A stretch of DNA of 64,000 nt from Acidaminococcus intestini DSM 21505 (GTDB lineage Bacteria; Bacillota; Negativicutes; Acidaminococcales; Acidaminococcaceae), in contig NZ_AULA01000001.1 in the NCBI RefSeq assembly GCF_000425045.1, positions 1 through 64,000 of the forward strand. Direction: 5' to 3'. The notes beneath the pieces are model-generated. The model did no database searches. It was not told the origin of the DNA and saw only the letters and a list, made by a program, of their open reading frames with translations. How positions within the stretch are numbered: the stretch's first letter is position 1; every line of letters starts with the position of its first letter. The position numbers were made by a program, and so were the translations under genes. Positions 1 through 64,000 of this stretch are shown piece after piece.

Positions 1-298
1 TGTATTTACGAACCCATTGGTACAAAAGACTATAGCTCATACCATATTGACAGGCGACAGCCATCATTGACTGTCCGGCATTTACTTGTGAAACCAATTC
101 AAGTTTCTCCTCTGGGGACCATGCCTTGTAATGTGCTTTGTGACACAATGCTCCCGGTCCGCCAGCCTGTTCGATACGATTCCAAGTACGAATCTTGTTA
201 CGAAAATTTGCTGTTTTAATTCCTTTAGGTGTTTTTACCCACTTACCTTGACGATAAAGTTCTACACACATCAGCTTAAATTCAGTCGTATAACGCAA
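1..298 (-). CDS. IS3-family transposase OrfA, N-terminal part (runs off window)
   Basis: The minus strand encodes at least 99 codons from a TTG at 298, read through the window edge. An AAGGAGG ribosome-binding site lies 7 nt before the TTG. The protein starts MRYTTEFKLMCVELYRQGKW and has two helix-turn-helix-like segments, the second ending in AVACQYGMSYSLLYQWVRKY. This is the layout of the DNA-binding OrfA of IS3/IS150-type elements, which is normally joined to a DDE integrase OrfB by programmed frameshifting. OrfB would lie left of the window. The base composition is more AT-rich than in the neighbouring genes, as expected of a mobile element. The family assignment is by pattern only, so the exact IS group is unknown. 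Confidence 0.75.
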   Translation of the reverse strand, partial: MRYTTEFKLMCVELYRQGKWVKTPKGIKTANFRNKIRTWNRIEQAGGPGALCHKAHYKAWSPEEKLELVSQVNAGQSMMAVACQYGMSYSLLYQWVRKY

Positions 299-300
299 AA

Positions 301-338
301 TGTACCCTCCTTACTGGGTGTCCAGTAAAGAGGGTACA
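301..338. repeat. inverted repeat at the IS terminus
   Basis: The arms TGTACCCTCCTTACTGG and CCAGTAAAGAGGGTACA are 17 bp long with one mismatch and are separated by GTGT. The outer arm is the presumed IS end, while the inner arm contains the OrfA Shine-Dalgarno sequence. In RNA this hairpin would hide the ribosome-binding site, a known way for IS elements to escape activation by read-through transcripts; that role is inference here. Confidence 0.6.
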
Positions 339-363
339 TTTCATTTTTTTTCACGGTCTTTTT

Positions 364-2001
364 TTATTTCATTTGATCATATCCAGGGACCAAATAATCG
401 GTCAGGTACCCCACCTTGAATTTTCGGGGGTCGTCTTCCCGCAGCAGTTCATTCTGGGTGAGGACGATATCCAGCGCCTGCGGAGTGAAACGGGCTGTAC
501 CGCTCATGTGCATGATGATGATGGAACCCTTGCGGACCCTTTGCCGAGGCGTATAGATTCCTGCCTTGATGGCCCCCACCAATTGGGAAAGGCTGTGGGC
601 GGCATAATCCTCGGTACTTTCATAGCCAGAGACCAAATAGGTATAGCCTGTGTTGAAAAGCGCCTTGGCTCCGTTCTCGCTTATGGCAAGGGTGGGCGGA
701 CGAAAAAGACGGGAAAGGCTATAGCGGCCGCCGACCTTGACATCCCCTACGGTTTCTGCCAATTTTCGATAGGCCTCAGCCACATTTTCCGCATAGGCTG
801 CTGGATCTTGGGATTCTACGATTTTTCCCTTTTTATCCCGAAAGGCCATGGCGGCATGAAGGTCCGTATGGCTTCCAATGGTATGCCCTTCCTCTGCAAT
901 GGCCCGTAATAGATTCGGATTGCTCGGCATGTAGCGCGTAATGATGAAAAAGGTGGCCGGCACCTTATGTTTGCGAAGGACATAAAGCAGCTGATTGATG
1001 GTATTGTCCGTCCCCCAATCATCAAAGGTCAGGAAAATGGTCCTTTCAGGAGCCGTCTTGATGACGCCGCTTTTATCGGCTTTGCGGATCACATCCTGAT
1101 CGAGGCCGTACATCCGGTCCTTATCGTCAACTTGCGGCGCGCCGATATAGTGGGACAAAAAGACCTTGGAAAAATTATGCTGGTCCACAGGGTAAGCAAT
1201 GGTTCCCGGCTGGAGGGCCTCGGGAATCCGCTCCTTAGGAACGGGATAGGTCCAGCGCTTTGCCGTATCGCGGAGAACATCGCTGACGGAAAGGACTTCG
1301 TAGGACGAATCGTTCCGGGGATTTGCTTCCGGTTGGTCCTGGAAGGTTCGGTATGTATTGACGTCGACCTTTTCCTTATGGATCCTTGTCATGACTTTGC
1401 CGATAAGGGTGGGATCCGAAAGAAAATCCAGACGGAAATAGAGAATCTGTCCCCGTCCCAAGGAAAAGTCCCATTTTTTGAAGACAGCGTTCATGATTTC
1501 ATCCGTTGACATGGCGTCTTTGAGCCGGGTCAGGACCACATTGCGTGTCTGTCCCACCAAGGTGAGGTTCATTTCACGAGCGACGTCCTCAACAATGGCT
1601 GAGGAAGGGCCATACATTTGCCGCACCACGGTCGGTGTCACGCCATATTCTTTTTGAAGACGCGTCCTTATGCGCTCCAGCTGCCCTTTGACCGCGTCCC
1701 GTGTAGGAGCGTCCCCAGGGCGCAGACCTATGCCAATTTCCTGGCCATGGTTCTTGATGAGGCGAATGGTTCCTTGATTTTCCCGCAGTTCACGCTCCGT
1801 CACAAAGAAGGTGCCCCGCAGCTTTTCTTCATCCATTCGCTGGAGTACATCGGCTACGGTTTGGGCGTTTTGCAGACCGCCAAAGGTAAAGATGACGGCC
1901 TGTTTGGTTGTTGGAATGATGGTTAGTGCCTTTCCGGCTTCGCTTAGGGAAGAAAAGCCAACGCACAGACAGAAAAGGTACAGCAAGATGAGTTTCTTCA
2001 C
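364..2001 (-). CDS. secreted polysaccharide deacetylase with tandem NodB domains
   Basis: 545 aa with a signal peptide (about residues 1-22), so it acts outside the inner membrane. Two NodB-like domains are visible. The first (about 33-220) is degenerate: it keeps FTFGG and GTFFVT but has no Asp pair or HxxxH. The second (about 318-520) has TFDDWG (325-330), the metal motif SHTDLH (377-382), RLFRPP (431-436) and IIIMHMSG near 495. These are the catalytic signatures of carbohydrate esterase family 4, so only the C-terminal half is predicted to deacetylate. The GTG start at 2001 follows AAGGAG by 6 nt and lies 3 nt after the stop of the upstream gene. It is the last gene of the exopolysaccharide cluster. 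The substrate is presumably the polymer made by the PilZ-GT2 synthase (inference). Confidence 0.8.
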   Translation of the reverse strand: MKKLILLYLFCLCVGFSSLSEAGKALTIIPTTKQAVIFTFGGLQNAQTVADVLQRMDEEKLRGTFFVTERELRENQGTIRLIKNHGQEIGIGLRPGDAPTRDAVKGQLERIRTRLQKEYGVTPTVVRQMYGPSSAIVEDVAREMNLTLVGQTRNVVLTRLKDAMSTDEIMNAVFKKWDFSLGRGQILYFRLDFLSDPTLIGKVMTRIHKEKVDVNTYRTFQDQPEANPRNDSSYEVLSVSDVLRDTAKRWTYPVPKERIPEALQPGTIAYPVDQHNFSKVFLSHYIGAPQVDDKDRMYGLDQDVIRKADKSGVIKTAPERTIFLTFDDWGTDNTINQLLYVLRKHKVPATFFIITRYMPSNPNLLRAIAEEGHTIGSHTDLHAAMAFRDKKGKIVESQDPAAYAENVAEAYRKLAETVGDVKVGGRYSLSRLFRPPTLAISENGAKALFNTGYTYLVSGYESTEDYAAHSLSQLVGAIKAGIYTPRQRVRKGSIIIMHMSGTARFTPQALDIVLTQNELLREDDPRKFKVGYLTDYLVPGYDQMK

Positions 2002-2004
2002 GGT

Positions 2005-3030
2005 TTACTCCTTCCCTCCTTCCCCTGTACGGGAAGCAAGCTGTGAAAGATTGCCGCTGCCCCCGAGGGACCAGAGGAACACGTGGGGATAGCCAGCTTC
2101 CAGGGCCGCTTGGCTCCAGGCTTCAAGGGTCGTAACGTCAGCATACCAAACAGTCATGGTGTGTCCATCGGCTTCATAGGAAAAATGGAGGGCCGCGCTG
2201 GCTTCATCCCGCTGGGGAACCTTTCCATATTGTTCAGCAAGGGCCGCTGCCGCCTGTTCAGAAAGGAAACGGCCTTCTTTTCCGTCCTTCCAGATTGCGC
2301 CACCCATTGAAAAGGCAAGGGCGGCCTCCCCCCTGAGGGCATCCATCTTCTTCATCGTTCTGCGAATAAAGGCCAGATCGGCCTTGGGGCCGGGGCCATT
2401 ATGGGGACCATGGAGGTTATAGGCCATGACGACATATTCAATGTTCTTCGGGAAAGGGGCACCAAATGGCGCCGACGGTTCCAGGATGACGCGGACCTTG
2501 AGATGGCGCCGTGCAGCCTGCGTTTCCAGTTCAGAAAGAAAACGCAGGAAGTGTTCCTGAAGACGGGTATCGCCCTTTTTCCAAAGGGTTTCATAGTCGA
2601 TTTCGACGCCTGAAAAGCCGTGCTTTTCCGCAAGATCAAGAATGGATACAGCATGCTTTTTGCGGCTCTTTCCGGTTGCAAGAAGGCTGGCTAATTGTTC
2701 CGTATCCTTTAAGCGGCTCGTTCCATCTGGGAAAACCACATCATTGACAATGGTAAGATAGGCCCCGTCTGCAGAAATCGCTGGTTTTTGGAACCTTTCA
2801 GGGAAAACCAATTCCTTTCGGTCATTAAAATACGCGGCAAAATATGAAATGTCCTGGAGGCGGTCCTGAAGGACCTGGGCTTCTTTTTCCCCTTCTGCCC
2901 GGTTCCAATAGGGAATCCATGCCGAAAGGGACAAGTGAGCACTCATGCCTTCCCGGGTGGGACCTACTAGACTCAAAAAGACCATGAAGACCAGAAAGAA
3001 AGCCCAGCGGTGTCGATGAAAAGTGATCAT
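2005..3030 (-). CDS. GH18-like glycoside hydrolase, exported
   Basis: The protein has an N-terminal hydrophobic signal or anchor, then LSLSAWIPYWN, the motif GFSGVEIDYE (a variant of the GH18 DxxDxDxE active-site strand ending in the catalytic Glu) and YVVMAYNLHG, a late-barrel strand motif of GH18 and YdhD/CotE-like proteins. I use the ATG at 3030 rather than the TTG at 3075 because it puts the basic n-region directly before the hydrophobic stretch; the Shine-Dalgarno match (AAAGGGG, 13 nt upstream) is imperfect. About 341 aa. It lies between two NodB-type genes in one transcription unit, recalling PgaB and PelA, where a deacetylase and a hydrolase are paired to process the exported polymer. 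It probably trims the polysaccharide in the periplasm. The linkage it cleaves is unknown. Confidence 0.72.
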   Translation of the reverse strand: MITFHRHRWAFFLVFMVFLSLVGPTREGMSAHLSLSAWIPYWNRAEGEKEAQVLQDRLQDISYFAAYFNDRKELVFPERFQKPAISADGAYLTIVNDVVFPDGTSRLKDTEQLASLLATGKSRKKHAVSILDLAEKHGFSGVEIDYETLWKKGDTRLQEHFLRFLSELETQAARRHLKVRVILEPSAPFGAPFPKNIEYVVMAYNLHGPHNGPGPKADLAFIRRTMKKMDALRGEAALAFSMGGAIWKDGKEGRFLSEQAAAALAEQYGKVPQRDEASAALHFSYEADGHTMTVWYADVTTLEAWSQAALEAGYPHVFLWSLGGSGNLSQLASRTGEGGKE

Positions 3031-3053
3031 AGGGCAGTAAATTCCCCTTTCTT

Positions 3054-4937
3054 TTAGATATAACGAAGGAACCAATTCAAGATGTCTTCCCAGTATTGCC
3101 CGGCTTCATACCGGAACCGGTCAAGGCCAGACAGCTTAAGAGAATAAAGGACCTGCTCCTTTTCGGGATCAAGGCCCGTTTGGGAATGGATAACAAGGTC
3201 TTCAAAAGTCGCGTCATACACACTTTCAGCCTGGTTCTTTTGGCTCCAGCTTTCATTTTTCCCCATGTCCGCCCCCAAAAATAGACAACCCGGATCAAGG
3301 ATCAGGACGGATAGCGGATCAAGGGCTTTCCCATCGAGGGTGATGAGCAGCTGATCATCCTGAAGGGAAAGGGTGAGGCTGTGGCTTTCCCGGGCATTTC
3401 GTTCCAGCTTCGGTTCATAGGGAGCAGCCCCCTCCTTGACAGAACGGGCTGGTTTCGCCTTTCGTGCCGCTGCTTTTTGGGCATACCGCTCAGCAGCCTG
3501 TCTAGTCGGGGCATAACGGGCAAGTGTCTCATAGTCCTTGACTTCCGCTTCCTTCTGAGCTTCTTCAACAGAAAGACGGGGCCTATCAAGGAGCACATCC
3601 ACATTTTCCTGCAGGAGCGGTGTATCTTTCCCATGGCGCCGTTCCGTGACGATGAGCCTGCCGCCGCTTAGTTCCACGATAAGGCATCGTGAAAGGTCTT
3701 CACTTGCCCGCAGGAACAGCTGCTGACGGCCAAAGGTGTTGCCCGTAAGACGAACGGATAAGCTGAAATTTTGATACGCTTTGCTGCCCAATAGTTCGGT
3801 CAGCCCAATGCCATAGGGAGCCGTCGTAAGGATAAGGGAATTGCCCGTGATTTCCGAGGCGCCAGAATAGCGTTTCCACGCTTTTTGGCGCTTTTCGTCA
3901 CCTTCTTCAAAGGGAATCTTCCCCATGCTTTTCGTATCGGCGGCAACGCGCATCAAAAGGTGATTGACAGGCCATTTTGTACCCGGTTCCAGGCGGGTCA
4001 GGTCGTAAGGGCTGCTGTTATGGGCATTGAATGAACTGCCTTCCCGATTGAAATTGATGGTAAAGAGCCGGCGGATCCACTTTTCATTGACCGCGCTCAC
4101 ATCGTCCTGGTTGCCAAATTGGGTGGTGTTGGCATGCATGAGGGCGTAGGCTTCCGGGACAAATCCTAATTCTCGCTGGTACGTATCGCGAAGGTTCATA
4201 TAATCAAAATCGATCCGCCGCACCATATGCTGGTAGCTTTCCCTTGCATAGCCATCCTTATCGCGGAGATAATCCATGAGGTAATGATTGTAATTGCGTC
4301 CCAGGCTGGAACGCAGCATGGAAAACTGCAGCGGCGTCAGCTCGCCCAGATAATTGTGGTAGCGGTCAAAGACGTTGATGAAGTGCAGCCGGTACCCATC
4401 ACTTCCCATATCCCAGAAGGACGAATCCATGAGGGACTGCATGTCCCGCTTGCTAAGGAACTTGGGATCCTTGGATTCCAGTTTTTCCGCATAGGAAAAC
4501 ATGGTGGCATGGAAATTATATTTTTCCAAGCTCTTTTGGGCAAAAATAGCCGTATCCCGGCGCCCATCCTCAAACATCAAATACAAAGCCCGCGGCGGAA
4601 GGCGTTTTCCTTCATGATAATAGGCGGCCACGTCTTTACTGGTGACTGTGACATAGCCGGCTTTCCGAAGGGCCGCCAAATGGTCATTTAAAAGAGGTTC
4701 CCCAATAAGGTCCGAGGTTCGCCCCGTCCGGTCAACGCCGCCATAGGAAAGGGCAATGAATCCCGTATTGAGAGTGGAACTTTCCTCATCCTCAGCATAG
4801 GGCGTATAGGATTTAAGGAAAAAGAAGGCATAAAAGATCCCCAATAAGACCAAAAGGAGGATAATAAACTGGATCAGGACACGCCGTTTCTTGCGGCGGT
4901 CCTTGAGCACCGTATAGGCATGATCTCCAAGGCTCAT
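3054..4937 (-). CDS. membrane-anchored NodB-like protein with C-terminal beta-sandwich-like region
   Basis: 627 aa. A basic N-terminus (KDRRKKRR) is followed by one transmembrane segment (about 20-42), placing the rest in the periplasm. The first half looks like a NodB fold: LYLMFEDGRRDT replaces TFDDG and WDMGSDGYRLH replaces the HxxxH region, so several metal ligands appear substituted. The second half (about 360-600) resembles a LamG/concanavalin-type domain (SLSVRLTG, QLFLRASEDLSRC, SLTLSLQDDQLLITLDG) interrupted by an Ala/Lys/Arg-rich stretch. The ATG overlaps the synthase stop as ATGA, indicating translational coupling to the PilZ-GT2 gene, so a partnership at the export site is likely. 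PgaB-like chaperone or deacetylase work is possible; I cannot name the family. Confidence 0.65.
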   Translation of the reverse strand: MSLGDHAYTVLKDRRKKRRVLIQFIILLLVLLGIFYAFFFLKSYTPYAEDEESSTLNTGFIALSYGGVDRTGRTSDLIGEPLLNDHLAALRKAGYVTVTSKDVAAYYHEGKRLPPRALYLMFEDGRRDTAIFAQKSLEKYNFHATMFSYAEKLESKDPKFLSKRDMQSLMDSSFWDMGSDGYRLHFINVFDRYHNYLGELTPLQFSMLRSSLGRNYNHYLMDYLRDKDGYARESYQHMVRRIDFDYMNLRDTYQRELGFVPEAYALMHANTTQFGNQDDVSAVNEKWIRRLFTINFNREGSSFNAHNSSPYDLTRLEPGTKWPVNHLLMRVAADTKSMGKIPFEEGDEKRQKAWKRYSGASEITGNSLILTTAPYGIGLTELLGSKAYQNFSLSVRLTGNTFGRQQLFLRASEDLSRCLIVELSGGRLIVTERRHGKDTPLLQENVDVLLDRPRLSVEEAQKEAEVKDYETLARYAPTRQAAERYAQKAAARKAKPARSVKEGAAPYEPKLERNARESHSLTLSLQDDQLLITLDGKALDPLSVLILDPGCLFLGADMGKNESWSQKNQAESVYDATFEDLVIHSQTGLDPEKEQVLYSLKLSGLDRFRYEAGQYWEDILNWFLRYI

Positions 4938-6736
4938 GGCTTCATCTTCCCTCCTTTTTGGGGTCCTACGTCAGCAGGTGTGGGACGGGTCCCCCAATTG
5001 GATTTCCAGAAGGTGAACCAAGCCACGGGCATCTGCCAGAGCAGGACCAGCTCGTAATAGATACAGAACCACAGACCATAAATCCAGGTTGTACTCCGCC
5101 GCAAAAAAAGCTGGGCAAGACTCATCAGGGCCGCCATCAGGAACATCCCGACAAAAAAGCCCAAGGGGACAATTCGGTACATGATGGGGACATAGAAGAC
5201 ATTATAGAGCACAATGATGGGAGCAATAATGGGAACCAAAAATCCCATATAGAAGAAAATGGCGGCAAACGGTTCCTTTTTCCACATATAACGAGCCGCA
5301 ATCAGGGATTCCCGCAGCCAGGACCGTTTCCAGCGCATCTGCTGCCGGAGGAACATGCGGTGGGTATTGGGGACAATGGTGGAACAGATAGCCGTATCCT
5401 GATAAGTTGTGCGATGTCCGCGGAGAATAAAGTTCGTCATGCTCCGGTCGTCCCCAAAGGTCGCTTTCTGTCCCAGGAACGTCTGGTGCAACCACGCCTC
5501 CTTATGGGCAAGGACAAGATCCTTGCGATAGCACGAAAGCGGTCCTGACAGGCAGGTCACGGCATCAAAGTAGCCTTCCGCCGCTTTCATGATGCGAAAG
5601 GCAATATAATAGCGGACAGACTGCATCTTGGTCAGGGAATTGGTATAGGTATTGGCCACGTCAGTCCTACCCGAAACGCCGCCCATCTTTTCGTCCTTGA
5701 AGGGTTGGACAAGATTCCTGACGGCATAAGGGTCAAGAAAGGAGTCTGAATCCACAAAGACGAGGAGGGGCTTTGTGGAAAGCTCAGCTCCGCGGGCCAT
5801 GGCTTCCCTCTTGCCCATATTCTGAGGCTGACGGATCCAGCGGATCCGCTGGTCCGTGTGGAAAAGCTGATCTGATGCGGTCAGGGAATCAATGGTCTTT
5901 TGGATCACTTCACAGGAATGGTCCGTGGAATGATCATCGACAACGATGACTTCCAGCTGCTCAGGAGGATAATCTTGGTTGATGGCGCAAAGGATGGTCC
6001 GATCGATCCACGTCTCTTCGTTAAAACAAGGAATGATGATGGTGACCCCCGGCGTAAAATCGGGATCCACCTTCATAGGCCGGTAGAGCGCGCCAAAAAG
6101 GTAGCGTGATAACAGCAGGGTAGCGGCAATGATGCTATATAAATAAAGAGTCTTGTTGAACCGGAAATAAAGGACCGATTCAGCCCGCATCATGATGATG
6201 ACAAAGACAACCACAAAAAGGAAAAACGAAGCAAGCCCCAGCATATAGCGGCCGCGTTTTTTATTGGCAAACTCGGCAAGCGTGTCCGCAAACTGCACGC
6301 CAATAAAAAGGCCCTCCGCATTCTCTTTATGGAACGATCTAACAACCGTGGCCCCTAGGTCCTTGATTTTCATTTCGTATCCTTCAGGCAGGGTTCCCGG
6401 GGTTATTTCAAAAGAAAGGGAAAGCGTTGTTCCTTCAGTCAGCAAGGATTCGTCACAGCCTAGCTCGGCATGAAGAAGCATGCCCGTTGTTGAGATGTCA
6501 AGGGCCCGTGCCTTGATACGGTCCTTTTCTACACGGACGGTAACTTCATAATCCACGAGATAGCGCCGTCCCGCAGCATCTTCCCTGATATAGGCACCAA
6601 AATCCTCAGGGCCCCGTCCGCCGCCGTTTCCTCTGCGGCGGTCCCGATGGCTGCGCACGCCCGATGCATCCGGCACATGGGATAACAATCGACGGTCTTT
6701 TTTCTCCCTCGTGAGGACATCACAATGTTCTTTCAC
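4934..6736 (-). CDS. PilZ-domain family 2 glycosyltransferase (polysaccharide synthase)
   Basis: The start is the GTG at 6736, 7 nt after AGGAG; the longer frame from 6790 would run into the upstream gene and lacks a site. 600 aa. In order: an Arg/Gly-rich N-terminus; a PilZ-like domain (about 55-160) with DISTTGM as the DxSxxG motif; two membrane segments (about 165-220); a GT2 catalytic domain with IPCFNEE, VVDDHSTD, VDSDS, GDDR and QQMRW (about 230-470), the set of a processive beta-glycan synthase such as BcsA or PgaC; then about four C-terminal membrane segments. The canonical PilZ RxxxR appears as RRYLVD, so the second Arg is missing at the expected place. It is the core enzyme of the cluster, polymerising a nucleotide sugar at the inner membrane, probably under c-di-GMP control. 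Confidence 0.85.
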   Translation of the reverse strand: MKEHCDVLTREKKDRRLLSHVPDASGVRSHRDRRRGNGGGRGPEDFGAYIREDAAGRRYLVDYEVTVRVEKDRIKARALDISTTGMLLHAELGCDESLLTEGTTLSLSFEITPGTLPEGYEMKIKDLGATVVRSFHKENAEGLFIGVQFADTLAEFANKKRGRYMLGLASFFLFVVVFVIIMMRAESVLYFRFNKTLYLYSIIAATLLLSRYLFGALYRPMKVDPDFTPGVTIIIPCFNEETWIDRTILCAINQDYPPEQLEVIVVDDHSTDHSCEVIQKTIDSLTASDQLFHTDQRIRWIRQPQNMGKREAMARGAELSTKPLLVFVDSDSFLDPYAVRNLVQPFKDEKMGGVSGRTDVANTYTNSLTKMQSVRYYIAFRIMKAAEGYFDAVTCLSGPLSCYRKDLVLAHKEAWLHQTFLGQKATFGDDRSMTNFILRGHRTTYQDTAICSTIVPNTHRMFLRQQMRWKRSWLRESLIAARYMWKKEPFAAIFFYMGFLVPIIAPIIVLYNVFYVPIMYRIVPLGFFVGMFLMAALMSLAQLFLRRSTTWIYGLWFCIYYELVLLWQMPVAWFTFWKSNWGTRPTPADVGPQKGGKMKP

Positions 6737-6746
6737 AATCCTTCTC

Positions 6747-7634
6747 CTACAATCCAACAATCTTAAGGCCCCGCTGTTGAAGGGACTCAATCAAGACCTC
6801 TACTTTTTCCGCTAAACTGGCCCCGTCCGAAGCCGCTTTTTCGGGACGGTCCTTGACTGTGGGCGGGTGCTCGATGGGCCCATTTTTCCCGGTTTGGACC
6901 TTGGGCTTTTTAGGTCCGCCCACGACGGGAACGCCGCTTTCCACGGCAAGGATGCTCCCCCCACCCACGCCAAGGGCAAATGTTTTGACGTTGTCTTTGG
7001 TTGCCATCTGACTGGGGTAAAACAGGAGGGGTGTATCTACATATACGGGAAGACCAGCCGCGGCTGTCCTTACCAGAAGGTCGGCCGTAACCTTCGTTCT
7101 TGGGGCCCGCATATATTGCGGAGCTGACCCGGTAAGATCCGTTAGGGCCGTCTGGGCAGCCACAGCTTCCGCCATAAACTTAGCAAGCGGCAGGGTCTCT
7201 GCCTGGGCCTGTCCATGGAAGGTAAAGTTTCCCAGCAAATGACCTTCTCCTTTGATCTTGCGCACAAGCTCCTTGTCCATGGCCGCATTTTCCCCTTCTA
7301 CAAAGAACAAGGCCTTCACCTGATGGCTGCGAAGAACCGCAAGAAGCCGCTCGGTATCCGTCTTGGAGGGCAGTCCATCAAAAACAAGGAGTACCGAAGA
7401 AGAGTCAGGACGAGCAAGGAGACGGGCCGGTCCAATGCCCTGTTGATAGCGTTCAACCGCCTTTTTGACGGCGTCTTCCGAAGCCTCGTAGGAAGCAGCC
7501 GGTTCAGCCATGAACCGCGTGATGTCCCGGGCATTGAGGTCTTTTACCATTCCCTTGATGACATACATTCCGCCCCCAAGGAAAAGACAAAAGACAAGGC
7601 CCAGTCCCACTTTTAGTTTGGTTTCACTTTTCAT
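6747..7634 (-). CDS. NodB-fold protein, probably catalytically degenerate
   Basis: 295 aa from the ATG at 7634, preceded by AAGGAAG at 5 nt. It has an N-terminal membrane segment (about 8-28), then a deacetylase-like fold with the right strand order but broken motifs: VLLVFDGLPS for TFDDGP, GHLLGNFTFHG for the HxxxH segment, and MRAP for the RPP motif. No complete metal triad is visible, so I expect a structural or regulatory role rather than catalysis. A Pro/Lys-rich linker (about 235-265) separates a short C-terminal helix. It lies between the UDP-sugar dehydrogenase and the synthase genes, with 10-12 nt gaps. It could be a PgaD- or Alg44-like accessory factor, but sequence alone does not show this. 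Confidence 0.6.
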   Translation of the reverse strand: MKSETKLKVGLGLVFCLFLGGGMYVIKGMVKDLNARDITRFMAEPAASYEASEDAVKKAVERYQQGIGPARLLARPDSSSVLLVFDGLPSKTDTERLLAVLRSHQVKALFFVEGENAAMDKELVRKIKGEGHLLGNFTFHGQAQAETLPLAKFMAEAVAAQTALTDLTGSAPQYMRAPRTKVTADLLVRTAAAGLPVYVDTPLLFYPSQMATKDNVKTFALGVGGGSILAVESGVPVVGGPKKPKVQTGKNGPIEHPPTVKDRPEKAASDGASLAEKVEVLIESLQQRGLKIVGL

Positions 7635-7646
7635 GGGCACTTCCTT

Positions 7647-8978
7647 TTATAGACTCCAGTAAAGAAATCCTTTTTCTTCAAAAGCTTTCCGTTCAAACAT
7701 GCCCTTGACGTCAATGAGGACCTGTTTCTGTCCTGGTTTTGGCCGGCGGAACAAGCTTGCCGCCTCGTCGATCTGCAGCTTTCGGAAGACTTCATGCTGG
7801 ACCAAAAAAACAATGCAGTCCGCATCATGAACAGCTTCCAAGGGCGTCAGTTCGAGCCCATAAAGACGGCTGACTTCTTCTTTATCGGCACAGGGATCGA
7901 CCATTTTGGGAGAAAGGCCGCACTTGCGGAATTCCTCATAAACATCGTAGGACCGGGAATTTCGGACATCAGGGCAGTCTTCCTTGAAGGTCATGCCAAA
8001 AAGGAAAAGATTGGCCCTGCAGATATCGATCTTGGCCTGCAGAAGCCGGGTCAGGACCTGGCGCACCACAAAACTTGACATGCCATTGTTGATGCGGCGT
8101 CCGGCGGAAACAACCTGGGAATGATAGCCCAAAGTTTCGGCCTGGTAGACAAAATAGTAGGGATCGATGCCGATGCAGTGTCCCCCTACAAGACCGGGAT
8201 AAAAACCCAGAGCATTCCATTTGGTATTCATGGCCTTGATGACTTCCTTGGTCTCAATGCCCATTTGGCTAAAGACCATGGCAAATTCATTCACGAGGGC
8301 AATATTGATATCCCGCTGGGAATTTTCGACCAGTTTGGCGGCTTCGGCGACCTTAATGGTGGGAGCGCGATAGATTCCAGCTTCAATGATGGATCCATAG
8401 ACGTCAGCCACTGCATCCAACGTTTCCCCGTCCATTCCGGAGACAATCTTGACAATGTTGAAAAGCCGGTGCTGGCGGTCGCCCGGATTGATGCGTTCCG
8501 GTGAATAGCCAATCTTAAAATCAGGCCCGCAGGCAAATCCGCTTTCTCGCTCCAGGATAGGACGGCAGATATCTTCTGTCACGCCGGGATAGACAGTTGA
8601 TTCATAAACGACGATACTGCCCCGGGAAAGATGGCGGGCCACAAGGGCCGTTGCCTCTTTGACCGCCGTCAGGTCCGGTGTATTGTCCCCATTGAGTGGG
8701 GTTGGGACAGCGATGACAAAAAAACGCGCATCTTTCAGCGCTTCTTCCTGGGCCGTAAACTGGCAGTCCGTTTCCTTAAGGGCTGCGTCCCCTGCCTCCC
8801 CTGTCACGTCAACGCCCGCCTTGTAGCGGGCCACCTTTTTTTCATTGGTGTCAAAACCGATGACGTCATAGTGTTTGGCAAATTGGACAGCCAGCGGCAG
8901 CCCCACATAACCCAATCCGACGACAGCCAGTTTTGATTTTCTGGCGGTCAGATCGCTGCATAGATCAATAGCATTCAT
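7647..8978 (-). CDS. UDP-N-acetylhexosamine 6-dehydrogenase (WbpO/TviB type)
   Basis: 443 aa, full length for the UDP-glucose/GDP-mannose dehydrogenase family. The N-terminal Rossmann motif GLGYVGLPLA, the substrate segment VENSQRDINIALVNE, and GGHCIGIDPYY with the catalytic Cys are all present. The overall pattern (EGVD-type linker, NSRSYDVYEEF) is closest to the WbpO/TviB/VipA group, which oxidises UDP-GlcNAc or UDP-GalNAc to the uronic acid, rather than to UDP-glucose dehydrogenases. It supplies an acidic sugar nucleotide in the cytoplasm, so the polymer probably contains an N-acetylhexosaminuronic acid (inference). It sits within the cluster between the outer-membrane protein and the NodB-like gene. 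Substrate choice cannot be read from motifs. Confidence 0.85.
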   Translation of the reverse strand: MNAIDLCSDLTARKSKLAVVGLGYVGLPLAVQFAKHYDVIGFDTNEKKVARYKAGVDVTGEAGDAALKETDCQFTAQEEALKDARFFVIAVPTPLNGDNTPDLTAVKEATALVARHLSRGSIVVYESTVYPGVTEDICRPILERESGFACGPDFKIGYSPERINPGDRQHRLFNIVKIVSGMDGETLDAVADVYGSIIEAGIYRAPTIKVAEAAKLVENSQRDINIALVNEFAMVFSQMGIETKEVIKAMNTKWNALGFYPGLVGGHCIGIDPYYFVYQAETLGYHSQVVSAGRRINNGMSSFVVRQVLTRLLQAKIDICRANLFLFGMTFKEDCPDVRNSRSYDVYEEFRKCGLSPKMVDPCADKEEVSRLYGLELTPLEAVHDADCIVFLVQHEVFRKLQIDEAASLFRRPKPGQKQVLIDVKGMFERKAFEEKGFLYWSL

Positions 8979-9030
8979 CCTTATTTCCTCTTTTTCCTTT
9001 CACTTTGACAGACAAGGCCGCCAAAGACAT

Positions 9031-10710
9031 TCATTTCGTTCCTTCCGTCTTATCCTGATCTTCAGGTTCCTCATTCCCGTAATTCTTGAAATAGTAGGAA
9101 AGGCCTGCCCAGAGGGTGCGGCTGCGCGTCCCGTACTGAAGGTCTTCCAAATCATCGTACTCAAGGCTCAGGACCCAGTCGCGGGTCAGCGTGTAGGACA
9201 GACCCAGTCCATAGCCCTTGAAGCCATGCATATAATCAGCCACCCCATTCATGGTATGTTCCACGTAAGTTGCCCGCGGCTGGTAGTAATACTTGGCATA
9301 GGTATAGAGGTTGCCCTTTTCCCAGCTGTTTTCCTCGCCGCGGCTCAAGGAAAAGACACCGCCGCTGCCGCCGGGCTCTGTTTCATCGTGTCCCAAAAGA
9401 TACTGGGCTCCCACACGCCACCAGCCACCAAGAGGCATCTCATAACCAAGCATGCCGATGTTCCGGTTGTTGCCCCCATCCATGCGGAACCCGTAGGCCC
9501 CTAAAGAGAGTTTGTGCTCTCCTTTTTGGTAAATGGCAGTAAGTGCCGTAACTTCATCGGCCTCATTGACCTTGCCGAAAGCCCCTTCGTAGTACCAGGG
9601 ATGATGATCGCCATAGGCGACTTGTATGCCCTTGAACCGGCTGTCATAGATATTTCCCTCTGCCAAGGTCTTACCGAAAGCACCGGCCATGACCATGACT
9701 TTTCCGACAGCCCCTTTCAGGTAGTACCGATCAAGATCAATGGTCCCGTTCATGCTGTCATCGCCATGGAGGGCCTTCTCGCTTTCAAGCATCCCGATAG
9801 CATGCCAGTTATTATCCAGGTTGTAATCCATGTAGATCCTGGCGCGCAGCCGCAGCCGGTCATCAGGGAACTGGATCCGCTTCCGTTCCGGATCGACGGC
9901 ATGATGGTTGGACGTATCATTGTTATCAATCCGAAGTTCCCCATCAATCTTGAATCTTTTGGATAGATCGACGGCCGGTTCCGGCGTTTCAAGGACGGCG
10001 AGGTCCTGAGCGCGTTTTTCCTCATAATAGCCAAGGTCTGCCAGTTCTTCGGCATATTCAGCCTGTTTGCGGGATAGGTCCGTCAAGGTTTCCGTCGGGG
10101 CGGACGGGGCTTCTGCCAAATTTTTCCCTTCTTTCAAGATTGCCGCGTCAGTTGATGCAGGAGGAAGAACTCCCAAAGGCGCTTTTTTTGGCGACACAAG
10201 GCCTGCCATTTCATCCAGCACCCCATCCCTTCTTGCCGTCAAGGCTGCAAGTTGGCTTCTTGCCGGCTCGAGCCTTCTTTTGATGAGAGCAAGACGGACG
10301 CTGGCATCTGTAAGGATTTTTTCCCGATGCGAAGCTTCTTTTTCAAGGGGGGCCATCACTGCTTCATCGCCGCTTTGAAGGGACGCGTAGATCTTCTTTT
10401 TTTCCGTCTCTTCAAGCGCTTGCTGAGCTTTTTCATAGGCTGAATAGGCTCGTTTGTATTCCTTTTCAAGGACGCTTACCATGGCCGCTTCCCGGGCCGT
10501 AAGGCGCGACAGTTCAGAAAAGGCTGCCAGCTGTTTTTTCACCGCTTCCTGACGGGTCGGGGCATCCGCCTGAGAAAGGGCCAGTCCCACTTGCCGTGCC
10601 GTCTCTTTTCGAGTCGGTTCAGCTTCGGCAGCACGGGGCATCGCAAAAGGGAGGCTTAGGAGCACAATCCCCCAAAGGATTTTAGGATAATCAATTCGAT
10701 ATAACCTCAC
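9031..10710 (-). CDS. outer-membrane beta-barrel protein with periplasmic coiled coil (candidate exopolysaccharide porin)
   Basis: 559 aa with a GTG start at 10710, one base after the upstream stop, and AAGGA 7 nt ahead. It has a signal peptide (about 1-30), then a charged helical region (about 33-240) rich in Ala, Glu, Lys and Arg with coiled-coil character, then a region of alternating aromatic strands (from RFKIDGELRIDNN, about 250, to LWAGLSYYFKNYG, about 540) typical of a porin barrel. The barrel does not end in a C-terminal Phe; an acidic tail follows. Genes of this build are common in diderm Firmicutes. Within a synthase cluster it is a plausible counterpart of PgaA, AlgE or BcsC, but I see no TPR repeats. 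Polymer export is inference from context. Confidence 0.7.
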   Translation of the reverse strand: MRLYRIDYPKILWGIVLLSLPFAMPRAAEAEPTRKETARQVGLALSQADAPTRQEAVKKQLAAFSELSRLTAREAAMVSVLEKEYKRAYSAYEKAQQALEETEKKKIYASLQSGDEAVMAPLEKEASHREKILTDASVRLALIKRRLEPARSQLAALTARRDGVLDEMAGLVSPKKAPLGVLPPASTDAAILKEGKNLAEAPSAPTETLTDLSRKQAEYAEELADLGYYEEKRAQDLAVLETPEPAVDLSKRFKIDGELRIDNNDTSNHHAVDPERKRIQFPDDRLRLRARIYMDYNLDNNWHAIGMLESEKALHGDDSMNGTIDLDRYYLKGAVGKVMVMAGAFGKTLAEGNIYDSRFKGIQVAYGDHHPWYYEGAFGKVNEADEVTALTAIYQKGEHKLSLGAYGFRMDGGNNRNIGMLGYEMPLGGWWRVGAQYLLGHDETEPGGSGGVFSLSRGEENSWEKGNLYTYAKYYYQPRATYVEHTMNGVADYMHGFKGYGLGLSYTLTRDWVLSLEYDDLEDLQYGTRSRTLWAGLSYYFKNYGNEEPEDQDKTEGTK

Positions 10711-10711
10711 G

Positions 10712-13700
10712 TTAATTTCCTTCCGTGGTCACTAGGTATCCATAGGTAAGATCCTTCATTTTCTTACGTTTTTTCTTATCTTCGTACATCCGCTGATCAG
10801 CAAGTTCCTGCAGGGCATCCATGTCCTCTGTTTCCGAATAGCGGGCAATGCCCACGGATATTCCACCCAGATAGGACCTACCGTCAATGGACAGGGGCGC
10901 TTTGAGGGACTGCTGGATTTCCTGCTTGATCCGGCGGATGTCTTCGGATCCAACAATAGGCAGGAGGGCAATGAACTCATCGCCTCCCACACGGGCAACG
11001 ACCCCATAATGGTTAAAGATCTTCTGCAAACGTTTGACCCCTTCCTGAAGGACCATATCGCCAAACCCATGACCATAGGCATCATTGCAGTGTTTAAAAT
11101 CATCCAGGTCCATATAGATCAAGATGAAGTCAAGGTCCCACTTTTGATAATTATCCACAAAATGGGACTGTGTTTCCTTGAACCCTTGGTAGTTCAATGC
11201 GCCTGTCAAGGCATCTATAACGCTTTTTTTCTTGAGTTCTGCCTGGATCTGGGTGAAACGGGTCACATCGCGGAACCAAGAAAGACTGCCGACAATTCGT
11301 CCGCCTTCAATGAGGGGAATCTTGTTCATCATGACCGTGCGGATCATACCTTTGGCCATGCAGTGGACCTTTTCCTCCGAAATGACCGGAATCTGCCCAA
11401 GGAGCATTTCCTCTTCCCGGTAGGTGGGGTCAAATTCTACATTCCAGCCCAGTTCCTCTTCCGACTGACCGAGGATATCATCCAGGGAAGAAAGATTGAA
11501 ATAATGCAAAAAAGCATCATTGGCCCCCAGGAAGCGGCCCCTGACATCTTTCCAGTACACGTTCATTTCCGGTAAATGGAGCATGGCTTCCCAGAGGACC
11601 TCTGGCAAAATGGCATCCATCTTATCCAGCTGGGGAGATGGGACCAGCTTGTTTCGCGCCAAAATAGGTTCCATGGGACGAGGCATCTGGACCCCCATGA
11701 AATGGCGCAGGTTGACCGTTCCGCAATAGACCTTGACATCAGAAGGCTCCCCTGAGAGCCAGACCAAATGGAGCTGCCAGCCATTGCGATTTTCCTGTTC
11801 ACTGCTCGTGACCCTAAAAAAAGTGGAAAGATAGCCACATCCTGATTCATTGATGCGAGTGACCAAAGTGGCTAAATCATAAAACTGCAGAAAGCGCTTC
11901 CAATCTTCCGAGAAAACGTGCCGCCTTGCCCATTCCCGCAAAAACAAAGGCAGGGGCAGCCGCTCGATTTCATCGATCACGCTCATTCCCACCTTGATCC
12001 GATGGACGGTCTGGGTTGTCAGGTTAAGGGCAAAGAAGCTGTCAAAAAGGGAAAAAATCCCATTCATGATGCTCTGGACAGCCGCCTTTCGATCCTTGAA
12101 AGCCGACGTGCGGACACCGGTCAGGATGATGAGAAAAGCTTCCGCTCCATTTGACTCATTTTGGGCAATAGGGTCAATGCGCAGGGTACAGACTTCATTA
12201 TGACTGAGGACCTCAATGGTGATGCCCATTTGCGTATCCTGACACTGCTTAATGGCCTGCAGAAGGTTCCTACGGTAAAAAGTCCCTGCCTGTCCCATAT
12301 ATTCATTGAAAGCCGCGGAATCACGAAATGCCAGCTGCCCTTCCCGCGCCGTAAAGGCCGCGTTCGTTTCAAGAAGGCTCAGCTTCCCCGCCTGATATTC
12401 GACGATGCAGGCAGGCAGGGAGGGAAGGACCAGCCGTTCGTCCTTGCCATGGGAAACCGGTTCCGGCATGGCCTGCACCATGTTGCAGCAGCCTACGGCA
12501 TTGTAATACCGGCAATTGGATGCCGTTTCATCCGTATCCCAGATGGCAAGATCCAGCAGTTGGGCAAACGGGATGGGCCGGCTGTAGAGATATCCCTGCA
12601 TCCGTTCACAGCCCACGCTTTGGAGATACTCCAACTGCGCTTCGGTTTCAACCCCTTCTACAAGAGTCTTCATCCCCAGCTGCTTGACCATGGCAATGAG
12701 GGCCCCGATGATGAAGTTTCCCCGGTTGATATGGGCACTGCCCACAAGAAAGCGCAAGTCAAACTTGACCAGATCCACATCCAGATCCTTGAGGAGACTC
12801 AAAGAGGAAAAACCGCTTCCAAAATCATCCATCCAGACTTCATAGCCATGATCCCGCAGATCCTTGATCTGGTCCTTGAGGACTGATACATCATCACAGA
12901 AATCACGTTCCGTAACCTCCACGCACAGAGCATGGTCCGGCACGTGATATTCTGCTCGGAGCCGGTCGAGCTCCCTGCGGATCTCACAATTCTGGAAATC
13001 ACTGCGGGAAAAATTGATGGAAATGGGCAAATTGACATCGGGCCGGAGCTGAAGGTCCTCATAAAGACGGCAGACTTCTTCGGCAACATAAAGATCCAAT
13101 TTGGTGATCAGCTGTGTAGCCTCAAGCGGTTTGATGAAGATAGAGGGCAGCAAATGGCCATACTGGGGGGCATCCCAACGAGCCAAGGCTTCTGCCGCAC
13201 AGGCCTTACAGGTCAAGGTCCGGATAATGGGCTGGAAGAAAACCTTAATATCGTGGTTTTTCAGGGCCTCTTCCAAATGGGTCACCACATAGTGATCAAT
13301 GGCCAAATGTTTTTGAAGGTCTTCGTCATATTCCCGGTAAACCGCCTGATAGTCCTTTTTGATATGGGCACAGGCTGCTTTGGCATAATCCGAAGCGGTA
13401 ATGGGGCTGATCTGGGGATTGGAAACAATGAATATGCCTGCCTTTAAGTCAAGCTGATTGTTGCTGCGCAGGGAAAGCGCCTTCTTATGGAGATGGATCA
13501 GCCGCTCCCGCACATCCGGGACCCCGGTCACAACCGCAAACTGTATGGAGGCACCGCGCGTAATCAGGGCATCGGGAAAGGTCTGATGGATCAGGGCAGA
13601 CACTTCCGTGAGCAAATGGGCCCCTTCACTGATATCCCCCTGCATATTGATGAATCGAAAATTTTCAAGATCAAGGAAAATGTAGCAGGCCTTCTTCCCC

Positions 13701-13816
13701 TGCTGGAGAAGTTCCTTTTGGAGCTGTTCGGCCTGCATCCAGAAATCACTGGTACTGTCCAGACGATTTCCCTGCGCTTCCTTTAATTTGGCAATGTCGT
13801 ATGCTTGAACATTCAT
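10712..13816 (-). CDS. hybrid c-di-GMP enzyme: degenerate GGDEF - EAL - PAS - GGDEF
   Basis: 1034 aa, no signal or membrane segment, so cytoplasmic. An N-terminal GGDEF fold (about 40-165) has GASIQF where GGDEF should be and is inactive by motif. The EAL domain (about 185-440) keeps AEALARW, INFSRSDF, VEVTERDF, DDFGSGFSS, VKFDLRF and VEGVETEAQ, so c-di-GMP hydrolysis is expected. Sensor-like segments follow; the one at about 730-860 (VYWKDVRGRFLGANDAFLHYF) is a clear PAS domain. The C-terminal GGDEF (RVGGDEF near 944-948) is intact and has no RxxD inhibition site five residues upstream. Both synthesis and breakdown are therefore possible. It lies 34 nt after the stop of the other GGDEF gene and 1 nt before the outer-membrane protein gene, which argues for local control of the polysaccharide synthase. 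Confidence 0.88.
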   Translation of the reverse strand: MNVQAYDIAKLKEAQGNRLDSTSDFWMQAEQLQKELLQQGKKACYIFLDLENFRFINMQGDISEGAHLLTEVSALIHQTFPDALITRGASIQFAVVTGVPDVRERLIHLHKKALSLRSNNQLDLKAGIFIVSNPQISPITASDYAKAACAHIKKDYQAVYREYDEDLQKHLAIDHYVVTHLEEALKNHDIKVFFQPIIRTLTCKACAAEALARWDAPQYGHLLPSIFIKPLEATQLITKLDLYVAEEVCRLYEDLQLRPDVNLPISINFSRSDFQNCEIRRELDRLRAEYHVPDHALCVEVTERDFCDDVSVLKDQIKDLRDHGYEVWMDDFGSGFSSLSLLKDLDVDLVKFDLRFLVGSAHINRGNFIIGALIAMVKQLGMKTLVEGVETEAQLEYLQSVGCERMQGYLYSRPIPFAQLLDLAIWDTDETASNCRYYNAVGCCNMVQAMPEPVSHGKDERLVLPSLPACIVEYQAGKLSLLETNAAFTAREGQLAFRDSAAFNEYMGQAGTFYRRNLLQAIKQCQDTQMGITIEVLSHNEVCTLRIDPIAQNESNGAEAFLIILTGVRTSAFKDRKAAVQSIMNGIFSLFDSFFALNLTTQTVHRIKVGMSVIDEIERLPLPLFLREWARRHVFSEDWKRFLQFYDLATLVTRINESGCGYLSTFFRVTSSEQENRNGWQLHLVWLSGEPSDVKVYCGTVNLRHFMGVQMPRPMEPILARNKLVPSPQLDKMDAILPEVLWEAMLHLPEMNVYWKDVRGRFLGANDAFLHYFNLSSLDDILGQSEEELGWNVEFDPTYREEEMLLGQIPVISEEKVHCMAKGMIRTVMMNKIPLIEGGRIVGSLSWFRDVTRFTQIQAELKKKSVIDALTGALNYQGFKETQSHFVDNYQKWDLDFILIYMDLDDFKHCNDAYGHGFGDMVLQEGVKRLQKIFNHYGVVARVGGDEFIALLPIVGSEDIRRIKQEIQQSLKAPLSIDGRSYLGGISVGIARYSETEDMDALQELADQRMYEDKKKRKKMKDLTYGYLVTTEGN

Positions 13817-13850
13817 AGGAACACCTTCTTCTTCAAAGACACGGCACTTA

Positions 13851-15140
13851 CTATTTCTGGCCGAGGGGCATCATGACGAGGGTCCCATAATAAGGAGACG
13901 TCATCTTCATGGAAATCAACATCTCTTCCTGGAGAAACTGGCTCTTGATGCGAAAGGTTACATTTTCCTTTTCATTGGCCATTTTATGGATATACGCCCA
14001 CAGGGGCTGATCCGGAGCCTTGAGCAGCGGCATGATGGAACGATTGGTCCAGCGTTCAGGACGCATGTTAAAAAGGTCGGCAAAGGCCTGGTTCACGACC
14101 TTGATGCGAATGTTTTTAATTGCCCCCACGCTATCACGTTCCACGGCGAAGACAAAAAATGGCGAAGGCACGGTATCGCAGTTGATGCGAAGGGACAGTT
14201 CCTCCGCGCTGTTTTGATGGTATACGGGGGCCTCCTGTCCCATTTTTTCATAGAATGCCCTTTTCTCCTCGTACATACGGCGGTCGGCTTTTTCTTTCAA
14301 GACGGAAAAATCCATCGAAAACTGCGGAACCCATACAACGCCCACGGCAAGATTGATGCACCGGGACGCCATGAGCATACGGATTTCCCTGACCTTTTCC
14401 AGAAAGGACGCTTCCTTGATGCCATCATCGAGAATGATGAATTCATCCCCACCAACGCGAAACACCTGCTTTTTATCAAAGACCTGGATCAAGGTCCCCG
14501 TAACCCGGGTCAAAAGGTCATTGCCCGCCTCATGGCCATAATTATCATTGATCTTCTTAAGCCCCGAAACATCAGCAAAAATGACACCCAAGCTTGTTTC
14601 ATCCGATAAATGGTCGAGGGCGGAAAGAAGCCGATTGAAATTGCCTACCCCGGTCAAGGGATCTGTATAACCGAGAACCTGGAGCCGTTCAATGAGCTTC
14701 CAATTGTAAAGAAGGGTCGAGACAAAAAAACCAAGCAGCCGAACCGATTGTGAACTGTCATGGTGCGGCTTATCCGGGTCCTTATCAAACCCGATGATGC
14801 CAATGATGTTGCCATGACGCTTCAAAGGGGCCGCATAGGCCTTTTCCGTCTCTACGACCTCTTGTGTCCAAATATGGGGAAAACGGGCTTCAATCTGGGA
14901 GGCCGTGAAGACTTGATGCATTTCCCGCTCTGAAACAGCGGAAACCTTCCATTCATAGGTCATAATAAAACTGTCAGGACCAATCTTTTCCAAAATATAG
15001 ACCCGTTTTCCATCAAGATGCTGACTGAATTGGGTCATCAAGTTTTGGAAGGATTCCTCCGGACTGTTTCCATCATCATAGAAGGGATCCTGATTGATAC
15101 TGACGCCATAAGGTGACCATATGTGGTTTTGTGAAGCCAT
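13851..15140 (-). CDS. diguanylate cyclase with N-terminal GAF-like and C-terminal PAS-like regions
   Basis: 429 aa, soluble. The N-terminal part (about 25-150) resembles a GAF sensor (KAYAAPLKRHGNIIGIIGFD). The middle is a complete GGDEF domain: DPLTGVGNFNR, FADVSGLKKINDNYGHEAGND and RVGGDEF (230-234). The inhibitory RxxD site is not present upstream. The C-terminal part (about 320-425) looks like a PAS fold (VNQAFADLFNMRPERW). The GGDEF domain is central rather than terminal, which is uncommon. It is the first gene of the exopolysaccharide transcription unit, 106 nt downstream of a good promoter, and is predicted to make c-di-GMP for the PilZ-GT2 synthase. The sensed signal is unknown. Confidence 0.85.
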   Translation of the reverse strand: MASQNHIWSPYGVSINQDPFYDDGNSPEESFQNLMTQFSQHLDGKRVYILEKIGPDSFIMTYEWKVSAVSEREMHQVFTASQIEARFPHIWTQEVVETEKAYAAPLKRHGNIIGIIGFDKDPDKPHHDSSQSVRLLGFFVSTLLYNWKLIERLQVLGYTDPLTGVGNFNRLLSALDHLSDETSLGVIFADVSGLKKINDNYGHEAGNDLLTRVTGTLIQVFDKKQVFRVGGDEFIILDDGIKEASFLEKVREIRMLMASRCINLAVGVVWVPQFSMDFSVLKEKADRRMYEEKRAFYEKMGQEAPVYHQNSAEELSLRINCDTVPSPFFVFAVERDSVGAIKNIRIKVVNQAFADLFNMRPERWTNRSIMPLLKAPDQPLWAYIHKMANEKENVTFRIKSQFLQEEMLISMKMTSPYYGTLVMMPLGQK

Positions 15141-15611
15141 GATGCCGTTTTCCTCGCTTTCTCCCCCACAATGAGGGTAAATAACCTAATCAATTGCTGT
15201 TTGTTGCCAATATTTCCCGCTCATTTCCATTAAAAACAAGCAATATAGTCGTATTATACATGATGAAATATCCTTATGACAATAAGGCTCATCTAGACGC
15301 TGCCAAGATAATCCGTTCCATCACAGGTTACATTTATAATCATTATTAAGTGGAAATTTTTGATAAATACCAATTCTTATTGGCGGAATTTTTTCTGATT
15401 TGGGATGAAACGGACCCTTTCCCATATAATGGGGACCTCACTTGATAGAGTACAAAAAATAAGACTATTTTCTTGAAAATTCTTTATTAATAAATGTTCT
15501 ATGAAGACAGTCATTGTTTTTATCAAGAAATCATAAGGATGAAACAGATTGAAATTTTTCACAAAAATTTCACATTTTTCTTTCCCTATGGGGCTTTCCC
15601 CTAAGACACAG
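15141..15611. other. AT-rich intergenic region before the exopolysaccharide unit
   Basis: About 470 bases with no credible gene. It is much more AT-rich than its surroundings, especially 15240-15580. It contains the minus-strand promoter at 15253-15282 and a leader of about 106 nt in which I see no known riboswitch signature. The rest may hold upstream regulator sites, but I recognise no specific motif. Confidence 0.6.
15253..15282 (-). promoter_or_regulatory. sigma-70-type promoter for the exopolysaccharide/c-di-GMP unit
   Basis: On the minus strand a TTGTCA -35 box (15277-15282) and a perfect TATAAT -10 box (15253-15258) are spaced by 18 nt. Transcription would start near 15246, about 106 nt before the ATG at 15140. 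Confidence 0.65.
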
Positions 15612-15648
15612 AAAAAGGACGGGAAGAAAGGCATTCCCCGTCCTTTTT
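15612..15648 (-). terminator. intrinsic terminator after the hutW-like gene
   Basis: A 12-bp stem, AAAAAGGACGGG against CCCGTCCTTTTT, with U-rich flanks on both strands. It lies directly past the stop at 15655 and separates the haem operon from the exopolysaccharide promoter region. The symmetry makes it potentially bidirectional. Confidence 0.8.
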
Positions 15649-15654
15649 GATGCA

Positions 15655-17061
15655 TTATCCCTGTGCCGCAACCGGCGCATGGTTCATGATTTTTTCTCCT
15701 CCCAGAAGCCACTGGATACATTCCAGGAGGGTTTGGGTCATATTCACAACCCAAAATTCGCCTGCTTCCGTCAGGTCATATTGGATTCCATTAAAGTGCC
15801 ATAATCCGTATTCTTCCCACAGGTCTCCCAAGTGGGAGAGGCTCACAAGACGCGGATCAAGCGCCATGAGGGCATCGAGATTTAGATGGCACTGATTCAT
15901 CTCTCCTTGGACGCGGGCTTCATAGGCCGCAAAAGGGGAAACTTCAGAAAGGAACATAAAAGGTTTCACTCCCCTTGCCACCATACCTTCATAGGGCCCC
16001 AATACGCGGTGAAGCATGGTCGATACGCCGTCCACATGACCGCCGGCGCCGCAGCCAAAAGGAAACAGATGGGTTCCGCTGCGGGCAAGGGTATTGTACA
16101 GGCTCCGTTCCCGATTGTTTTTAGCCCAGTGGCAGTGGCTGATCCGCTTGCAGCCCCATTGGGCCATATAGCGTCTTCCTATACGGAACATCTCCGTCTG
16201 CATGAGGGTTGTGGCCGCCGGCGAAAGGCGACCTTCTTCGATGCGCTTATGAAGGTCGCTATTTTCAAAGACGTCAAGCTGGTAGAGGTCCGCCCCATCG
16301 ACACCGCTTTCCACAAGATGGTGCAGGTCTTCCTGCCACACGTCAAGGGTCTGGTCTGGCAGGCCATACATGAGGTCAATGATGACGGCGCACTGATTGT
16401 AGGCGCTGAGCTTCTGGAGCCGCTTCATGACTTCTTCTCCCGTATCGATGCGGCCCACTTGCTGACGAACCTTCGTGTCAAAGGACTGGACACCCAGGGA
16501 GATGCGGTTGACGCCTTCTTCCATCCAGACATCCATTTTTTCTTCCACAAGGTCATGGACGCGCCCTTCGAGGGTAAGTTCATAGTCGTTGGCAAGGGGC
16601 AGGGTCTTACGGATAGCGCGCAATAAACGCCGGATGTTGGAGGGAGATAGACTTGTCGGTGTGCCGCCGCCAATGAAGACGGACTGGATGGGCGCACTTT
16701 GAAGCCTCGGTTTATCGGCATCCTGAGCAAGTTCCATAAGGAGATGGTCCACATAACGATCCTCGACGGACATATCCGTCCCGTTTTGAAAGAAGCCGCA
16801 GTACAGGCATTTGGTCTTGCAGAAGGGGATGTGAAGATAGGCCATTTGCAGCGGATTTCCTTCTACGGGACGCTCCATGAGGGCATTCCAACGCGCCTGA
16901 GCCTTATCGGGCGGAATCATGCGCCCCTTGAGGCCGGCGTGGACAACACGCTTATGGCGGAAAGCCCCTTGCAAGGGATCTGCCGCCTTTTTACCAAACT
17001 GCAGGATCCGTTCCTCTTCCGGCAGGGCTGCTATATAAGCAGCTAGATCTTTGACCGTCAT
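15655..17061 (-). CDS. hutW: HutW/ChuW-type radical SAM enzyme (anaerobic haem degradation)
   Basis: 468 aa. It has a radical SAM cluster motif CxxxCxxC at Cys81, Cys85 and Cys88 within LHIPFCKTKCLYCGF, a SAM-binding GGGTPTSL, and the HemN-like fold. It belongs to the coproporphyrinogen-oxidase-related group, but the haem-uptake context and the long C-terminal domain fit HutW/ChuW/HmuW. ChuW is known to open haem without oxygen, yielding the linear tetrapyrrole anaerobilin and releasing iron. The gene follows the flavodoxin gene with a 4-base overlap; a flavodoxin partner is also encoded beside hmuW in Fusobacterium. It is the last gene of a TonB/ABC haem operon. True HemN is less likely given this context. 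Confidence 0.85.
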   Translation of the reverse strand: MTVKDLAAYIAALPEEERILQFGKKAADPLQGAFRHKRVVHAGLKGRMIPPDKAQARWNALMERPVEGNPLQMAYLHIPFCKTKCLYCGFFQNGTDMSVEDRYVDHLLMELAQDADKPRLQSAPIQSVFIGGGTPTSLSPSNIRRLLRAIRKTLPLANDYELTLEGRVHDLVEEKMDVWMEEGVNRISLGVQSFDTKVRQQVGRIDTGEEVMKRLQKLSAYNQCAVIIDLMYGLPDQTLDVWQEDLHHLVESGVDGADLYQLDVFENSDLHKRIEEGRLSPAATTLMQTEMFRIGRRYMAQWGCKRISHCHWAKNNRERSLYNTLARSGTHLFPFGCGAGGHVDGVSTMLHRVLGPYEGMVARGVKPFMFLSEVSPFAAYEARVQGEMNQCHLNLDALMALDPRLVSLSHLGDLWEEYGLWHFNGIQYDLTEAGEFWVVNMTQTLLECIQWLLGGEKIMNHAPVAAQG

Positions 17062-17597
17062 TTCCGTCCCTCTTCCACCATGAGCTGGATTTCATGGGCA
17101 AAATGAGCGGCATCGCTCAAATCCTTTTCATCAGGATGGGTGGAGGCGGCCTTGTGACGGGCTTCATTTTTGGGATTCTTCCCATGGATATTGTCACTGG
17201 GGAACATGCGGTACATCGCTTCAATAAGCTTGGGATCTACTTTGCCCTGACAGATGAATGCGCCTAGGGGTTTTTTCCCATCCGGCAGACAGGCGGCACC
17301 CTGTTCCAAACTTTTCATAGCATGGGGGCTCTTAGGGTCGGCGCCCAAGGTTGCAAAAAGGGCAATATAGGGATTGTCAAGGCTTTTTAGGATAGTGCGG
17401 CTTGCTTCATCGGCGGTTCCCTTATCGACCCAGTAGCCCATGAAGACACAGTCATAGGAAGTGGTGCCCTCGGGCAGGCTTTCCTTGAGGTCCTTGATAT
17501 CAACGCAGGGCGTGCCTTCCGGCAGGGCCTTTTGGATGGCTCGGGCCACCATGCGCGTATTTCCTGTGCGGGAGGAATAAAGTACAAGATAGTTCAT
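17058..17597 (-). CDS. flavodoxin-family protein, likely electron donor to HutW
   Basis: 179 aa from the ATG at 17597, 7 nt after AAAAGGAG; six codons of the longer frame are discarded. The FMN phosphate loop YSSRTGNTRMVA is at the N-terminus, and FMGYWVDKGTAD and LFATLGAD follow as the other flavin-contact loops. A C-terminal extension beyond the short-chain flavodoxin core is rich in charged residues. Its stop overlaps the start of the hutW-like gene, implying coupled synthesis. In Fusobacterium a flavodoxin (HmuF) supplies electrons to the HmuW haem-opening enzyme; the same role is inferred here. Confidence 0.8.
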   Translation of the reverse strand: MNYLVLYSSRTGNTRMVARAIQKALPEGTPCVDIKDLKESLPEGTTSYDCVFMGYWVDKGTADEASRTILKSLDNPYIALFATLGADPKSPHAMKSLEQGAACLPDGKKPLGAFICQGKVDPKLIEAMYRMFPSDNIHGKNPKNEARHKAASTHPDEKDLSDAAHFAHEIQLMVEEGRK

Positions 17598-17614
17598 GGT
17601 AAAACTCCTTTTCA

Positions 17615-19574
17615 TCAGAAGGTCAATTCTACGCCCGCTCTCCAGATACGGCCGCAGATGGAGAAGTTGTCATCATTGGAGAAGTGTTTATCAAAAATGT
17701 TGTCCACACCGGCATAAAGGTGGGTGTTCTTGCCAAGGTCCTTGGTGACGACGAAGTTCGTCGTGCTGTAGGTGTAATTTTTCCCATCGCCGTTGAGATA
17801 ATCCTGTACCACTGGTTATAACGTGTCATGGTCCAAGGATTATCCTTGCCCGTCGTATAGAAAAGTTCGGCGAGACCGTTCATGCGGGCATTGCCTGTAA
17901 GGCGCTTGGGTGAGCTCATTTTTAGCATCCAGATAGGTCATGGAAAGCTTGGCATGCCAATGATCATCGAAGCGGTAGGTCACTTCACTTTCAAATCCCT
18001 TCATGGCGTCCTTGTCAATATTGATGTACTGGTAGCGGACAGTCCGTCCGAAGCGGCCCTGGTACTGCGAGGAGATAAGGTCATCGATCTTGTTGTGGAA
18101 ATAGGTGACCTTCGCCCCCGCCTTATCTTTTTCTGCCTCAAACCCGATATCGAAGGTCCTGGTTTTTCCGGGTCAAGATGTTCATTGCCCCAAACCTGGA
18201 CCTGCATGCGGCCCATGTTGCGGTCCATATGGGAGTACAGCTCAAAGATGGACGGAGACCGGTAGCCGGCGCCATAGTTTGTCTTGATCCGGCTGTTTTT
18301 GCTCATGGCATAGGTAAGGCCCGTCCGCGGAGAAAGTTCCCCGCCAAAGCTGTCGTGATGGTCATAGCGAAGGGACGGGACAAAGAACAGTATATCCGTC
18401 AGGTTCCATTCGTCCTGTACGTAGAAGGCATAGCTTTTCACATCGGCCGAGCCATATGGCTTGGTCATGCCTAGATAGGTTTCTTCTGTCCGCTTCCCGG
18501 CACCTGTGCCAAGGCGCGTGCCGCCGGCCTTTTGTTTGCGGTACTCACCGCCATAGGTCACGGTATGATGCTCATCGACATGATAGGTATTCTTTGCTTC
18601 AACAACGTATGTTTCGTACTTGCTGTGGTCAAAGTCCCGCCAGACGCCGGGCGTCTTTTTTCGGGATTCCTTGCCCAAGCGGTTGTAGTCGTTCTGGAAC
18701 TCATAATCATTTTTGCTGTGATAGCCGTCGTATTTGACGAAATAACTTTGGCGATTGTTATCATACCATTCCGTCATATCATCGCGGGCGGACGCGCTCA
18801 TCGCCGTAGGATCACCTTCGGAAAAGCTCCCATACTGTTCCTTCATATAGGACGCCCCAAAAGAAAGGCCCCGCGTTTCATCAAACTGGCAGCGGCCCTT
18901 GAAATCGACATAGCGCCGCGGTCCATACATGTTGGAGTCGCCGTCCCGGTCCGATTTTCTTACTTCTGTAAGATTGTAATTGACGTCAAGGTTCAATTTC
19001 CCCACCTTGCCCGTCAACACACCGCCGTACAAAGCTTGTTCCCGACCGCCCAACCAAGTGCCGACATAACCGCCGGCTTTTTTGTTCTTTTTGATGATGA
19101 TATTGATGACGCCGCCCATAGCATTGCTGCCGTAAAGGCCGGATCCAGCGCCGCGCATGACTTCGATGCACTCCACCTCATCAAGGCTCATGCGATTGAG
19201 CTCATACACATTCATGGTACTTCCCGAATCCTCTCCGGCAAGGCGTCTGCCGTCAATAAGGATGAGGGTGGACGAGGTTCCCATGCCGCGAATGGAGACC
19301 TGGTTTCCGGTCATGCCCGCTTCCATGACATTGAGCCTGGTAAGGGGCTTTAGCACGTCACGCACATTGTAAGCACCGCCCTTTTTGATGTCTTCTTCCT
19401 TGATGACCGATGTCGTCATGGGCACTCAAGCTTAGTTTTTGTCGCTGTAACGACCGTTTCCCCAAGGTCGTACGTGGAAAGGGGCTCCCCGCCTGCAAAG
19501 GCATTCGTTGTAATGCCCATGAAAAGGGCCAGGAGAACGCCTGCATAAACCTGGTTCTGTTTGTTTTTTCCCAT
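17615..19574 (-). pseudogene. TonB-dependent haem/siderophore receptor, broken by several frameshifts
   Basis: Aligning by eye with the intact receptor at 26968-28917 shows the same protein in four frame pieces. A signal peptide and the TonB box ETVVTATKTKLE start at an ATG at 19574. About 10 nt appear to be missing after KLE near 19430. The plug and most of the barrel read from 19425 to about 18170, where a run of five A replaces six after LDPEK. An extra C after KNELT (near 17918) and a missing G after QWYR (near 17808) shift the frame again before the C-terminal GVELTF. At least four indels make a functional product unlikely. The three single-base changes are in short homopolymers, so sequencing error or slippage cannot be excluded for those, but the 10-nt deletion is harder to explain that way. 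Confidence 0.8.
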
Positions 19575-19611
19575 ATCTATAATTCAAAAATCCTTTCTCC
19601 TCAAGTATGTA

Positions 19612-20475
19612 TCATTTCAAATCATAATACACTTCATGAAGTGTGCTTGTTTTATCCTTGGGCTGCCCTTCGTGCTGCGGCGACACAAGGTAAAGACGCA
19701 CCCCGGGCCGGTGCTTCCTGACATAGGCTGCCGTTCCTAGGCCGTCTTCCATATGGAAGGAGCCTGTCACATGGAACATAACAGCATCAGGATAGGCGTC
19801 AAGGTAAGTCATGAGCGCTTCGGCCATCACGGCATCCTTGATGCACTGGGCTTTGTAAAAAGCCTCCTTTCTTGTCGTGCCAAGGGGCATAACGCCCGCG
19901 TTTTGCTTCATAACACGGCGGAACTTTTCCCGGTATTCCCCCGTTAACGGTTCAAGGTCTTTGGGCAGGTACTGGGCGTCTTCCAGAACCAGGCCGGTTG
20001 CACTGCCATGTTGGACCACATGGGAAGCGACGCGGCGCGGCACATTGGCCGCAAGGACGGGAAGCCCCTTCTTTTTGGCAAATTCCACAAGATGCCTGTA
20101 ATCCCGCTCATAGTTGGGCCACGGCCGGCTGACTTTCAGGAACTCCATTTCCGTCATACGACCGGCAAGGTAGGCATCAAGAGACGCCTGCACGTCCTTT
20201 TCAAACATTTCCAACGATAGGACCAAGCGATCCGGAACAAGGCGGTAAAGTTCCGTCAAAAGTTCAAATTCCCGTTTGTGGGAAAGGGCATTTGTATGTT
20301 CTTCGCCAAAAAATATGATCCCGCTTTGGGCAGCTTCCTGGGCCACCGTGCCAGCCGGCAGGGCCATGCCCGCCTTGGAAAGGTAAAGACCAGGCGCAGC
20401 GTCGAGGTGGTGACTTGGGGGAATCCCCATAAGGAGCGGCAGAAAGCCAAGGACCATCATCCATTTTCTTTTCAT
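19612..20475 (-). CDS. ChaN-like haem-binding protein (Tiki/ChaN family), exported
   Basis: 287 aa from the ATG at 20475, 6 nt after AAGGAG; the much longer upstream frame is a shadow over the TonB gene. A signal peptide (about 1-26) is present but without a clear lipobox. The family motif FFGEEHTN (GExH) near residue 52 and later HVTGSFHMEDGLG are characteristic of ChaN/DUF399 and the wider Tiki superfamily. Campylobacter ChaN is an iron-regulated protein that binds cofacial haem pairs. Here it lies between TonB and the receptor pseudogene, so a periplasmic or membrane-surface haem-handling role fits. Confidence 0.75.
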   Translation of the reverse strand: MKRKWMMVLGFLPLLMGIPPSHHLDAAPGLYLSKAGMALPAGTVAQEAAQSGIIFFGEEHTNALSHKREFELLTELYRLVPDRLVLSLEMFEKDVQASLDAYLAGRMTEMEFLKVSRPWPNYERDYRHLVEFAKKKGLPVLAANVPRRVASHVVQHGSATGLVLEDAQYLPKDLEPLTGEYREKFRRVMKQNAGVMPLGTTRKEAFYKAQCIKDAVMAEALMTYLDAYPDAVMFHVTGSFHMEDGLGTAAYVRKHRPGVRLYLVSPQHEGQPKDKTSTLHEVYYDLK

Positions 20476-20485
20476 AGGGTTCTCC

Positions 20486-21217
20486 TTAGTGTAGGGCAAA
20501 GACAAAGGTCTTCGAGGCATAACAGCGGACGGCATAGCCTTCCTTATAAGCCGGGGCAAAGGCATAAGTGTAGGCTGCCGACAGGGCCGCCTTATCCATA
20601 ACGCCATAGCCGGAACTTTGGATGACCGATGCCGCTTCGACAGCGCCATCTTTTCCGACCACCATCTGGACAGTGACGCGTCCTTCGATGCCGCGGCTGC
20701 GCATGGCCTCGGGATAGTTGGGGGCGCTTCCGGAAAGAAGCGTCGGTGATACATCGGGCTGGATGGCGTCCGTATCAAAGGAAGGTCCACCGGAACCAGA
20801 ACCGCCCGCTTCGCCTGCGCCGTCACCCGTGCCTTCTTCCATACCCGTTCCTGCACCGGAACCCTTCTCCGAACCTTCGCCGCTTTCCGCTCTGTCATTG
20901 GATACATCAAAAGAAGCAGAAGCATCCTTGGAAATGGACGGCTGCAGGATCTTTGCAGAAGGAAGGGCGGTACTTTTTTCTGTCACCATGTCATCACTTC
21001 TTGCCGGCAGGGGCGGAAGGTTCTTCGTGCGAAAAGGGGCAGCCGCTGGAGGCGCCCCGCCCTTTCTCCCACCGCTTAGGCCTACCATGTAGATGGGACC
21101 TTTTCCTTTTACATGAGTCATGAGGCCTTGATAGGAAAGGACGCTAAAAATGCCAAAACAAAAAAGGTGAATCAGGATTGACGCCATGAGGCTTCGGTCC
21201 TTTGCATAAAGCACCAT
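20486..21217 (-). CDS. tonB: TonB energy transducer
   Basis: 243 aa: a short cytoplasmic N-terminus, one membrane anchor (about 10-30), a long periplasmic linker and a typical TonB C-terminal domain (about 160-243: SAPNYPEAMRSRGIEGRVTVQMVVGKDG). The linker is Gly/Ser/Glu-rich (about 105-150) instead of the usual Pro-Lys/Glu repeats. The ATG at 21217 follows AAGGAG at 6 nt and lies 2 nt after the exbD stop. With ExbB/ExbD it passes proton-motive energy to the outer-membrane receptors encoded nearby. Confidence 0.9.
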   Translation of the reverse strand: MVLYAKDRSLMASILIHLFCFGIFSVLSYQGLMTHVKGKGPIYMVGLSGGRKGGAPPAAAPFRTKNLPPLPARSDDMVTEKSTALPSAKILQPSISKDASASFDVSNDRAESGEGSEKGSGAGTGMEEGTGDGAGEAGGSGSGGPSFDTDAIQPDVSPTLLSGSAPNYPEAMRSRGIEGRVTVQMVVGKDGAVEAASVIQSSGYGVMDKAALSAAYTYAFAPAYKEGYAVRCYASKTFVFALH

Positions 21218-21219
21218 GC

Positions 21220-21624
21220 TTATCTCCTTTCTGCCGCCATGCCAACACGGGTAATGCCCGCTTCTTTCAAGAGGTCGAGCACATCAAGGATCTTTTGGTA
21301 ATTCGTTTTTCCGTCCCCGTAGACCACAACGGACACATTGCGGTCCTTGATTACGGCCTTGCGCCCCCACAGGAGAAAGGCTTCCTTCGTAAGGGGCTTA
21401 TCTTCAAGGAAAAGTCTGCCATCGGGCAGGACCGTCACATGGTAAAGGCTCTTTGTATCGACTTCGACCTGGGAAGCTTGGGGCAGCTTCACAGGGAGGG
21501 TCTTCACTTCGTTCATGTTCATAGTACTGACGATAAAAAAGACGAGGAGGAGAAAACTCATATCAATCATGGGGCTGATCATGATGCCCACAGAAAGGTT
21601 CTTTCTTTTTTTCAGACGGATCAT
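21220..21624 (-). CDS. exbD: ExbD biopolymer transport protein
   Basis: 134 aa from the ATG at 21624, which overlaps the exbB stop as ATGA and follows GAGGAGAGG; the longer frame from 21660 is discarded. A single membrane helix (about 14-35) carries the Asp of ISPMIDMSFLLLVFFIV, the proton-carrying residue conserved in ExbD/TolR. A periplasmic domain follows with the typical KLPQAS and LLKEAG segments. It is the partner of ExbB and TonB in this operon. Confidence 0.92.
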   Translation of the reverse strand: MIRLKKRKNLSVGIMISPMIDMSFLLLVFFIVSTMNMNEVKTLPVKLPQASQVEVDTKSLYHVTVLPDGRLFLEDKPLTKEAFLLWGRKAVIKDRNVSVVVYGDGKTNYQKILDVLDLLKEAGITRVGMAAERR

Positions 21625-22274
21625 AGGGACCTCTCCTCTTTTCGCAGCACGCAGGGACATTCACATTTCTTGCGTACAGCCTCCAAAAGGGTGTTGCTCA
21701 TTTCTTCGATGCTCAGCGTAATGCTCTTCATGCGCCGTTCGAAATAACCGAGAATGCAGACAGCAATGATGGAAATGACAAGGCCAAAGACCGTCGTAAT
21801 GAGGGCCTCAGCAAGACCTGCCGTTACGGCCATGGGATCTTGACCGCGTTCAACAAGTTTGGAAAAGGACCCCATCATGCCCGTGACCGTTCCCAAAAGG
21901 CCTAGGACAGGGGCCAAAGTGATGATGATATTGAGCAAAGCCAAGTTCTTCTCAAATTTATCCATGGCACGTTCTGCCCGGTAAGAAATGAAGTTTTCCA
22001 GGTACTCGTAATTTTCATGCTTATCCATGACGATGGTAGCAAGTTTTGCGATTTCTCCTTCCGTACTATCGGCAAGCTTCTTGGCCCCTTCCCAGTCGTT
22101 ATTTTCAACGAGGGTACAAAATTTTTCCGTAAAAACCTTTCCGCTGTCTTTTTTCTTAAAGAACAGATAGCGGTTGATGCCAACGGTTACGGCTGCAATG
22201 GAACAGACAAGGAGCGGGTACATGACCCAGCCTCCGCGAACAAAATAACTTAAACCGGATGCAAATGGCTGCAT
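21621..22274 (-). CDS. exbB: ExbB/MotA-TolQ-ExbB family proton channel
   Basis: 217 aa from the ATG at 22274; the seven-codon upstream extension starts with TTG and would overlap the ribosome-binding site. It has three membrane segments (about 14-36, 103-130 and 150-172) with the cytoplasmic loop between the first two. LGLLGTVTGMMGSF and AEALITTVFGLVISI are the conserved pore-helix motifs. It forms the energising complex with ExbD and TonB. It lies 4 nt downstream of an ABC exporter gene within the haem operon. Confidence 0.92.
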   Translation of the reverse strand: MQPFASGLSYFVRGGWVMYPLLVCSIAAVTVGINRYLFFKKKDSGKVFTEKFCTLVENNDWEGAKKLADSTEGEIAKLATIVMDKHENYEYLENFISYRAERAMDKFEKNLALLNIIITLAPVLGLLGTVTGMMGSFSKLVERGQDPMAVTAGLAEALITTVFGLVISIIAVCILGYFERRMKSITLSIEEMSNTLLEAVRKKCECPCVLRKEERSL

Positions 22275-22278
22275 CGTT

Positions 22279-24039
22279 TCATCCCTTCTTTCCAAGATGC
22301 TGACGGGAACGGTTCCGCCGCTTTGGCTGCGGCTGGTTCTGTTCCTTTGTCCAAAGTTTCCAAAAAAGTCCTTTTTTCTCGATTAGGTTCTCCAGTGTAC
22401 CTTCTTCCGCAATGCGCCCGCGTTTCATGACAAAGATCCGGTCTGCATGGCGGATCGTGCTCAGGCGATGAGCCACAATGAGGGTGGTACGCCCGCGCTG
22501 AAGACTCTCCATGGCCCGTTGGACCTGGGCTTCTGTCACGTTGTCAAGAGCGCTCGTTGCTTCGTCAAGAATGAGGATGGGCGACGCGCGAAGAAACGCC
22601 CGGGCAAGGGCAATGCGCTGCCGCTGCCCGCCGGAAAGGCGGACGCCCCGCTGCCCCACAGCCGTGTCATAGCTTTGGGGAAAGCGCCCAATAAAGGATG
22701 CGGCATGGGCCCTTTCGGCCGCTTTTTGAACGGCCTCCATACCAGCAAAAAGGTTCCCATAGGCAATATTTTCCGCAATGGTTCCGGAAAAAAGGAAGAC
22801 ATCCTGGGAGACAAAGGCTATGGCCTTGCGAATGCTGTCACGGGAATAATCCGCCACATCCTTGCCGTCAAGATAGATATGCCCTTTGGTAGGGTCATAA
22901 AAGCGCAGGAGAAGACTTAAGAGGGTCGTTTTTCCGCTGCCCGTTTCACCGACAAAAGCGATGGTCTCCCCTTTCCGGATCGTAAAGGACAAGTCATGGA
23001 GTACATCGGGCAGTCCTTTATAGTGGAAGGAAACATGGCGGAACTCGATGGTGCCATGCGGGGCTTCAAGGGGCGGGAGATTCTTGCCGCTTTCTTCTTC
23101 CACCCTGATGAGCTCATAAAAGCGGCGGAAGCCAGCCATGCTCTTTTGATACGCTTCAACAAAAAAGACGAGCTTCATGGCAGGCTTGATAAACACGCCC
23201 ACATAAAGGAAATAAGCCACAAGGTCGGCAATGGTCATAGCACCACGGCGGATTTCAAAAACGCCCATGAGGAGGATGGCAAACTGGATGAGGTGCGTAA
23301 AGAGGCTGATGCTGGAACCAAAATAAGCACCAAGAAAAAAGGTTTGTTCCCGGGCCCTTAGGTAGGCATCGGCCACCTTTTGGAAAGCCTCGATGATATG
23401 ATGCTCAGCACTGTAAGCGCGGATCATGCGGATACCGCTCAGGTTTTCTTCGCCCAAGGCGGACAGGTGTCCAAATTCCCTTCGGTTCCGTCCATATTGG
23501 TTCCGGAGCTTTCCGCTAATGACGATGGTATGGACGACCTTAAAGGCCATGAGGACAATGACGACAAGGCCCAAGGGGCGATTGAGATATAAGAGAAGGA
23601 TGATCGTCCCTACGGCCGTCACAAGGCTCACGGCAAAATCGCCGGGAATGCGGCTTACAAGGTCACCGGCTTCACTGATGTCTCCCATGAGGGTTGCCAT
23701 AAGTTTTCCCGTCCGGCTGTAATCAAAAAAGGCAAAAGATAAGTGCGTCAGATGTCGGAAGAGGGTCATACGCAGGTCATTTTCCACACGGGCGCTGAGC
23801 TTTCCCCCATAATAGGAACCAAGGAGGGAAAAGAGAAAGACCGCCCCTTCCACAAGGGCAAGAAAGCCAATCTTTCGAAAAAGAACAGGCCAGCTTTGCA
23901 GGAACACCCCTTCTTCAAGAAGGTCCCGAACCCCCAGAGGAAAGACAAGTTCCAAAAGACCGCCCAAAGCGGAAATAATGACAAGGAAGAAAAACCAGCC
24001 CTTATATGCCGTAAGAGAGCGAATAAAATAGACAATCAC
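22279..24039 (-). CDS. ABC exporter (MsbA/MdlB type), fused membrane and ATPase domains
   Basis: 586 aa from a GTG at 24039, 6 nt after AAGGAG; the frame could extend upstream but would overlap the ATPase gene. Six membrane helices lie in the first 300 residues. The ATPase domain has GETGSGKTT (Walker A), LSGGQRQRIALARAFL (signature) and ILILDEATSALD (Walker B). It is a half-transporter expected to form a homodimer. Type I exporters are not usual parts of haem importers, so its place between the importer ATPase and exbB suggests removal of haem, porphyrin or the anaerobilin product (inference). Drug or lipid export is the default alternative. Confidence 0.85.
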   Translation of the reverse strand: MIVYFIRSLTAYKGWFFFLVIISALGGLLELVFPLGVRDLLEEGVFLQSWPVLFRKIGFLALVEGAVFLFSLLGSYYGGKLSARVENDLRMTLFRHLTHLSFAFFDYSRTGKLMATLMGDISEAGDLVSRIPGDFAVSLVTAVGTIILLLYLNRPLGLVVIVLMAFKVVHTIVISGKLRNQYGRNRREFGHLSALGEENLSGIRMIRAYSAEHHIIEAFQKVADAYLRAREQTFFLGAYFGSSISLFTHLIQFAILLMGVFEIRRGAMTIADLVAYFLYVGVFIKPAMKLVFFVEAYQKSMAGFRRFYELIRVEEESGKNLPPLEAPHGTIEFRHVSFHYKGLPDVLHDLSFTIRKGETIAFVGETGSGKTTLLSLLLRFYDPTKGHIYLDGKDVADYSRDSIRKAIAFVSQDVFLFSGTIAENIAYGNLFAGMEAVQKAAERAHAASFIGRFPQSYDTAVGQRGVRLSGGQRQRIALARAFLRASPILILDEATSALDNVTEAQVQRAMESLQRGRTTLIVAHRLSTIRHADRIFVMKRGRIAEEGTLENLIEKKGLFWKLWTKEQNQPQPKRRNRSRQHLGKKG

Positions 24040-24049
24040 GATAGACTCC

Positions 24050-24832
24050 TTACAGCAGATCTTCGTAGACGAGGACGGGACAGGCTTTTCCTTTGATGGG
24101 AACAAGGCGGCAATCCACTTCATAGACGTCCTTCATCATTTTTTCCGTAATGACTTTTTGGGGCGGTCCTTCCGCGTATTTTTTCCTATCCTTCAGCACG
24201 ACGATGCGATCGCTGACATTCATGGCCTGAGACAGGTCGTGAAGAACCATGACGACGCCCATGCCAAGGGTCCTGTTAAGTTCCTTTACAAGGCGCAGGA
24301 TTTCAAGCTGGTAGGAAATATCAAGGAAAGTCGTTGGTTCATCCAAAAAAAGCAGATCCGGTTCCTGGGCAAGGACCATGGCAATCCAGACGCGCTGGGC
24401 TTCCCCACCGGAGCAGCTCACAAGAGGTTTATCCCGAAGGTCCCAAACGCCCGTTGCTTCCATAGCGCGGCAGATGGCCTTCTCGTCTTCTTCCGTAATC
24501 GTTTGGTGCCACGCCTGATAAGGCACGCGGCCAAAACTCACGAGATCCTTTACGACAAAGCCTGGCGGTGCGATATGGTGCTGGGGCAGGACGCCCACCA
24601 TCTGGGCAAATTCGCTGTTTGGAATCTCATCAAGATTCTTGCCGCAGCAGGTGATGCGGCCCTTTTGGGGAGAAATGAGGCGAGTCAAGGTCTTTAAAAG
24701 GGTGGATTTGCCTGATCCATTAGGACCAACGAAAGTTGTGATTTCCCCCTTCCTTACGGTCATGTCAAAGTCCTTGAGAATAAGGCGCTCTTCATACCCA
24801 ATATCAAGTTTGGTTCCACTGATAGCAAACAT
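24050..24832 (-). CDS. haem/iron-siderophore ABC importer ATPase (FecE/HmuV family)
   Basis: 260 aa with GPNGSGKST (Walker A), a signature loop SCSGGEAQRVW, DLLFLDEPTTFLD (Walker B) and the switch His in VLHDLSQAM. The sequence type is that of FepC/FecE/BtuD/HmuV cytoplasmic ATPases. The start overlaps the permease stop as TAATG. Together with the next two genes upstream it forms a complete type II importer. The haem operon context favours haem or an iron chelate over cobalamin. Confidence 0.9.
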   Translation of the reverse strand: MFAISGTKLDIGYEERLILKDFDMTVRKGEITTFVGPNGSGKSTLLKTLTRLISPQKGRITCCGKNLDEIPNSEFAQMVGVLPQHHIAPPGFVVKDLVSFGRVPYQAWHQTITEEDEKAICRAMEATGVWDLRDKPLVSCSGGEAQRVWIAMVLAQEPDLLFLDEPTTFLDISYQLEILRLVKELNRTLGMGVVMVLHDLSQAMNVSDRIVVLKDRKKYAEGPPQKVITEKMMKDVYEVDCRLVPIKGKACPVLVYEDLL

Positions 24833-25806
24833 TAGAAACGTTTCCTCCGAAGCATGTATAGGAAAAAGGGTCCCCCTGTCATGGCCATGATGACCCCGAC
24901 AGGGATCTCCATGCCCGGCACGAGCATGCGCCCCACCGTGTCAGCCAAAAGCAAGGTCACGCTTCCCATGACGGCCGCCACTGGCACAAGGTCCTTATAG
25001 TTCGGGCCGACAAGCATGCGGGCCATATGAGGCACGACAAGGCCAACAAAACCAATCATACCGGCGACAGCAACCGTAGCCGCCGCCAAAAAGGCGCCTA
25101 AGGCGGAAAGCAGGATGCGGGTCTTGTTCACATCGACGCCAAGGCTTCGCGCCACGTCATCACCAAGCTGCAGGAGGTTAGCCCCGCGTATGGCAAAAAA
25201 GGCAAGGACGGTGCCAATGCTCACGTAAATGGCCACCGTTTCCACGTGCCCCCAACTGCGTCCCGAAAGGCTCCCATTCAAAAAACCCAGAACGTTTGCA
25301 AGATTATCGGAATTCAGGAGCTGCAGAAAAGACGTATAGGCACCAAGAACGGTATTCACGGCAACGCCGGAAAGAACAATGCGCACTGGGTCGATGCCGC
25401 GGCGCCAGGCCATAAGGTAGATCAAGACGCAGGCAAAAAGGGCGCCCACAAAAGCTACAAGCGGCACAAGAGAAAGCCAACGGGGGAAAAGGAGCATGAC
25501 CGACGTTGCAGCCGCTGCTGCCCCTGCAGAGACCCCGATGATGCCTGGATCGGCCAAAGGGTTTCTCATAACAGCCTGAAGCAGGGCCCCAGCAAGGGAG
25601 AGGGCCATGCCAATCATGATGGCCAGAAGGACACGAGGCAGGCGAAGCCCAACAACAATGACGCGGGCCATGCGATTTTCTTTAAAGAAGCCTTCGAGGA
25701 TTTGTCCAGGCGGAATATAGGTGCTGCCAATTCCCAAGGCAAGAACGGCAAGAATGCCAAGTGTGATGAGAAGCGCCAAAAATACGAAACCAGTCCGTTT
25801 CTTCAT
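24832..25806 (-). CDS. FecCD-family ABC importer permease
   Basis: 324 aa, very hydrophobic, consistent with the ten helices of the BtuC/FhuB/HmuU family. Diagnostic stretches are RLPRVLLAIMIGMALSLAGALLQ, GVSAGAAAAA, GMIGFVGLVVPHMARM and the end PVGVIMAMTGGPFFLYML. The ATG overlaps the binding-protein stop (ATGA). It probably works as a homodimer, since only one permease gene is present. Confidence 0.92.
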   Translation of the reverse strand: MKKRTGFVFLALLITLGILAVLALGIGSTYIPPGQILEGFFKENRMARVIVVGLRLPRVLLAIMIGMALSLAGALLQAVMRNPLADPGIIGVSAGAAAAATSVMLLFPRWLSLVPLVAFVGALFACVLIYLMAWRRGIDPVRIVLSGVAVNTVLGAYTSFLQLLNSDNLANVLGFLNGSLSGRSWGHVETVAIYVSIGTVLAFFAIRGANLLQLGDDVARSLGVDVNKTRILLSALGAFLAAATVAVAGMIGFVGLVVPHMARMLVGPNYKDLVPVAAVMGSVTLLLADTVGRMLVPGMEIPVGVIMAMTGGPFFLYMLRRKRF

Positions 25807-26789
25807 TTGCCCGCTCCCGGAACTGCATCCAGCAGGCTCACAAGGTCTTTGATCTGTTCCACTTCTTCAAGGCCGCCAGAAACAGCAAAGCGGCGTGGTA
25901 AATAGACCAGCTGACCGTTTTTGACAGCACGGAATTCGTTCCAATAAAAGGGTCGGGCCGCAAATTCTTTTTCCATGAGGACTTTTGTCTCGTCTCCGCC
26001 GCCCATGGCGCTCACAAATACAATGAGATCAGGATCATAGCTCAAGGCTTCTTCTTCCTTCAGCGGAACCATGGGACCGGCGCCCTTACCGACGACATTC
26101 TTAAAGCCCAATAGGGAGAACATGGAGCCCACCGTGCCGGCTTCGTTCTGCACGTAAAAGCGAGGCGGTGCCCCTTGGAGGATGAGGACCTTTTTCCCGT
26201 CATAGCGACTGCGGGCTTCCTTCATCATTTCTTCTGCTTTTTCAAAGCGATTCCGGATGGCGTCCTTCTTGCCTGAACCATCGTCAAAAGCATTGGCCAG
26301 GATAAGGGTCATGGCCTTCACATCTTCATAGGTGACGGTCGGCCCGGCATCGACATAATAGACAGGGATCTTTTCTGCTTCGAGCTGCTTTCCATACGTA
26401 TCTTTAGCATGGACGCCAACAATGACAAGATCTGGTGAAAGGGCGATGACAGACTCTAGGTCAATCTGGGAACGCATACCGGTTTGGAAAAGCGTGGCCT
26501 TTTCCTTGATTGCCTGGGGCCAAGCCAGGATCTTTGTATCAGGGACACCAACTTGGTTTACGCCCAGTTCATAAAGGGCAAGGACAGGAGAATTGGTCAG
26601 CGTCACAACCCGTTTGGGCCTCTTTTCAAGGCACAAGGCATCTGGAAAGCCTTGTTTCTGCAGGCTTTCCGGATAGGAAAGGACGAAGGGGGCTCTTCCG
26701 CTTGAGGATTCGGAAACGGATTCCTTTAAGGAGCAGCCAGCAAAAAGAAAGGTACAGAGGCAGCAAATGAGGGTTATGATTCGTTTCAT
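25803..26789 (-). CDS. haem/iron ABC importer substrate-binding lipoprotein
   Basis: 328 aa. A signal peptide ends in the lipobox LFAGCS (Cys19), so it is a lipoprotein. It has the two-lobed FepB/BtuF/HmuT fold with RVVTLTNSPVLALYELGV, LVIVGVHAKD and VYLPRRFAVSGGLEEV. It is the first gene of the haem operon, and the 5' region holds an extended -10 promoter and a palindromic operator. The ligand (haem or ferric chelate) is inferred from HutW, TonB and the receptor in the same unit. Confidence 0.88.
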   Translation of the reverse strand: MKRIITLICCLCTFLFAGCSLKESVSESSSGRAPFVLSYPESLQKQGFPDALCLEKRPKRVVTLTNSPVLALYELGVNQVGVPDTKILAWPQAIKEKATLFQTGMRSQIDLESVIALSPDLVIVGVHAKDTYGKQLEAEKIPVYYVDAGPTVTYEDVKAMTLILANAFDDGSGKKDAIRNRFEKAEEMMKEARSRYDGKKVLILQGAPPRFYVQNEAGTVGSMFSLLGFKNVVGKGAGPMVPLKEEEALSYDPDLIVFVSAMGGGDETKVLMEKEFAARPFYWNEFRAVKNGQLVYLPRRFAVSGGLEEVEQIKDLVSLLDAVPGAGK

Positions 26790-26856
26790 TAATTAGTTTC
26801 TCCTAACTATAAAATGAATTAGCTCTATAATTATCAAATTCTACCTTGATTTTAAA

Positions 26857-26870
26857 TTAGTTGTAACTAA
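26857..26870. promoter_or_regulatory. palindromic operator TTAGTTGTAACTAA, haem operon
   Basis: An inverted repeat TTAGTT-GT-AACTAA beginning about 9 bp past the -10 box of the haem operon promoter, over the transcription start. The same motif lies at the same position in the receptor promoter at 29097. TTAG...CTAA arms resemble DtxR/IdeR/MntR-type sites; a Fur-family regulator is an alternative. The regulator is not in the window. Confidence 0.6.
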
Positions 26871-26878
26871 CTTAGGCT

Positions 26879-26908
26879 AGTATAGCATAGTCATTCAACG
26901 CTCGTCAA
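26879..26908 (-). promoter_or_regulatory. extended -10 promoter of the haem operon
   Basis: The minus strand reads TTGACG (26903-26908), 18 nt, then TATACT (26879-26884) with an upstream TGC, i.e. an extended -10. The downstream palindrome would block it when bound. The leader to the ATG at 26789 is about 80 nt and contains further partial TTAGTT half-sites at 26801-26830. Confidence 0.7.
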
Positions 26909-26931
26909 CATTCACCGCGATGAGAAACAGG

Positions 26932-26961
26932 AAAAGGACCGGGAAAAGTCCCAGTCCTTTG
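26932..26961 (-). terminator. terminator after the intact TonB-dependent receptor gene
   Basis: The hairpin AAAGGACTGGGA / TCCCGGTCCTTT (minus strand, one mismatch) with a 4-nt loop is followed by TTTTCCTGTTT, starting just past the stop at 26968. It isolates the receptor gene from the haem operon promoter. Confidence 0.7.
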
Positions 26962-26967
26962 GTCTTG

Positions 26968-28917
26968 TTAGAAGGTGAATTCCACGCCGGCCCGCCACGT
27001 GCGTCCATTGATGGAATAAGCATCCGTATCAGGGAACTGCTTGTCAAAGATGTTGTCCACACCTGCATAAAGGTGCGTGTTCCGATTAAGATCCTTGGTA
27101 ACGACAAAGTTTGTTGTACTGTAGGTATAGTTCTTTCCTTCACCGCTTAGATAATCCCGATACCACGTATTGTAGAGGGTGGCACTCCAGGGTTTTTCCT
27201 TACCCGACAGATAGGTCAGTTCGACAATGCCATTGTTGCGGGCCCGGCCCGTCAGGCGGGTATTGGTTTCACTGTTTTTCGCATCGAGGTAGGTATAGGT
27301 TGCTCTGGCGCTCCAGTGATCATCAAAACGGTAATTGTATTCGCCTTCAATTCCATTCATTTCCATCTTGTTCACGTTGACGTATTGGTAGCGCGTGGTC
27401 GACCCAAAGCGCCCGATGAGCTGGGTATCGATGAGGTTATCAATCTTGTTGTGGAAGTAAGAGAGTTTCCCGCTGCTCTTGCCTTTTTCCGCTTCGATGC
27501 CAATATCAAAGGTGCGGGATTTTTCCGGTTCCAGTGCATCATTCCCCCAGACCTGATAGGAGAAGCGGCCGAAATTGTGTTCCATGCGGGAATAAAGTTC
27601 GAAGATGGTCGGTGCGCGGTAGCCGAGACCATAGTTCAGTTTGACCCGTGCCGCATCACTAAATTCATAAGTTAGGCCGGCCCGCGGGGAAAGTTGGGCG
27701 CCGAAGCTGTCGAAATGATCCCAGCGTACGGAAGGAACGAAGAAGAGCTTCTCCGTCAGCTGCCATTCATCCTGGAGGTAGGCGGCATAGGAATCCATGC
27801 TCTGTTCGGAGTAGATACTGGAAAGCCCCAAATAGTTTTCTACCCGGTTGTGACCTTCAATGGTGCCAAGACGCGTTCCCCCAACTTTCTGATGGCGGTA
27901 TTCGCCGCCAAAGGTGATGGCATGGTCCTCATTGGGACGATAGGTGTTCTTTGCTTCCGTCACGGTCGTTTCATACTTGGCATGGTCAAAGCCCGTCCAA
28001 TTGCCGCCCCGCGACGTGCGGGATTCCTTACCCAGCCGGTCATAGTAGACCTGGAATTCATAGTCGTTTTTATCATCAAAGCCAAAGTATTTCACATGAT
28101 AGTCCTGACGGTTATTGTCGTACCAAGTCGTCGAATCAGGCGTCCCCGACGTAAAGGTGCGATACTGTTCCTTCAGGAAGGAAACCCCTGCTTCAATCCC
28201 GGAATGGTCGTCAAAACGATAGGTGCTGTTGAAATTGAGATACCGGCGCGGACCATACATGTTGGTGCTGCCGTCCGTATCGATTTTGCGTACATCGCGC
28301 ACGTTAAAGTCCACATTCATATTGAACTTACCCACGTTGCCCGTGGAAACGCCGCCATAAACGGATTGTTCCCGGCCGCCCAAGTCCGTTCCGACATAAC
28401 CGCCGGCTTTCTGGTTTTTCTTCGTGATGATGTTGATGACGCCGCCCATGGCGTCACTCCCATAAAGAGCGGAGCCAGAGCCGCGGACAATCTCAATGCG
28501 GTCAACGGAGTGGATGTTCATGCGGTTCAGCTCATAGACATTCATGGTTTGCCCTGAATCCTCACTTGCCAGGCGCCGCCCATCCACAAGGATCAGGGTG
28601 GCATTCGTACCCATGCCGCGCAGGGAAACATTGTTGCCGACCATGGCGGCTTCCTGCACGTCAAGCCCGTTTACGAGCTTTAACGCATCGCGGACATTAT
28701 AAGCCCCTTTTTCTTTCATTTCTTCCTGGGTGATGACTTCCGTCGACATAGGCACTTTCTTTTCTTCAAGTTTGGTCTTGGTCGCCGTAACAACTGTTTC
28801 TCCTAGGTCATAGGTCGGCAGGGACTGACTTGCACAAGCCGTACGATACGTACCAAAAAGCAAGGAAAATAAGACGCCAAGGGTGAGTATCCGGTTCATT
28901 TTATACTGGTTCTGCAT
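26968..28917 (-). CDS. TonB-dependent outer-membrane receptor (haem/siderophore type)
   Basis: 649 aa from the ATG at 28917, 8 nt after GGAGG; the reading frame extends 35 codons upstream without a better site. It has a signal peptide (about 1-31), a TonB box GETVVTATK, a plug domain with VSLRGMGTNATLILVDGRRL and SALYGSDAMGGVINIITKK, then a 22-strand-type barrel ending in GVEFTF with a terminal Phe for BAM recognition. It resembles HmuR/ShuA/CirA receptors; haem is the likely ligand from the neighbouring operon. It is transcribed alone from its own operator-bearing promoter and is the intact paralogue of the broken gene at 17615-19574. Confidence 0.9.
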   Translation of the reverse strand: MQNQYKMNRILTLGVLFSLLFGTYRTACASQSLPTYDLGETVVTATKTKLEEKKVPMSTEVITQEEMKEKGAYNVRDALKLVNGLDVQEAAMVGNNVSLRGMGTNATLILVDGRRLASEDSGQTMNVYELNRMNIHSVDRIEIVRGSGSALYGSDAMGGVINIITKKNQKAGGYVGTDLGGREQSVYGGVSTGNVGKFNMNVDFNVRDVRKIDTDGSTNMYGPRRYLNFNSTYRFDDHSGIEAGVSFLKEQYRTFTSGTPDSTTWYDNNRQDYHVKYFGFDDKNDYEFQVYYDRLGKESRTSRGGNWTGFDHAKYETTVTEAKNTYRPNEDHAITFGGEYRHQKVGGTRLGTIEGHNRVENYLGLSSIYSEQSMDSYAAYLQDEWQLTEKLFFVPSVRWDHFDSFGAQLSPRAGLTYEFSDAARVKLNYGLGYRAPTIFELYSRMEHNFGRFSYQVWGNDALEPEKSRTFDIGIEAEKGKSSGKLSYFHNKIDNLIDTQLIGRFGSTTRYQYVNVNKMEMNGIEGEYNYRFDDHWSARATYTYLDAKNSETNTRLTGRARNNGIVELTYLSGKEKPWSATLYNTWYRDYLSGEGKNYTYSTTNFVVTKDLNRNTHLYAGVDNIFDKQFPDTDAYSINGRTWRAGVEFTF

Positions 28918-29032
28918 CAAAGGCTCCTCCATCCTGGAATGATTGTTCTTACCTGCTCCATCTTCCATCATCTGTAAAAGCGTTGCAGGTCGCGCTCGTT
29001 CCCTCTTTATAGGGAACACCAAAAAGGCATAG

Positions 29033-29046
29033 TTAGTTTATACTAA
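29033..29046. promoter_or_regulatory. second TTAGTT-type palindrome in the receptor leader
   Basis: TTAGTTTATACTAA is an imperfect copy of the TTAGTTATAACTAA operator, about 55 bp further downstream of the receptor promoter. It may give cooperative binding with the upstream site. A small hairpin, GTTCCCT...AGGGAAC, lies next to it at 28998-29017. Confidence 0.45.
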
Positions 29047-29096
29047 TATAAGCCGATAAGAGTCTCCTTGTTTCCTCTCGTTTTACTAGCTGCATA

Positions 29097-29112
29097 GTTA
29101 GTTATAACTAAC
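29097..29112. promoter_or_regulatory. perfect 16-bp operator palindrome, receptor gene
   Basis: GTTAGTTATAACTAAC is a perfect inverted repeat 7 bp past the -10 box of the receptor promoter. It matches the haem-operon operator at 12 of the 14 core positions or better, so both units are probably repressed by the same metal- or haem-responsive regulator. Confidence 0.7.
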
Positions 29113-29119
29113 CTTGCAT

Positions 29120-29148
29120 ACTATAGCATGTCTTTTTCGTTCCGTCAA
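29120..29148 (-). promoter_or_regulatory. extended -10 promoter of the TonB-dependent receptor gene
   Basis: TTGACG (29143-29148), 17 nt, then TGC-TATAGT (-10 at 29120-29125) on the minus strand. The build is almost identical to the haem operon promoter. The leader to the ATG at 28917 is about 195 nt. Confidence 0.7.
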
Positions 29149-29170
29149 CCATTTTTATGAAGAAATGATG

Positions 29171-29199
29171 AAAAAAAAGAGCCGCACGAGGCGGCTCCT
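29171..29199 (-). terminator. terminator after copA
   Basis: The stem GAGCCGC / GCGGCTC with a 5-nt loop is followed by eight U on the minus strand, just after the copA stop at 29213. Confidence 0.85.
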
Positions 29200-29212
29200 T
29201 ACGAGCTATCCG

Positions 29213-31984
29213 TTATTTCAGTTCATATCCGGCTTTTTCGATGACGGCCCTTGCAGCCTCATGGTCAAGCGGAGCAGAAAGGACAACTTGAACTTCACCC
29301 GTTTCATGGGAAGGCATGGCACTTACTACAGAAGGCAGGCTTTCGAGGGCTTTTTTCACCCGGCCTTCACAGTGGGCACACATCATGCCCGTTACATGAA
29401 GGGTCTCTTTTTCCTCTCCTGCACTCATGATTCCTCCATAGCGATAACCGGCCTTTATTACAGCTGCTTCGGCGGCTTTTTCGTCAAGGGGCGCCGAAAG
29501 TACAATATGGACCTTATTTTGCGTATGGTCCGCCACAGCACTTACTACGCCGGGCAGGGCTTCAAGAGCCTTTTTCACATGAGCCTCACAGTGACTGCAG
29601 GTCATCCCTGTCACGACAAGATCTTCTTTCAGGGCAGCGCTCGGCACTTGTTCCGCCGCTTTTTTCTTCTGGGAAGCGGCTTTTTGAACGGAGACAGGCC
29701 CCACTTCTACATGGTACTTTGCCTTATCTCCCGAAGCATCATGGATCTTCGTAAGGTTCAGACGCAAGGCATTCATGCAGACCGTAAAGCTCGACAGGCT
29801 CATAGCAGCGGCGCCCACCATGGGGTTCATCTTAATGCCGGGGATGAGACCCGCGGCAAGAGGAATGCAGATGACATTGTAGAAGAAGGCCCAGAAAAGA
29901 TTTTCGTGGATGTTCCTGACGGTACTGCGGCTAAGACGCACGGCGGCGGAAACGTCGGTCAGTTTGCTGTTCATGAGCACGATATCGGCCGAATCAATGG
30001 CGACATCGGCACCGGCACCGATGGCAATACCAATATCAGCACGGGTAAGGGCCGGCGCGTCGTTGATGCCGTCACCCACCATGGCAACCCTGCCATATTT
30101 CTGGAGCTCACGGATGACCGTTTCCTTTCCATCGGGCAGCACACCGGCAATGACACGGTCCACACCGGCTTCGCGGCCAATGCTTTCTGCCGTCTTTTCA
30201 TTGTCCCCTGTTAGCATGACTACGGTAAGGCCCATTTTCTGCAGTTCCTTGATGGCCTTGGGAGAATCTTCCTTGATGACGTCAGCGACAGCAATCATAC
30301 CGATAACAGTCCCATCAAGGGCAAAAAGAAGCGGTGTCCGGCCTTTTTCGGCCAGCGCTTCAGCCTGCCTTTCCAAAGATGGATCCAGACGGGCACTTCC
30401 TTTTATATAGCTAAGACTGCCGCCAAGAAGGACAGAGTCTCCTTTTTTTGCCGTCAGGCCATTGCCGGGGAGGATGGAAAAGTCATCGACGGCTTCTGCG
30501 GCAAGCTTCCGGGAAAGGGCTTCTTCCACAACGGCTTTGGCAAGGGGATGTTCGGATTTTTGTTCCAGGTCATAGGCAAGCTGGAGGAGGGTCCTTTCCG
30601 TTACGCCTGCAGCGGGAACAAGGTCTGTGACTTTCGGCTGTCCCTTGGTAATGGTTCCCGTCTTATCAAGGGCCACAATGCTCACTTTCCCCGCGATTTC
30701 AAGGGATTCACTGGTTTTAAAGAGGATGCCATTTTTGGCGCCGACACCATTTCCCACCATGATGGCAACCGGCGTTGCAAGACCCAGGGCACAAGGACAG
30801 GCCACCACGAGAATGGCGATGCCGCGGGCAATCGCCTCTCCAAAGGAAGCTCCGACAAAGAGCCAGCCTGCGGTGGCAATCACGGCAAGGGCAATGATGG
30901 TCGGGACAAAGTACATGGAAACTGTATCGGCAATACGGGCTATAGGTGCCTTCGTCGCCGACGCGTCGCTCACAAGCTTGATGATCTGGGACAGGGTCGT
31001 GTCCTCACCGACGCGAGTGGCACGGCATTCCAGGTAGCCCGATTGGTTTGTTGTGGCCGTCTGCACCTTATCACCGGGCTTTTTGTCAACGGGCAGGCTT
31101 TCCCCCGTCAGGGCCGCTTCGTTGACAGCACTGGTCCCTTTGATGACATCCCCATCAACGGGGATGTTTTCCCCCGGACGAACAACAAAAACATCGCCAA
31201 TCTTCACTGTCTCGATGGGAACGGTCGTTTCCTTGCCATCAATAAGCAAGGTGGCTGTCTTAGGCGCCATCTTCATGAGGCCCTTGAGAGCGTCCGTCGT
31301 GCGGCCCTTGGAAATGGATTCCAAGGTCTTTCCCACCGTAATGAGGGCAGGAATCATGGCGGCCGATTCGAAGTAAAGGTCCTGCATATAACGCATCATG
31401 AGTTCCTGCTGCGCCGCACCATGCGTGCCAAGGTACGTGATATCATACAGGACATAGAGGCTCCACAGGAAAGATACACCCGAGCCCAAGGCAACAAGGG
31501 TATCCATGTTGGGGGCCAGATGCTTCATGCTCTTGAAACCGCTGATGAAAAAGGCGCGGTTGATGAACATAACGATGAGAGCAAGGAGCAGCTGCGTAAT
31601 GCCCATGCCGTAAAGGTTCCCATCAAGGAAGGCTGGCAGCGGAAAATGGAGCATATTGTGCCCCATGGTCAGATACATGAGGACGAGCAGAAAACCAATG
31701 GAATAGACGAGACGCCGCTTCAGTTTAGGCGTTTCCGTATCCTTTAAGGCGTCATCAGAAGCAGGCTTTGCGCTCGTACCGTCCGTCCCTTTGGGAGACG
31801 CACCATACCCTGCATCTTCTACAGCCTTGATGATGGCTTCATTCGTCGCGTCCCCTTCGACGCCCATGCTGTTTGTTAAAAGGGAGACAGACACACTTGT
31901 AACGCCGGGCACGCCGGCGACGGCCTTTTCTACGTGGGCCTGACAGGAAGCACAGGTCATGCCCTCGACCTTGAATTGTTTCAT
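29213..31984 (-). CDS. copA: copper-exporting P1B-type ATPase with three HMA domains
   Basis: 923 aa, longer than the usual 740-830. It has an N-terminal heavy-metal domain (MTCASCQAH, Cys11/Cys14), eight predicted membrane helices, the copper-site CPC (396-398), the phosphorylation motif DKTGT (440-444), TGDNEKTA and [12 protein letters not shown]. After the last membrane helices two further HMA domains follow (MTCSHCEAH near 795 and MMCAHCEGR near 865), each with a CxxC. C-terminal HMA domains in this position are unusual, as if two CopZ-like chaperones had been fused on. It exports Cu(I) from the cytoplasm. It has its own promoter with a CsoR-like operator, so it is not part of the haem operon. 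Confidence 0.93.
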
Positions 31985-32014
31985 TGAGGATTCCTCCTTT
32001 GATTCTCATCTACT

Positions 32015-32031
32015 ATACCCTACCATGGTAT
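32015..32031. promoter_or_regulatory. CsoR-like copper operator before copA
   Basis: ATACCCTACCATGGTAT has ATACC/GGTAT arms and resembles the GC-centred dyads bound by CsoR in front of copZA in Firmicutes. It lies just downstream of the predicted transcription start, where a repressor would act. The family assignment is by resemblance only. Confidence 0.5.
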
Positions 32032-32044
32032 TGTTTTCATCCTT

Positions 32045-32073
32045 ATCTTACTCGACAGGTCCCTATTTGTCAA
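32045..32073 (-). promoter_or_regulatory. copA promoter
   Basis: TTGACA (32068-32073) and TAAGAT (32045-32050) are spaced by 17 nt on the minus strand, about 60 nt before the copA ATG at 31984, which itself has AAAGGAGG. Confidence 0.65.
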
Positions 32074-32120
32074 TGGGAAAGACTACTTTTTTGCTAGAAA
32101 TTTGTCATGACTAACTAAAA

Positions 32121-32157
32121 GGAAAAGAAAAAGTCCTGCCAGGTCATGCCTGCAGGA
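32121..32157 (-). terminator. terminator overlapping the dusB stop codon
   Basis: The minus-strand hairpin TCCTGCAGG / CCT-G-GCAGGA is followed by CTTTTTCTTTT. The dusB stop codon TGA lies in the loop, so ribosomes finishing dusB would cover the stem. Confidence 0.7.
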
Positions 32158-33109
32158 GCTTTTCTTCATATTCCCCAAGGACGGCAAGCAGTGCCTCCTC
32201 GGTCTGGGCCTGATTGATGGTATTGCGGTAATAGGCGCTGTGCGGCAGCCCTGTTAGGTACATGGCACCGTGGTGCCGCATTTCCCGGACGCCGACGCGC
32301 TCGCCTTTAAAAAGAATGAGGTCGTGGAGGTGGCGGCGAATCATGGCAAAGCGTTCCTGAACGGAAACAGGAGAAATCGCTTTTCCATGCAAAAGGGCCT
32401 TCACGTCCCGGAAGATCCAGGGATTGCCTTCGGCGCCACGAGCAATCATGACACCGTCGCAGCCCGTTTCTTCCTTCATGCGCAGAGCATCTTCGGCGTG
32501 GAAGATATCACCGTTGCCAAGGACGGGAATCCCGACACTTTCCTTGACGGCGCGGATGATGTCCCAATCTGCCTTTCCTTGGTAGAACTGGGCCCGCGTC
32601 CTGCCGTGGACACAAACAGCGCTGACGCCGGCCTTTTCTGCCATTTGGGCAATCACAGCGGCATTTTTATGGGCCTCATCCCAACCGGCCCGGAACTTAA
32701 CCGTTACGGGGATCGAAACGGCGTCCACAAGGGCGGCGAGAATGGCATAGACCTTGTCCGGGTCCTTCATGAGAGCGGACCCTTCGCCATTTGAAACAAT
32801 CTTATGGACGGGGCAGCCCATATTGACATCAATCATATCGGCGCCGCGTGATTCAACAATCTTTCCTGCGGCGGCAAGTTCCGACGGAACGGAACCAAAA
32901 AGCTGAATCGCCGTCGGATGCTCCTTGGGATCGATAGTGAGCATGGCAAAGGTCTTTTGATTCTTATATAAAAGGGCCTTGGCACTCACCATCTCAGATA
33001 CCGTATAGTCCGCCCCATTTTCCCGGCAGATGACGCGAAAGGGCAGATCCGTCACTCCTGCCATGGGCGCCAGGACGACGGGGAAAGGGGGCATTTTGAA
33101 AGAAAACAT
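32144..33109 (-). CDS. dusB: tRNA-dihydrouridine synthase (DusB family)
   Basis: 321 aa from the ATG at 33109, 5 nt after GGAGG (the ATG at 33121 is also in frame). FMN-binding TIM barrel with LAPMAGVTDLPFR, the catalytic-loop NMGCPVHKIVSNGEGSAL (Cys conserved), VKFRAGWD, VHGRTRAQFY and ARGAEGNPWIF. It reduces uridine in the tRNA D-loop with NADPH. It lies about 60 nt after coaX; the order birA-coaX-dusB is common in Firmicutes. Confidence 0.93.
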   Translation of the reverse strand: MFSFKMPPFPVVLAPMAGVTDLPFRVICRENGADYTVSEMVSAKALLYKNQKTFAMLTIDPKEHPTAIQLFGSVPSELAAAGKIVESRGADMIDVNMGCPVHKIVSNGEGSALMKDPDKVYAILAALVDAVSIPVTVKFRAGWDEAHKNAAVIAQMAEKAGVSAVCVHGRTRAQFYQGKADWDIIRAVKESVGIPVLGNGDIFHAEDALRMKEETGCDGVMIARGAEGNPWIFRDVKALLHGKAISPVSVQERFAMIRRHLHDLILFKGERVGVREMRHHGAMYLTGLPHSAYYRNTINQAQTEEALLAVLGEYEEKLLQA

Positions 33110-33132
33110 ACCTTCCTCCATGGATAAAAGAA

Positions 33133-33162
33133 GCGGCGTTTCCGCTTATGGAAAAACGCCGC
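33133..33162 (-). terminator. hairpin after coaX
   Basis: A 9-bp stem GCGGCGTTT / AAACGCCGC, followed on the minus strand by a weak U-tract (CTTCTTTTAT). It may reduce rather than stop read-through from coaX into dusB. Confidence 0.5.
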
Positions 33163-33173
33163 CAGAACTTGCT

Positions 33174-33950
33174 CTATTGTTTGCGGTTCATCTTGTGAAG
33201 GATCAGGAGTCCTTCCAAGGTCAGGAACGGTTCGACGACGTCGACAAGTTCCGATTCGGAAGCCATGAGCTTGCCAAAGCCGCCCGTGACAACGACAAAG
33301 GCCTGCCCGCCCAATTCTTTTTTCATACGCGTAATGATGCCGTCCATTTGGCCAACAAAACCAAAGATGACACCGCTGCGCATGGCATGGATCGTATCAT
33401 GGCAAATGGCCATTTTCGGTTTGATCAGTTCAATGCGGGGCAGCTTGGCCGCTTTTTGGAAAAGGGCTTCCGTTGAAATGCCAATGCCCGGAGCAATGGC
33501 ACCACCCAGATATTCCCCATCAGGACGGAGGGCACAGAACGTCGTTGCCGTACCAAAGTCAATAATGATGAGGTTGCCTTTATCGCCATACATATGGTGG
33601 GCAGCCACCGCATTGACGATACGGTCCGCACCGATTTCATTGGGATGGTCATAGTCAAGCTTAAGGCCCGTGTTGCAGTTACTGGTAACAACAAAGGGCG
33701 TAATGCCGAAATAGCGTTTGCACATATTGCAGAGAGGCACCAGAAGGGGCGGAACAACGGTGGAAACGATGATGTCCTTGACGGCCTTCATATCGACACC
33801 GCCAGCCTGGAACATGCTGCCTAGGATAATGCCGAATTCATCGCTTGTCCGAGAACGGCTGCTGGACAGTCTCCAGTGAGCAATCCATTCCTTTCCGTCG
33901 TGCACGCCAACGACGATGTTTGTGTTGCCAATATCCATTACCATTAACAT
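33174..33950 (-). CDS. coaX: type III pantothenate kinase
   Basis: 258 aa from the ATG at 33950, 11 nt after AAGGAGG; the 30-codon upstream extension is discarded. ASKHA fold with MDIGNTNIVVG (P-loop of the family), HPNEIGADRIVNAVAA, DFGTATTF and GGAIAPGIGISTEAL. It makes 4'-phosphopantothenate, the first step of coenzyme A synthesis, in the cytoplasm and is insensitive to CoA feedback in characterised members. Confidence 0.93.
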   Translation of the reverse strand: MLMVMDIGNTNIVVGVHDGKEWIAHWRLSSSRSRTSDEFGIILGSMFQAGGVDMKAVKDIIVSTVVPPLLVPLCNMCKRYFGITPFVVTSNCNTGLKLDYDHPNEIGADRIVNAVAAHHMYGDKGNLIIIDFGTATTFCALRPDGEYLGGAIAPGIGISTEALFQKAAKLPRIELIKPKMAICHDTIHAMRSGVIFGFVGQMDGIITRMKKELGGQAFVVVTGGFGKLMASESELVDVVEPFLTLEGLLILHKMNRKQ

Positions 33951-34105
33951 GAGATGAGTTTCCTCCTTGGAAAGTTGCGGGTTTTGATGGAATTGTGCAT
34001 ATGGCAGCAGGGGTCCTTCACGCCGTACCGCCTGCCGCATAAACGACTACATTATACCAAAGATAAGGAACTTTGCAAGAAGCGATTCAGTGCCTTGGCA
34101 AAAAC

Positions 34106-34145
34106 ATAGGCAAAAGCGGCGCCTTTCGGCACTTGCTTTGCCTAT
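34106..34145 (-). terminator. terminator after birA
   Basis: On the minus strand ATAGGCAAAGC pairs with GCTTTTGCCTAT around an inner GGC/GCC stem, followed by GTTTTTG. It lies right after the birA stop. Confidence 0.65.
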
Positions 34146-34158
34146 CATTGTTAACCTC

Positions 34159-35154
34159 TTATTGATACTTGCCCTTTCCTTGGGCGGGGCGAATGGAAAC
34201 ATCACCGGCTAGGACCCGCTCCACATGCCCATTTTCGCGGCGCACCAAAAGGGCCCCTTCTTCATCGATGTCCTCAGCTTTTCCTGTATAGGTCGTGTCC
34301 GGGGCGATGACCTTCACCATACGTCCCAAGGTCACGGAATAGCGGCGCCATTCATCGAGAATGGGGCCAAAGCCTTCCTTGAGGACCGTCTCATAGCAAG
34401 TCTCCAGATGATCGAGGACCTTAGCCAAGAGGGCCACCCGATCCGTTGGTTTTTCTGCCACATCATCGATGGAAACGGCAGACTCCCGAAGGGCTTCAGG
34501 GACCATGCTTTGGGGAACGCAGACGTTGATGCCGATGCCAACGACAAGATAGTTGATGTGACCAAATTCAGCACTCATTTCCGTCAGGATGCCTACAAGC
34601 TTGCGTCCTTCAAGCAGAATGTCATTCGGCCATTTGATTTCGGCCTTGACGCCGCACAATTCACGCACAGCGCGGACCACCGCAACGGCAGCAAGAAGGG
34701 TCATCTTGGGGGCTTCCTGAGGCAGGAAGGTTGGTTTTAGCAGCAGAGAGAACCAAAGTCCCTTTCCATAGGGACTGAACCAGCCCCGAGCCAGACGTCC
34801 TTTCCCTACGGACTGTTCCTCAGCCACGCAGACCGTCCCATCAGGAGCGCCCTGAAGAGCCATTTTCTTTAAGAGATCGTTCGTAGAGGGAATGACGTCT
34901 TCATAGGCCATGTTTCGGCCGATAAACCGTGTATGGAGATGGCGGGAAATTTCCTCGGGAAGGAGCTTATTCGGAACGCTCACGAGAACATAGCCCTTTT
35001 TGGTATAGGCCTCGATTCCATAGCCCATTTTCTTGAGGCTCTGGATATGTTTCCAGACCGCCGTTCTTGTAATGCCAAAGTGATTGGCCAGGTCCTGGCC
35101 CGATACGGGCTGGGGTGATTTTTCCCGCAGAAGGTTCAAGATTTCACTGCGCAT
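34159..35154 (-). CDS. birA: bifunctional biotin-protein ligase / biotin operon repressor
   Basis: 331 aa. An N-terminal winged helix (about 15-60, HFGITRTAVWKHIQSLKKMG) indicates DNA binding. The ligase domain has GRLARGWFSPYGKGLWFS (the biotinoyl-AMP loop is GRG-like), KWPNDILLEGRKLVGIL and a C-terminal SH3-like domain (TLGRMVKVIAPDTTYTGKAEDID). It attaches biotin to carboxylase carrier proteins and, in Group II ligases like this, represses biotin genes. No biotin gene is visible in the window. Confidence 0.92.
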   Translation of the reverse strand: MRSEILNLLREKSPQPVSGQDLANHFGITRTAVWKHIQSLKKMGYGIEAYTKKGYVLVSVPNKLLPEEISRHLHTRFIGRNMAYEDVIPSTNDLLKKMALQGAPDGTVCVAEEQSVGKGRLARGWFSPYGKGLWFSLLLKPTFLPQEAPKMTLLAAVAVVRAVRELCGVKAEIKWPNDILLEGRKLVGILTEMSAEFGHINYLVVGIGINVCVPQSMVPEALRESAVSIDDVAEKPTDRVALLAKVLDHLETCYETVLKEGFGPILDEWRRYSVTLGRMVKVIAPDTTYTGKAEDIDEEGALLVRRENGHVERVLAGDVSIRPAQGKGKYQ

Positions 35155-35189
35155 GCATCATCTTCCTTTCTATCTGACCCGTAAAGGAA

Positions 35190-35215
35190 AAGGCGCCTGC
35201 GGCGCCTCTTCCCCT
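35190..35215 (-). terminator. terminator after ftsH
   Basis: The stem AGGCGCC / GGCGCCT with a 3-nt loop, followed by TTTCCTTT on the minus strand, between ftsH and birA. Confidence 0.65.
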
Positions 35216-35226
35216 GTTTCCGTCTA

Positions 35227-37167
35227 TCAACCAAGGGGCTGGGAATCATCCTTGGGAAGGGGGCCTTCCTGACGAGCAGAAGGAGGATTTCCTTCCGGCA
35301 GTGTCTCCCCTTCCAGCTTTACAGGATCCATTGGGGAGCCCTCCTTTGAGGACGCCACTTCCCCTTTTTCAAGGATCCGGCCATATTCCACAAGTTCCTT
35401 GATTTCATGCTCTTCCAAGGTTTCCCGCTCAATAAGCGCCTGAGCAATGAGGTGAAGTTTATCGATATTATCTTGCAGGAGCTTGACTGTCCCTTCATAG
35501 GCTTCATCAATGAAACGGCGGATTTCACCGTCGATTTCGGCAGCAATCTTTTCGCTGTACATATTTTCATGACCAATATCACGGCCCAGGAAAACTTGTT
35601 GCTGGCGATGGCCAAAGGTGACAGCGCCCAGACGTTCACTCATGCCATATTCACAGGTCATCTGGCGGGCCAGTTCTGTAGCGCGCTGCAAATCATTGCT
35701 AGCGCCGCTTGAAATCTCATGAAGGACGAGGGCTTCCGCCACGCGGCCGCCCAAAAGGACCTTCAGTTCATCCAAAAGCTCACTGCGCGTAGCATAATAA
35801 CGGTCTTCTTTCGGAAGGCTCAGGGTATAGCCGCCAGCTCTTCCACGGGGAATGATCGTAACCTTGTGGACGGGATCCGTGTGATCTAGGAGCATACCCA
35901 CCAAGGTGTGACCTCCTTCATGATAGGCCGTAAGGCGTTTTTCATTGTCGCTGATGACGCGGCTGCGTCGTTCCGGTCCCATCATGACCCGTTCCGCCGC
36001 TTCTTCCAGGTCACTCATGGTGATGGTCATCTGGTTATGACGGGCTGCAAGAAGGGCCCCTTCATTGACGAGGTTGGCAAGATCTGCGCCCGTAAAGCCC
36101 GGTGTACGGCGGGCCAAGACTTCCATATCGACATTGCTGTCGATGGGTTTGCCTTTGGCATGGACCTTAAGGATGGCAAGACGGCCCCGAATATCAGGAC
36201 GGTCAACAACAATCTGACGGTCAAAACGGCCCGGACGGAGCAGAGCTGGATCAAGGATATCTGGACGGTTTGTGGCGGCAATCATGATGATGCCTTCATT
36301 GGCACCAAATCCATCCATCTCGACAAGGAGCTGGTTCAAGGTCTGTTCCCGCTCGTCGTGACCGCCGCCAAGGCCAGCCCCGCGCTGACGGCCGACCGCA
36401 TCGATTTCATCGATGAAGACGATGCAGGGTGCGTTCTTCTTGGCTTGGTCAAAGAGGTCACGAACACGGGAAGCCCCGACCCCAACAAACATTTCAACAA
36501 AATCAGAACCAGAAATGCTAAAGAAAGGCACGCCCGCTTCCCCGGCAACAGCTTTTGCAAGGAGCGTCTTACCGGTACCAGGGGGCCCATACAGGAGGAC
36601 ACCCTTGGGAATCTTGGCCCCGAGCTGGTTATATTTCTGCGGGGCCTTGAGAAATTCCACCACTTCCCGCAGTTCCTGTTTGGCTTCGTCAGCACCGGCC
36701 ACATCCCGGAAGAGGACGCGGCTCTTGCCGTCGCCATAGAGCTTTGCCTTGCTCTTGCCAAAGCTCATGACCCGGCTGCCGCCGCCCTGGGCATTGTTCA
36801 TCATGAAGAACCACAGGACGACAATGACGATCATGGGCAGGACACTGGTAAGGATGCTGCTCCAGAAAGAAGGCTGGGGCGGCAGTTCGGCCTTGATTTC
36901 CACATCGCGGCTGCGCAACGTGTCAACCATCTTGTCATCGCGGGGTGCAACGGTCGTAAATTCGGAGCCATTCTTGAGTCTCCCCTTGATAACGGAATTA
37001 TCGACGATGGTGACGCTCTGTACATCATCCTGCTGGACTTCCTTCATAAAATTGCTGTAGCTCATATCGTTCTTCGGAGCATTGGATGCATTGTAGTAAT
37101 CATAGATCCAAAGGCCGAGGATAAAGACGAGCAGGTAGAAAAAAATGTTTCTAAAGAATCTTGTCAC
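35227..37167 (-). CDS. ftsH: ATP-dependent membrane zinc metalloprotease FtsH
   Basis: 646 aa from a GTG at 37167, 5 nt after GAGGAGG; the TTG at 37185 overlaps that site. Two membrane segments (about 5-22 and 100-120) flank a periplasmic loop. AAA domain with [21 protein letters not shown] and the second region of homology ([17 protein letters not shown]); zinc site HEGGH (usually HEAGH in this family) in the protease domain. A Pro/Glu-rich tail ends the protein. It degrades membrane and short-lived soluble proteins. It follows hpt as in Bacillus subtilis. Confidence 0.95.
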
Positions 37168-37211
37168 GGTATCCTCCTCTCCCAAAAGATCTGGGATCTT
37201 CTGGGATCTAT

Positions 37212-37751
37212 TTATTTTTCATAGACGGAACGCTTCAGGATGCCAACATAAGGAAGCGTACGGTAATCTTCATTGTAATCAAGGCCAAAGCCGACAACAA
37301 ATTCATCGGGAATGACAAAGCCGTAATAATCAGGCACCATTTTCACAAGGCGCCGTTCCTTTTTATCAAGCATGGCCGCAAGGCGAATACTCTTGCAGTT
37401 ACGGGTTCTGAAAAGTTCACGGACGGCTTTTAGGGTCAGTCCGGAATCGACCACATCATCAACGATGAGGACGTTTTTTCCAGCAAGGTTCCGGGACGTA
37501 TCGAACTGGATGTCGACCTTCCCCGACGTGGACGTCCCTGACCCGTAGGATGAAACTTTCAGGAAATCAATCTGAGTGGGAACGCTCAAATGCTGCGTCA
37601 GTTCCATCATAAAATAGGAAGCCCCTTTTAACAGGCCAATGACGAGGAGTTCTTCCCCTTCATAATCCTTGCTGATTTCTGCAGCCATTTCGGCAATGCG
37701 CGTCTTGAGGGTCTTTTCATCGATCAAGACTTTTTCAATATTGGGATGCAT
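37212..37751 (-). CDS. hpt: hypoxanthine phosphoribosyltransferase
   Basis: 179 aa. It has the PRPP-binding loop [17 protein letters not shown], the substrate loop [24 protein letters not shown] (flexible loop) and the C-terminal [19 protein letters not shown]. It salvages hypoxanthine and guanine in the cytoplasm. Its ATG lies inside the end of tilS (17-nt overlap), so the two are co-translated; the tilS-hpt-ftsH order is conserved across Firmicutes. Confidence 0.95.
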
Positions 37752-38787
37752 GTCTTTGTTTCTCCTTTATCTCCAGTTTCTTTTCCCTTTGAGCGGCCCG
37801 ATCAGTTTCATGGCGTCCGGCCATCAGGCGACCGTTGATATAGATGAGCCGTACATGACCGGGTACGTCAAGGCTCTTTCCGCTGATCCCCTTTTCAATG
37901 AGCCGCAGGATCTTTTTCACATGATCAAATCCCAGTTCCTCTCCACCGACACCTTTGACCGCCAGACGGATGACGCGGCTTTTGATGGCCAGATCAAGCT
38001 TGTCAAAGGTCGGTCCTACATCGATATCGTAGGTTCCAAAGATGTTGCGGGAAAAGGAGTCCAGATATTTTTGAGCCATTTTTTCAAGATAAGCCTCATC
38101 ACTTTGGGCTACAGCAGCCGCCTGCACGAGGGCTGCCTTGATACGGGGATTTTTAGTTGCAAGAAGAGGCAAAAGCTCCAAGCGGACCCAGTTGCGCAAA
38201 AGGGCAGGATTACCGTTTGTCGAATCCGTTCGGTACGAAAGCCCTTCTTCCTTGCAGTACGTTTCCATGTCCTTCCGGGTTGCAGCAAGAAAGGGTCTGG
38301 CAATGTATCCGTTGACAGGCAGCATGCCTCTAAGCCCCCGCGTTCCCGTCCCTCGGACAAGATTCATGAGAATGGTCTCGGCCTGATCATCTTCATGATG
38401 GGCTACAAAAATTCCTTGGGCCCCTACTTTTTTACGGTAGGTTTCAAGTGCCTCATAGCGCAGACGCCGGGCTGCATCTTCCAAGGAGAGGCCCTCTTTT
38501 TCCTTGAGGGCCTGGGGATCGATATCAAATTGGGTATAGGATAAGTCCCTATCCTTGCAGAAAGCTGAAACAAAACGGGCATCTTCATCGGCTTCTTCGC
38601 CCCGCAGATGATGGTGGACATGGGCCACAAGGACCGTCACGTCATCTTCTTCCGCGGCTTTTGCCATAATATCCGTAAGCGTCAGGGAATCGGCACCGCC
38701 CGAGCAGGCGGCAATGACGGTTCCTCCTTCTTGCCATAGGCGAGAAGTCCGAACCATATTCATCAGGCTCTCTTCGAGCACACTCAT
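37735..38787 (-). CDS. tilS: tRNA(Ile)-lysidine synthase
   Basis: 350 aa. The N-terminal PP-loop is AACSGGADSLTLTD; VAHVHHHLRGEEADEDARFV and ARRLRYEAL follow, as does VAHHEDDQAETILMNLVRGTG, the diagnostic motif of the family. The C-terminal part is short, so this is a compact TilS lacking the full second C-terminal domain of E. coli TilS. It modifies the wobble C34 of tRNA-Ile(CAU) to lysidine, which is essential for AUA decoding. Confidence 0.93.
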   Translation of the reverse strand: MSVLEESLMNMVRTSRLWQEGGTVIAACSGGADSLTLTDIMAKAAEEDDVTVLVAHVHHHLRGEEADEDARFVSAFCKDRDLSYTQFDIDPQALKEKEGLSLEDAARRLRYEALETYRKKVGAQGIFVAHHEDDQAETILMNLVRGTGTRGLRGMLPVNGYIARPFLAATRKDMETYCKEEGLSYRTDSTNGNPALLRNWVRLELLPLLATKNPRIKAALVQAAAVAQSDEAYLEKMAQKYLDSFSRNIFGTYDIDVGPTFDKLDLAIKSRVIRLAVKGVGGEELGFDHVKKILRLIEKGISGKSLDVPGHVRLIYINGRLMAGRHETDRAAQREKKLEIKEKQRHASQY

Positions 38788-38795
38788 TTCATCAC

Positions 38796-38840
38796 CTCAA
38801 AACCAAAGAAGGGGCTGTCAAATAAGAACAGCCCCTTGAA
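38796..38840 (-). terminator. terminator after the S1-domain gene
   Basis: The 10-bp stem AAGGGGCTGT / ACAGCCCCTT (38809-38837) is followed on the minus strand by CTTCTTTGGTTTT, between the S1-domain gene and tilS. Confidence 0.6.
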
Positions 38841-38895
38841 ACCCGCAACCGCTTCATGCAGTAAGGATCTCGGGTCTTTATCCAGGAAGCGCCGT

Positions 38896-39420
38896 TCAGT
38901 CACCTCGACGGGCGCCGCGGCCTCCCCTTTTGGATTCCGTATTCCGTTTTAAGTCCAGGAGACGATCATCACTTTCCTTGAGGAAACGGGACAACTTATC
39001 CTCGAAGCTCATCGGTCCCTGCGGACGACCTGCACCACCTGGGCGGCCTTCGAACTTGCGTTCCCCGCTAAAACGTCTTTCTCCTGGTTTTCTATCACCA
39101 TGATGTTCACCCGGTTTGCGGCCTTCGAATTTACGGCCTTCAAACTTCCTGCCTTCCCCGCCATGTTCATTTTTCTGTTCCGCAGGGGGCATCAGGGCCT
39201 TCATGGACAGACCAATCTTACCTTTTTCATCAATAGAGACGACCTTGACCGTCACCTTCTGTTTCACCGTCAGGAAGTCATGCACGTCCTTGACAAAGAC
39301 ATTGGAGACCTCAGAGATGTGAATCAATCCTACTTTGTTTTCAGGGAGCTCCACAAACGCTCCAAAATTCGTGATACCGGTAACAATGCCGTCAACGACT
39401 GCACCTTTTTCCAAAGCCAT
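38896..39420 (-). CDS. S1 RNA-binding domain protein (YabR-like) with repetitive basic tail
   Basis: 174 aa. Residues 1-75 form one S1 domain (GAVVDGIVTGITNFGAFVELPENKVGLIHISEVS) as in YabR and the C-terminal domain of polynucleotide phosphorylase. From about residue 85 the protein is a low-complexity Gly/Arg/Lys/Glu tail with near-tandem GRKFE and GERKFEG units, ending in RGGRGARRGD. Such tails are probably unstructured and bind RNA. The gene sits where yabR does in Bacillus (divIC-yabR) and has its own strong promoter. Its exact role is not known. Confidence 0.85.
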   Translation of the reverse strand: MALEKGAVVDGIVTGITNFGAFVELPENKVGLIHISEVSNVFVKDVHDFLTVKQKVTVKVVSIDEKGKIGLSMKALMPPAEQKNEHGGEGRKFEGRKFEGRKPGEHHGDRKPGERRFSGERKFEGRPGGAGRPQGPMSFEDKLSRFLKESDDRLLDLKRNTESKRGGRGARRGD

Positions 39421-39461
39421 AAGTCAAAGAAATCCTCCTTTAGGGTTGTGTTACGTTAACC

Positions 39462-39491
39462 ATTATACCGTTGTTTGGAAAGTTCCGTCAA
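39462..39491 (-). promoter_or_regulatory. promoter of the S1-domain gene
   Basis: TTGACG (39486-39491), 18 nt, perfect TATAAT (39462-39467) on the minus strand, 41 nt before the ATG at 39420. An AAAGGAGG site lies 13 nt before that ATG, a long spacing. Confidence 0.7.
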
Positions 39492-39536
39492 GTCCCTTTC
39501 TTCCTATGCTTGAGGCCTTCCTTCCCGTTAGGAAGC

Positions 39537-39572
39537 AAAAAAAGAAGGCCCCCATCCGTAAGCGGGCCCCCC
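39537..39572 (-). terminator. possible terminator after the DivIC-like gene
   Basis: A GGCCC / GGGCC stem in a G/C-rich block, followed by TTCTTTTTTT on the minus strand. The stem is short. Confidence 0.45.
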
Positions 39573-39889
39573 TATTTTTTCTTTTCATCCACGATGAAGA
39601 GCGGAACTTCATTTTTCCCCACCATGTTATGTTCATCGCGGGCAACCTTTTCTACATATTTGGGATCATGGAGATTGCTGCGTTCTTCTTCCAAACGTTC
39701 ATTGTCCTTTTCGATGGCCTTGATCTTTTCACTGCTCTTGACGGTCTCCTTGCGGACAAGGTAAAGGTCATAGGCTTGTTTTCCAAGCTGGTACAGAGAA
39801 ATGACAGCAATCAGGATAATGACCAGTCCCAGCCCCCGAAGAGCCAATTCCTTGGCACTTTTCAGCTTTTTCCGTTTGCCTTCAGACAT
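39572..39889 (-). CDS. FtsB/DivIC-family septum formation protein
   Basis: 105 aa from the ATG at 39889, 8 nt after GGGGAG. A basic cytoplasmic N-terminus (SEGKRKKLK), one membrane helix (about 18-38) and a periplasmic coiled coil (about 45-75, KSSEKIKAIEKDNERLEEE) followed by DPKYVEKVARDEHNMVGKNEV, the conserved end of DivIC/FtsB proteins. It joins FtsL and FtsQ/DivIB at the division septum. Its position upstream of the yabR-like gene matches divIC of Bacillus. Confidence 0.85.
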   Translation of the reverse strand: MSEGKRKKLKSAKELALRGLGLVIILIAVISLYQLGKQAYDLYLVRKETVKSSEKIKAIEKDNERLEEERSNLHDPKYVEKVARDEHNMVGKNEVPLFIVDEKKK

Positions 39890-39925
39890 GGTGATGTCTC
39901 CCCTCGCGATTCCATACAAAAACGA

Positions 39926-39956
39926 GCCCGATACCAATCGGCATCGGGCAATCATG
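39926..39956 (-). terminator. terminator after hup
   Basis: The stem GCCCGAT / ATCGGGC with a 10-nt loop lies just past the hup stop at 39962. On the minus strand it is followed by TCGTTTTTG, which reaches down to about 39915. Confidence 0.75.
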
Positions 39957-39961
39957 CAAAA

Positions 39962-40237
39962 TTATTTGTTGACGGCGTCTTTGAAAGCTTTGCCAGCCTT
40001 GAAAGCAGGAACAGTAGCCTTCTTGATTTTGATGGTTTCGCCGGTGCGAGGATTCTTGCCGTTGCGAGCTTTGCGTACCCGAGCTTCGAAGGTACCGAAG
40101 CCAATCAGCTGAACCTTGTCTTTTTGAGCAATGGCTTCTTTAACGGTATCAATAAATGCGTTTACAGCCTTTTCTGCGTCTTTTTTAGGCATAGCAGTCT
40201 TGGACGCAACTTCAGAGATTAATTCACTTTTGTTCAT
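39962..40237 (-). CDS. hup: DNA-binding protein HU
   Basis: 91 aa from the ATG at 40237, 8 nt after GAGGAGG. Typical HU: MNKSELISEVA, AFIDTVKEAI, the dimer-core VQLIGFGTFEARVRKARNGKNPRTGE with the intercalating Pro in NPRTG, and the terminal PAFKAGKAFKDAVN. It bends and compacts chromosomal DNA. A GCGCC-TTTC-GGCGC hairpin lies in its leader at 40263-40276. HU takes the place of the S4-domain yabO and the yabP/yabQ genes found here in Bacillus. Confidence 0.96.
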   Translation of the reverse strand: MNKSELISEVASKTAMPKKDAEKAVNAFIDTVKEAIAQKDKVQLIGFGTFEARVRKARNGKNPRTGETIKIKKATVPAFKAGKAFKDAVNK

Positions 40238-40336
40238 AAGTAAGTCCTCCTCAATACTGATTGCGCCTTTCGGCGCTTTGGCTACCGTTATGGTATCACA
40301 AACAGTATGAAAATGCACGCTTTTTTTTGGAAAAAG

Positions 40337-41131
40337 CTAGATTTTTTCCCGTTTTACCGACTTCCAAAGCAAAATCATCTCGTCAAGGGATAAATTTTCC
40401 CATTTTTTATTTTTTTCGGAAAGAATTTCTTCCATTTTCCGAAAGCGTTTTTCATATTTGACATTGGCTCGGTGAAGGGCTGTCTCCGGTTCAAGTCCCA
40501 GTTTCCTTGCATAGACGGAGAGGGCAAAAAACAGATCTCCCAATTCCTCTTCTACATGGTCCTTATTTTTGGACAAAATAGCTTCTTTCAATTCGTTTTC
40601 TTCCTCTTTGACCTTCTCATAAGCGCAATCTGCATCGGGCCAGTCAAATCCTCTGCGGCTAGACCGTTCACTGAGCTTATAGGCCCGCATCAGGCTCGGC
40701 AGGTCTCGGGCAATGCCATCAAGGGCACTTTTGCGTTCCTTTTTCTCTTCTGCTTTGAGGGCATCCCAATTCTTGAGAAGCTCCTCCGCGCTTCCGACCG
40801 TAACCGTACCATAAACATGGGGATGACGGTGGATGAGTTTCCGGGACACATCCGTAATGACGTCCTGCATCGTAAAGGCCCCCACTTCTTCTGCCAGACG
40901 GGCATGGAAGACCACCTGAAAAAGGACATCCCCCAACTCTTCCCGGATGCCTTTTACATCGCCATCATCGATGGCTTCAAGGAGCTCATAGACTTCTTCC
41001 ACAAGTTCCCGGCGCATACTCTTATGATCCTGGGCCTGATCCCAAGGACAGCCTCCAGGGCTGCGCAGCGTCCGTACGACATCCATAAGCGGTGTCAGGT
41101 CCATGACACCCTCTTCTTTTTTCTTATCCAT
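40337..41131 (-). CDS. mazG: nucleoside triphosphate pyrophosphohydrolase MazG
   Basis: 264 aa with two MazG domains in tandem. The first has GGCPWDQAQDHKSMRRELVEEVYELLEAID and EELGDVLFQVVFHA (ExxE and ExxD metal sites); the second has VKEEENELKEA and EEELGDLFFALSVYARKLG. It hydrolyses non-canonical or excess NTPs to NMP and PPi. The ATG follows AAAGGAG at 5 nt and overlaps the end of the flippase gene upstream by 8 nt. Bacillus YabN is the counterpart but carries an extra methylase domain that is absent here. Confidence 0.93.
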   Translation of the reverse strand: MDKKKEEGVMDLTPLMDVVRTLRSPGGCPWDQAQDHKSMRRELVEEVYELLEAIDDGDVKGIREELGDVLFQVVFHARLAEEVGAFTMQDVITDVSRKLIHRHPHVYGTVTVGSAEELLKNWDALKAEEKKERKSALDGIARDLPSLMRAYKLSERSSRRGFDWPDADCAYEKVKEEENELKEAILSKNKDHVEEELGDLFFALSVYARKLGLEPETALHRANVKYEKRFRKMEEILSEKNKKWENLSLDEMILLWKSVKREKI

Positions 41132-42677
41132 GGTGTCTCCTTTTCTTTTTAAGCACGTGGAAGGGAACCTCTCTCAAAACCAGAAGCAGGAGCCCGTAAA
41201 AGAGGGCACCGGCATCAACGGCTCCCAAGGTGCTCGTTACGAGACCCAGCTTCACCAGTAGGGTCCTATTTACCCAAAGGACGGCGCCGCCCATCAAAAG
41301 GGACGCCAATAGAGCGCGCAGAAACGTCTTTACGGGCAAGACAATCCTTTCCAGTCGGTAGGCGGCCGCAAGATTCATCATGGCGGAAAGGGCAAGACCG
41401 AGGTCCGTTGCCAAAGCGGCGCCGATAACATTCCAACGAGGCTGTGCGGCAAGGACCCAAAGAACCCCAACCTTGACGGCAAGGCCAAGGAACATGTTCA
41501 CCATCGGGATCTTAGGCCGTCCCAGTCCCTGCAGGATGGCGGCAGTCACCTGATGCAGGCCCAGGAAAAAGACGGACGGGGCCAGAGCGGAAACAACGGG
41601 GCCTGCTGCTTTCATTCCATAAAGAACCTGGGAAACGGGCGTCCCTAACAGGTACATACCCACGGCCGCGGGAAAGGTAAAAAGAATGAGGATGCGCAGT
41701 GCCGTACGGGCCTTGTTCCGTACAGCGTCACAGTCGCCCAGGGCATGCGCTTCCGAAATGGCAGGCACCGTTGACCAGGCAAGGGAATTGGTCGGAATGG
41801 TTCCCATATTGACAAGAGGCATGGCCATTCCTGTAAGATAGCCCAAAGCCGTCGTCGAAGCCGCCACCGTAAAGCCAGCTGCAAGAAGACGGTCCGGCAC
41901 GAGGATGATTTCCACAAGACCAACAAGGGGAATCATCAGGGTAGAAAGGGTCACAGGAAGCGCGAGGCTGACCAGTTCACGGAGGATAAAAGGCACCGAA
42001 ATGGGTTCCTTAAGGGTCAAGTCCCTGCCCTCCCGCTTCCAGGCATGCTGCTGGCGCCGGTAGCAGAAAAGAAGGAAGAGCAGCCCAATCAGGGCCCCCG
42101 GAGCTGCTCCAAAAATAGCCCCGCCTGCCGCCATGGCAAGGCCCTTCGGGAGCAGCCACACCGAAAGGACCAGCATAAAGGCGACGCGGAAGAATTGTTC
42201 CAAAATCTGGGAAAGTGCCGTAGGCCGCATTTCCTGAAAGCCCTGGAAATAGCCCCGCAACCCTGCAAGGGGCACGGTCAAAAACAGGGCAGGCACGCAA
42301 AATAGCATGGGGACGAAGGCCCGTTCATCCTTGATGAGACCCGCTGAAAATAGGCAGGGGATCAGGCCATAGGCGGCAAGGCTTACGGCAAGACCCAAAA
42401 AGACCAGGAAAGGAAAAGACACCGTGACGACGCGACGCACACTTCCCCACTCCTTTTGGGCCGCATAACGGGCCACGATCAAGCTCATGGCGGCAGGGAT
42501 ACCTGCCGCGACAATGCCCACAAGAAGATTATATAAGGGATAAGCGAGTTGATAGAGTCCGATTCCTTCCCCGCCCAACAGGCGGGACAAAAAGATCCGG
42601 TTTACGGAAGCGAGGATTTTGACCATAAGTCCTGCTGCCGTCAGGATCAGGGTTCCTTTTACAAAGCGATCGGCCAT
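41124..42677 (-). CDS. SpoVB/MurJ-like polysaccharide flippase (MVF/MATE superfamily)
   Basis: 517 aa with about 14 membrane helices. The start MADRFVKGTLILTAAGLMVKILASVNRIFLSRLLGGEGIGLYQLAYPL-type N-terminus is diagnostic of the SpoVB/YtgP group of oligosaccharide-lipid flippases. In Bacillus spoVB stands at the same point, between spoVT/mfd and mazG. As no sporulation genes accompany it, a vegetative lipid II or envelope-glycan flippase role is more likely. AAGGAGG precedes the ATG at 42677. Confidence 0.88.
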   Translation of the reverse strand: MADRFVKGTLILTAAGLMVKILASVNRIFLSRLLGGEGIGLYQLAYPLYNLLVGIVAAGIPAAMSLIVARYAAQKEWGSVRRVVTVSFPFLVFLGLAVSLAAYGLIPCLFSAGLIKDERAFVPMLFCVPALFLTVPLAGLRGYFQGFQEMRPTALSQILEQFFRVAFMLVLSVWLLPKGLAMAAGGAIFGAAPGALIGLLFLLFCYRRQQHAWKREGRDLTLKEPISVPFILRELVSLALPVTLSTLMIPLVGLVEIILVPDRLLAAGFTVAASTTALGYLTGMAMPLVNMGTIPTNSLAWSTVPAISEAHALGDCDAVRNKARTALRILILFTFPAAVGMYLLGTPVSQVLYGMKAAGPVVSALAPSVFFLGLHQVTAAILQGLGRPKIPMVNMFLGLAVKVGVLWVLAAQPRWNVIGAALATDLGLALSAMMNLAAAYRLERIVLPVKTFLRALLASLLMGGAVLWVNRTLLVKLGLVTSTLGAVDAGALFYGLLLLVLREVPFHVLKKKRRHHG

Positions 42678-42691
42678 AGGGTTCCTCCTTG

Positions 42692-45600
42692 TCAGTTCAG
42701 CAGGCGGGGCAGGTTCTTTTCGAGAAAAGTCAGGGCGTCGCTGACAGGGCCTGTTGTCCGCAAAACGAGCTGAGGCACGGGGTTAAGGCTGAAAGTAAGA
42801 CGCGGCACATATTCCTTCACAAGGTCACGAATGACATCGGGATTGGCCTTGCTGTGCGGGTTGAAGCGAATCGTCAGGGAACCGGGGCGTGCGGTGACGG
42901 CATCCACTACAAGGTCTCGGCACAGGGCCCGGATGGCAGCCACCCGCCACAGCGTCACGAGTTCCTTGGGCGGGGTTCCGAAACGGTCGATGATTTCATC
43001 CATGAAATCCTCCCGTTCTTCATACTTCATGCTGCCAAGACGGCGGTAGATTTCTAGTTTGTAGCGCGGGTTGTCGATGAAGTCATCCGGGATGTACGCA
43101 TCAAGCTTCATATTGATGGTAGGGTCGTGAAGGACCTCTTCCGGACTCTTGCCTTCCTGGAGAGCTTTGATTGTGTCTTCCAGCAGGCGGCAGTAAAGAG
43201 CAAACCCTACACCGGCAATCTGGCCATGCTGCTCTGCCCCGAGAAGGTTCCCCGCGCCGCGGATCTCAAGGTCCCGCATGGCAATCTTGAAGCCAGCGCC
43301 AAGTTCCGTAAAATCGCGGATGGCCTGAAGGCGTTTTTGCGAGACTTCAGACAGGGCCTTATCCTTTTTATAAAGAAAATACGCATAGGCAAGGCGCGAA
43401 GAGCGTCCCACCCGTCCTCGCATCTGATAAAGCTGGGAAAGGCCAAAGTTTTCGGCCCCATCGATGATGATTGTATTGGCAAGGGGCACATCAAGTCCAT
43501 TCTCGATGATGGTCGTTGAAAGCAGGACATCATAGTCCCCTTGGTAAAAGCCGACCATGACTTCTTCCAGTTCATCTTCCGTCATGCGGCCATGGGCTAC
43601 ACCAATAGACAGACCAGGAATCATTTCCCGCAGACGGTGGGCAATGCGGTCCAAGGCCTCAATCCGGTTATGGACATAGTAGATGCGGCCGCCACGGCGG
43701 ATCTCCCGTTCAATGGCTTCTTTAACCATGCCATCATCGTATTCTGCCACATAGGTTTCTACTGGCAATCGGTCTTCCGGAGGTGATTCGATGACGCTCA
43801 TATCCCGTCCCTTTACCAAGGCCAAATGGAGGGTCCGCGGAATAGGCGTTGCCGACAGGGTAAGGACATCGATGCCAGAACTCCACTGCTTGATTTTTTC
43901 CTTCTGGGCCACACCAAAACGCTGTTCCTCATCGATGATGAGAAGGCCCAGGTCCTTGAAGTGGACATCGGGCTGAATCAGGCGATGGGTGCCGATAACA
44001 ATGTCAAGATCCCCTTTTGCAAGCTTATCCAGTGTATCCTTCTGCTCCTTACGGCTGCGGAAGCGACTCAGCATTTCAATTCTTACACCAAAGGCATCCA
44101 TGCGGTTTTGAAAGGTGATGAGATGCTGCTGGGCAAGAACCGTCGTCGGGGCCATGACAGCCACCTGCTTGCCGTCCATGACCGCTTTGAAAGCTGCCCG
44201 GATGGCAACTTCCGTCTTGCCGTATCCCACGTCGCCGCACAAAAGACGCTCCATGGGAACAGGCTTTTCCATATCAGCCTTGATTTCTTGGATGGCTTTA
44301 AGCTGATCTGGCGTTTCCTCAAAAGGAAAACGGTCCTCAAATTCTTTCTGCCAAGGCGTATCCGGGGCAAAAGCATGTCCCGGCGTAATCTTTCGCTGGG
44401 CATAAAGGCGCAGGAGCTCCGAAGCAAGGATGGTGATAGCTTTTTGGGCCTTTTTCTTGGCTTTTTGCCAATCAGAGCGGCCCATACGGGATAAGCGTGG
44501 CGGCGTTCCTTCGCTGCCGATGTATTTATGGAGGAGCCCTACCTGTTCAACAGGCACATGAAGTTTGTCACCCTGGGCATATTGGAGCTTAAGGTAATCC
44601 CGATGGATGCCATCTATAACAATGGTCTCGACCCCTAAATAGCGGCCTATGCCCTGTGTATCATGGACGACATAGTCGCCTGCCTTGATATCCGTAAAAT
44701 AAGTCAAGGCGGGACCGGCACCGCGAATTTTTTTCTTCTGCCGCCGCTCTTTGCGGGAACCGAAGATATCGGCTTCCGTTAGCAGGAGCCAGTTCTCATC
44801 CCAGAAATGAAATCCATGGGACAGGCCACCCTCAAAGACGGCTCCTCCCTTTTCCGGGATGAGGCTGCCTTTTTGGACAAAGGTCATGGGGAGCCCTTCA
44901 TTTTGAAGATGTTGGGCCGTCCCAAACGCTTTGTCCCGGGTTCCCATCATGATGAGGGGATGGATGCCTTCTTTGATCCATCCTTTGAGATCCTTGATGA
45001 GAAGATCCCAGCTGCGGTTATAAGGCGCCGCAGCGCGCACCTTGATGGCAAGTCTGGGATAGGCCTGATAAAGGGGCTGGGAAAGGGCGCTCACAACAAG
45101 GAGATGACTCTTTTGGGAGCGCTCCAGCAGTTCCTTTTCCGAAAACAGCTGATCCTTGAATTCCCGGTTGTCAAGATAGGATTTCTTGGCTTCCTCAAAA
45201 AACGCGGAAGCTTCATCAAGGACAAGAAGCTGGTCAGGCGATACGTAATCAAGCAAGCTGGATTCCGCTTCCTTTTCGCCAGAAGCAATGGGCATGATAT
45301 CAACCTTTGTGAGGCCGCCGATGCTGCGCTGGTCCTCCAAGGAAAAACGGCGGATGGCGTCGATGGTTTCATCAAACCATTCAATCCGGACCGGATCCTT
45401 GGCATTAATGGGAAAAATGTCAAGGATGTCACCGCGAACGGAAAATTGGCCCAAGGTTTCGACTTGATCCGTGCGTTCATATCCCTCTTTAACTAGGCGC
45501 TCTATGAGCTTGTCACGATTTTTTTCATCCCCATGGGTCAAGGTGATGCTGTCCCGCAGAAGGCCATCAGGCCTTGGCAGTTTCTGGATGGCAGCTTCTG

Positions 45601-45973
45601 CCGTGACAAAGATGATGGCGGCTTCTTTTTTGAGAATCATCTCAAGGGCAGCTGCCCGTTCTGCCATGACCTCTTCATTGCGTGTATCGATTTCACCATG
45701 GATGAGTCCAAGCGGATAAAGTTCACGCATGGCCTGATCCGGATAGAACGGGGTCAGTTCACGGCGCAAAAGACGCACGTCTTCCCTTCGAGGGGTCAGG
45801 ATGATCAACGGATCCGAGGCCTTACCAAAGGTTTGAAGAGCGCACAAAAAGCCGGCTTTGATGGATCCTGACAGGCCGGTCACTGTCAAAGGGCCTGAGG
45901 CCTTTTGCCAAGCTTGGATTCCTTCTTTTGTTGTCTTTTCCCGCCCTAATAGGCGGATCAATTCATTCATCAT
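42692..45973 (-). CDS. mfd: transcription-repair coupling factor
   Basis: About 1093 aa from an ATG at 45973 (45970 is equally possible). The order of parts is that of Mfd: a UvrB-like N-terminal region (about 30-330), an RNA-polymerase-interacting CarD-like domain ([20 protein letters not shown]), a RecG-like translocase with [38 protein letters not shown] and QMRGRVGRS, and the TRCF C-terminal domain. It removes stalled RNA polymerase from lesions and recruits UvrA. It starts the conserved mfd-spoVB-mazG series. Confidence 0.95.
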
Positions 45974-46007
45974 GTTTGCTATCCATTTCCTACACAAAAC
46001 AAGGAAT

Positions 46008-46064
46008 CAAAACAAAGCGGGGCCGCACCGCATGACAGGGTCATGAGATGCCGCTCCCGCTTCT
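46008..46064 (-). terminator. terminator after glpX
   Basis: AAGCGGG (46056-46062 complement) pairs with CCCGCTT around an inner ATGAC-CCT-GTCAT stem, followed by TGTTTTG on the minus strand. Confidence 0.55.
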
Positions 46065-46079
46065 GGATTTCCTATAAGA

Positions 46080-47042
46080 TTACAGTTTGATATTGATGTT
46101 GCTGCGATCAAAGGTGTGGACAGCATCAACGAAACGGACCGTGCCCGTTGCATAGCGCATGGAAATCGTATGGGTACGAGCGCCGTTTCCGAAGAAGTTG
46201 ACGCCGTGGAGCAGATCACAGTTCGTGATTCCTGAAGCGGTGAACATAACGTCATCACCCTTTACCAGATCATCAATGGTGAGGATTTGCTTCACATCGG
46301 AAATGCCCATCTTATGGCAGCGTTCTTCCTGTTCTTCATTTTCCGGGCAGAGGCGGGCCTGCATATCGCCACCCAAGCATTTGAGTCCAGCTGCAGCAAG
46401 AACACCTTCCGGGGCACCGCCGCGACCGATGTACATATGGATACCGGTTCCTTCGATTCCTGCATTGATAATTGGATCGACGTCCCCATCGCTGATAAGA
46501 CGGATCCGAGCGCCAGCTGCCCTCACTTCTTCAATGATCTTGCGATGACGTGGACGGTCAAGGGCAACAACCGTAAGGTCACCGACTCCGCGATTCAGGG
46601 CCTTGGCAACCCGTTCGAGGTTAGCGGAAACGGGATCATCGATGTTGATGCAGCCTTTGGCACGGGGACCGACAGCAATCTTGTCCATGTACATATCAGG
46701 CGCATGGAGCAGGCATCCTTTCGGAGCAATCGCAATAACGGCAATGGCACCGGGCTGTCCTTTAGCAACAAGGTTCGTGCCTTCAACAGGGTCGACAGCG
46801 ATATCCACTTCAGGGCCGCCGGCACCGACATGTTCCCCAATGTAGAGCATCGGAGCCTCGTCCATTTCGCCTTCGCCGATGACGACGGTCCCACTGATGT
46901 TTACCGTATCAAACATCTTGCGCATAGCATCGACGGCCAGTTGGTCAATGCCGTTTTTATCCCCACGGCCAACGCCTCTGGCGCTCGCAATGGCTGCAGC
47001 TTCCGTTACGCGTACAAATTCCATGGATAATTCTCTGTTCAT
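46080..47042 (-). CDS. glpX: class II fructose-1,6-bisphosphatase
   Basis: About 320 aa from the ATG at 47042 (7 nt after GGAGG); the adjacent ATG at 47045 is possible. It has GEGEMDEAPMLYIGE, VDPVEGTNLVAKG (metal and phosphate site), LDRPRHRKII, IGRGGAPEGVLAAA and the end segment. It removes the 1-phosphate in gluconeogenesis. It follows pyrG at about 155 nt; in Bacillus glpX also lies some genes downstream of pyrG. Confidence 0.94.
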   Translation of the reverse strand: MNRELSMEFVRVTEAAAIASARGVGRGDKNGIDQLAVDAMRKMFDTVNISGTVVIGEGEMDEAPMLYIGEHVGAGGPEVDIAVDPVEGTNLVAKGQPGAIAVIAIAPKGCLLHAPDMYMDKIAVGPRAKGCINIDDPVSANLERVAKALNRGVGDLTVVALDRPRHRKIIEEVRAAGARIRLISDGDVDPIINAGIEGTGIHMYIGRGGAPEGVLAAAGLKCLGGDMQARLCPENEEQEERCHKMGISDVKQILTIDDLVKGDDVMFTASGITNCDLLHGVNFFGNGARTHTISMRYATGTVRFVDAVHTFDRSNINIKL

Positions 47043-47125
47043 CATTACGCCTCCATTATCTTGTTGGGCTGGATTTTCTAACATCTGCCAGCCGTCTCCC
47101 TCCTTATGAGGGAACCTGCTTCATG

Positions 47126-47194
47126 GGGTGCAGCCTGCCGCATCCCCTCTTATCACAACAGGAGGGCAGGAAAGGATTTTCCTGCTTCTGTCAT
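47126..47194 (-). terminator. two hairpins between pyrG and glpX
   Basis: GCAGGAAA / TTTCCTGC (47175-47194) and GGGGATGC / GCACCCC-type (about 47126-47152) lie between pyrG and glpX. Neither has a good U-tract, so partial attenuation or mRNA-processing sites are more likely than a full stop. Confidence 0.4.
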
Positions 47195-47198
47195 AAAC

Positions 47199-48830
<1,632 letters not shown>

Positions 48831-48854
48831 TTATCTGTTGTTGCTATAGAAAAA

Positions 48855-50513
48855 TTACATATGGTCCGGTGCGGAAACACCGAGAATCATCAAACCATGG
48901 CGCAGCGTATGGCGCGTGGCCATAATAAGGGCCAAACGAGCCTGCTGAAGTTTTGGATCGACGCCCAGCACGCGGCACTGATTATAAAACGAATGGAAAA
49001 TACCGGCAAGTTCATAGACGTAATGGGCAATCTTATGGGGTGCCCGTTCAGCCGCTGCCGTTTCCACCAAATCCTCATAGTCACCCAGTTTCTTGATGAG
49101 GTCGATTTCCACTGGTTCCCCAAGAACTGACAGGTCACAGTGAGGATCGAGGGCAATGTGTTCCTCTTCCATCTGCTTCAAGATGCTGCAGATACGGGCA
49201 TGGGCATACTGTACATAGTACACCGGGTTATCATTGGAATGTTCCGTTGCCAAAGTCAGGTCAAAGTCAAGCTGACTGTCCATGCTGCGCATGATGAAGA
49301 AATAGCGTGCAGCATCCGTTCCGACTTCTTCAATAAGCTCATTGAGTGTGACGGCCTTGCCCGTCCGCTTGCTCATCTTGACCAGTTCGCCATTGCGATA
49401 GAGGCTGACCATTTGAAGGATGAGAATCTCCAAATGGCTTGGATCGTACCCCAAGGCTTCCATGGCCGCTTTCACGCGGGTGATATAGCCGTGATGATCG
49501 GCTCCCCATAAGTTGATGATACGGTCAAACCCCCGCTGAAATTTATTTTGATGATAGGCAATATCGGCGGCAAAATAGGTCGACACCCCGTTGTCACGAA
49601 TGACAACACGATCCTTATCATCCCCGAACTTAGTGGAACGGAACCAGAGGGCACCGCCTTTTTCGTAGACGTAGTCCTTTTTCTGGAGGGTATCCACGGC
49701 TTCCTTGATCTTACCCGCGTCGTGAAGGCTCTGTTCGCTGAACCACACATCAAACTTGCAGTTAAAGGCCTCCAGATCTTCCCGCAAGGCTGCAAGCTTT
49801 TCATCCTTGGCAAGAGTCTGGAAAGCGGAAAGACGCTCTGTTTCTTCCATATGAAGGAACTTATCGCCATATTTTTCTTTGATGCGCCGGGCTGTGACGA
49901 TGATATCTTCTCCATGGTAGCCATTTTCCGGGAAAGACACTTCTTTTCCAAAAAGCTCCAAGTAGCGAGCATTGACGGAAAGGGCCAGGTTATGCATCTG
50001 GTTGCCTGCGTCATTGATTAAGTATTCCCTCGTCACATCGTAACCGGCAGCAAGCATAAGGTTAGCCAGGCTCGACCCAACAGCGGCCCCACGGCCATGC
50101 CCCACATGAAGGGGGCCCGTCGGGTTAGCACTCACAAATTCGATTTGGATCTTTTCACCAGCCTTTTTGGGAAGGTTCCCATAGCTCTCCCCTTTTTCAA
50201 GGATCCTTGCGAGCCCTTCATAGAGCCAGTCTGATTTCAAATAGAAATTGAGGAAGCCCGGACCGGCCACTTCCATCTTTTCGACGGCACTGCAGTCCAG
50301 GTATTTTACGACAGCGTCAGCAATCACGCGGGGCGGGCAATGAAAATTGCGGGCTGCCTGAAGGGCAAAATTTGTTGCAAAATCGCCAAAAGCTTTTTGG
50401 GGCGGTACCGTAAAGACCAGGGGAACCATTTTCCCTTCTTTCAAGGTGCCGGCCTGGATGGCCTTTTGGACCGCTTCGCTGACGGCCTCAGTGAGTACTT
50501 TCTTGATGTCCAC
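48855..50513 (-). CDS. argS: arginyl-tRNA synthetase
   Basis: 552 aa from a GTG at 50513, 9 nt after GAGGAGG; the frame extends 24 codons upstream into the DUF1934 gene. Class I synthetase with ANPTGPLHVGHGRG (HIGH motif), KMSKRTGKAVT (KMSKS loop), the N-terminal Add-1 domain and the C-terminal anticodon-binding domain ending YNQCRVLG...ILGVSAPDHM. The start overlaps the upstream gene by 26 nt, so the two are coupled. Confidence 0.96.
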   Translation of the reverse strand: MDIKKVLTEAVSEAVQKAIQAGTLKEGKMVPLVFTVPPQKAFGDFATNFALQAARNFHCPPRVIADAVVKYLDCSAVEKMEVAGPGFLNFYLKSDWLYEGLARILEKGESYGNLPKKAGEKIQIEFVSANPTGPLHVGHGRGAAVGSSLANLMLAAGYDVTREYLINDAGNQMHNLALSVNARYLELFGKEVSFPENGYHGEDIIVTARRIKEKYGDKFLHMEETERLSAFQTLAKDEKLAALREDLEAFNCKFDVWFSEQSLHDAGKIKEAVDTLQKKDYVYEKGGALWFRSTKFGDDKDRVVIRDNGVSTYFAADIAYHQNKFQRGFDRIINLWGADHHGYITRVKAAMEALGYDPSHLEILILQMVSLYRNGELVKMSKRTGKAVTLNELIEEVGTDAARYFFIMRSMDSQLDFDLTLATEHSNDNPVYYVQYAHARICSILKQMEEEHIALDPHCDLSVLGEPVEIDLIKKLGDYEDLVETAAAERAPHKIAHYVYELAGIFHSFYNQCRVLGVDPKLQQARLALIMATRHTLRHGLMILGVSAPDHM

Positions 50514-50931
50514 TCTTATGTTCCTCCTCAACAACAATCGATAGCCGAAGGGATCCATTCGGCTGGCGGTCGATTTCCATATCATATTCCAAGGTCAGGT
50601 CCCATCGTCCCTCTCCCCGCTTCATTTCCAACTGACGGGTGAAGACGCACATGGGCAGGGAAAAATACGGTGTCCGATATTGAAACAGCGTATTGCGGCC
50701 TCGTTCATAATGCTGTCTGTGCTCAAAACGGCCATGGCGAATGATAGTCAGCGCCTGTTCTGACCATTTCAAGGTCGTTGTCGTTTTATCCATGCCCGTC
50801 AGCTTGCTTTCTTCATAACGGACATAGGTCACGCCGCCCTTTTCGGTCATCTTCCCGAAGGCAATGAACGTGGACGGCCCTTCTGGATCATTTTTGTTCC
50901 AGCTGACAATCGTCACCTTGACAGGAACCAT
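50488..50931 (-). CDS. DUF1934 (YwiB-like) beta-barrel protein
   Basis: 147 aa. The family is known from ywiB, which precedes argS in Bacillus as here. It is predicted to be a small calycin-like barrel: VKVTIVSWNKNDPEGP, GGVTYVRYEESKLTGMDKTTTTLK, RNTLFQYRTPYFSLPMCV and WDLTLEYDMEIDRQPNGSLRLSIVV are the conserved strands. Function unknown. The ATG at 50931 follows GAGGAGG by 4 nt. It is the first coding gene after the structured leader at 50940-51172. Confidence 0.8.
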   Translation of the reverse strand: MVPVKVTIVSWNKNDPEGPSTFIAFGKMTEKGGVTYVRYEESKLTGMDKTTTTLKWSEQALTIIRHGRFEHRQHYERGRNTLFQYRTPYFSLPMCVFTRQLEMKRGEGRWDLTLEYDMEIDRQPNGSLRLSIVVEEEHKSGHQESTH

Positions 50932-50939
50932 GATGCCTC

Positions 50940-51172
50940 CTCTTTCCTACAAACAAAGTAGAGGGATTGCTCCCTTGTGCCGGTGCTGGGTCCAGCGCTA
51001 GCAAGAGCAAGCCCTCAAAAAACTCCATATATGACTGCGTGTTCCCATAGGTGGGAAGGGATTCCTGACTGCGAGGGGTACCCTGTTCCAGCTTGTTACG
51101 GGCGGCTTGTCCGTACAGGAACGGATGAGCTACTATCCTGCCGGTCCTAGCCAACCCAAAAATCACAAATAT
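50940..51172 (-). ncRNA. structured leader or small RNA upstream of DUF1934-argS-pyrG, unassigned
   Basis: About 230 nt of GC-rich, strongly foldable sequence between the promoter at 51178-51206 and the DUF1934 start. Visible elements on the minus strand: GGAT-8nt-ATCC, TCCGT-6nt-ACGGA, TTCCCA-CCTA-TGGGAA and a long final hairpin in which GAGGGcTTGCTC pairs with GAGCAaTCCCTC around GCTGG-AC-CCAGC. The 9-mer CGCAGTCA occurs twice, flanking the third hairpin. I could not match it to T-box, SRP, RNase P, tmRNA or common riboswitch signatures; a 6S-like RNA or an unrecognised attenuator is possible. Confidence 0.4.
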
Positions 51173-51177
51173 ATGAC

Positions 51178-51206
51178 ATTATAATATAAATAGGGCCGAG
51201 AAACAA
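51178..51206 (-). promoter_or_regulatory. promoter of the structured RNA / DUF1934-argS-pyrG unit
   Basis: TTGTTT (51201-51206), 17 nt, perfect TATAAT (51178-51183) on the minus strand. Transcription would start near 51171, giving a leader of about 240 nt. Confidence 0.6.
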
Positions 51207-51379
51207 GGGGGCCCCTCCCGTTTTTTTGGTCAGTCAAAAAAGCGGATTGCTTTAATGCTGTGACGCAGTGATGCAAAAACTGCCATCTCTTGTATTTGGC
51301 CTGGGACTGATTGCCACATTGCGGTAAATGTGTTGCTGCAGACGCGTTTCTTCCTCACGTTTTTTTAGAATCATGCATA
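51207..51379. other. intergenic spacer, no gene seen
   Basis: About 170 bases between the putP terminator and the argS-unit promoter. A G-run/C-run followed by seven T on the plus strand (51206-51228, GGGGGCCCCTCCCG) looks like a terminator for plus-strand transcripts, but no plus-strand gene is visible. Nothing else recognised. Confidence 0.4.
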
Positions 51380-51424
51380 AAAAAAGACTGCGAAAAATGA
51401 ATCGCTCATTTTTCACAGTCTATC
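51374..51424 (-). terminator. terminator after the putP-like gene
   Basis: The 15-bp stem GACTGTGAAAAATGA / TCATTTTTCGCAGTC with a 5-nt loop is followed by seven U on the minus strand, immediately past the stop at 51428. Confidence 0.9.
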
Positions 51425-51427
51425 GTG

Positions 51428-52918
51428 TCAAGCTTCATTTTGAAGGGTCCTTACCGCTTCATCGTAATGATCAGTCATTTCCTTGGGCGGTTCCCGGTCA
51501 AGAAGGCTCACCACAACAATGGCAGCAAGGGAAAGAATGAAACCAGGGATGATTTCATAAAGGCCCGTGGAGGCAAAGAAATTTTTCCAGATAAGGACGG
51601 TCGACCCGCCGACAATAATTCCTGCCAGGGCACCCTTTGTTGTCATACGGCGCCAGTAAAGGGAAAGAATGACCAGCGGTCCAAAGGCAGAACCAAAGCC
51701 GGCCCAGGCATAGGACACAATGGTGAGAATCATGCTGTTTGGATCCAGGGCAAGGATCAGGGACAGGACGGAGACAACAACAATCATAATACGGCTTACC
51801 ATGACAAGTTCCTTCGCCGTAGCCTTCTTATGGATGAGAATCTTATAGAAATCCGTCGTAAAGCTTGAGGCGGCAACAAGGAGCTGACTATCCGAAGTGC
51901 TCATGATAGCGCCCAGGATACCCGACGTGATGATTCCCGCAATAAAGGGATGGAAATAACGGCCGCTCATGTGCATAAATACCGTTTCAGCCGCACTGCC
52001 CTTGAGGCTGTCCCCCAGTTCGACGCGGCCTGTGAGACCTACGAGGACAGCCATAGCAAGGGAAACGACGACCCAGGTCACGGCGATGTGGGTGGCCTGT
52101 TTGATGTTCTTGGAAGAACGGATGGCCATGAAACGGACCAGGATATGGGGCTGTCCAAAGTAGCCCAAGCCCCAGCCCACAAGGGAAACGATGGCCGTCA
52201 AACTGAGTACACTGCCATCGGCCCCTTCAATCATGCTAAAGTAGTTTGAACTGATGGCATTAAGGCGGGTTATGGTAGGCCCCACGCCGCCAATGTAATA
52301 CATAGCTGTTACAGGCACGATTAGAATGGAAAAGAACATGAGAAAGCCTTGGAACAGGTCCGTCCAGCAGACGGCCGCAAAACCTCCCATCAAGGTGTAA
52401 AAGACCACGATGCCGGCCGTCAAAAACAGCGCTGTGTGATAATCCATTCCAAAGGCCGTGTTAAAGAGTTTGCCGCCAGCAACAAAGCTTGACGAAGTGT
52501 AGATCAAAAAGAAGATGAAAATGAAGAAGGCTGACGCAATACGCAGGCTCTTTTTGGTATCCATGAAACGGTTGTCAAAATACTCCGGAAGCGTAATGGA
52601 GTTATTCATGACCTGGGTAAAGACACGCAGCCGCCTTGCTGTCACGGCCCAATTGGCCCAAGTGCCTAAGATGAGACCAATGGCAATCCAAAAAGCAGAA
52701 ATGCCCGCCATATAGGCATAGCCAGGCAGTCCCATGAGCATCCAGCCGCTCATATCCGAGGCTTCCGCACTCATGGAGGTAACCCAAGGGCCCAGGGCCC
52801 GTCCGCCTAAGGCGTAGCCTTCCATATCCTCATCTTTTTTAAATGTTACAAGCCCAATGGTCACAAGAATGGCAAAATAAAGGACCAGGGCAATCAAGAT
52901 GTACCAGTTGATCTGCAC
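51428..52918 (-). CDS. putP: sodium:proline symporter (SSS family, PutP-like)
   Basis: 496 aa from a GTG at 52918, 7 nt after GGAAG; the ATG at 52951 falls inside the -10 box and earlier codons lie upstream of the promoter. About 13 membrane helices. Family motifs: YALGGRALGPWVTSMSAEASDMSGWMLMGLPG, ITLPEYFDNRF, GGFAAVCWTDLFQGFLM, GWGLGYFGQPHILVRFMAI and the sodium-site region STSDSQLLVAASSFTTDFYK. It couples sodium entry to proline uptake. Monocistronic, with promoter and terminator visible. Confidence 0.92.
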   Translation of the reverse strand: MQINWYILIALVLYFAILVTIGLVTFKKDEDMEGYALGGRALGPWVTSMSAEASDMSGWMLMGLPGYAYMAGISAFWIAIGLILGTWANWAVTARRLRVFTQVMNNSITLPEYFDNRFMDTKKSLRIASAFFIFIFFLIYTSSSFVAGGKLFNTAFGMDYHTALFLTAGIVVFYTLMGGFAAVCWTDLFQGFLMFFSILIVPVTAMYYIGGVGPTITRLNAISSNYFSMIEGADGSVLSLTAIVSLVGWGLGYFGQPHILVRFMAIRSSKNIKQATHIAVTWVVVSLAMAVLVGLTGRVELGDSLKGSAAETVFMHMSGRYFHPFIAGIITSGILGAIMSTSDSQLLVAASSFTTDFYKILIHKKATAKELVMVSRIMIVVVSVLSLILALDPNSMILTIVSYAWAGFGSAFGPLVILSLYWRRMTTKGALAGIIVGGSTVLIWKNFFASTGLYEIIPGFILSLAAIVVVSLLDREPPKEMTDHYDEAVRTLQNEA

Positions 52919-52949
52919 AGCGCCACTTCCTTCCGAGATTATGTTCACC

Positions 52950-52979
52950 ATTATATAATAAAGGGCGAACTTCATGCAA
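52950..52979 (-). promoter_or_regulatory. putP promoter
   Basis: TTGCAT (52974-52979), 18 nt, perfect TATAAT (52950-52955) on the minus strand. Transcription would start near 52943, giving a leader of about 25 nt and supporting the GTG start at 52918. Confidence 0.65.
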
Positions 52980-53068
52980 ACGGATTTTACAGTCCAAACG
53001 GCTGATTCATAAAGAAGAAGACACCGCCCTATGGGCTCACAAGGTCCCTTGCAGGAAGCCGGAAAAAG

Positions 53069-53110
53069 AAAAAGGGAACAACAGGGCAAACCCCTCTTGT
53101 TCCCTTTTTC
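53069..53110 (-). terminator. terminator after the GerMN lipoprotein gene
   Basis: The 13-bp stem AAAAAGGGAACAA / TTGTTCCCTTTTT with a 15-nt loop has a U-rich 3' side on the minus strand. Confidence 0.8.
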
Positions 53111-53122
53111 ACTTCTATACTT

Positions 53123-53668
53123 TCACTTTTTTACAAGGAAAGATTCTTCCCGCGACAGGGGATCAGAAAGGTCCATCTGACCGAGGACCTCGACCGGTTT
53201 GCCGTCCACGAGAAATTTGACTTTTTTTACGTCCTTGAATTCCGTCAAGGTATTGACAACGGCGTAGACCATCATGGTGTTGTCATAGTCATTGTGCCGC
53301 CTTGATAGGAAGACATCATTGAAATCGACGGAAGCAATCCCATCCTTAACGGTAACATCCTTGACGCTCAGTCCCTTTGGAAATGTAGTTTCTTCCTTGG
53401 GGGCTTTTTCAACAAGCCGTTTCAAAACGACAAGATAGGGATTTTTCTCATGGGCCCCGATTTCAACTTCAACGGCCTTGAGCTTTTCCGTGCCCTTGCC
53501 ATCAGCGCGGTAGATGACCCGTTTGACCGTCTGGGTCTTCTGCTCCTGCGTAACGGCCGTATTTTGAGACGCGGAAGGTTGGGTTCCTGGTCCTTCACAG
53601 CCGCTTAAAAGGCTGGTTGCAAGAACGAGGGAAAGAGCAGCAGTCAGTGCAGCAATGCGATGTTTCAT
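53123..53668 (-). CDS. GerMN-domain lipoprotein
   Basis: 181 aa from the ATG at 53668, 9 nt after GGAGG. The signal peptide ends in the lipobox LLSGCE. The mature part is a GerMN domain (about 45-170) with VIYRADGKGTEKLKAVEVEI, PKGLSVKDVTVKDGIASVDFNDVF and VVNTLTEFKDVKKVKFLVDGKPVE. The domain is named from spore germination protein GerM but also occurs in non-sporulating bacteria. The gene begins beside the amidase stop, so a peptidoglycan-related role in the periplasm is likely. Confidence 0.85.
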   Translation of the reverse strand: MKHRIAALTAALSLVLATSLLSGCEGPGTQPSASQNTAVTQEQKTQTVKRVIYRADGKGTEKLKAVEVEIGAHEKNPYLVVLKRLVEKAPKEETTFPKGLSVKDVTVKDGIASVDFNDVFLSRRHNDYDNTMMVYAVVNTLTEFKDVKKVKFLVDGKPVEVLGQMDLSDPLSREESFLVKK

Positions 53669-53673
53669 CTTCC

Positions 53674-54768
53674 TCAACCTCCCCGATGCTGATTATAGAA
53701 ATCTTCGATCCCATCGGCAATGGCCTTGGCGATCTTCTTTTGGAACCAGCTGTTATTGAGCAGCTTTTCTTCCCGTTTGTTGGTCAAAAAGAGCATTTCG
53801 ACCAGGGCCCCTGGCATGGTGCTGCGCTTATTGACGTAGAAATTGGCGTAGCGCACACCGAGATCTTCGAGGTCTCCCGTCTTTAGCAGCTCATCTTGGA
53901 TGCATTGGGCAACCTGGATATCATATTTGGTCTTCGGATGATAGTAAGTGGAATAGCCGCCGACACTGGTATTGACACTGGCGTTGATATGGAGGGAAAT
54001 GAACAGGTCAGATTTATTTTCCTCTGCCACATCGACACGGGCCTGCAGTTCCTGTACGTCCGTTGCATCAGGTCCATAGACATCAACGTCGGTCGTACGC
54101 GTCATATAGACGATGGCTCCTTTGTCTTCAAGGTACGCTTTCACCATCTTTGAAATGGGAAGGGTAATATTCTTTTCGTAGACACCCGTCACAAGACCAT
54201 GGGTACCCGGATCCGTACCGCCATGTCCAGGATCCAAGGTAATGCGTTTGCCTTCAATCCCGCCCACAACGGAATAACCAGATCCCTGCGTACTTGGGCG
54301 CCAGGGCTTCTTTTCCAAGGACGAAGATTTCTTTTTCGTGTCAAAGGTCTTACGGCTCGGACCGGCAATGACGTCGATGACGGAGCGGGTCGGCCGCTTG
54401 TTGACAGAATCGCGCTTTAGATTGAAGGTCTTGTAATCCCCTTTATCCAGTTTCCGTTTCATATGGATCCGAACCAAGGTCTCCGACCCTTTAGGTTCAA
54501 GGACAACCTTACTGACATAGGGCGCATTCTTGGGGACATAGGAACGGGACACGCTTGAATTGAGCCGTGCGCCGACCGTAACCTGCAGTTCCTTTTCAAT
54601 GAATTCGGAACGCATGCGGGCAGGCGTTGTTGTTTCAAGGACCACGCGGAGCTGGCGGTCAGGACTGACACCATAGGCAACTTTTGTAATTCTTGGGGCT
54701 GCGTGCACTACCGTGGCACCAACAAGAGCCAGAAGGGCGCAGCTCATGAGCAGGATTTTTTTTAACAC
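53674..54768 (-). CDS. N-acetylmuramoyl-L-alanine amidase with AMIN domain
   Basis: 364 aa from a GTG at 54768, 7 nt after GGGAGG. Signal peptide (about 1-24), N-terminal AMIN domain (about 25-140, septal or peptidoglycan targeting), a Ser/Lys linker, then an amidase_3 catalytic domain: ITLDPGHGGTDPGTHG (zinc His), ISLHINAS (zinc His) and VEMLFLTN (zinc-site/catalytic Glu). It cleaves the stem peptide from MurNAc, as AmiC does during daughter-cell separation. The stop overlaps the ribosome-binding region of the GerMN gene. Confidence 0.92.
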   Translation of the reverse strand: MLKKILLMSCALLALVGATVVHAAPRITKVAYGVSPDRQLRVVLETTTPARMRSEFIEKELQVTVGARLNSSVSRSYVPKNAPYVSKVVLEPKGSETLVRIHMKRKLDKGDYKTFNLKRDSVNKRPTRSVIDVIAGPSRKTFDTKKKSSSLEKKPWRPSTQGSGYSVVGGIEGKRITLDPGHGGTDPGTHGLVTGVYEKNITLPISKMVKAYLEDKGAIVYMTRTTDVDVYGPDATDVQELQARVDVAEENKSDLFISLHINASVNTSVGGYSTYYHPKTKYDIQVAQCIQDELLKTGDLEDLGVRYANFYVNKRSTMPGALVEMLFLTNKREEKLLNNSWFQKKIAKAIADGIEDFYNQHRGG

Positions 54769-54861
54769 GATGGGACCTCCCTTTATACCCGTCGATTTTA
54801 CCACGATATGCCTTCCCTTGCAAATCAAAGAAGACAAGCCGCGCCATTTTAAACAATCGGT

Positions 54862-56379
54862 TCACGCATGACGCAGCACTTTCTGGATGGCTGAGGGAAG
54901 CTTATCCAGCAGGTCTCCCGCCTTCATGCCGACTGTTCCCTCCCCTTTGGCAAGATCACCGGCAAGACCATGAACATAAACTCCGGACAGAGCTGCAGCA
55001 GACGCCGTATGGACCTGTCCCAAAAGGCCTGCCACGGTCCCTGTCAGGACATCGCCGGAGCCGCCGGTTGCCATGCCTTCATTGCCCGTAGAATTCACAA
55101 AGAGTTCACCGTTTGGCAGGGCAATCAGCGTCGGCGCGCATTTAAGGACAACAATGGCATTCCATCTTTTGGCACCTAGACGAGCGCATTGGATTGGGTC
55201 ATCAAGGACATCGGCCGTAGGAATTCCCAAAAGACGCGCCATCTCACCGGGATGGGGCGTCAGGATCTTATTAGGGAGACGAAGCAGCAGCGCGTCTTCA
55301 CCGGCTAGGGCATTGAGGCCATCCGCATCGATGACAAGGGGCATGGGAAGCTGCTGAACAAGGCTTCTGACAAATCGTACCGTTTCCGGTGCTTTGCCTA
55401 GGCCGGGGCCAATGGCAACGACATCACTGGATAAAAGTTCCTGTACGGAGGCTTCCACGTCAAGGGGGTCAAAGGTCTTGACCATGACTTCCGTACTTTT
55501 GATGGCAAGAGGCTCCCAGGCTGCTTGTTCCGTATAAACGGTCACAAGTCCCCCACCAGCACGAACGGCAGCTTTGCTTACAAGCTCCGCCGCCCCAATA
55601 TAACCGCGGGAGCCTGCTACAAGGGCAATGCGTCCATTAGTTCCCTTATGGGCGTTTTTGGGGCGATGGGGCAGCAGGGGCGCAACAAAAGCGTCATCAA
55701 GCAGGGTCATGGTGCTTTTTGCCTCTTCTTCCACCTGTTTGGGCGTGCCGATGGTATGCACCTTGACCGCACCTGCATAAAGGGCACCGGGATAAAGATA
55801 AAGACCGGGCTTGGGGGCCACCATGGTCACTGTAAGGTCCGCCTTGAGGGCAAGGGCGGCTTTTCCCGTATCGGCGTCAACGCCGCTTGGCAGGTCGATG
55901 GCAAGGATAGGAACAGTCAGCTCCTTAAGGGCGCGTACAAAGGAAAGGATGGGCTCCCGGAGGCTGCCATGAAAGCTCGTTCCTACAAGGCCATCTAAAA
56001 GGAGATCTGCCTGTCGAGCCGCTGCAAGGGCCTTTTGGGGCTCTTTTTCCCATACAAAGCGGGGAAAAGCAAACCCCTCCGTCATTACAAGTTCTGCCTG
56101 AGCAGCCTTTCCCATCTGTTCCGGCTCAGCCGTAAGGATAAGGGAGCAGGAAGCGCCAAAACGCGACAAAAAGCGCAGGGCCGCCAGCCCGTCACCGCCA
56201 TTATTTCCTTTGCCGCACAAAAGGACTATCCGTTTTCTTGCAGCGCCGCCCAAAAAGGCACAGGCTTCTTCGGCTACGGCGCGGCCGGCATTTTCAATGA
56301 GCACCGTCTCAGGAAAACCCATGTCTTTAATCAGACGGGCATCCACATCTTTCATGGCCTCTTTTCCTATGAGTTTCAC
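54862..56379 (-). CDS. nnrD: bifunctional NAD(P)H-hydrate epimerase / ADP-dependent dehydratase
   Basis: 505 aa; GTG start at 56379 directly after the acpS stop, with TTGGAGGG ahead. The N-terminal YjeF_N epimerase (1-215) has CGKGNNGGDGLAALRFL and LDGLVGTSFHG; the C-terminal YjeF_C kinase-like dehydratase (about 225-500) has VAGSRGYIGAAELVSKAAVRAGGG, ALGPGLG-type, LTPHPGEMARLLG and ATGGSGDVLTGTVAGLLGQ. Together they repair hydrated NADH and NADPH. The acpS-nnrD pairing is common in Firmicutes. Confidence 0.94.
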   Translation of the reverse strand: MKLIGKEAMKDVDARLIKDMGFPETVLIENAGRAVAEEACAFLGGAARKRIVLLCGKGNNGGDGLAALRFLSRFGASCSLILTAEPEQMGKAAQAELVMTEGFAFPRFVWEKEPQKALAAARQADLLLDGLVGTSFHGSLREPILSFVRALKELTVPILAIDLPSGVDADTGKAALALKADLTVTMVAPKPGLYLYPGALYAGAVKVHTIGTPKQVEEEAKSTMTLLDDAFVAPLLPHRPKNAHKGTNGRIALVAGSRGYIGAAELVSKAAVRAGGGLVTVYTEQAAWEPLAIKSTEVMVKTFDPLDVEASVQELLSSDVVAIGPGLGKAPETVRFVRSLVQQLPMPLVIDADGLNALAGEDALLLRLPNKILTPHPGEMARLLGIPTADVLDDPIQCARLGAKRWNAIVVLKCAPTLIALPNGELFVNSTGNEGMATGGSGDVLTGTVAGLLGQVHTASAAALSGVYVHGLAGDLAKGEGTVGMKAGDLLDKLPSAIQKVLRHA

Positions 56380-56381
56380 CC

Positions 56382-56756
56382 TTATCCCTCCAATACCACT
56401 TGTGCGATGGCAAGATCCTTCGTATGACTGATGGAAACATGGACCTTATTGACGCGACGGTTCATGGCCGTAATGAGGACCGGCCCCAAAAGATGGACCT
56501 GAGGCACCCCCGTGGCATCAGGCAGGGTCTCAATTTTTTCAAACTGACCAGGCAGGATGCCTGTTCCAAGGGCCTTGCCCACCGCTTCCTTCACGGCATA
56601 GCGTCCGGAAAAAGATTCTGCCGCATGGCATTTCTTGCTTTCGCAGTACGCAATTTCCTCGTCCGTAAAGATTTTTTCCTTGAAGCCTTCCTGCTGGAGG
56701 GCCTTTTCTATCCGGCTGACCTCAACAAGGTCAACACCAATACCAATGATCATCAT
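56382..56756 (-). CDS. acpS: holo-[acyl-carrier-protein] synthase
   Basis: 124 aa. IIGIGVDLVEVSRIEKAL (Mg/CoA site), FSGRYAVKEAVGKALGTGI and VSISHTKDLAIAQVVLE are the three AcpS signatures. It transfers 4'-phosphopantetheine from CoA to ACP. Two adjacent ATG codons (56756, 56753) follow AGGAG. It lies between rarA and nnrD with short gaps, in one likely operon. Confidence 0.95.
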   Translation of the reverse strand: MMIIGIGVDLVEVSRIEKALQQEGFKEKIFTDEEIAYCESKKCHAAESFSGRYAVKEAVGKALGTGILPGQFEKIETLPDATGVPQVHLLGPVLITAMNRRVNKVHVSISHTKDLAIAQVVLEG

Positions 56757-56776
56757 GGAACTCCTTTTTCAGATAG

Positions 56777-58099
56777 TTATTTGGACCGCTGGGCCGCCTT
56801 CCATTGAAGGATCTTTTCCAGACGCTCCTTATAGCGCACTTCAAACCCCTCTTCTGTAGGGTGGTAGTAACGCCGTCCCTTAAGGGAATCAGGCAGGCAG
56901 TCCATGGCCGCGATCTTTTCCTTTGTATCATGGGCATAAATGTAGCCTTTGCCGTATCCCGCTTCCTTCATGAGGGCGGTCGGAGCATTGCGGATGACAA
57001 GCGGAACCGGTTCCTGCAGATGATGCAGCGCGTCTTCCCGTGCTTCAATATAGGCAAGCTCCATGGCGTTGGACTTAGGGGACATAGCCATATAGATGAC
57101 CGCATGGGCCAAGTTGACGGAGCACTCAGGCATCCCGATGAAATGACAGGCCTCATAGGCAGCAACGGCCACTTCAAGGGCCCGGGAGTCAGCAATCCCG
57201 ACATCCTCACTGGCAAAGCGAACAACGCGGCGGGCAATGTATAAAGGATCCTCCCCCGCCTCCAGCATGCGGGCAAGCCAATAGACAGCGGCATCGGGAT
57301 CGGAATTGCGCATGGATTTGTGGAGGGCGGAAATGAGATTATAGTGCTCCTCCCCAGATTTGTCATACAGGAAGGATTTTTGGCTCGTGCACTCTTTTAG
57401 GGTCTCTTCCGTCACATAGATTCCATCTTCCCTTGCGTCCCCATTTAGGACGACCATTTCCAGCGTGGACAGGGCACTGCGGGCATCCCCGCTGGCAAAT
57501 TCCGCGACAATGCGGAGCTTGTCATCATCCATATGGATATGCTGGTCTCCCAAGCCCCGGGAATCGGTCAAGGCCCGTTTCAAAAGGGCCATGATGTCTT
57601 CTGTCGTAAGCTCCTTGAGAACAAAAACCTTGCAGCGGGACAAAAGGGCACCATTTACTTCAAAGGACGGGTTTTCCGTCGTCGCCCCGATAAGGATGAT
57701 GCTTCCTTTTTCTACAAAGGGTAGGAAGGCGTCCTGCTGGGCCCTGTTGAAGCGGTGAATTTCGTCGATAAAGACGATGGTCCGCTGGCCAAACCGCGTC
57801 TGTTCATCCGCCCGCTGCATGACCGCGCGGATTTCCTTGATGCCGCTGGTCACAGCCGAAAAAGTGATGAAACTGGCTTTTGTCGTATGGGCGATGATCT
57901 TTGCAAGGGTTGTCTTTCCCACGCCGGGCGGGCCCCAGAAAATCATGGAAGAAATCTGGTCCCTTTCAATCAAGTTGCGCAGGACTTTGCCTTTACCCAG
58001 TAGGTGCTGCTGCCCCTGGAACTCATCCAGCGTCTTGGGTCGGAGCCGTTCCGCCAACGGTTCATGGTGAGGGGTCTTAAACAGACTGTCTTCTTCCAT
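56777..58099 (-). CDS. rarA: replication-associated recombination protein A (RarA/MgsA)
   Basis: 440 aa from the ATG at 58099, 7 nt after GGAGG; the ATG at 58105 is too close to the site. AAA+ clamp-loader-like ATPase with PLAERLRPKTLDEFQGQQHLLG, WGPPGVGKTTLA, FIDEIHRFNRAQQDAFLP, GATTENPSFEVN and the C-terminal tetramerisation region HIGMPECSVNLAHAVIYMA. It acts at stalled replication forks. A TATAAT box stands at 58130-58135 with a poor -35. Confidence 0.94.
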   Translation of the reverse strand: MEEDSLFKTPHHEPLAERLRPKTLDEFQGQQHLLGKGKVLRNLIERDQISSMIFWGPPGVGKTTLAKIIAHTTKASFITFSAVTSGIKEIRAVMQRADEQTRFGQRTIVFIDEIHRFNRAQQDAFLPFVEKGSIILIGATTENPSFEVNGALLSRCKVFVLKELTTEDIMALLKRALTDSRGLGDQHIHMDDDKLRIVAEFASGDARSALSTLEMVVLNGDAREDGIYVTEETLKECTSQKSFLYDKSGEEHYNLISALHKSMRNSDPDAAVYWLARMLEAGEDPLYIARRVVRFASEDVGIADSRALEVAVAAYEACHFIGMPECSVNLAHAVIYMAMSPKSNAMELAYIEAREDALHHLQEPVPLVIRNAPTALMKEAGYGKGYIYAHDTKEKIAAMDCLPDSLKGRRYYHPTEEGFEVRYKERLEKILQWKAAQRSK

Positions 58100-58182
58100 G
58101 GCCATACCTCCTTATGTTTCGTACTTTTTATTATAACATAGGAAGGCAGCGAAAAACGCAGGGAATCCAGAAGGAAGGTTCA

Positions 58183-58213
58183 TGACGAAAAAACCCTGCG
58201 GCAGCCGCAGGGG
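58183..58213 (-). terminator. terminator after the ClC gene
   Basis: The perfect 8-bp stem CCCTGCGG / CCGCAGGG with a 3-nt loop is followed by TTTTTTCGTC on the minus strand. Confidence 0.85.
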
Positions 58214-58220
58214 AAAAACC

Positions 58221-59807
58221 TTATTCTTTTTCTTGGGTCTTGAGCAGGCCAGTCAGGTCTGAGATCCGTGCCTCGTTAGGGAGAATGTAAAGATAATCAC
58301 CTGGCATAAGCACAAGGCTGGCGTCGGGGATGAGGGTACTGTCACCACGCCGCACGGAAACCACCAGGGCTTTGCCAGGAAACTTCAACTCCTTCAAGCT
58401 TTTGCCTTCAGCAAGGGAACCGCTTTCCACAGCAGCTTCATAAACATAGGGATTGCGCTGCAGCTGGTCCTTTTTGGCCGTTTTCGGGAAGCGGACCTTA
58501 AGGTCATCTTCGAGAATAGCGTCAAAGATGGGCCGATCGCGGAGCAGTTCACCTGCAGCATAGGCAAAAAGTGTAACGATACCGAGGGGAACCATATGAT
58601 AGAACCGGCCTGTCAGTTCCAAGAGAAGCAGGATCCCCGTAACAGGAGCCCTGACAGAGCCCGTGAAAAAGCCGGCCATGGCAAAGACCACCATATGGAG
58701 CCGATATTCCGGCGGCAAAAGGCCAAGGCCTGCAGCAAGGTTACCGTAAAGGCCTCCGCAGATGGCCCCTAGTACGAGCATAGGCTGAAGGGAGCCGCCT
58801 GGCGCGCCGGAACCGGTACTGAACATGGTAAAGGCAAATTTCCCGACAAGGAGCAGGATGATGAAGGGAACCGTTCCCTTAAGTTCCACCATATCTTCTA
58901 TGACCCCATCCCCGGCCCCCAATACGTAGGGAAAAAAGAACGTGAGAGGGATGGTAAGAAGGAGCGGGAAAAGGAGCTTTATCCACGGTGCCTTGAAAAA
59001 AGAGAGGCCATAGAAACGCCCCATGTTCAGGGATGCCTTATTGAAAAGCACCCCGATTGTCCCCGTAAAAAGCCCCAAAAGGGCCAAATGGGGCAAATAG
59101 GCCGCATCGAGGATGGGCATACGCGGAATAGCAAAAACCGTTTCCGTGCCAAACACGAAGTGAGCCACTACAGCGGCCGTCAGGCTGGCCATAAGGGTTG
59201 GCAGCATGACAAGGGCGGAAAGGTTTTTATGGATGACTTCCATCGTAAAAAGGCAGCCTGCCATCGGCGCATTGAAGGCGGCGGCAAGTCCGGCCCCCGC
59301 ACCACTGCTGATGAGGGCCCGAGTCTCCACATTGGAGTTACGGAAGAGTTTGCCTATGCCCTGACCTGCCATACCGCCAATCTGGACGGAAGGTCCTTCC
59401 CGCCCCATGGACAGCCCCGCTCCAATCCCCAGTGCGGTTGTGATGAGTTTGACCACGATGACACGAAACCAATGGAGGCTGGAATAAACGCCAATGACGA
59501 TACCGCGCACTTGAGGGATGCCGCTGCCGCCAGCGATGGGGACCCATTTAACAAGGCCGCTGATGACAAGGCTCGTCATCACAAGGGCAAGGACCCAGAA
59601 GAAGGCGTAGGTCATGGAGACGTTCTGCAAAAAAGCCACCATGAGGGAGCGCCGTTCCGAAACGTATTCAAGGCAGCTGCGCAAAAGGGCAATACAGCCA
59701 CCGGCAAACAGGCCAACGAGAATTCCTTCAAGGGCAAGGCGCAGGTTCAGTGTCGGGATATGGATCATCCCTTCCAAGGTTCTTTCCGTGTCATTTTTCT
59801 TCATCAT
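58221..59807 (-). CDS. ClC-family chloride channel/antiporter with C-terminal RCK_C (TrkA-C) domain
   Basis: 528 aa. About 10-12 membrane helices with the ClC filter motifs GGSGIPQVRG, GREGPSVQIG (gating Glu) and GAPGGSLQPMLVLGAI. The Glu in GREGP favours a proton-coupled antiporter. After residue 440 a cytoplasmic TrkA-C type domain (SLKELKFPGKALVVSVRRGDSTLIPDASLVLMPGDYLYIL) replaces the CBS pair of other ClCs and may bind a small ligand. Its ATG overlaps the stop of the decarboxylase gene (AATGATG), so translation is coupled. Confidence 0.9.
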   Translation of the reverse strand: MMKKNDTERTLEGMIHIPTLNLRLALEGILVGLFAGGCIALLRSCLEYVSERRSLMVAFLQNVSMTYAFFWVLALVMTSLVISGLVKWVPIAGGSGIPQVRGIVIGVYSSLHWFRVIVVKLITTALGIGAGLSMGREGPSVQIGGMAGQGIGKLFRNSNVETRALISSGAGAGLAAAFNAPMAGCLFTMEVIHKNLSALVMLPTLMASLTAAVVAHFVFGTETVFAIPRMPILDAAYLPHLALLGLFTGTIGVLFNKASLNMGRFYGLSFFKAPWIKLLFPLLLTIPLTFFFPYVLGAGDGVIEDMVELKGTVPFIILLLVGKFAFTMFSTGSGAPGGSLQPMLVLGAICGGLYGNLAAGLGLLPPEYRLHMVVFAMAGFFTGSVRAPVTGILLLLELTGRFYHMVPLGIVTLFAYAAGELLRDRPIFDAILEDDLKVRFPKTAKKDQLQRNPYVYEAAVESGSLAEGKSLKELKFPGKALVVSVRRGDSTLIPDASLVLMPGDYLYILPNEARISDLTGLLKTQEKE

Positions 59808-61069
59808 TCCACTCCATCAAAAAGACCAGTAAAGTCGAGGGTTGCAAAATAGTCTTTCGGAGTCTGGGCGCGGCGGATCATCTTGACGGTTCCGTCTTCC
59901 TGGAGCAGGAGTTCTGCGCACCATAGCTTACCGTTATAATTGTAGCCCATGGCGTAGCAGTGGGCGCCGGCATCATGAAGGAAAAGATAGTCACCTTCTT
60001 CAATTTCCGGCAGCATCCGGTCAACGGCGAACTTATCATTGTTTTCACAGAGGCCGCCCGTCACGTCATATTTATGATCGCAGGGGGCATTTTCCTTGCC
60101 AAGGACCGTAATATGATGGTAGGCTCCGTACATGGCAGGACGAATCAAGTTGGCCGCGCAGGCATCAAGACCGACATATTCCTTATAGATATGCTTGAAA
60201 TGGATGGCCCTTGCGATAAGTGCTCCATAAGGCCCCGTGACAAAGCGGCCCATTTCCGTCATGAGACGCACGTCTGTCATGCCTTCAGGACCAAAGACCT
60301 CATCATAGACGCGGTGAACCCCTTCACCAATGGCCAGGATATCATTTGGCGTCTGGTCCGGACGGTAAGGAATGCCGACGCCGCCGGAAAGATTGATGAA
60401 GCTGACGGCAATCCCCGTTTCATGTTTGACTTCCACGGCCAGTTCAAAAAGCTGGCGGGCCAGTTCCGGATAATATTCATTGGTCACGGTATTGCTGGCA
60501 AGGAAGGCATGGATGCCAAACTCCTTGGCGCCCTTCTTCTTGAGGATCTTGAAGGCTTCCATGAGCTGGGCCTTGGTCATCCCATATTTGGAGTCGCCAG
60601 GATTATCCATGATGTCATTGCCAAGGGCAAAGGTACCGCCCGGATTATAGCGGCAACAAATTGTTTCCGGGATACCGACGAGACGCTCTACCGTGTCAAT
60701 CATGGTAAAGTCATCAAGGTTGATGATGGCTCCCAGTTCAGCGGCCAGGCGATAATCCTGGTCCGGTGTATCATTTGACGAGAACATGATGTCACGGCCG
60801 GAAAATCCGCAGACCTTACTCATCAAAAGTTCCGTGTAGGACGAACAATCGGTCCCGCAGCCTTCTTCTTGGAGGATCTTCAAAATATAAGGGTTGGGCG
60901 TTGCCTTGACAGCAAAATATTCCTTATAGCCCTTGTTCCAGGAAAAGGCTTGGTTGATTTTCCGTGCCGTTTCGCGGATACCTTTTTCATCATAGATGTA
61001 AAATGGCGTTGGATAAGTCTTTGCAATTTCCTCGACCTGTGCTTTCGTAACAAATGGTACTTTCTTCAT
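59804..61069 (-). CDS. lysA: diaminopimelate decarboxylase
   Basis: About 421 aa from the ATG at 61069, 11 nt after AGAGGGG (the ATG at 61078 is only 2 nt from it). Fold III PLP enzyme: YFAVKATPNPYILKIL has the PLP Lys, SGGVGIPYRPDQ the phosphate-binding Gly loop, GPYGALIARA, and GGLCENNDKFAVDRMLPEIEEGDYLFL with the active-site Cys. It decarboxylates meso-diaminopimelate to L-lysine. The early part (TDCSSYTELLMSKVCGFSG) fits LysA of this group, though another PLP amino-acid decarboxylase cannot be excluded. It is coupled to the ClC gene downstream. Confidence 0.85.
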   Translation of the reverse strand: MKKVPFVTKAQVEEIAKTYPTPFYIYDEKGIRETARKINQAFSWNKGYKEYFAVKATPNPYILKILQEEGCGTDCSSYTELLMSKVCGFSGRDIMFSSNDTPDQDYRLAAELGAIINLDDFTMIDTVERLVGIPETICCRYNPGGTFALGNDIMDNPGDSKYGMTKAQLMEAFKILKKKGAKEFGIHAFLASNTVTNEYYPELARQLFELAVEVKHETGIAVSFINLSGGVGIPYRPDQTPNDILAIGEGVHRVYDEVFGPEGMTDVRLMTEMGRFVTGPYGALIARAIHFKHIYKEYVGLDACAANLIRPAMYGAYHHITVLGKENAPCDHKYDVTGGLCENNDKFAVDRMLPEIEEGDYLFLHDAGAHCYAMGYNYNGKLWCAELLLQEDGTVKMIRRAQTPKDYFATLDFTGLFDGVE

Positions 61070-61108
61070 GGAAGTCATGTCCCCTCTCGTTCAATTATTG
61101 ATCCCAGA

Positions 61109-61903
61109 TCAGCCCAGGATCATTCGATCATTATCAAGTTCTTCTCCCGAGGCCTTTTCAAAGAGATTCAGGAGGTCCGGGATGGTCAGCCGCTTTTTTT
61201 CTTCGCCGCCCACATCGACAACGATGCGGCCGGCATTCATCATGACGAGGCGGTTGCCAAAACGCAGGGCATCCCGCATATTGTGCGTAATCATGAGGCT
61301 TGTCAGATGGTCCCGGGCAATGACTTTTTGCGTCAGGGCAAGGACCTTTTCGGCCGTTTTTGGATCAAGGGCCGCCGTGTGCTCATCAAGAAGGAGCAAT
61401 TTAGGATGGTTCATGGCGGCCATAAGGAGCGTCAGAGCTTGGCGCTGTCCGCCGGAAAGCAGTCCCACCCGAGCAGTCAGGCGGTCTTCAAGTCCTAGGT
61501 CCAGTTCCTTTAACAGTTCCCTGAAATGGGAACGTTCCTCTTCCTTAAGGGCCCAGGAGAGCCCCGGCCTTTTGCCGCGGCGGCTGGCTATGGCGAGATT
61601 TTCTTCAATCATCATGCCGGCTGCCGTACCCATCATGGGATCCTGGAAAACGCGGCCAATATAGCGGGCCCGTTGATGTTCCGGCATCTGGGTAAGCTCC
61701 ACATCATCAATGGTGATGGATCCTTCATCAATGGGAAAGACACCGGCAATGGAATTTAGGAGTGTCGATTTCCCCGCACCATTGCCACCGATGATAGTGA
61801 TGAAATCCCCCGTTTCCATATGGAGATCGACGCCGCGCAAAGCTTTTTTCTCATTGATGGTTCCGGGAAAAAAGGTCTTACTGATATTTTTCAGTTCCAG
61901 CAT
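61109..61903 (-). CDS. ABC importer ATPase of an ABC_sub_bind system
   Basis: 264 aa with GGNGAGKSTLL (Walker A), LLSGGQRQALTL (signature), KLLLLDEHTAALDP (Walker B) and the switch His in MITHNMRDAL. It lies 2 nt after the permease gene. With the two upstream genes it forms an ABC system whose ATPase and permease resemble those for branched-chain amino acids. TrpXYZ-like amino-acid uptake is one known function of such sets. Confidence 0.9.
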   Translation of the reverse strand: MLELKNISKTFFPGTINEKKALRGVDLHMETGDFITIIGGNGAGKSTLLNSIAGVFPIDEGSITIDDVELTQMPEHQRARYIGRVFQDPMMGTAAGMMIEENLAIASRRGKRPGLSWALKEEERSHFRELLKELDLGLEDRLTARVGLLSGGQRQALTLLMAAMNHPKLLLLDEHTAALDPKTAEKVLALTQKVIARDHLTSLMITHNMRDALRFGNRLVMMNAGRIVVDVGGEEKKRLTIPDLLNLFEKASGEELDNDRMILG

Positions 61904-61905
61904 GG

Positions 61906-62784
61906 TCAGCCCACCTTTCTTCTCTGGACCTTATCCCGCATCATGGGCAGAGCAAGGGCAATGACGACAAGCACACTCGTAAACAGCTTGAGATCGTTGG
62001 GTGGCATTCCCATCTGGAGCACGATGGCAATGACAAAACGGTAAACGATGGATCCGAGGATAACGGAAACCAAGCTGTTCTTGAAACTCCGCGTGCCAAA
62101 GAGGACTTCCCCAATGATGACAGATGCAAGGCCGATGACGATGGTGCCTACGCCCATCCCCACATCGAAAAAGCCATTGTTCATGCCAATGAAGGCGCCA
62201 GCCATGGCGGTGAGGGCATTACTCAGGAAAAGCCCCAAAAGAAGCATGACATTGGTATCGATGCCTTGGGCGCGGATCATTTGCGGGTTAAAACCCGTGG
62301 CCCGGATGGCGGCTCCGATTTCCGTACCAAAGAACCAGTAGATCAAGGTCCCGATGACCACCGTGGCCAAGAGCCCTACGATAAAGACGGACTGGGCATA
62401 GTCAAGGCCCAAGGTTTCCATATAGGTAAACGCTGTTTCCTTTCCCAAAAGGGAAACATTGGCTTTACCCATAATACGCAGGTTGACGGAATAAAGGGCA
62501 ATCATGGAAAGGATTCCTGCAAGCAGCGACGGGATGCGAAGCTTCGTGTGAAGAAGTCCCGTCACGATGCCTGCAACGCCGCCCAAAAGACCAGCGGCAA
62601 GCAGGGCCAGCAAGGGATGATGGTCCCGGATCAGGAAATAGACACAAATGGCGGCACCCAAGGGAAAGGACCCTTCGACGGTCATATCGGCAAAATCAAG
62701 GACCCGGAACGTGATGTAGACACCAAGAGCCAAGAGGGACCACAAAAGTCCTTGGGAGAGAGTGGGAATTATCAAATCAATCAT
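61906..62784 (-). CDS. ABC importer permease (branched-chain-type fold)
   Basis: 292 aa with about eight or nine membrane helices. It has VYITFRVLDFADMTVEGSFPLGAA, EIGAAIRATGFNPQMIRAQGIDTN (the ATPase-contact loop with EAA-like Gly), SNALTAMAGAFIGMNNGFFDVGMGVGTIVIGLA and the basic C-terminus. It is the single permease of the ABC_sub_bind system. The gene is separated from the binding-protein gene by about 100 nt containing a hairpin. Confidence 0.9.
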   Translation of the reverse strand: MIDLIIPTLSQGLLWSLLALGVYITFRVLDFADMTVEGSFPLGAAICVYFLIRDHHPLLALLAAGLLGGVAGIVTGLLHTKLRIPSLLAGILSMIALYSVNLRIMGKANVSLLGKETAFTYMETLGLDYAQSVFIVGLLATVVIGTLIYWFFGTEIGAAIRATGFNPQMIRAQGIDTNVMLLLGLFLSNALTAMAGAFIGMNNGFFDVGMGVGTIVIGLASVIIGEVLFGTRSFKNSLVSVILGSIVYRFVIAIVLQMGMPPNDLKLFTSVLVVIALALPMMRDKVQRRKVG

Positions 62785-62824
62785 AACGGATGCTGCCTCC
62801 TTTATCGCTCATAAATCAGAACGA

Positions 62825-62852
62825 AGCTGCAGTGCTCTTACCAGCTGCAGCT
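62825..62852 (-). terminator. intercistronic hairpin between binding protein and permease genes
   Basis: AGCTGCAG and CTGCAGCT form an 8-bp perfect stem with a 12-nt loop. There is no U-tract, so it probably protects the upstream message or attenuates, giving more binding protein than permease, as in many ABC operons. Confidence 0.5.
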
Positions 62853-62884
62853 CCGTCATGGATCTTTTTTGACCCATTTTCTTC

Positions 62885-63889
62885 TTATTGGACAACATCG
62901 GCACCGTTACGGATGGATTCCGGGATGGTGATTCCCAGAAGTTTAGCTGCCGTATCATTGACCGTTGCCTTGACATCCTTTTGGGTTTCAATGGGCATAT
63001 CCTGGGGTTTTGCTTCCCCGCGAAGCACCTTCACGGCCATCAGTCCCGTCTGGTAACCTAGTTTGTAGTAGTCGATCCCGATGGTCGCAAGAGCGCCCTT
63101 CCGGACCTCCCCCGGTTCACCGGCAATCACAGGAATCTTGGCAGCGTTGGTCACCTTTGTAAGAACCGGTACGGCCGAAGCCATGACGTTATCTGTCGGG
63201 ATATAGATGACGTCGACCCCTTGGGCCACAAGGCCTTGGGCAGCCTGCTGGATATCATTGACGTTGGTTACCGTCGCTTCCTTGACGGTCAGTCCCTTTT
63301 CCCCGGCAATCTTCTTCATGATGGAAACTTGGAGCTGGGAATTGACTTCGCTGGAGCAGTACATGACACCGACCGTCTTGGCCTTGGGCAGGAGGGTCTT
63401 TAAGAGGTCAACCTGCTTATCAATAGGGTTCATGTCCGTCGTGCCCGAAACATTGGTCCCCGGCTTTGCGTTATCCTTGACGAGCTTGGCTTCTTTGTAA
63501 TCCGTAATGGCCGTTCCTAAAATAGGGATGGTCTTTGTTGCATTAGCTACGGTTTGGGCAGCCGGCGTTGCAATGGCACAGATCAGGTCCACTTTGTTGT
63601 TGACAAAACGCTGGGCAATGGTCTGCAGATTGGATTGGTCAGCCTGGGCATTTTGCTGGTCCACTTCAAGATTCTGCCCTTCTTTGTAGCCATTGGCTGC
63701 AAGGGCATCGATAAAGCCTTTATTGGCAGCATCAAGGGCATCGTGGGTCACGAGCTGGACAACGCCAATCTTGGCACTGTCTTTTTGGGCTGGTGCGGAC
63801 CCCTTATCGCCCCCACATCCTGCCGTAAGGCCCAAAACAGCAACGGCAAGGAGGATCAAGCCTTTTTTTGCATTGGTCAAGTTTTTCAT
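62885..63889 (-). CDS. ABC_sub_bind-family substrate-binding lipoprotein
   Basis: About 334 aa. A signal peptide ends in the lipobox LTAGCG. Two-lobed periplasmic-binding fold with KIGVVQLVTHDALDAANKGF, QNAQADQSNLQTIAQRFVNNKVDLICAIATPAAQTVAN, VDVIYIPTDNVMAS and GALATIGIDYYKLGYQTGLMA, all family markers of PF04392-type proteins (TrpX and relatives). The ligand may be an aromatic amino acid or a related compound. The ATG at 63898 is also in frame with a usable AAGGA site; I prefer 63889 because it starts the signal peptide MKNLTNAKK. Confidence 0.9.
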   Translation of the reverse strand: MKNLTNAKKGLILLAVAVLGLTAGCGGDKGSAPAQKDSAKIGVVQLVTHDALDAANKGFIDALAANGYKEGQNLEVDQQNAQADQSNLQTIAQRFVNNKVDLICAIATPAAQTVANATKTIPILGTAITDYKEAKLVKDNAKPGTNVSGTTDMNPIDKQVDLLKTLLPKAKTVGVMYCSSEVNSQLQVSIMKKIAGEKGLTVKEATVTNVNDIQQAAQGLVAQGVDVIYIPTDNVMASAVPVLTKVTNAAKIPVIAGEPGEVRKGALATIGIDYYKLGYQTGLMAVKVLRGEAKPQDMPIETQKDVKATVNDTAAKLLGITIPESIRNGADVVQ

Positions 63890-63960
63890 ACTTCCCATCC
63901 TTCTTTCCTTCTTTTCTACTGTGGTCAGTCAAGTTCCATAATGAACTGCTGTATTTGGTA

Positions 63961-63989
63961 ATCATACCATATTCCGTCTTAGGGTACAA
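63961..63989 (-). promoter_or_regulatory. promoter of the ABC_sub_bind operon
   Basis: TTGTAC (63984-63989), 17 nt, TATGAT (63961-63966) on the minus strand. Transcription would start near 63954, about 60 nt before the start codon. The -35 match is weak. Confidence 0.5.
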
Positions 63990-64000
63990 CAGAATGATTC

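Follow-up and report, generated by a model that had tools for sequence, protein, structure and literature searches.

PilZ receptors of c-di-GMP are generally called from two motifs, RxxxR and DxSxxG. Loss of one arginine of the RxxxR pair usually weakens binding by the PilZ domain. The closest described systems differ in how the sensor is connected to its enzyme. In the cellulose synthase BcsA (e.g. PDB 4P00), a processive membrane glycosyltransferase of family 2 (GT2) and a PilZ domain share one chain, with the PilZ domain at the C-terminus and R580/R584 as its arginine pair (PMC10374906). Alg44 has an N-terminal PilZ domain with an intact pair, R17/R21 (PMC12564702), and controls a glycosyltransferase, Alg8, that is a separate protein. 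In Leptospira YcgR, a GAF-like domain is inserted between RxxxR and DxSxxG and c-di-GMP binding is kept (PMC11800159). Sequence alone is no proof of c-di-GMP binding, because the PilZ domain of Romboutsia RiGT2, which is needed in its GT-fused form, has the full motif yet showed none (PMC10374906).

The window (the whole stretch of DNA that was analysed, 64,000 nucleotides) encodes a protein that combines these features in another way. All genes and protein features described here lie on the minus strand. An open reading frame of 600 codons (4934..6736) starts with GTG at 6736, is preceded on its 5' side by a well-spaced GGAG and contains no internal stop. A Pfam search of its product gave a PilZ match (E = 1.7e-6, which passes the Pfam cut-off) followed immediately by a GT2 match (E = 3e-28). 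This is a real gene, hereafter PilZ-GT2. We built an AlphaFold2 model of the protein from 75 aligned relatives (pLDDT 91.4, pTM 0.91) and compared it with known folds by Z score. The glycosyltransferase and membrane part is most similar to class I hyaluronan synthases (Chlorella virus HAS and Xenopus HAS1; Z about 32), which, unlike the window protein, have no PilZ domain in the aligned part of their structures, while R. sphaeroides BcsA reaches a Z of about 22. The catalytic domain (residues about 229-470; 5327..6052) displays DD, DSD, GDDR and QQMRW, i.e. the DD, DxD, GDD and QxxRW motifs, which together with the HAS-like membrane fold assign it to processive GT2 enzymes of the hyaluronan synthase type. 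With an identity to hyaluronan synthases of just 22-27%, hyaluronan itself, which those enzymes make from UDP-GlcA and UDP-GlcNAc, is no more than a possible product. The PilZ beta-barrel (residues 58-160; 6257..6565) precedes the enzyme, whereas in BcsA-type synthases it follows the last membrane helices.

The isolated N-terminal region has PilZ structures as its best fold matches, among them MotI, PP4397, BcsA, VCA0042, MrkH, Alg44 and YcgR (Z 9-11.4), most of which are known c-di-GMP binders. Fold comparison alone found these relatives; when PDB sequences were searched with the PilZ domain, both by itself and as a profile, no PilZ relative was returned. The initial annotation of this DNA, made from the sequence, had noted a DISTTG motif and a non-canonical RxxxR in a PilZ domain ahead of the GT2 synthase, and both observations were right. 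DISTTG (residues 80-85; 6482..6499) has the (D/N)xSxxG form of c-di-GMP-binding PilZ domains. The sequence RRYLVD begins at residue 57, and only R58 of the expected pair is in place before strand 1 (6563..6565). The position of the first arginine, residue 54, is occupied by alanine, and the first arginine appears to lie upstream, past an insert. Alignment with solved PilZ structures, proposed at that time as a check, places R58 on the second arginine of RxxxR, i.e. on BcsA R584 and Alg44 R21. This assignment was read gap-free from the first aligned residues of the fold alignment and presumes that no gap occurs within the first few of them. The protein resembles BcsA in its R58 counterpart, and differs from it by the displacement of the first arginine; it differs from Alg44 by its single chain and its split motif.

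Then, we counted conserved residues in 130 PilZ-bearing sequences. R58 is nearly invariant (128 sequences), whereas R57 and position 54 vary among relatives. S82 and G85 of the DxSxxG motif are kept in 130 and 128 sequences, respectively, and R133 in 127. The N-terminal arginine arm (residues 12-34, KKDRRLLSHVPDASGVRSHRDRR; 6635..6703) is just as constrained: D14 is found in 126 sequences, R15 and R16 in 128 each, R28 in 127 and R33/R34 in 111, so that its motif DRRxLxxVPDxxxxR matches DxSxxG in degree of conservation. By these counts, the arginine-rich N-terminus is a strictly conserved motif and not a random basic tail. PilZ-GT2 proteins were detected in 13 genomes of the window genome's family (this genome counted), in many named Firmicutes, in Desulfovibrio-type bacteria, in one planctomycete and in one Aminicenantes genome. 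The nearest named relative, with 76% identity, belongs to an Acidaminococcus genome. Some relatives (L009-L012) are longer at the C-terminus by about 250-300 residues, a stretch of low complexity with a likely coiled coil at its end. One contig labelled Acholeplasmataceae (L044) shares the N-terminus of the protein with a genome of the window's family (L005), which makes this metagenome label doubtful.

The spacing of the arginines differs between groups. The outgroup sequences from Desulfovibrionia and the planctomycete (16 sequences) read RR-x4-R, with an arginine pair four residues before R58, and the Aminicenantes protein reads RR-x3-R, with the pair three residues before R58, so that RRxxxR is complete. 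The Firmicutes proteins mostly have their last RR 17-27 residues before R58 (extremes 6 and 49), and the insert brings an additional conserved element, DRRG. In the window protein, spacing, tree and secondary structure delimit a stretch from R28 to R58 (6566..6652) containing an insert of about 24 residues, which splits the ancestral RR-x3/4-R and ends in a predicted helix (residues 46-56). Insertion near the PilZ motifs is thus a feature common to this protein and Leptospira YcgR, but there the insert comes after RxxxR and here it falls inside the arginine pair. In a tree built from the GT part only, the compact forms branch off at the base and the Firmicutes group on a single branch (SH-aLRT 100); this is a quick tree, with SH-aLRT support, no bootstrap and a root resting on long-branched rows. 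The motif states require three changes on it, two losses and a split of RxxxR that is placed once, in the Firmicutes line. Short-linker Paenibacillus proteins (6-14 residues) were considered as intermediates, but they are nested inside the Firmicutes and look like later shortenings. Homologues with the full RxxxR, from which the initial annotation would have concluded that this copy is just a variant, do exist among the outgroups, but they point to a split motif and not to a trivial variation.

The spacing from P22 to R28 (P22-x5-R) is constant with and without the insert in 102 out of 124 sequences. Because of this constancy, R28 appears to be the first arginine of the ancestral motif, with the insert following it. 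An alternative register, in which R33/R34 and not R28 would correspond to the outgroup RR, is disfavoured by the same spacing, although the register taken here is unproven. The relatives indicate that the missing first arginine has probably changed its position and is not lost, and the sensor most likely still works.

Two Firmicutes proteins that stand apart on the GT tree, from Sporosarcina (L090) and Clostridium bornimense (L092), have lost the motif. We examined the 158 near-invariant columns, defined by an invariance of 95% or more among the remaining 124 sequences. Seven of them are changed in both proteins, D14, R15, R16, R28, R58, G85 and R133, while none of the 144 GT columns is changed in both and the catalytic residues are intact. 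Since residues of the arm and of the PilZ site were lost together, the two probably act as one unit, and this joint loss is the strongest evidence for a function common to both. It was supposed that the motif-lost proteins come from genomes without c-di-GMP enzymes. This was wrong: GGDEF matches number 10 in the Sporosarcina genome and 7 in that of C. bornimense. As GGDEF proteins are kept, the loss is in the protein and not in the signal. One divergent copy from Paenibacillaceae (L177, genome G741) shows the reverse state in an automatic alignment, its arm and PilZ motif being kept and its GT catalytic residues looking degenerate.

The initial annotation had left two options, an arginine-rich N-terminal stretch supplying the contact to the dinucleotide or a PilZ domain with lost or changed binding. 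Its interpretation stands in part. The first option is well supported in outline by the conservation of the arm arginines in 127-128 of the 130 relatives, by the outgroup pair close to R58 and by the two lineages that lost the arm and the PilZ site together. The second finds no support for the window protein and seems to describe L090 and L092. We consider it likely, with a probability of about 0.7, that PilZ-GT2 is a c-di-GMP-controlled, hyaluronan-synthase-like synthase with a split RxxxR, in which the arm completes the c-di-GMP site and gates the glycosyltransferase. Motif conservation, the insertion, the joint loss and the self-contained cluster are seen in the sequences; ligand binding, arm contacts and gating are what we infer here. 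According to this model, the PilZ domain would have kept its fold, its DxSxxG and its second arginine, and the insertion would have shifted the first arginine upstream into the arm DRRxLxxVPDxxxxRxxxDRRG, which would fold back to complete the site. Without c-di-GMP, the arm would probably rest on the GT/membrane part and keep the enzyme off, a restraint resembling that of the PilZ arginine holding the gating loop of BcsA. The neighbouring cyclases would supply the c-di-GMP that then pulls the arm off the GT. The arm has a pLDDT of 90 in the full-length model versus about 62 in the isolated domain. Its good placement only in the presence of the GT part fits a resting arm-GT contact, and the contrast, which is indirect evidence, suggests that the modelled state has an arm-GT rather than an arm-PilZ contact. 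Extension of this scheme to the broad family is tentative and has somewhat less than an even chance of being correct: a single split in the Firmicutes line would have made the first arginine part of a movable arm at the N-terminus, a latch that alternates between the c-di-GMP-binding site and the GT.

The same placement of the arm would also be expected if c-di-GMP were bound through R58, DxSxxG and R133 alone and the arm served as a regulatory tether to the GT without ever contacting the ligand. The occurrence of DRRxLP in outgroups with a near-normal RR-x3/4-R is consistent with such a tether. However, the P22-x5-R spacing identifies R28 of the arm as the first arginine of the outgroup motif, and binding with a single arginine of the pair would be expected to be weakened. 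We therefore regard a tether as unlikely. An even less probable explanation is that the PilZ domain has no c-di-GMP binding and serves as a structural or protein-protein module. The absence of an arginine at the canonical first position and the precedent of the RiGT2 PilZ (PMC10374906) would agree with this. It would then be unexpected that R58, S82, G85 and the arm are so strictly conserved in different phyla and were lost jointly in just two lineages, as would the linkage to GGDEF and EAL genes. Finally, the altered geometry of the motif could reflect binding of another nucleotide or ligand through rearranged arginines. No computed result favours this explanation, and the adjacent GGDEF/EAL genes and the co-occurrence with GGDEF proteins point to c-di-GMP, which makes it highly improbable. 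Control by c-di-GMP through a split motif thus remains our preferred reading.

We also looked at the genes surrounding PilZ-GT2. They form a run from 15140 to 364, in which neighbouring genes overlap or are separated by at most about 50 bases, and a promoter-like site (15282-15253; a consensus match only) lies ahead of it. The run begins with a GGDEF protein whose GGDEF motif is intact (13851..15140) and an EAL-GGDEF protein (10712..13816), both detected by Pfam. In a whole-genome search, one PilZ, two GGDEF and one EAL were found, all within this run, and neither MshEN nor a c-di-GMP-I riboswitch was detected; in an Rfam search of window positions 1-20000, no family reached the threshold. Among the genomes of the family, GGDEF proteins are present in 13 out of 13 with PilZ-GT2 versus 16 out of 46 without (Fisher P = 1.7e-5, computed ignoring shared descent).

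Most of the other genes concern polysaccharides. A nucleotide-sugar dehydrogenase (TviB-like, NCBIfam; 7647..8978) occurs in 44 out of 69 loci, and polysaccharide deacetylase-domain proteins (Pfam) are encoded at 6747..7640 and, with locus comparison as additional evidence, at 364..2001. Directly 3' of PilZ-GT2 and overlapping it, a PgaB-like partner (3054..4937; weak NCBIfam PgaB match) is present in 66 of the 69 loci, and a GH18-family protein (2005..3075; Pfam) in 58. Most loci retain the order PilZ-GT2, PgaB-like, GH18. These neighbour genes would be compatible with a hexosamine polymer that is deacetylated or bears uronic acid. The recognised GGDEF, EAL and PilZ genes and the exopolysaccharide pathway in one same-strand run make a self-contained signalling circuit, and in this genome the cluster looks like an entire c-di-GMP circuit that has one recognisable receptor.

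In a literature search of partial coverage, neither an insert within the arginine pair nor a family with an N-terminal PilZ-GT2 arrangement of this type was found described. Motif-based calling would class a PilZ domain with such a split motif as non-binding, and many c-di-GMP-controlled synthases of Firmicutes and Negativicutes could be missed in this way. With its split, compact and motif-lost forms, the family offers natural material for testing how PilZ domains gate GT2 enzymes. Two further observations concern the cluster. The PgaB-like protein has MFEDG in place of the FDDG-type deacetylase motif and may be catalytically altered. A putative outer-membrane barrel protein (9031..10710; no family match), which accompanies the cluster only in Negativicutes loci (8 loci), is a possible export pore.
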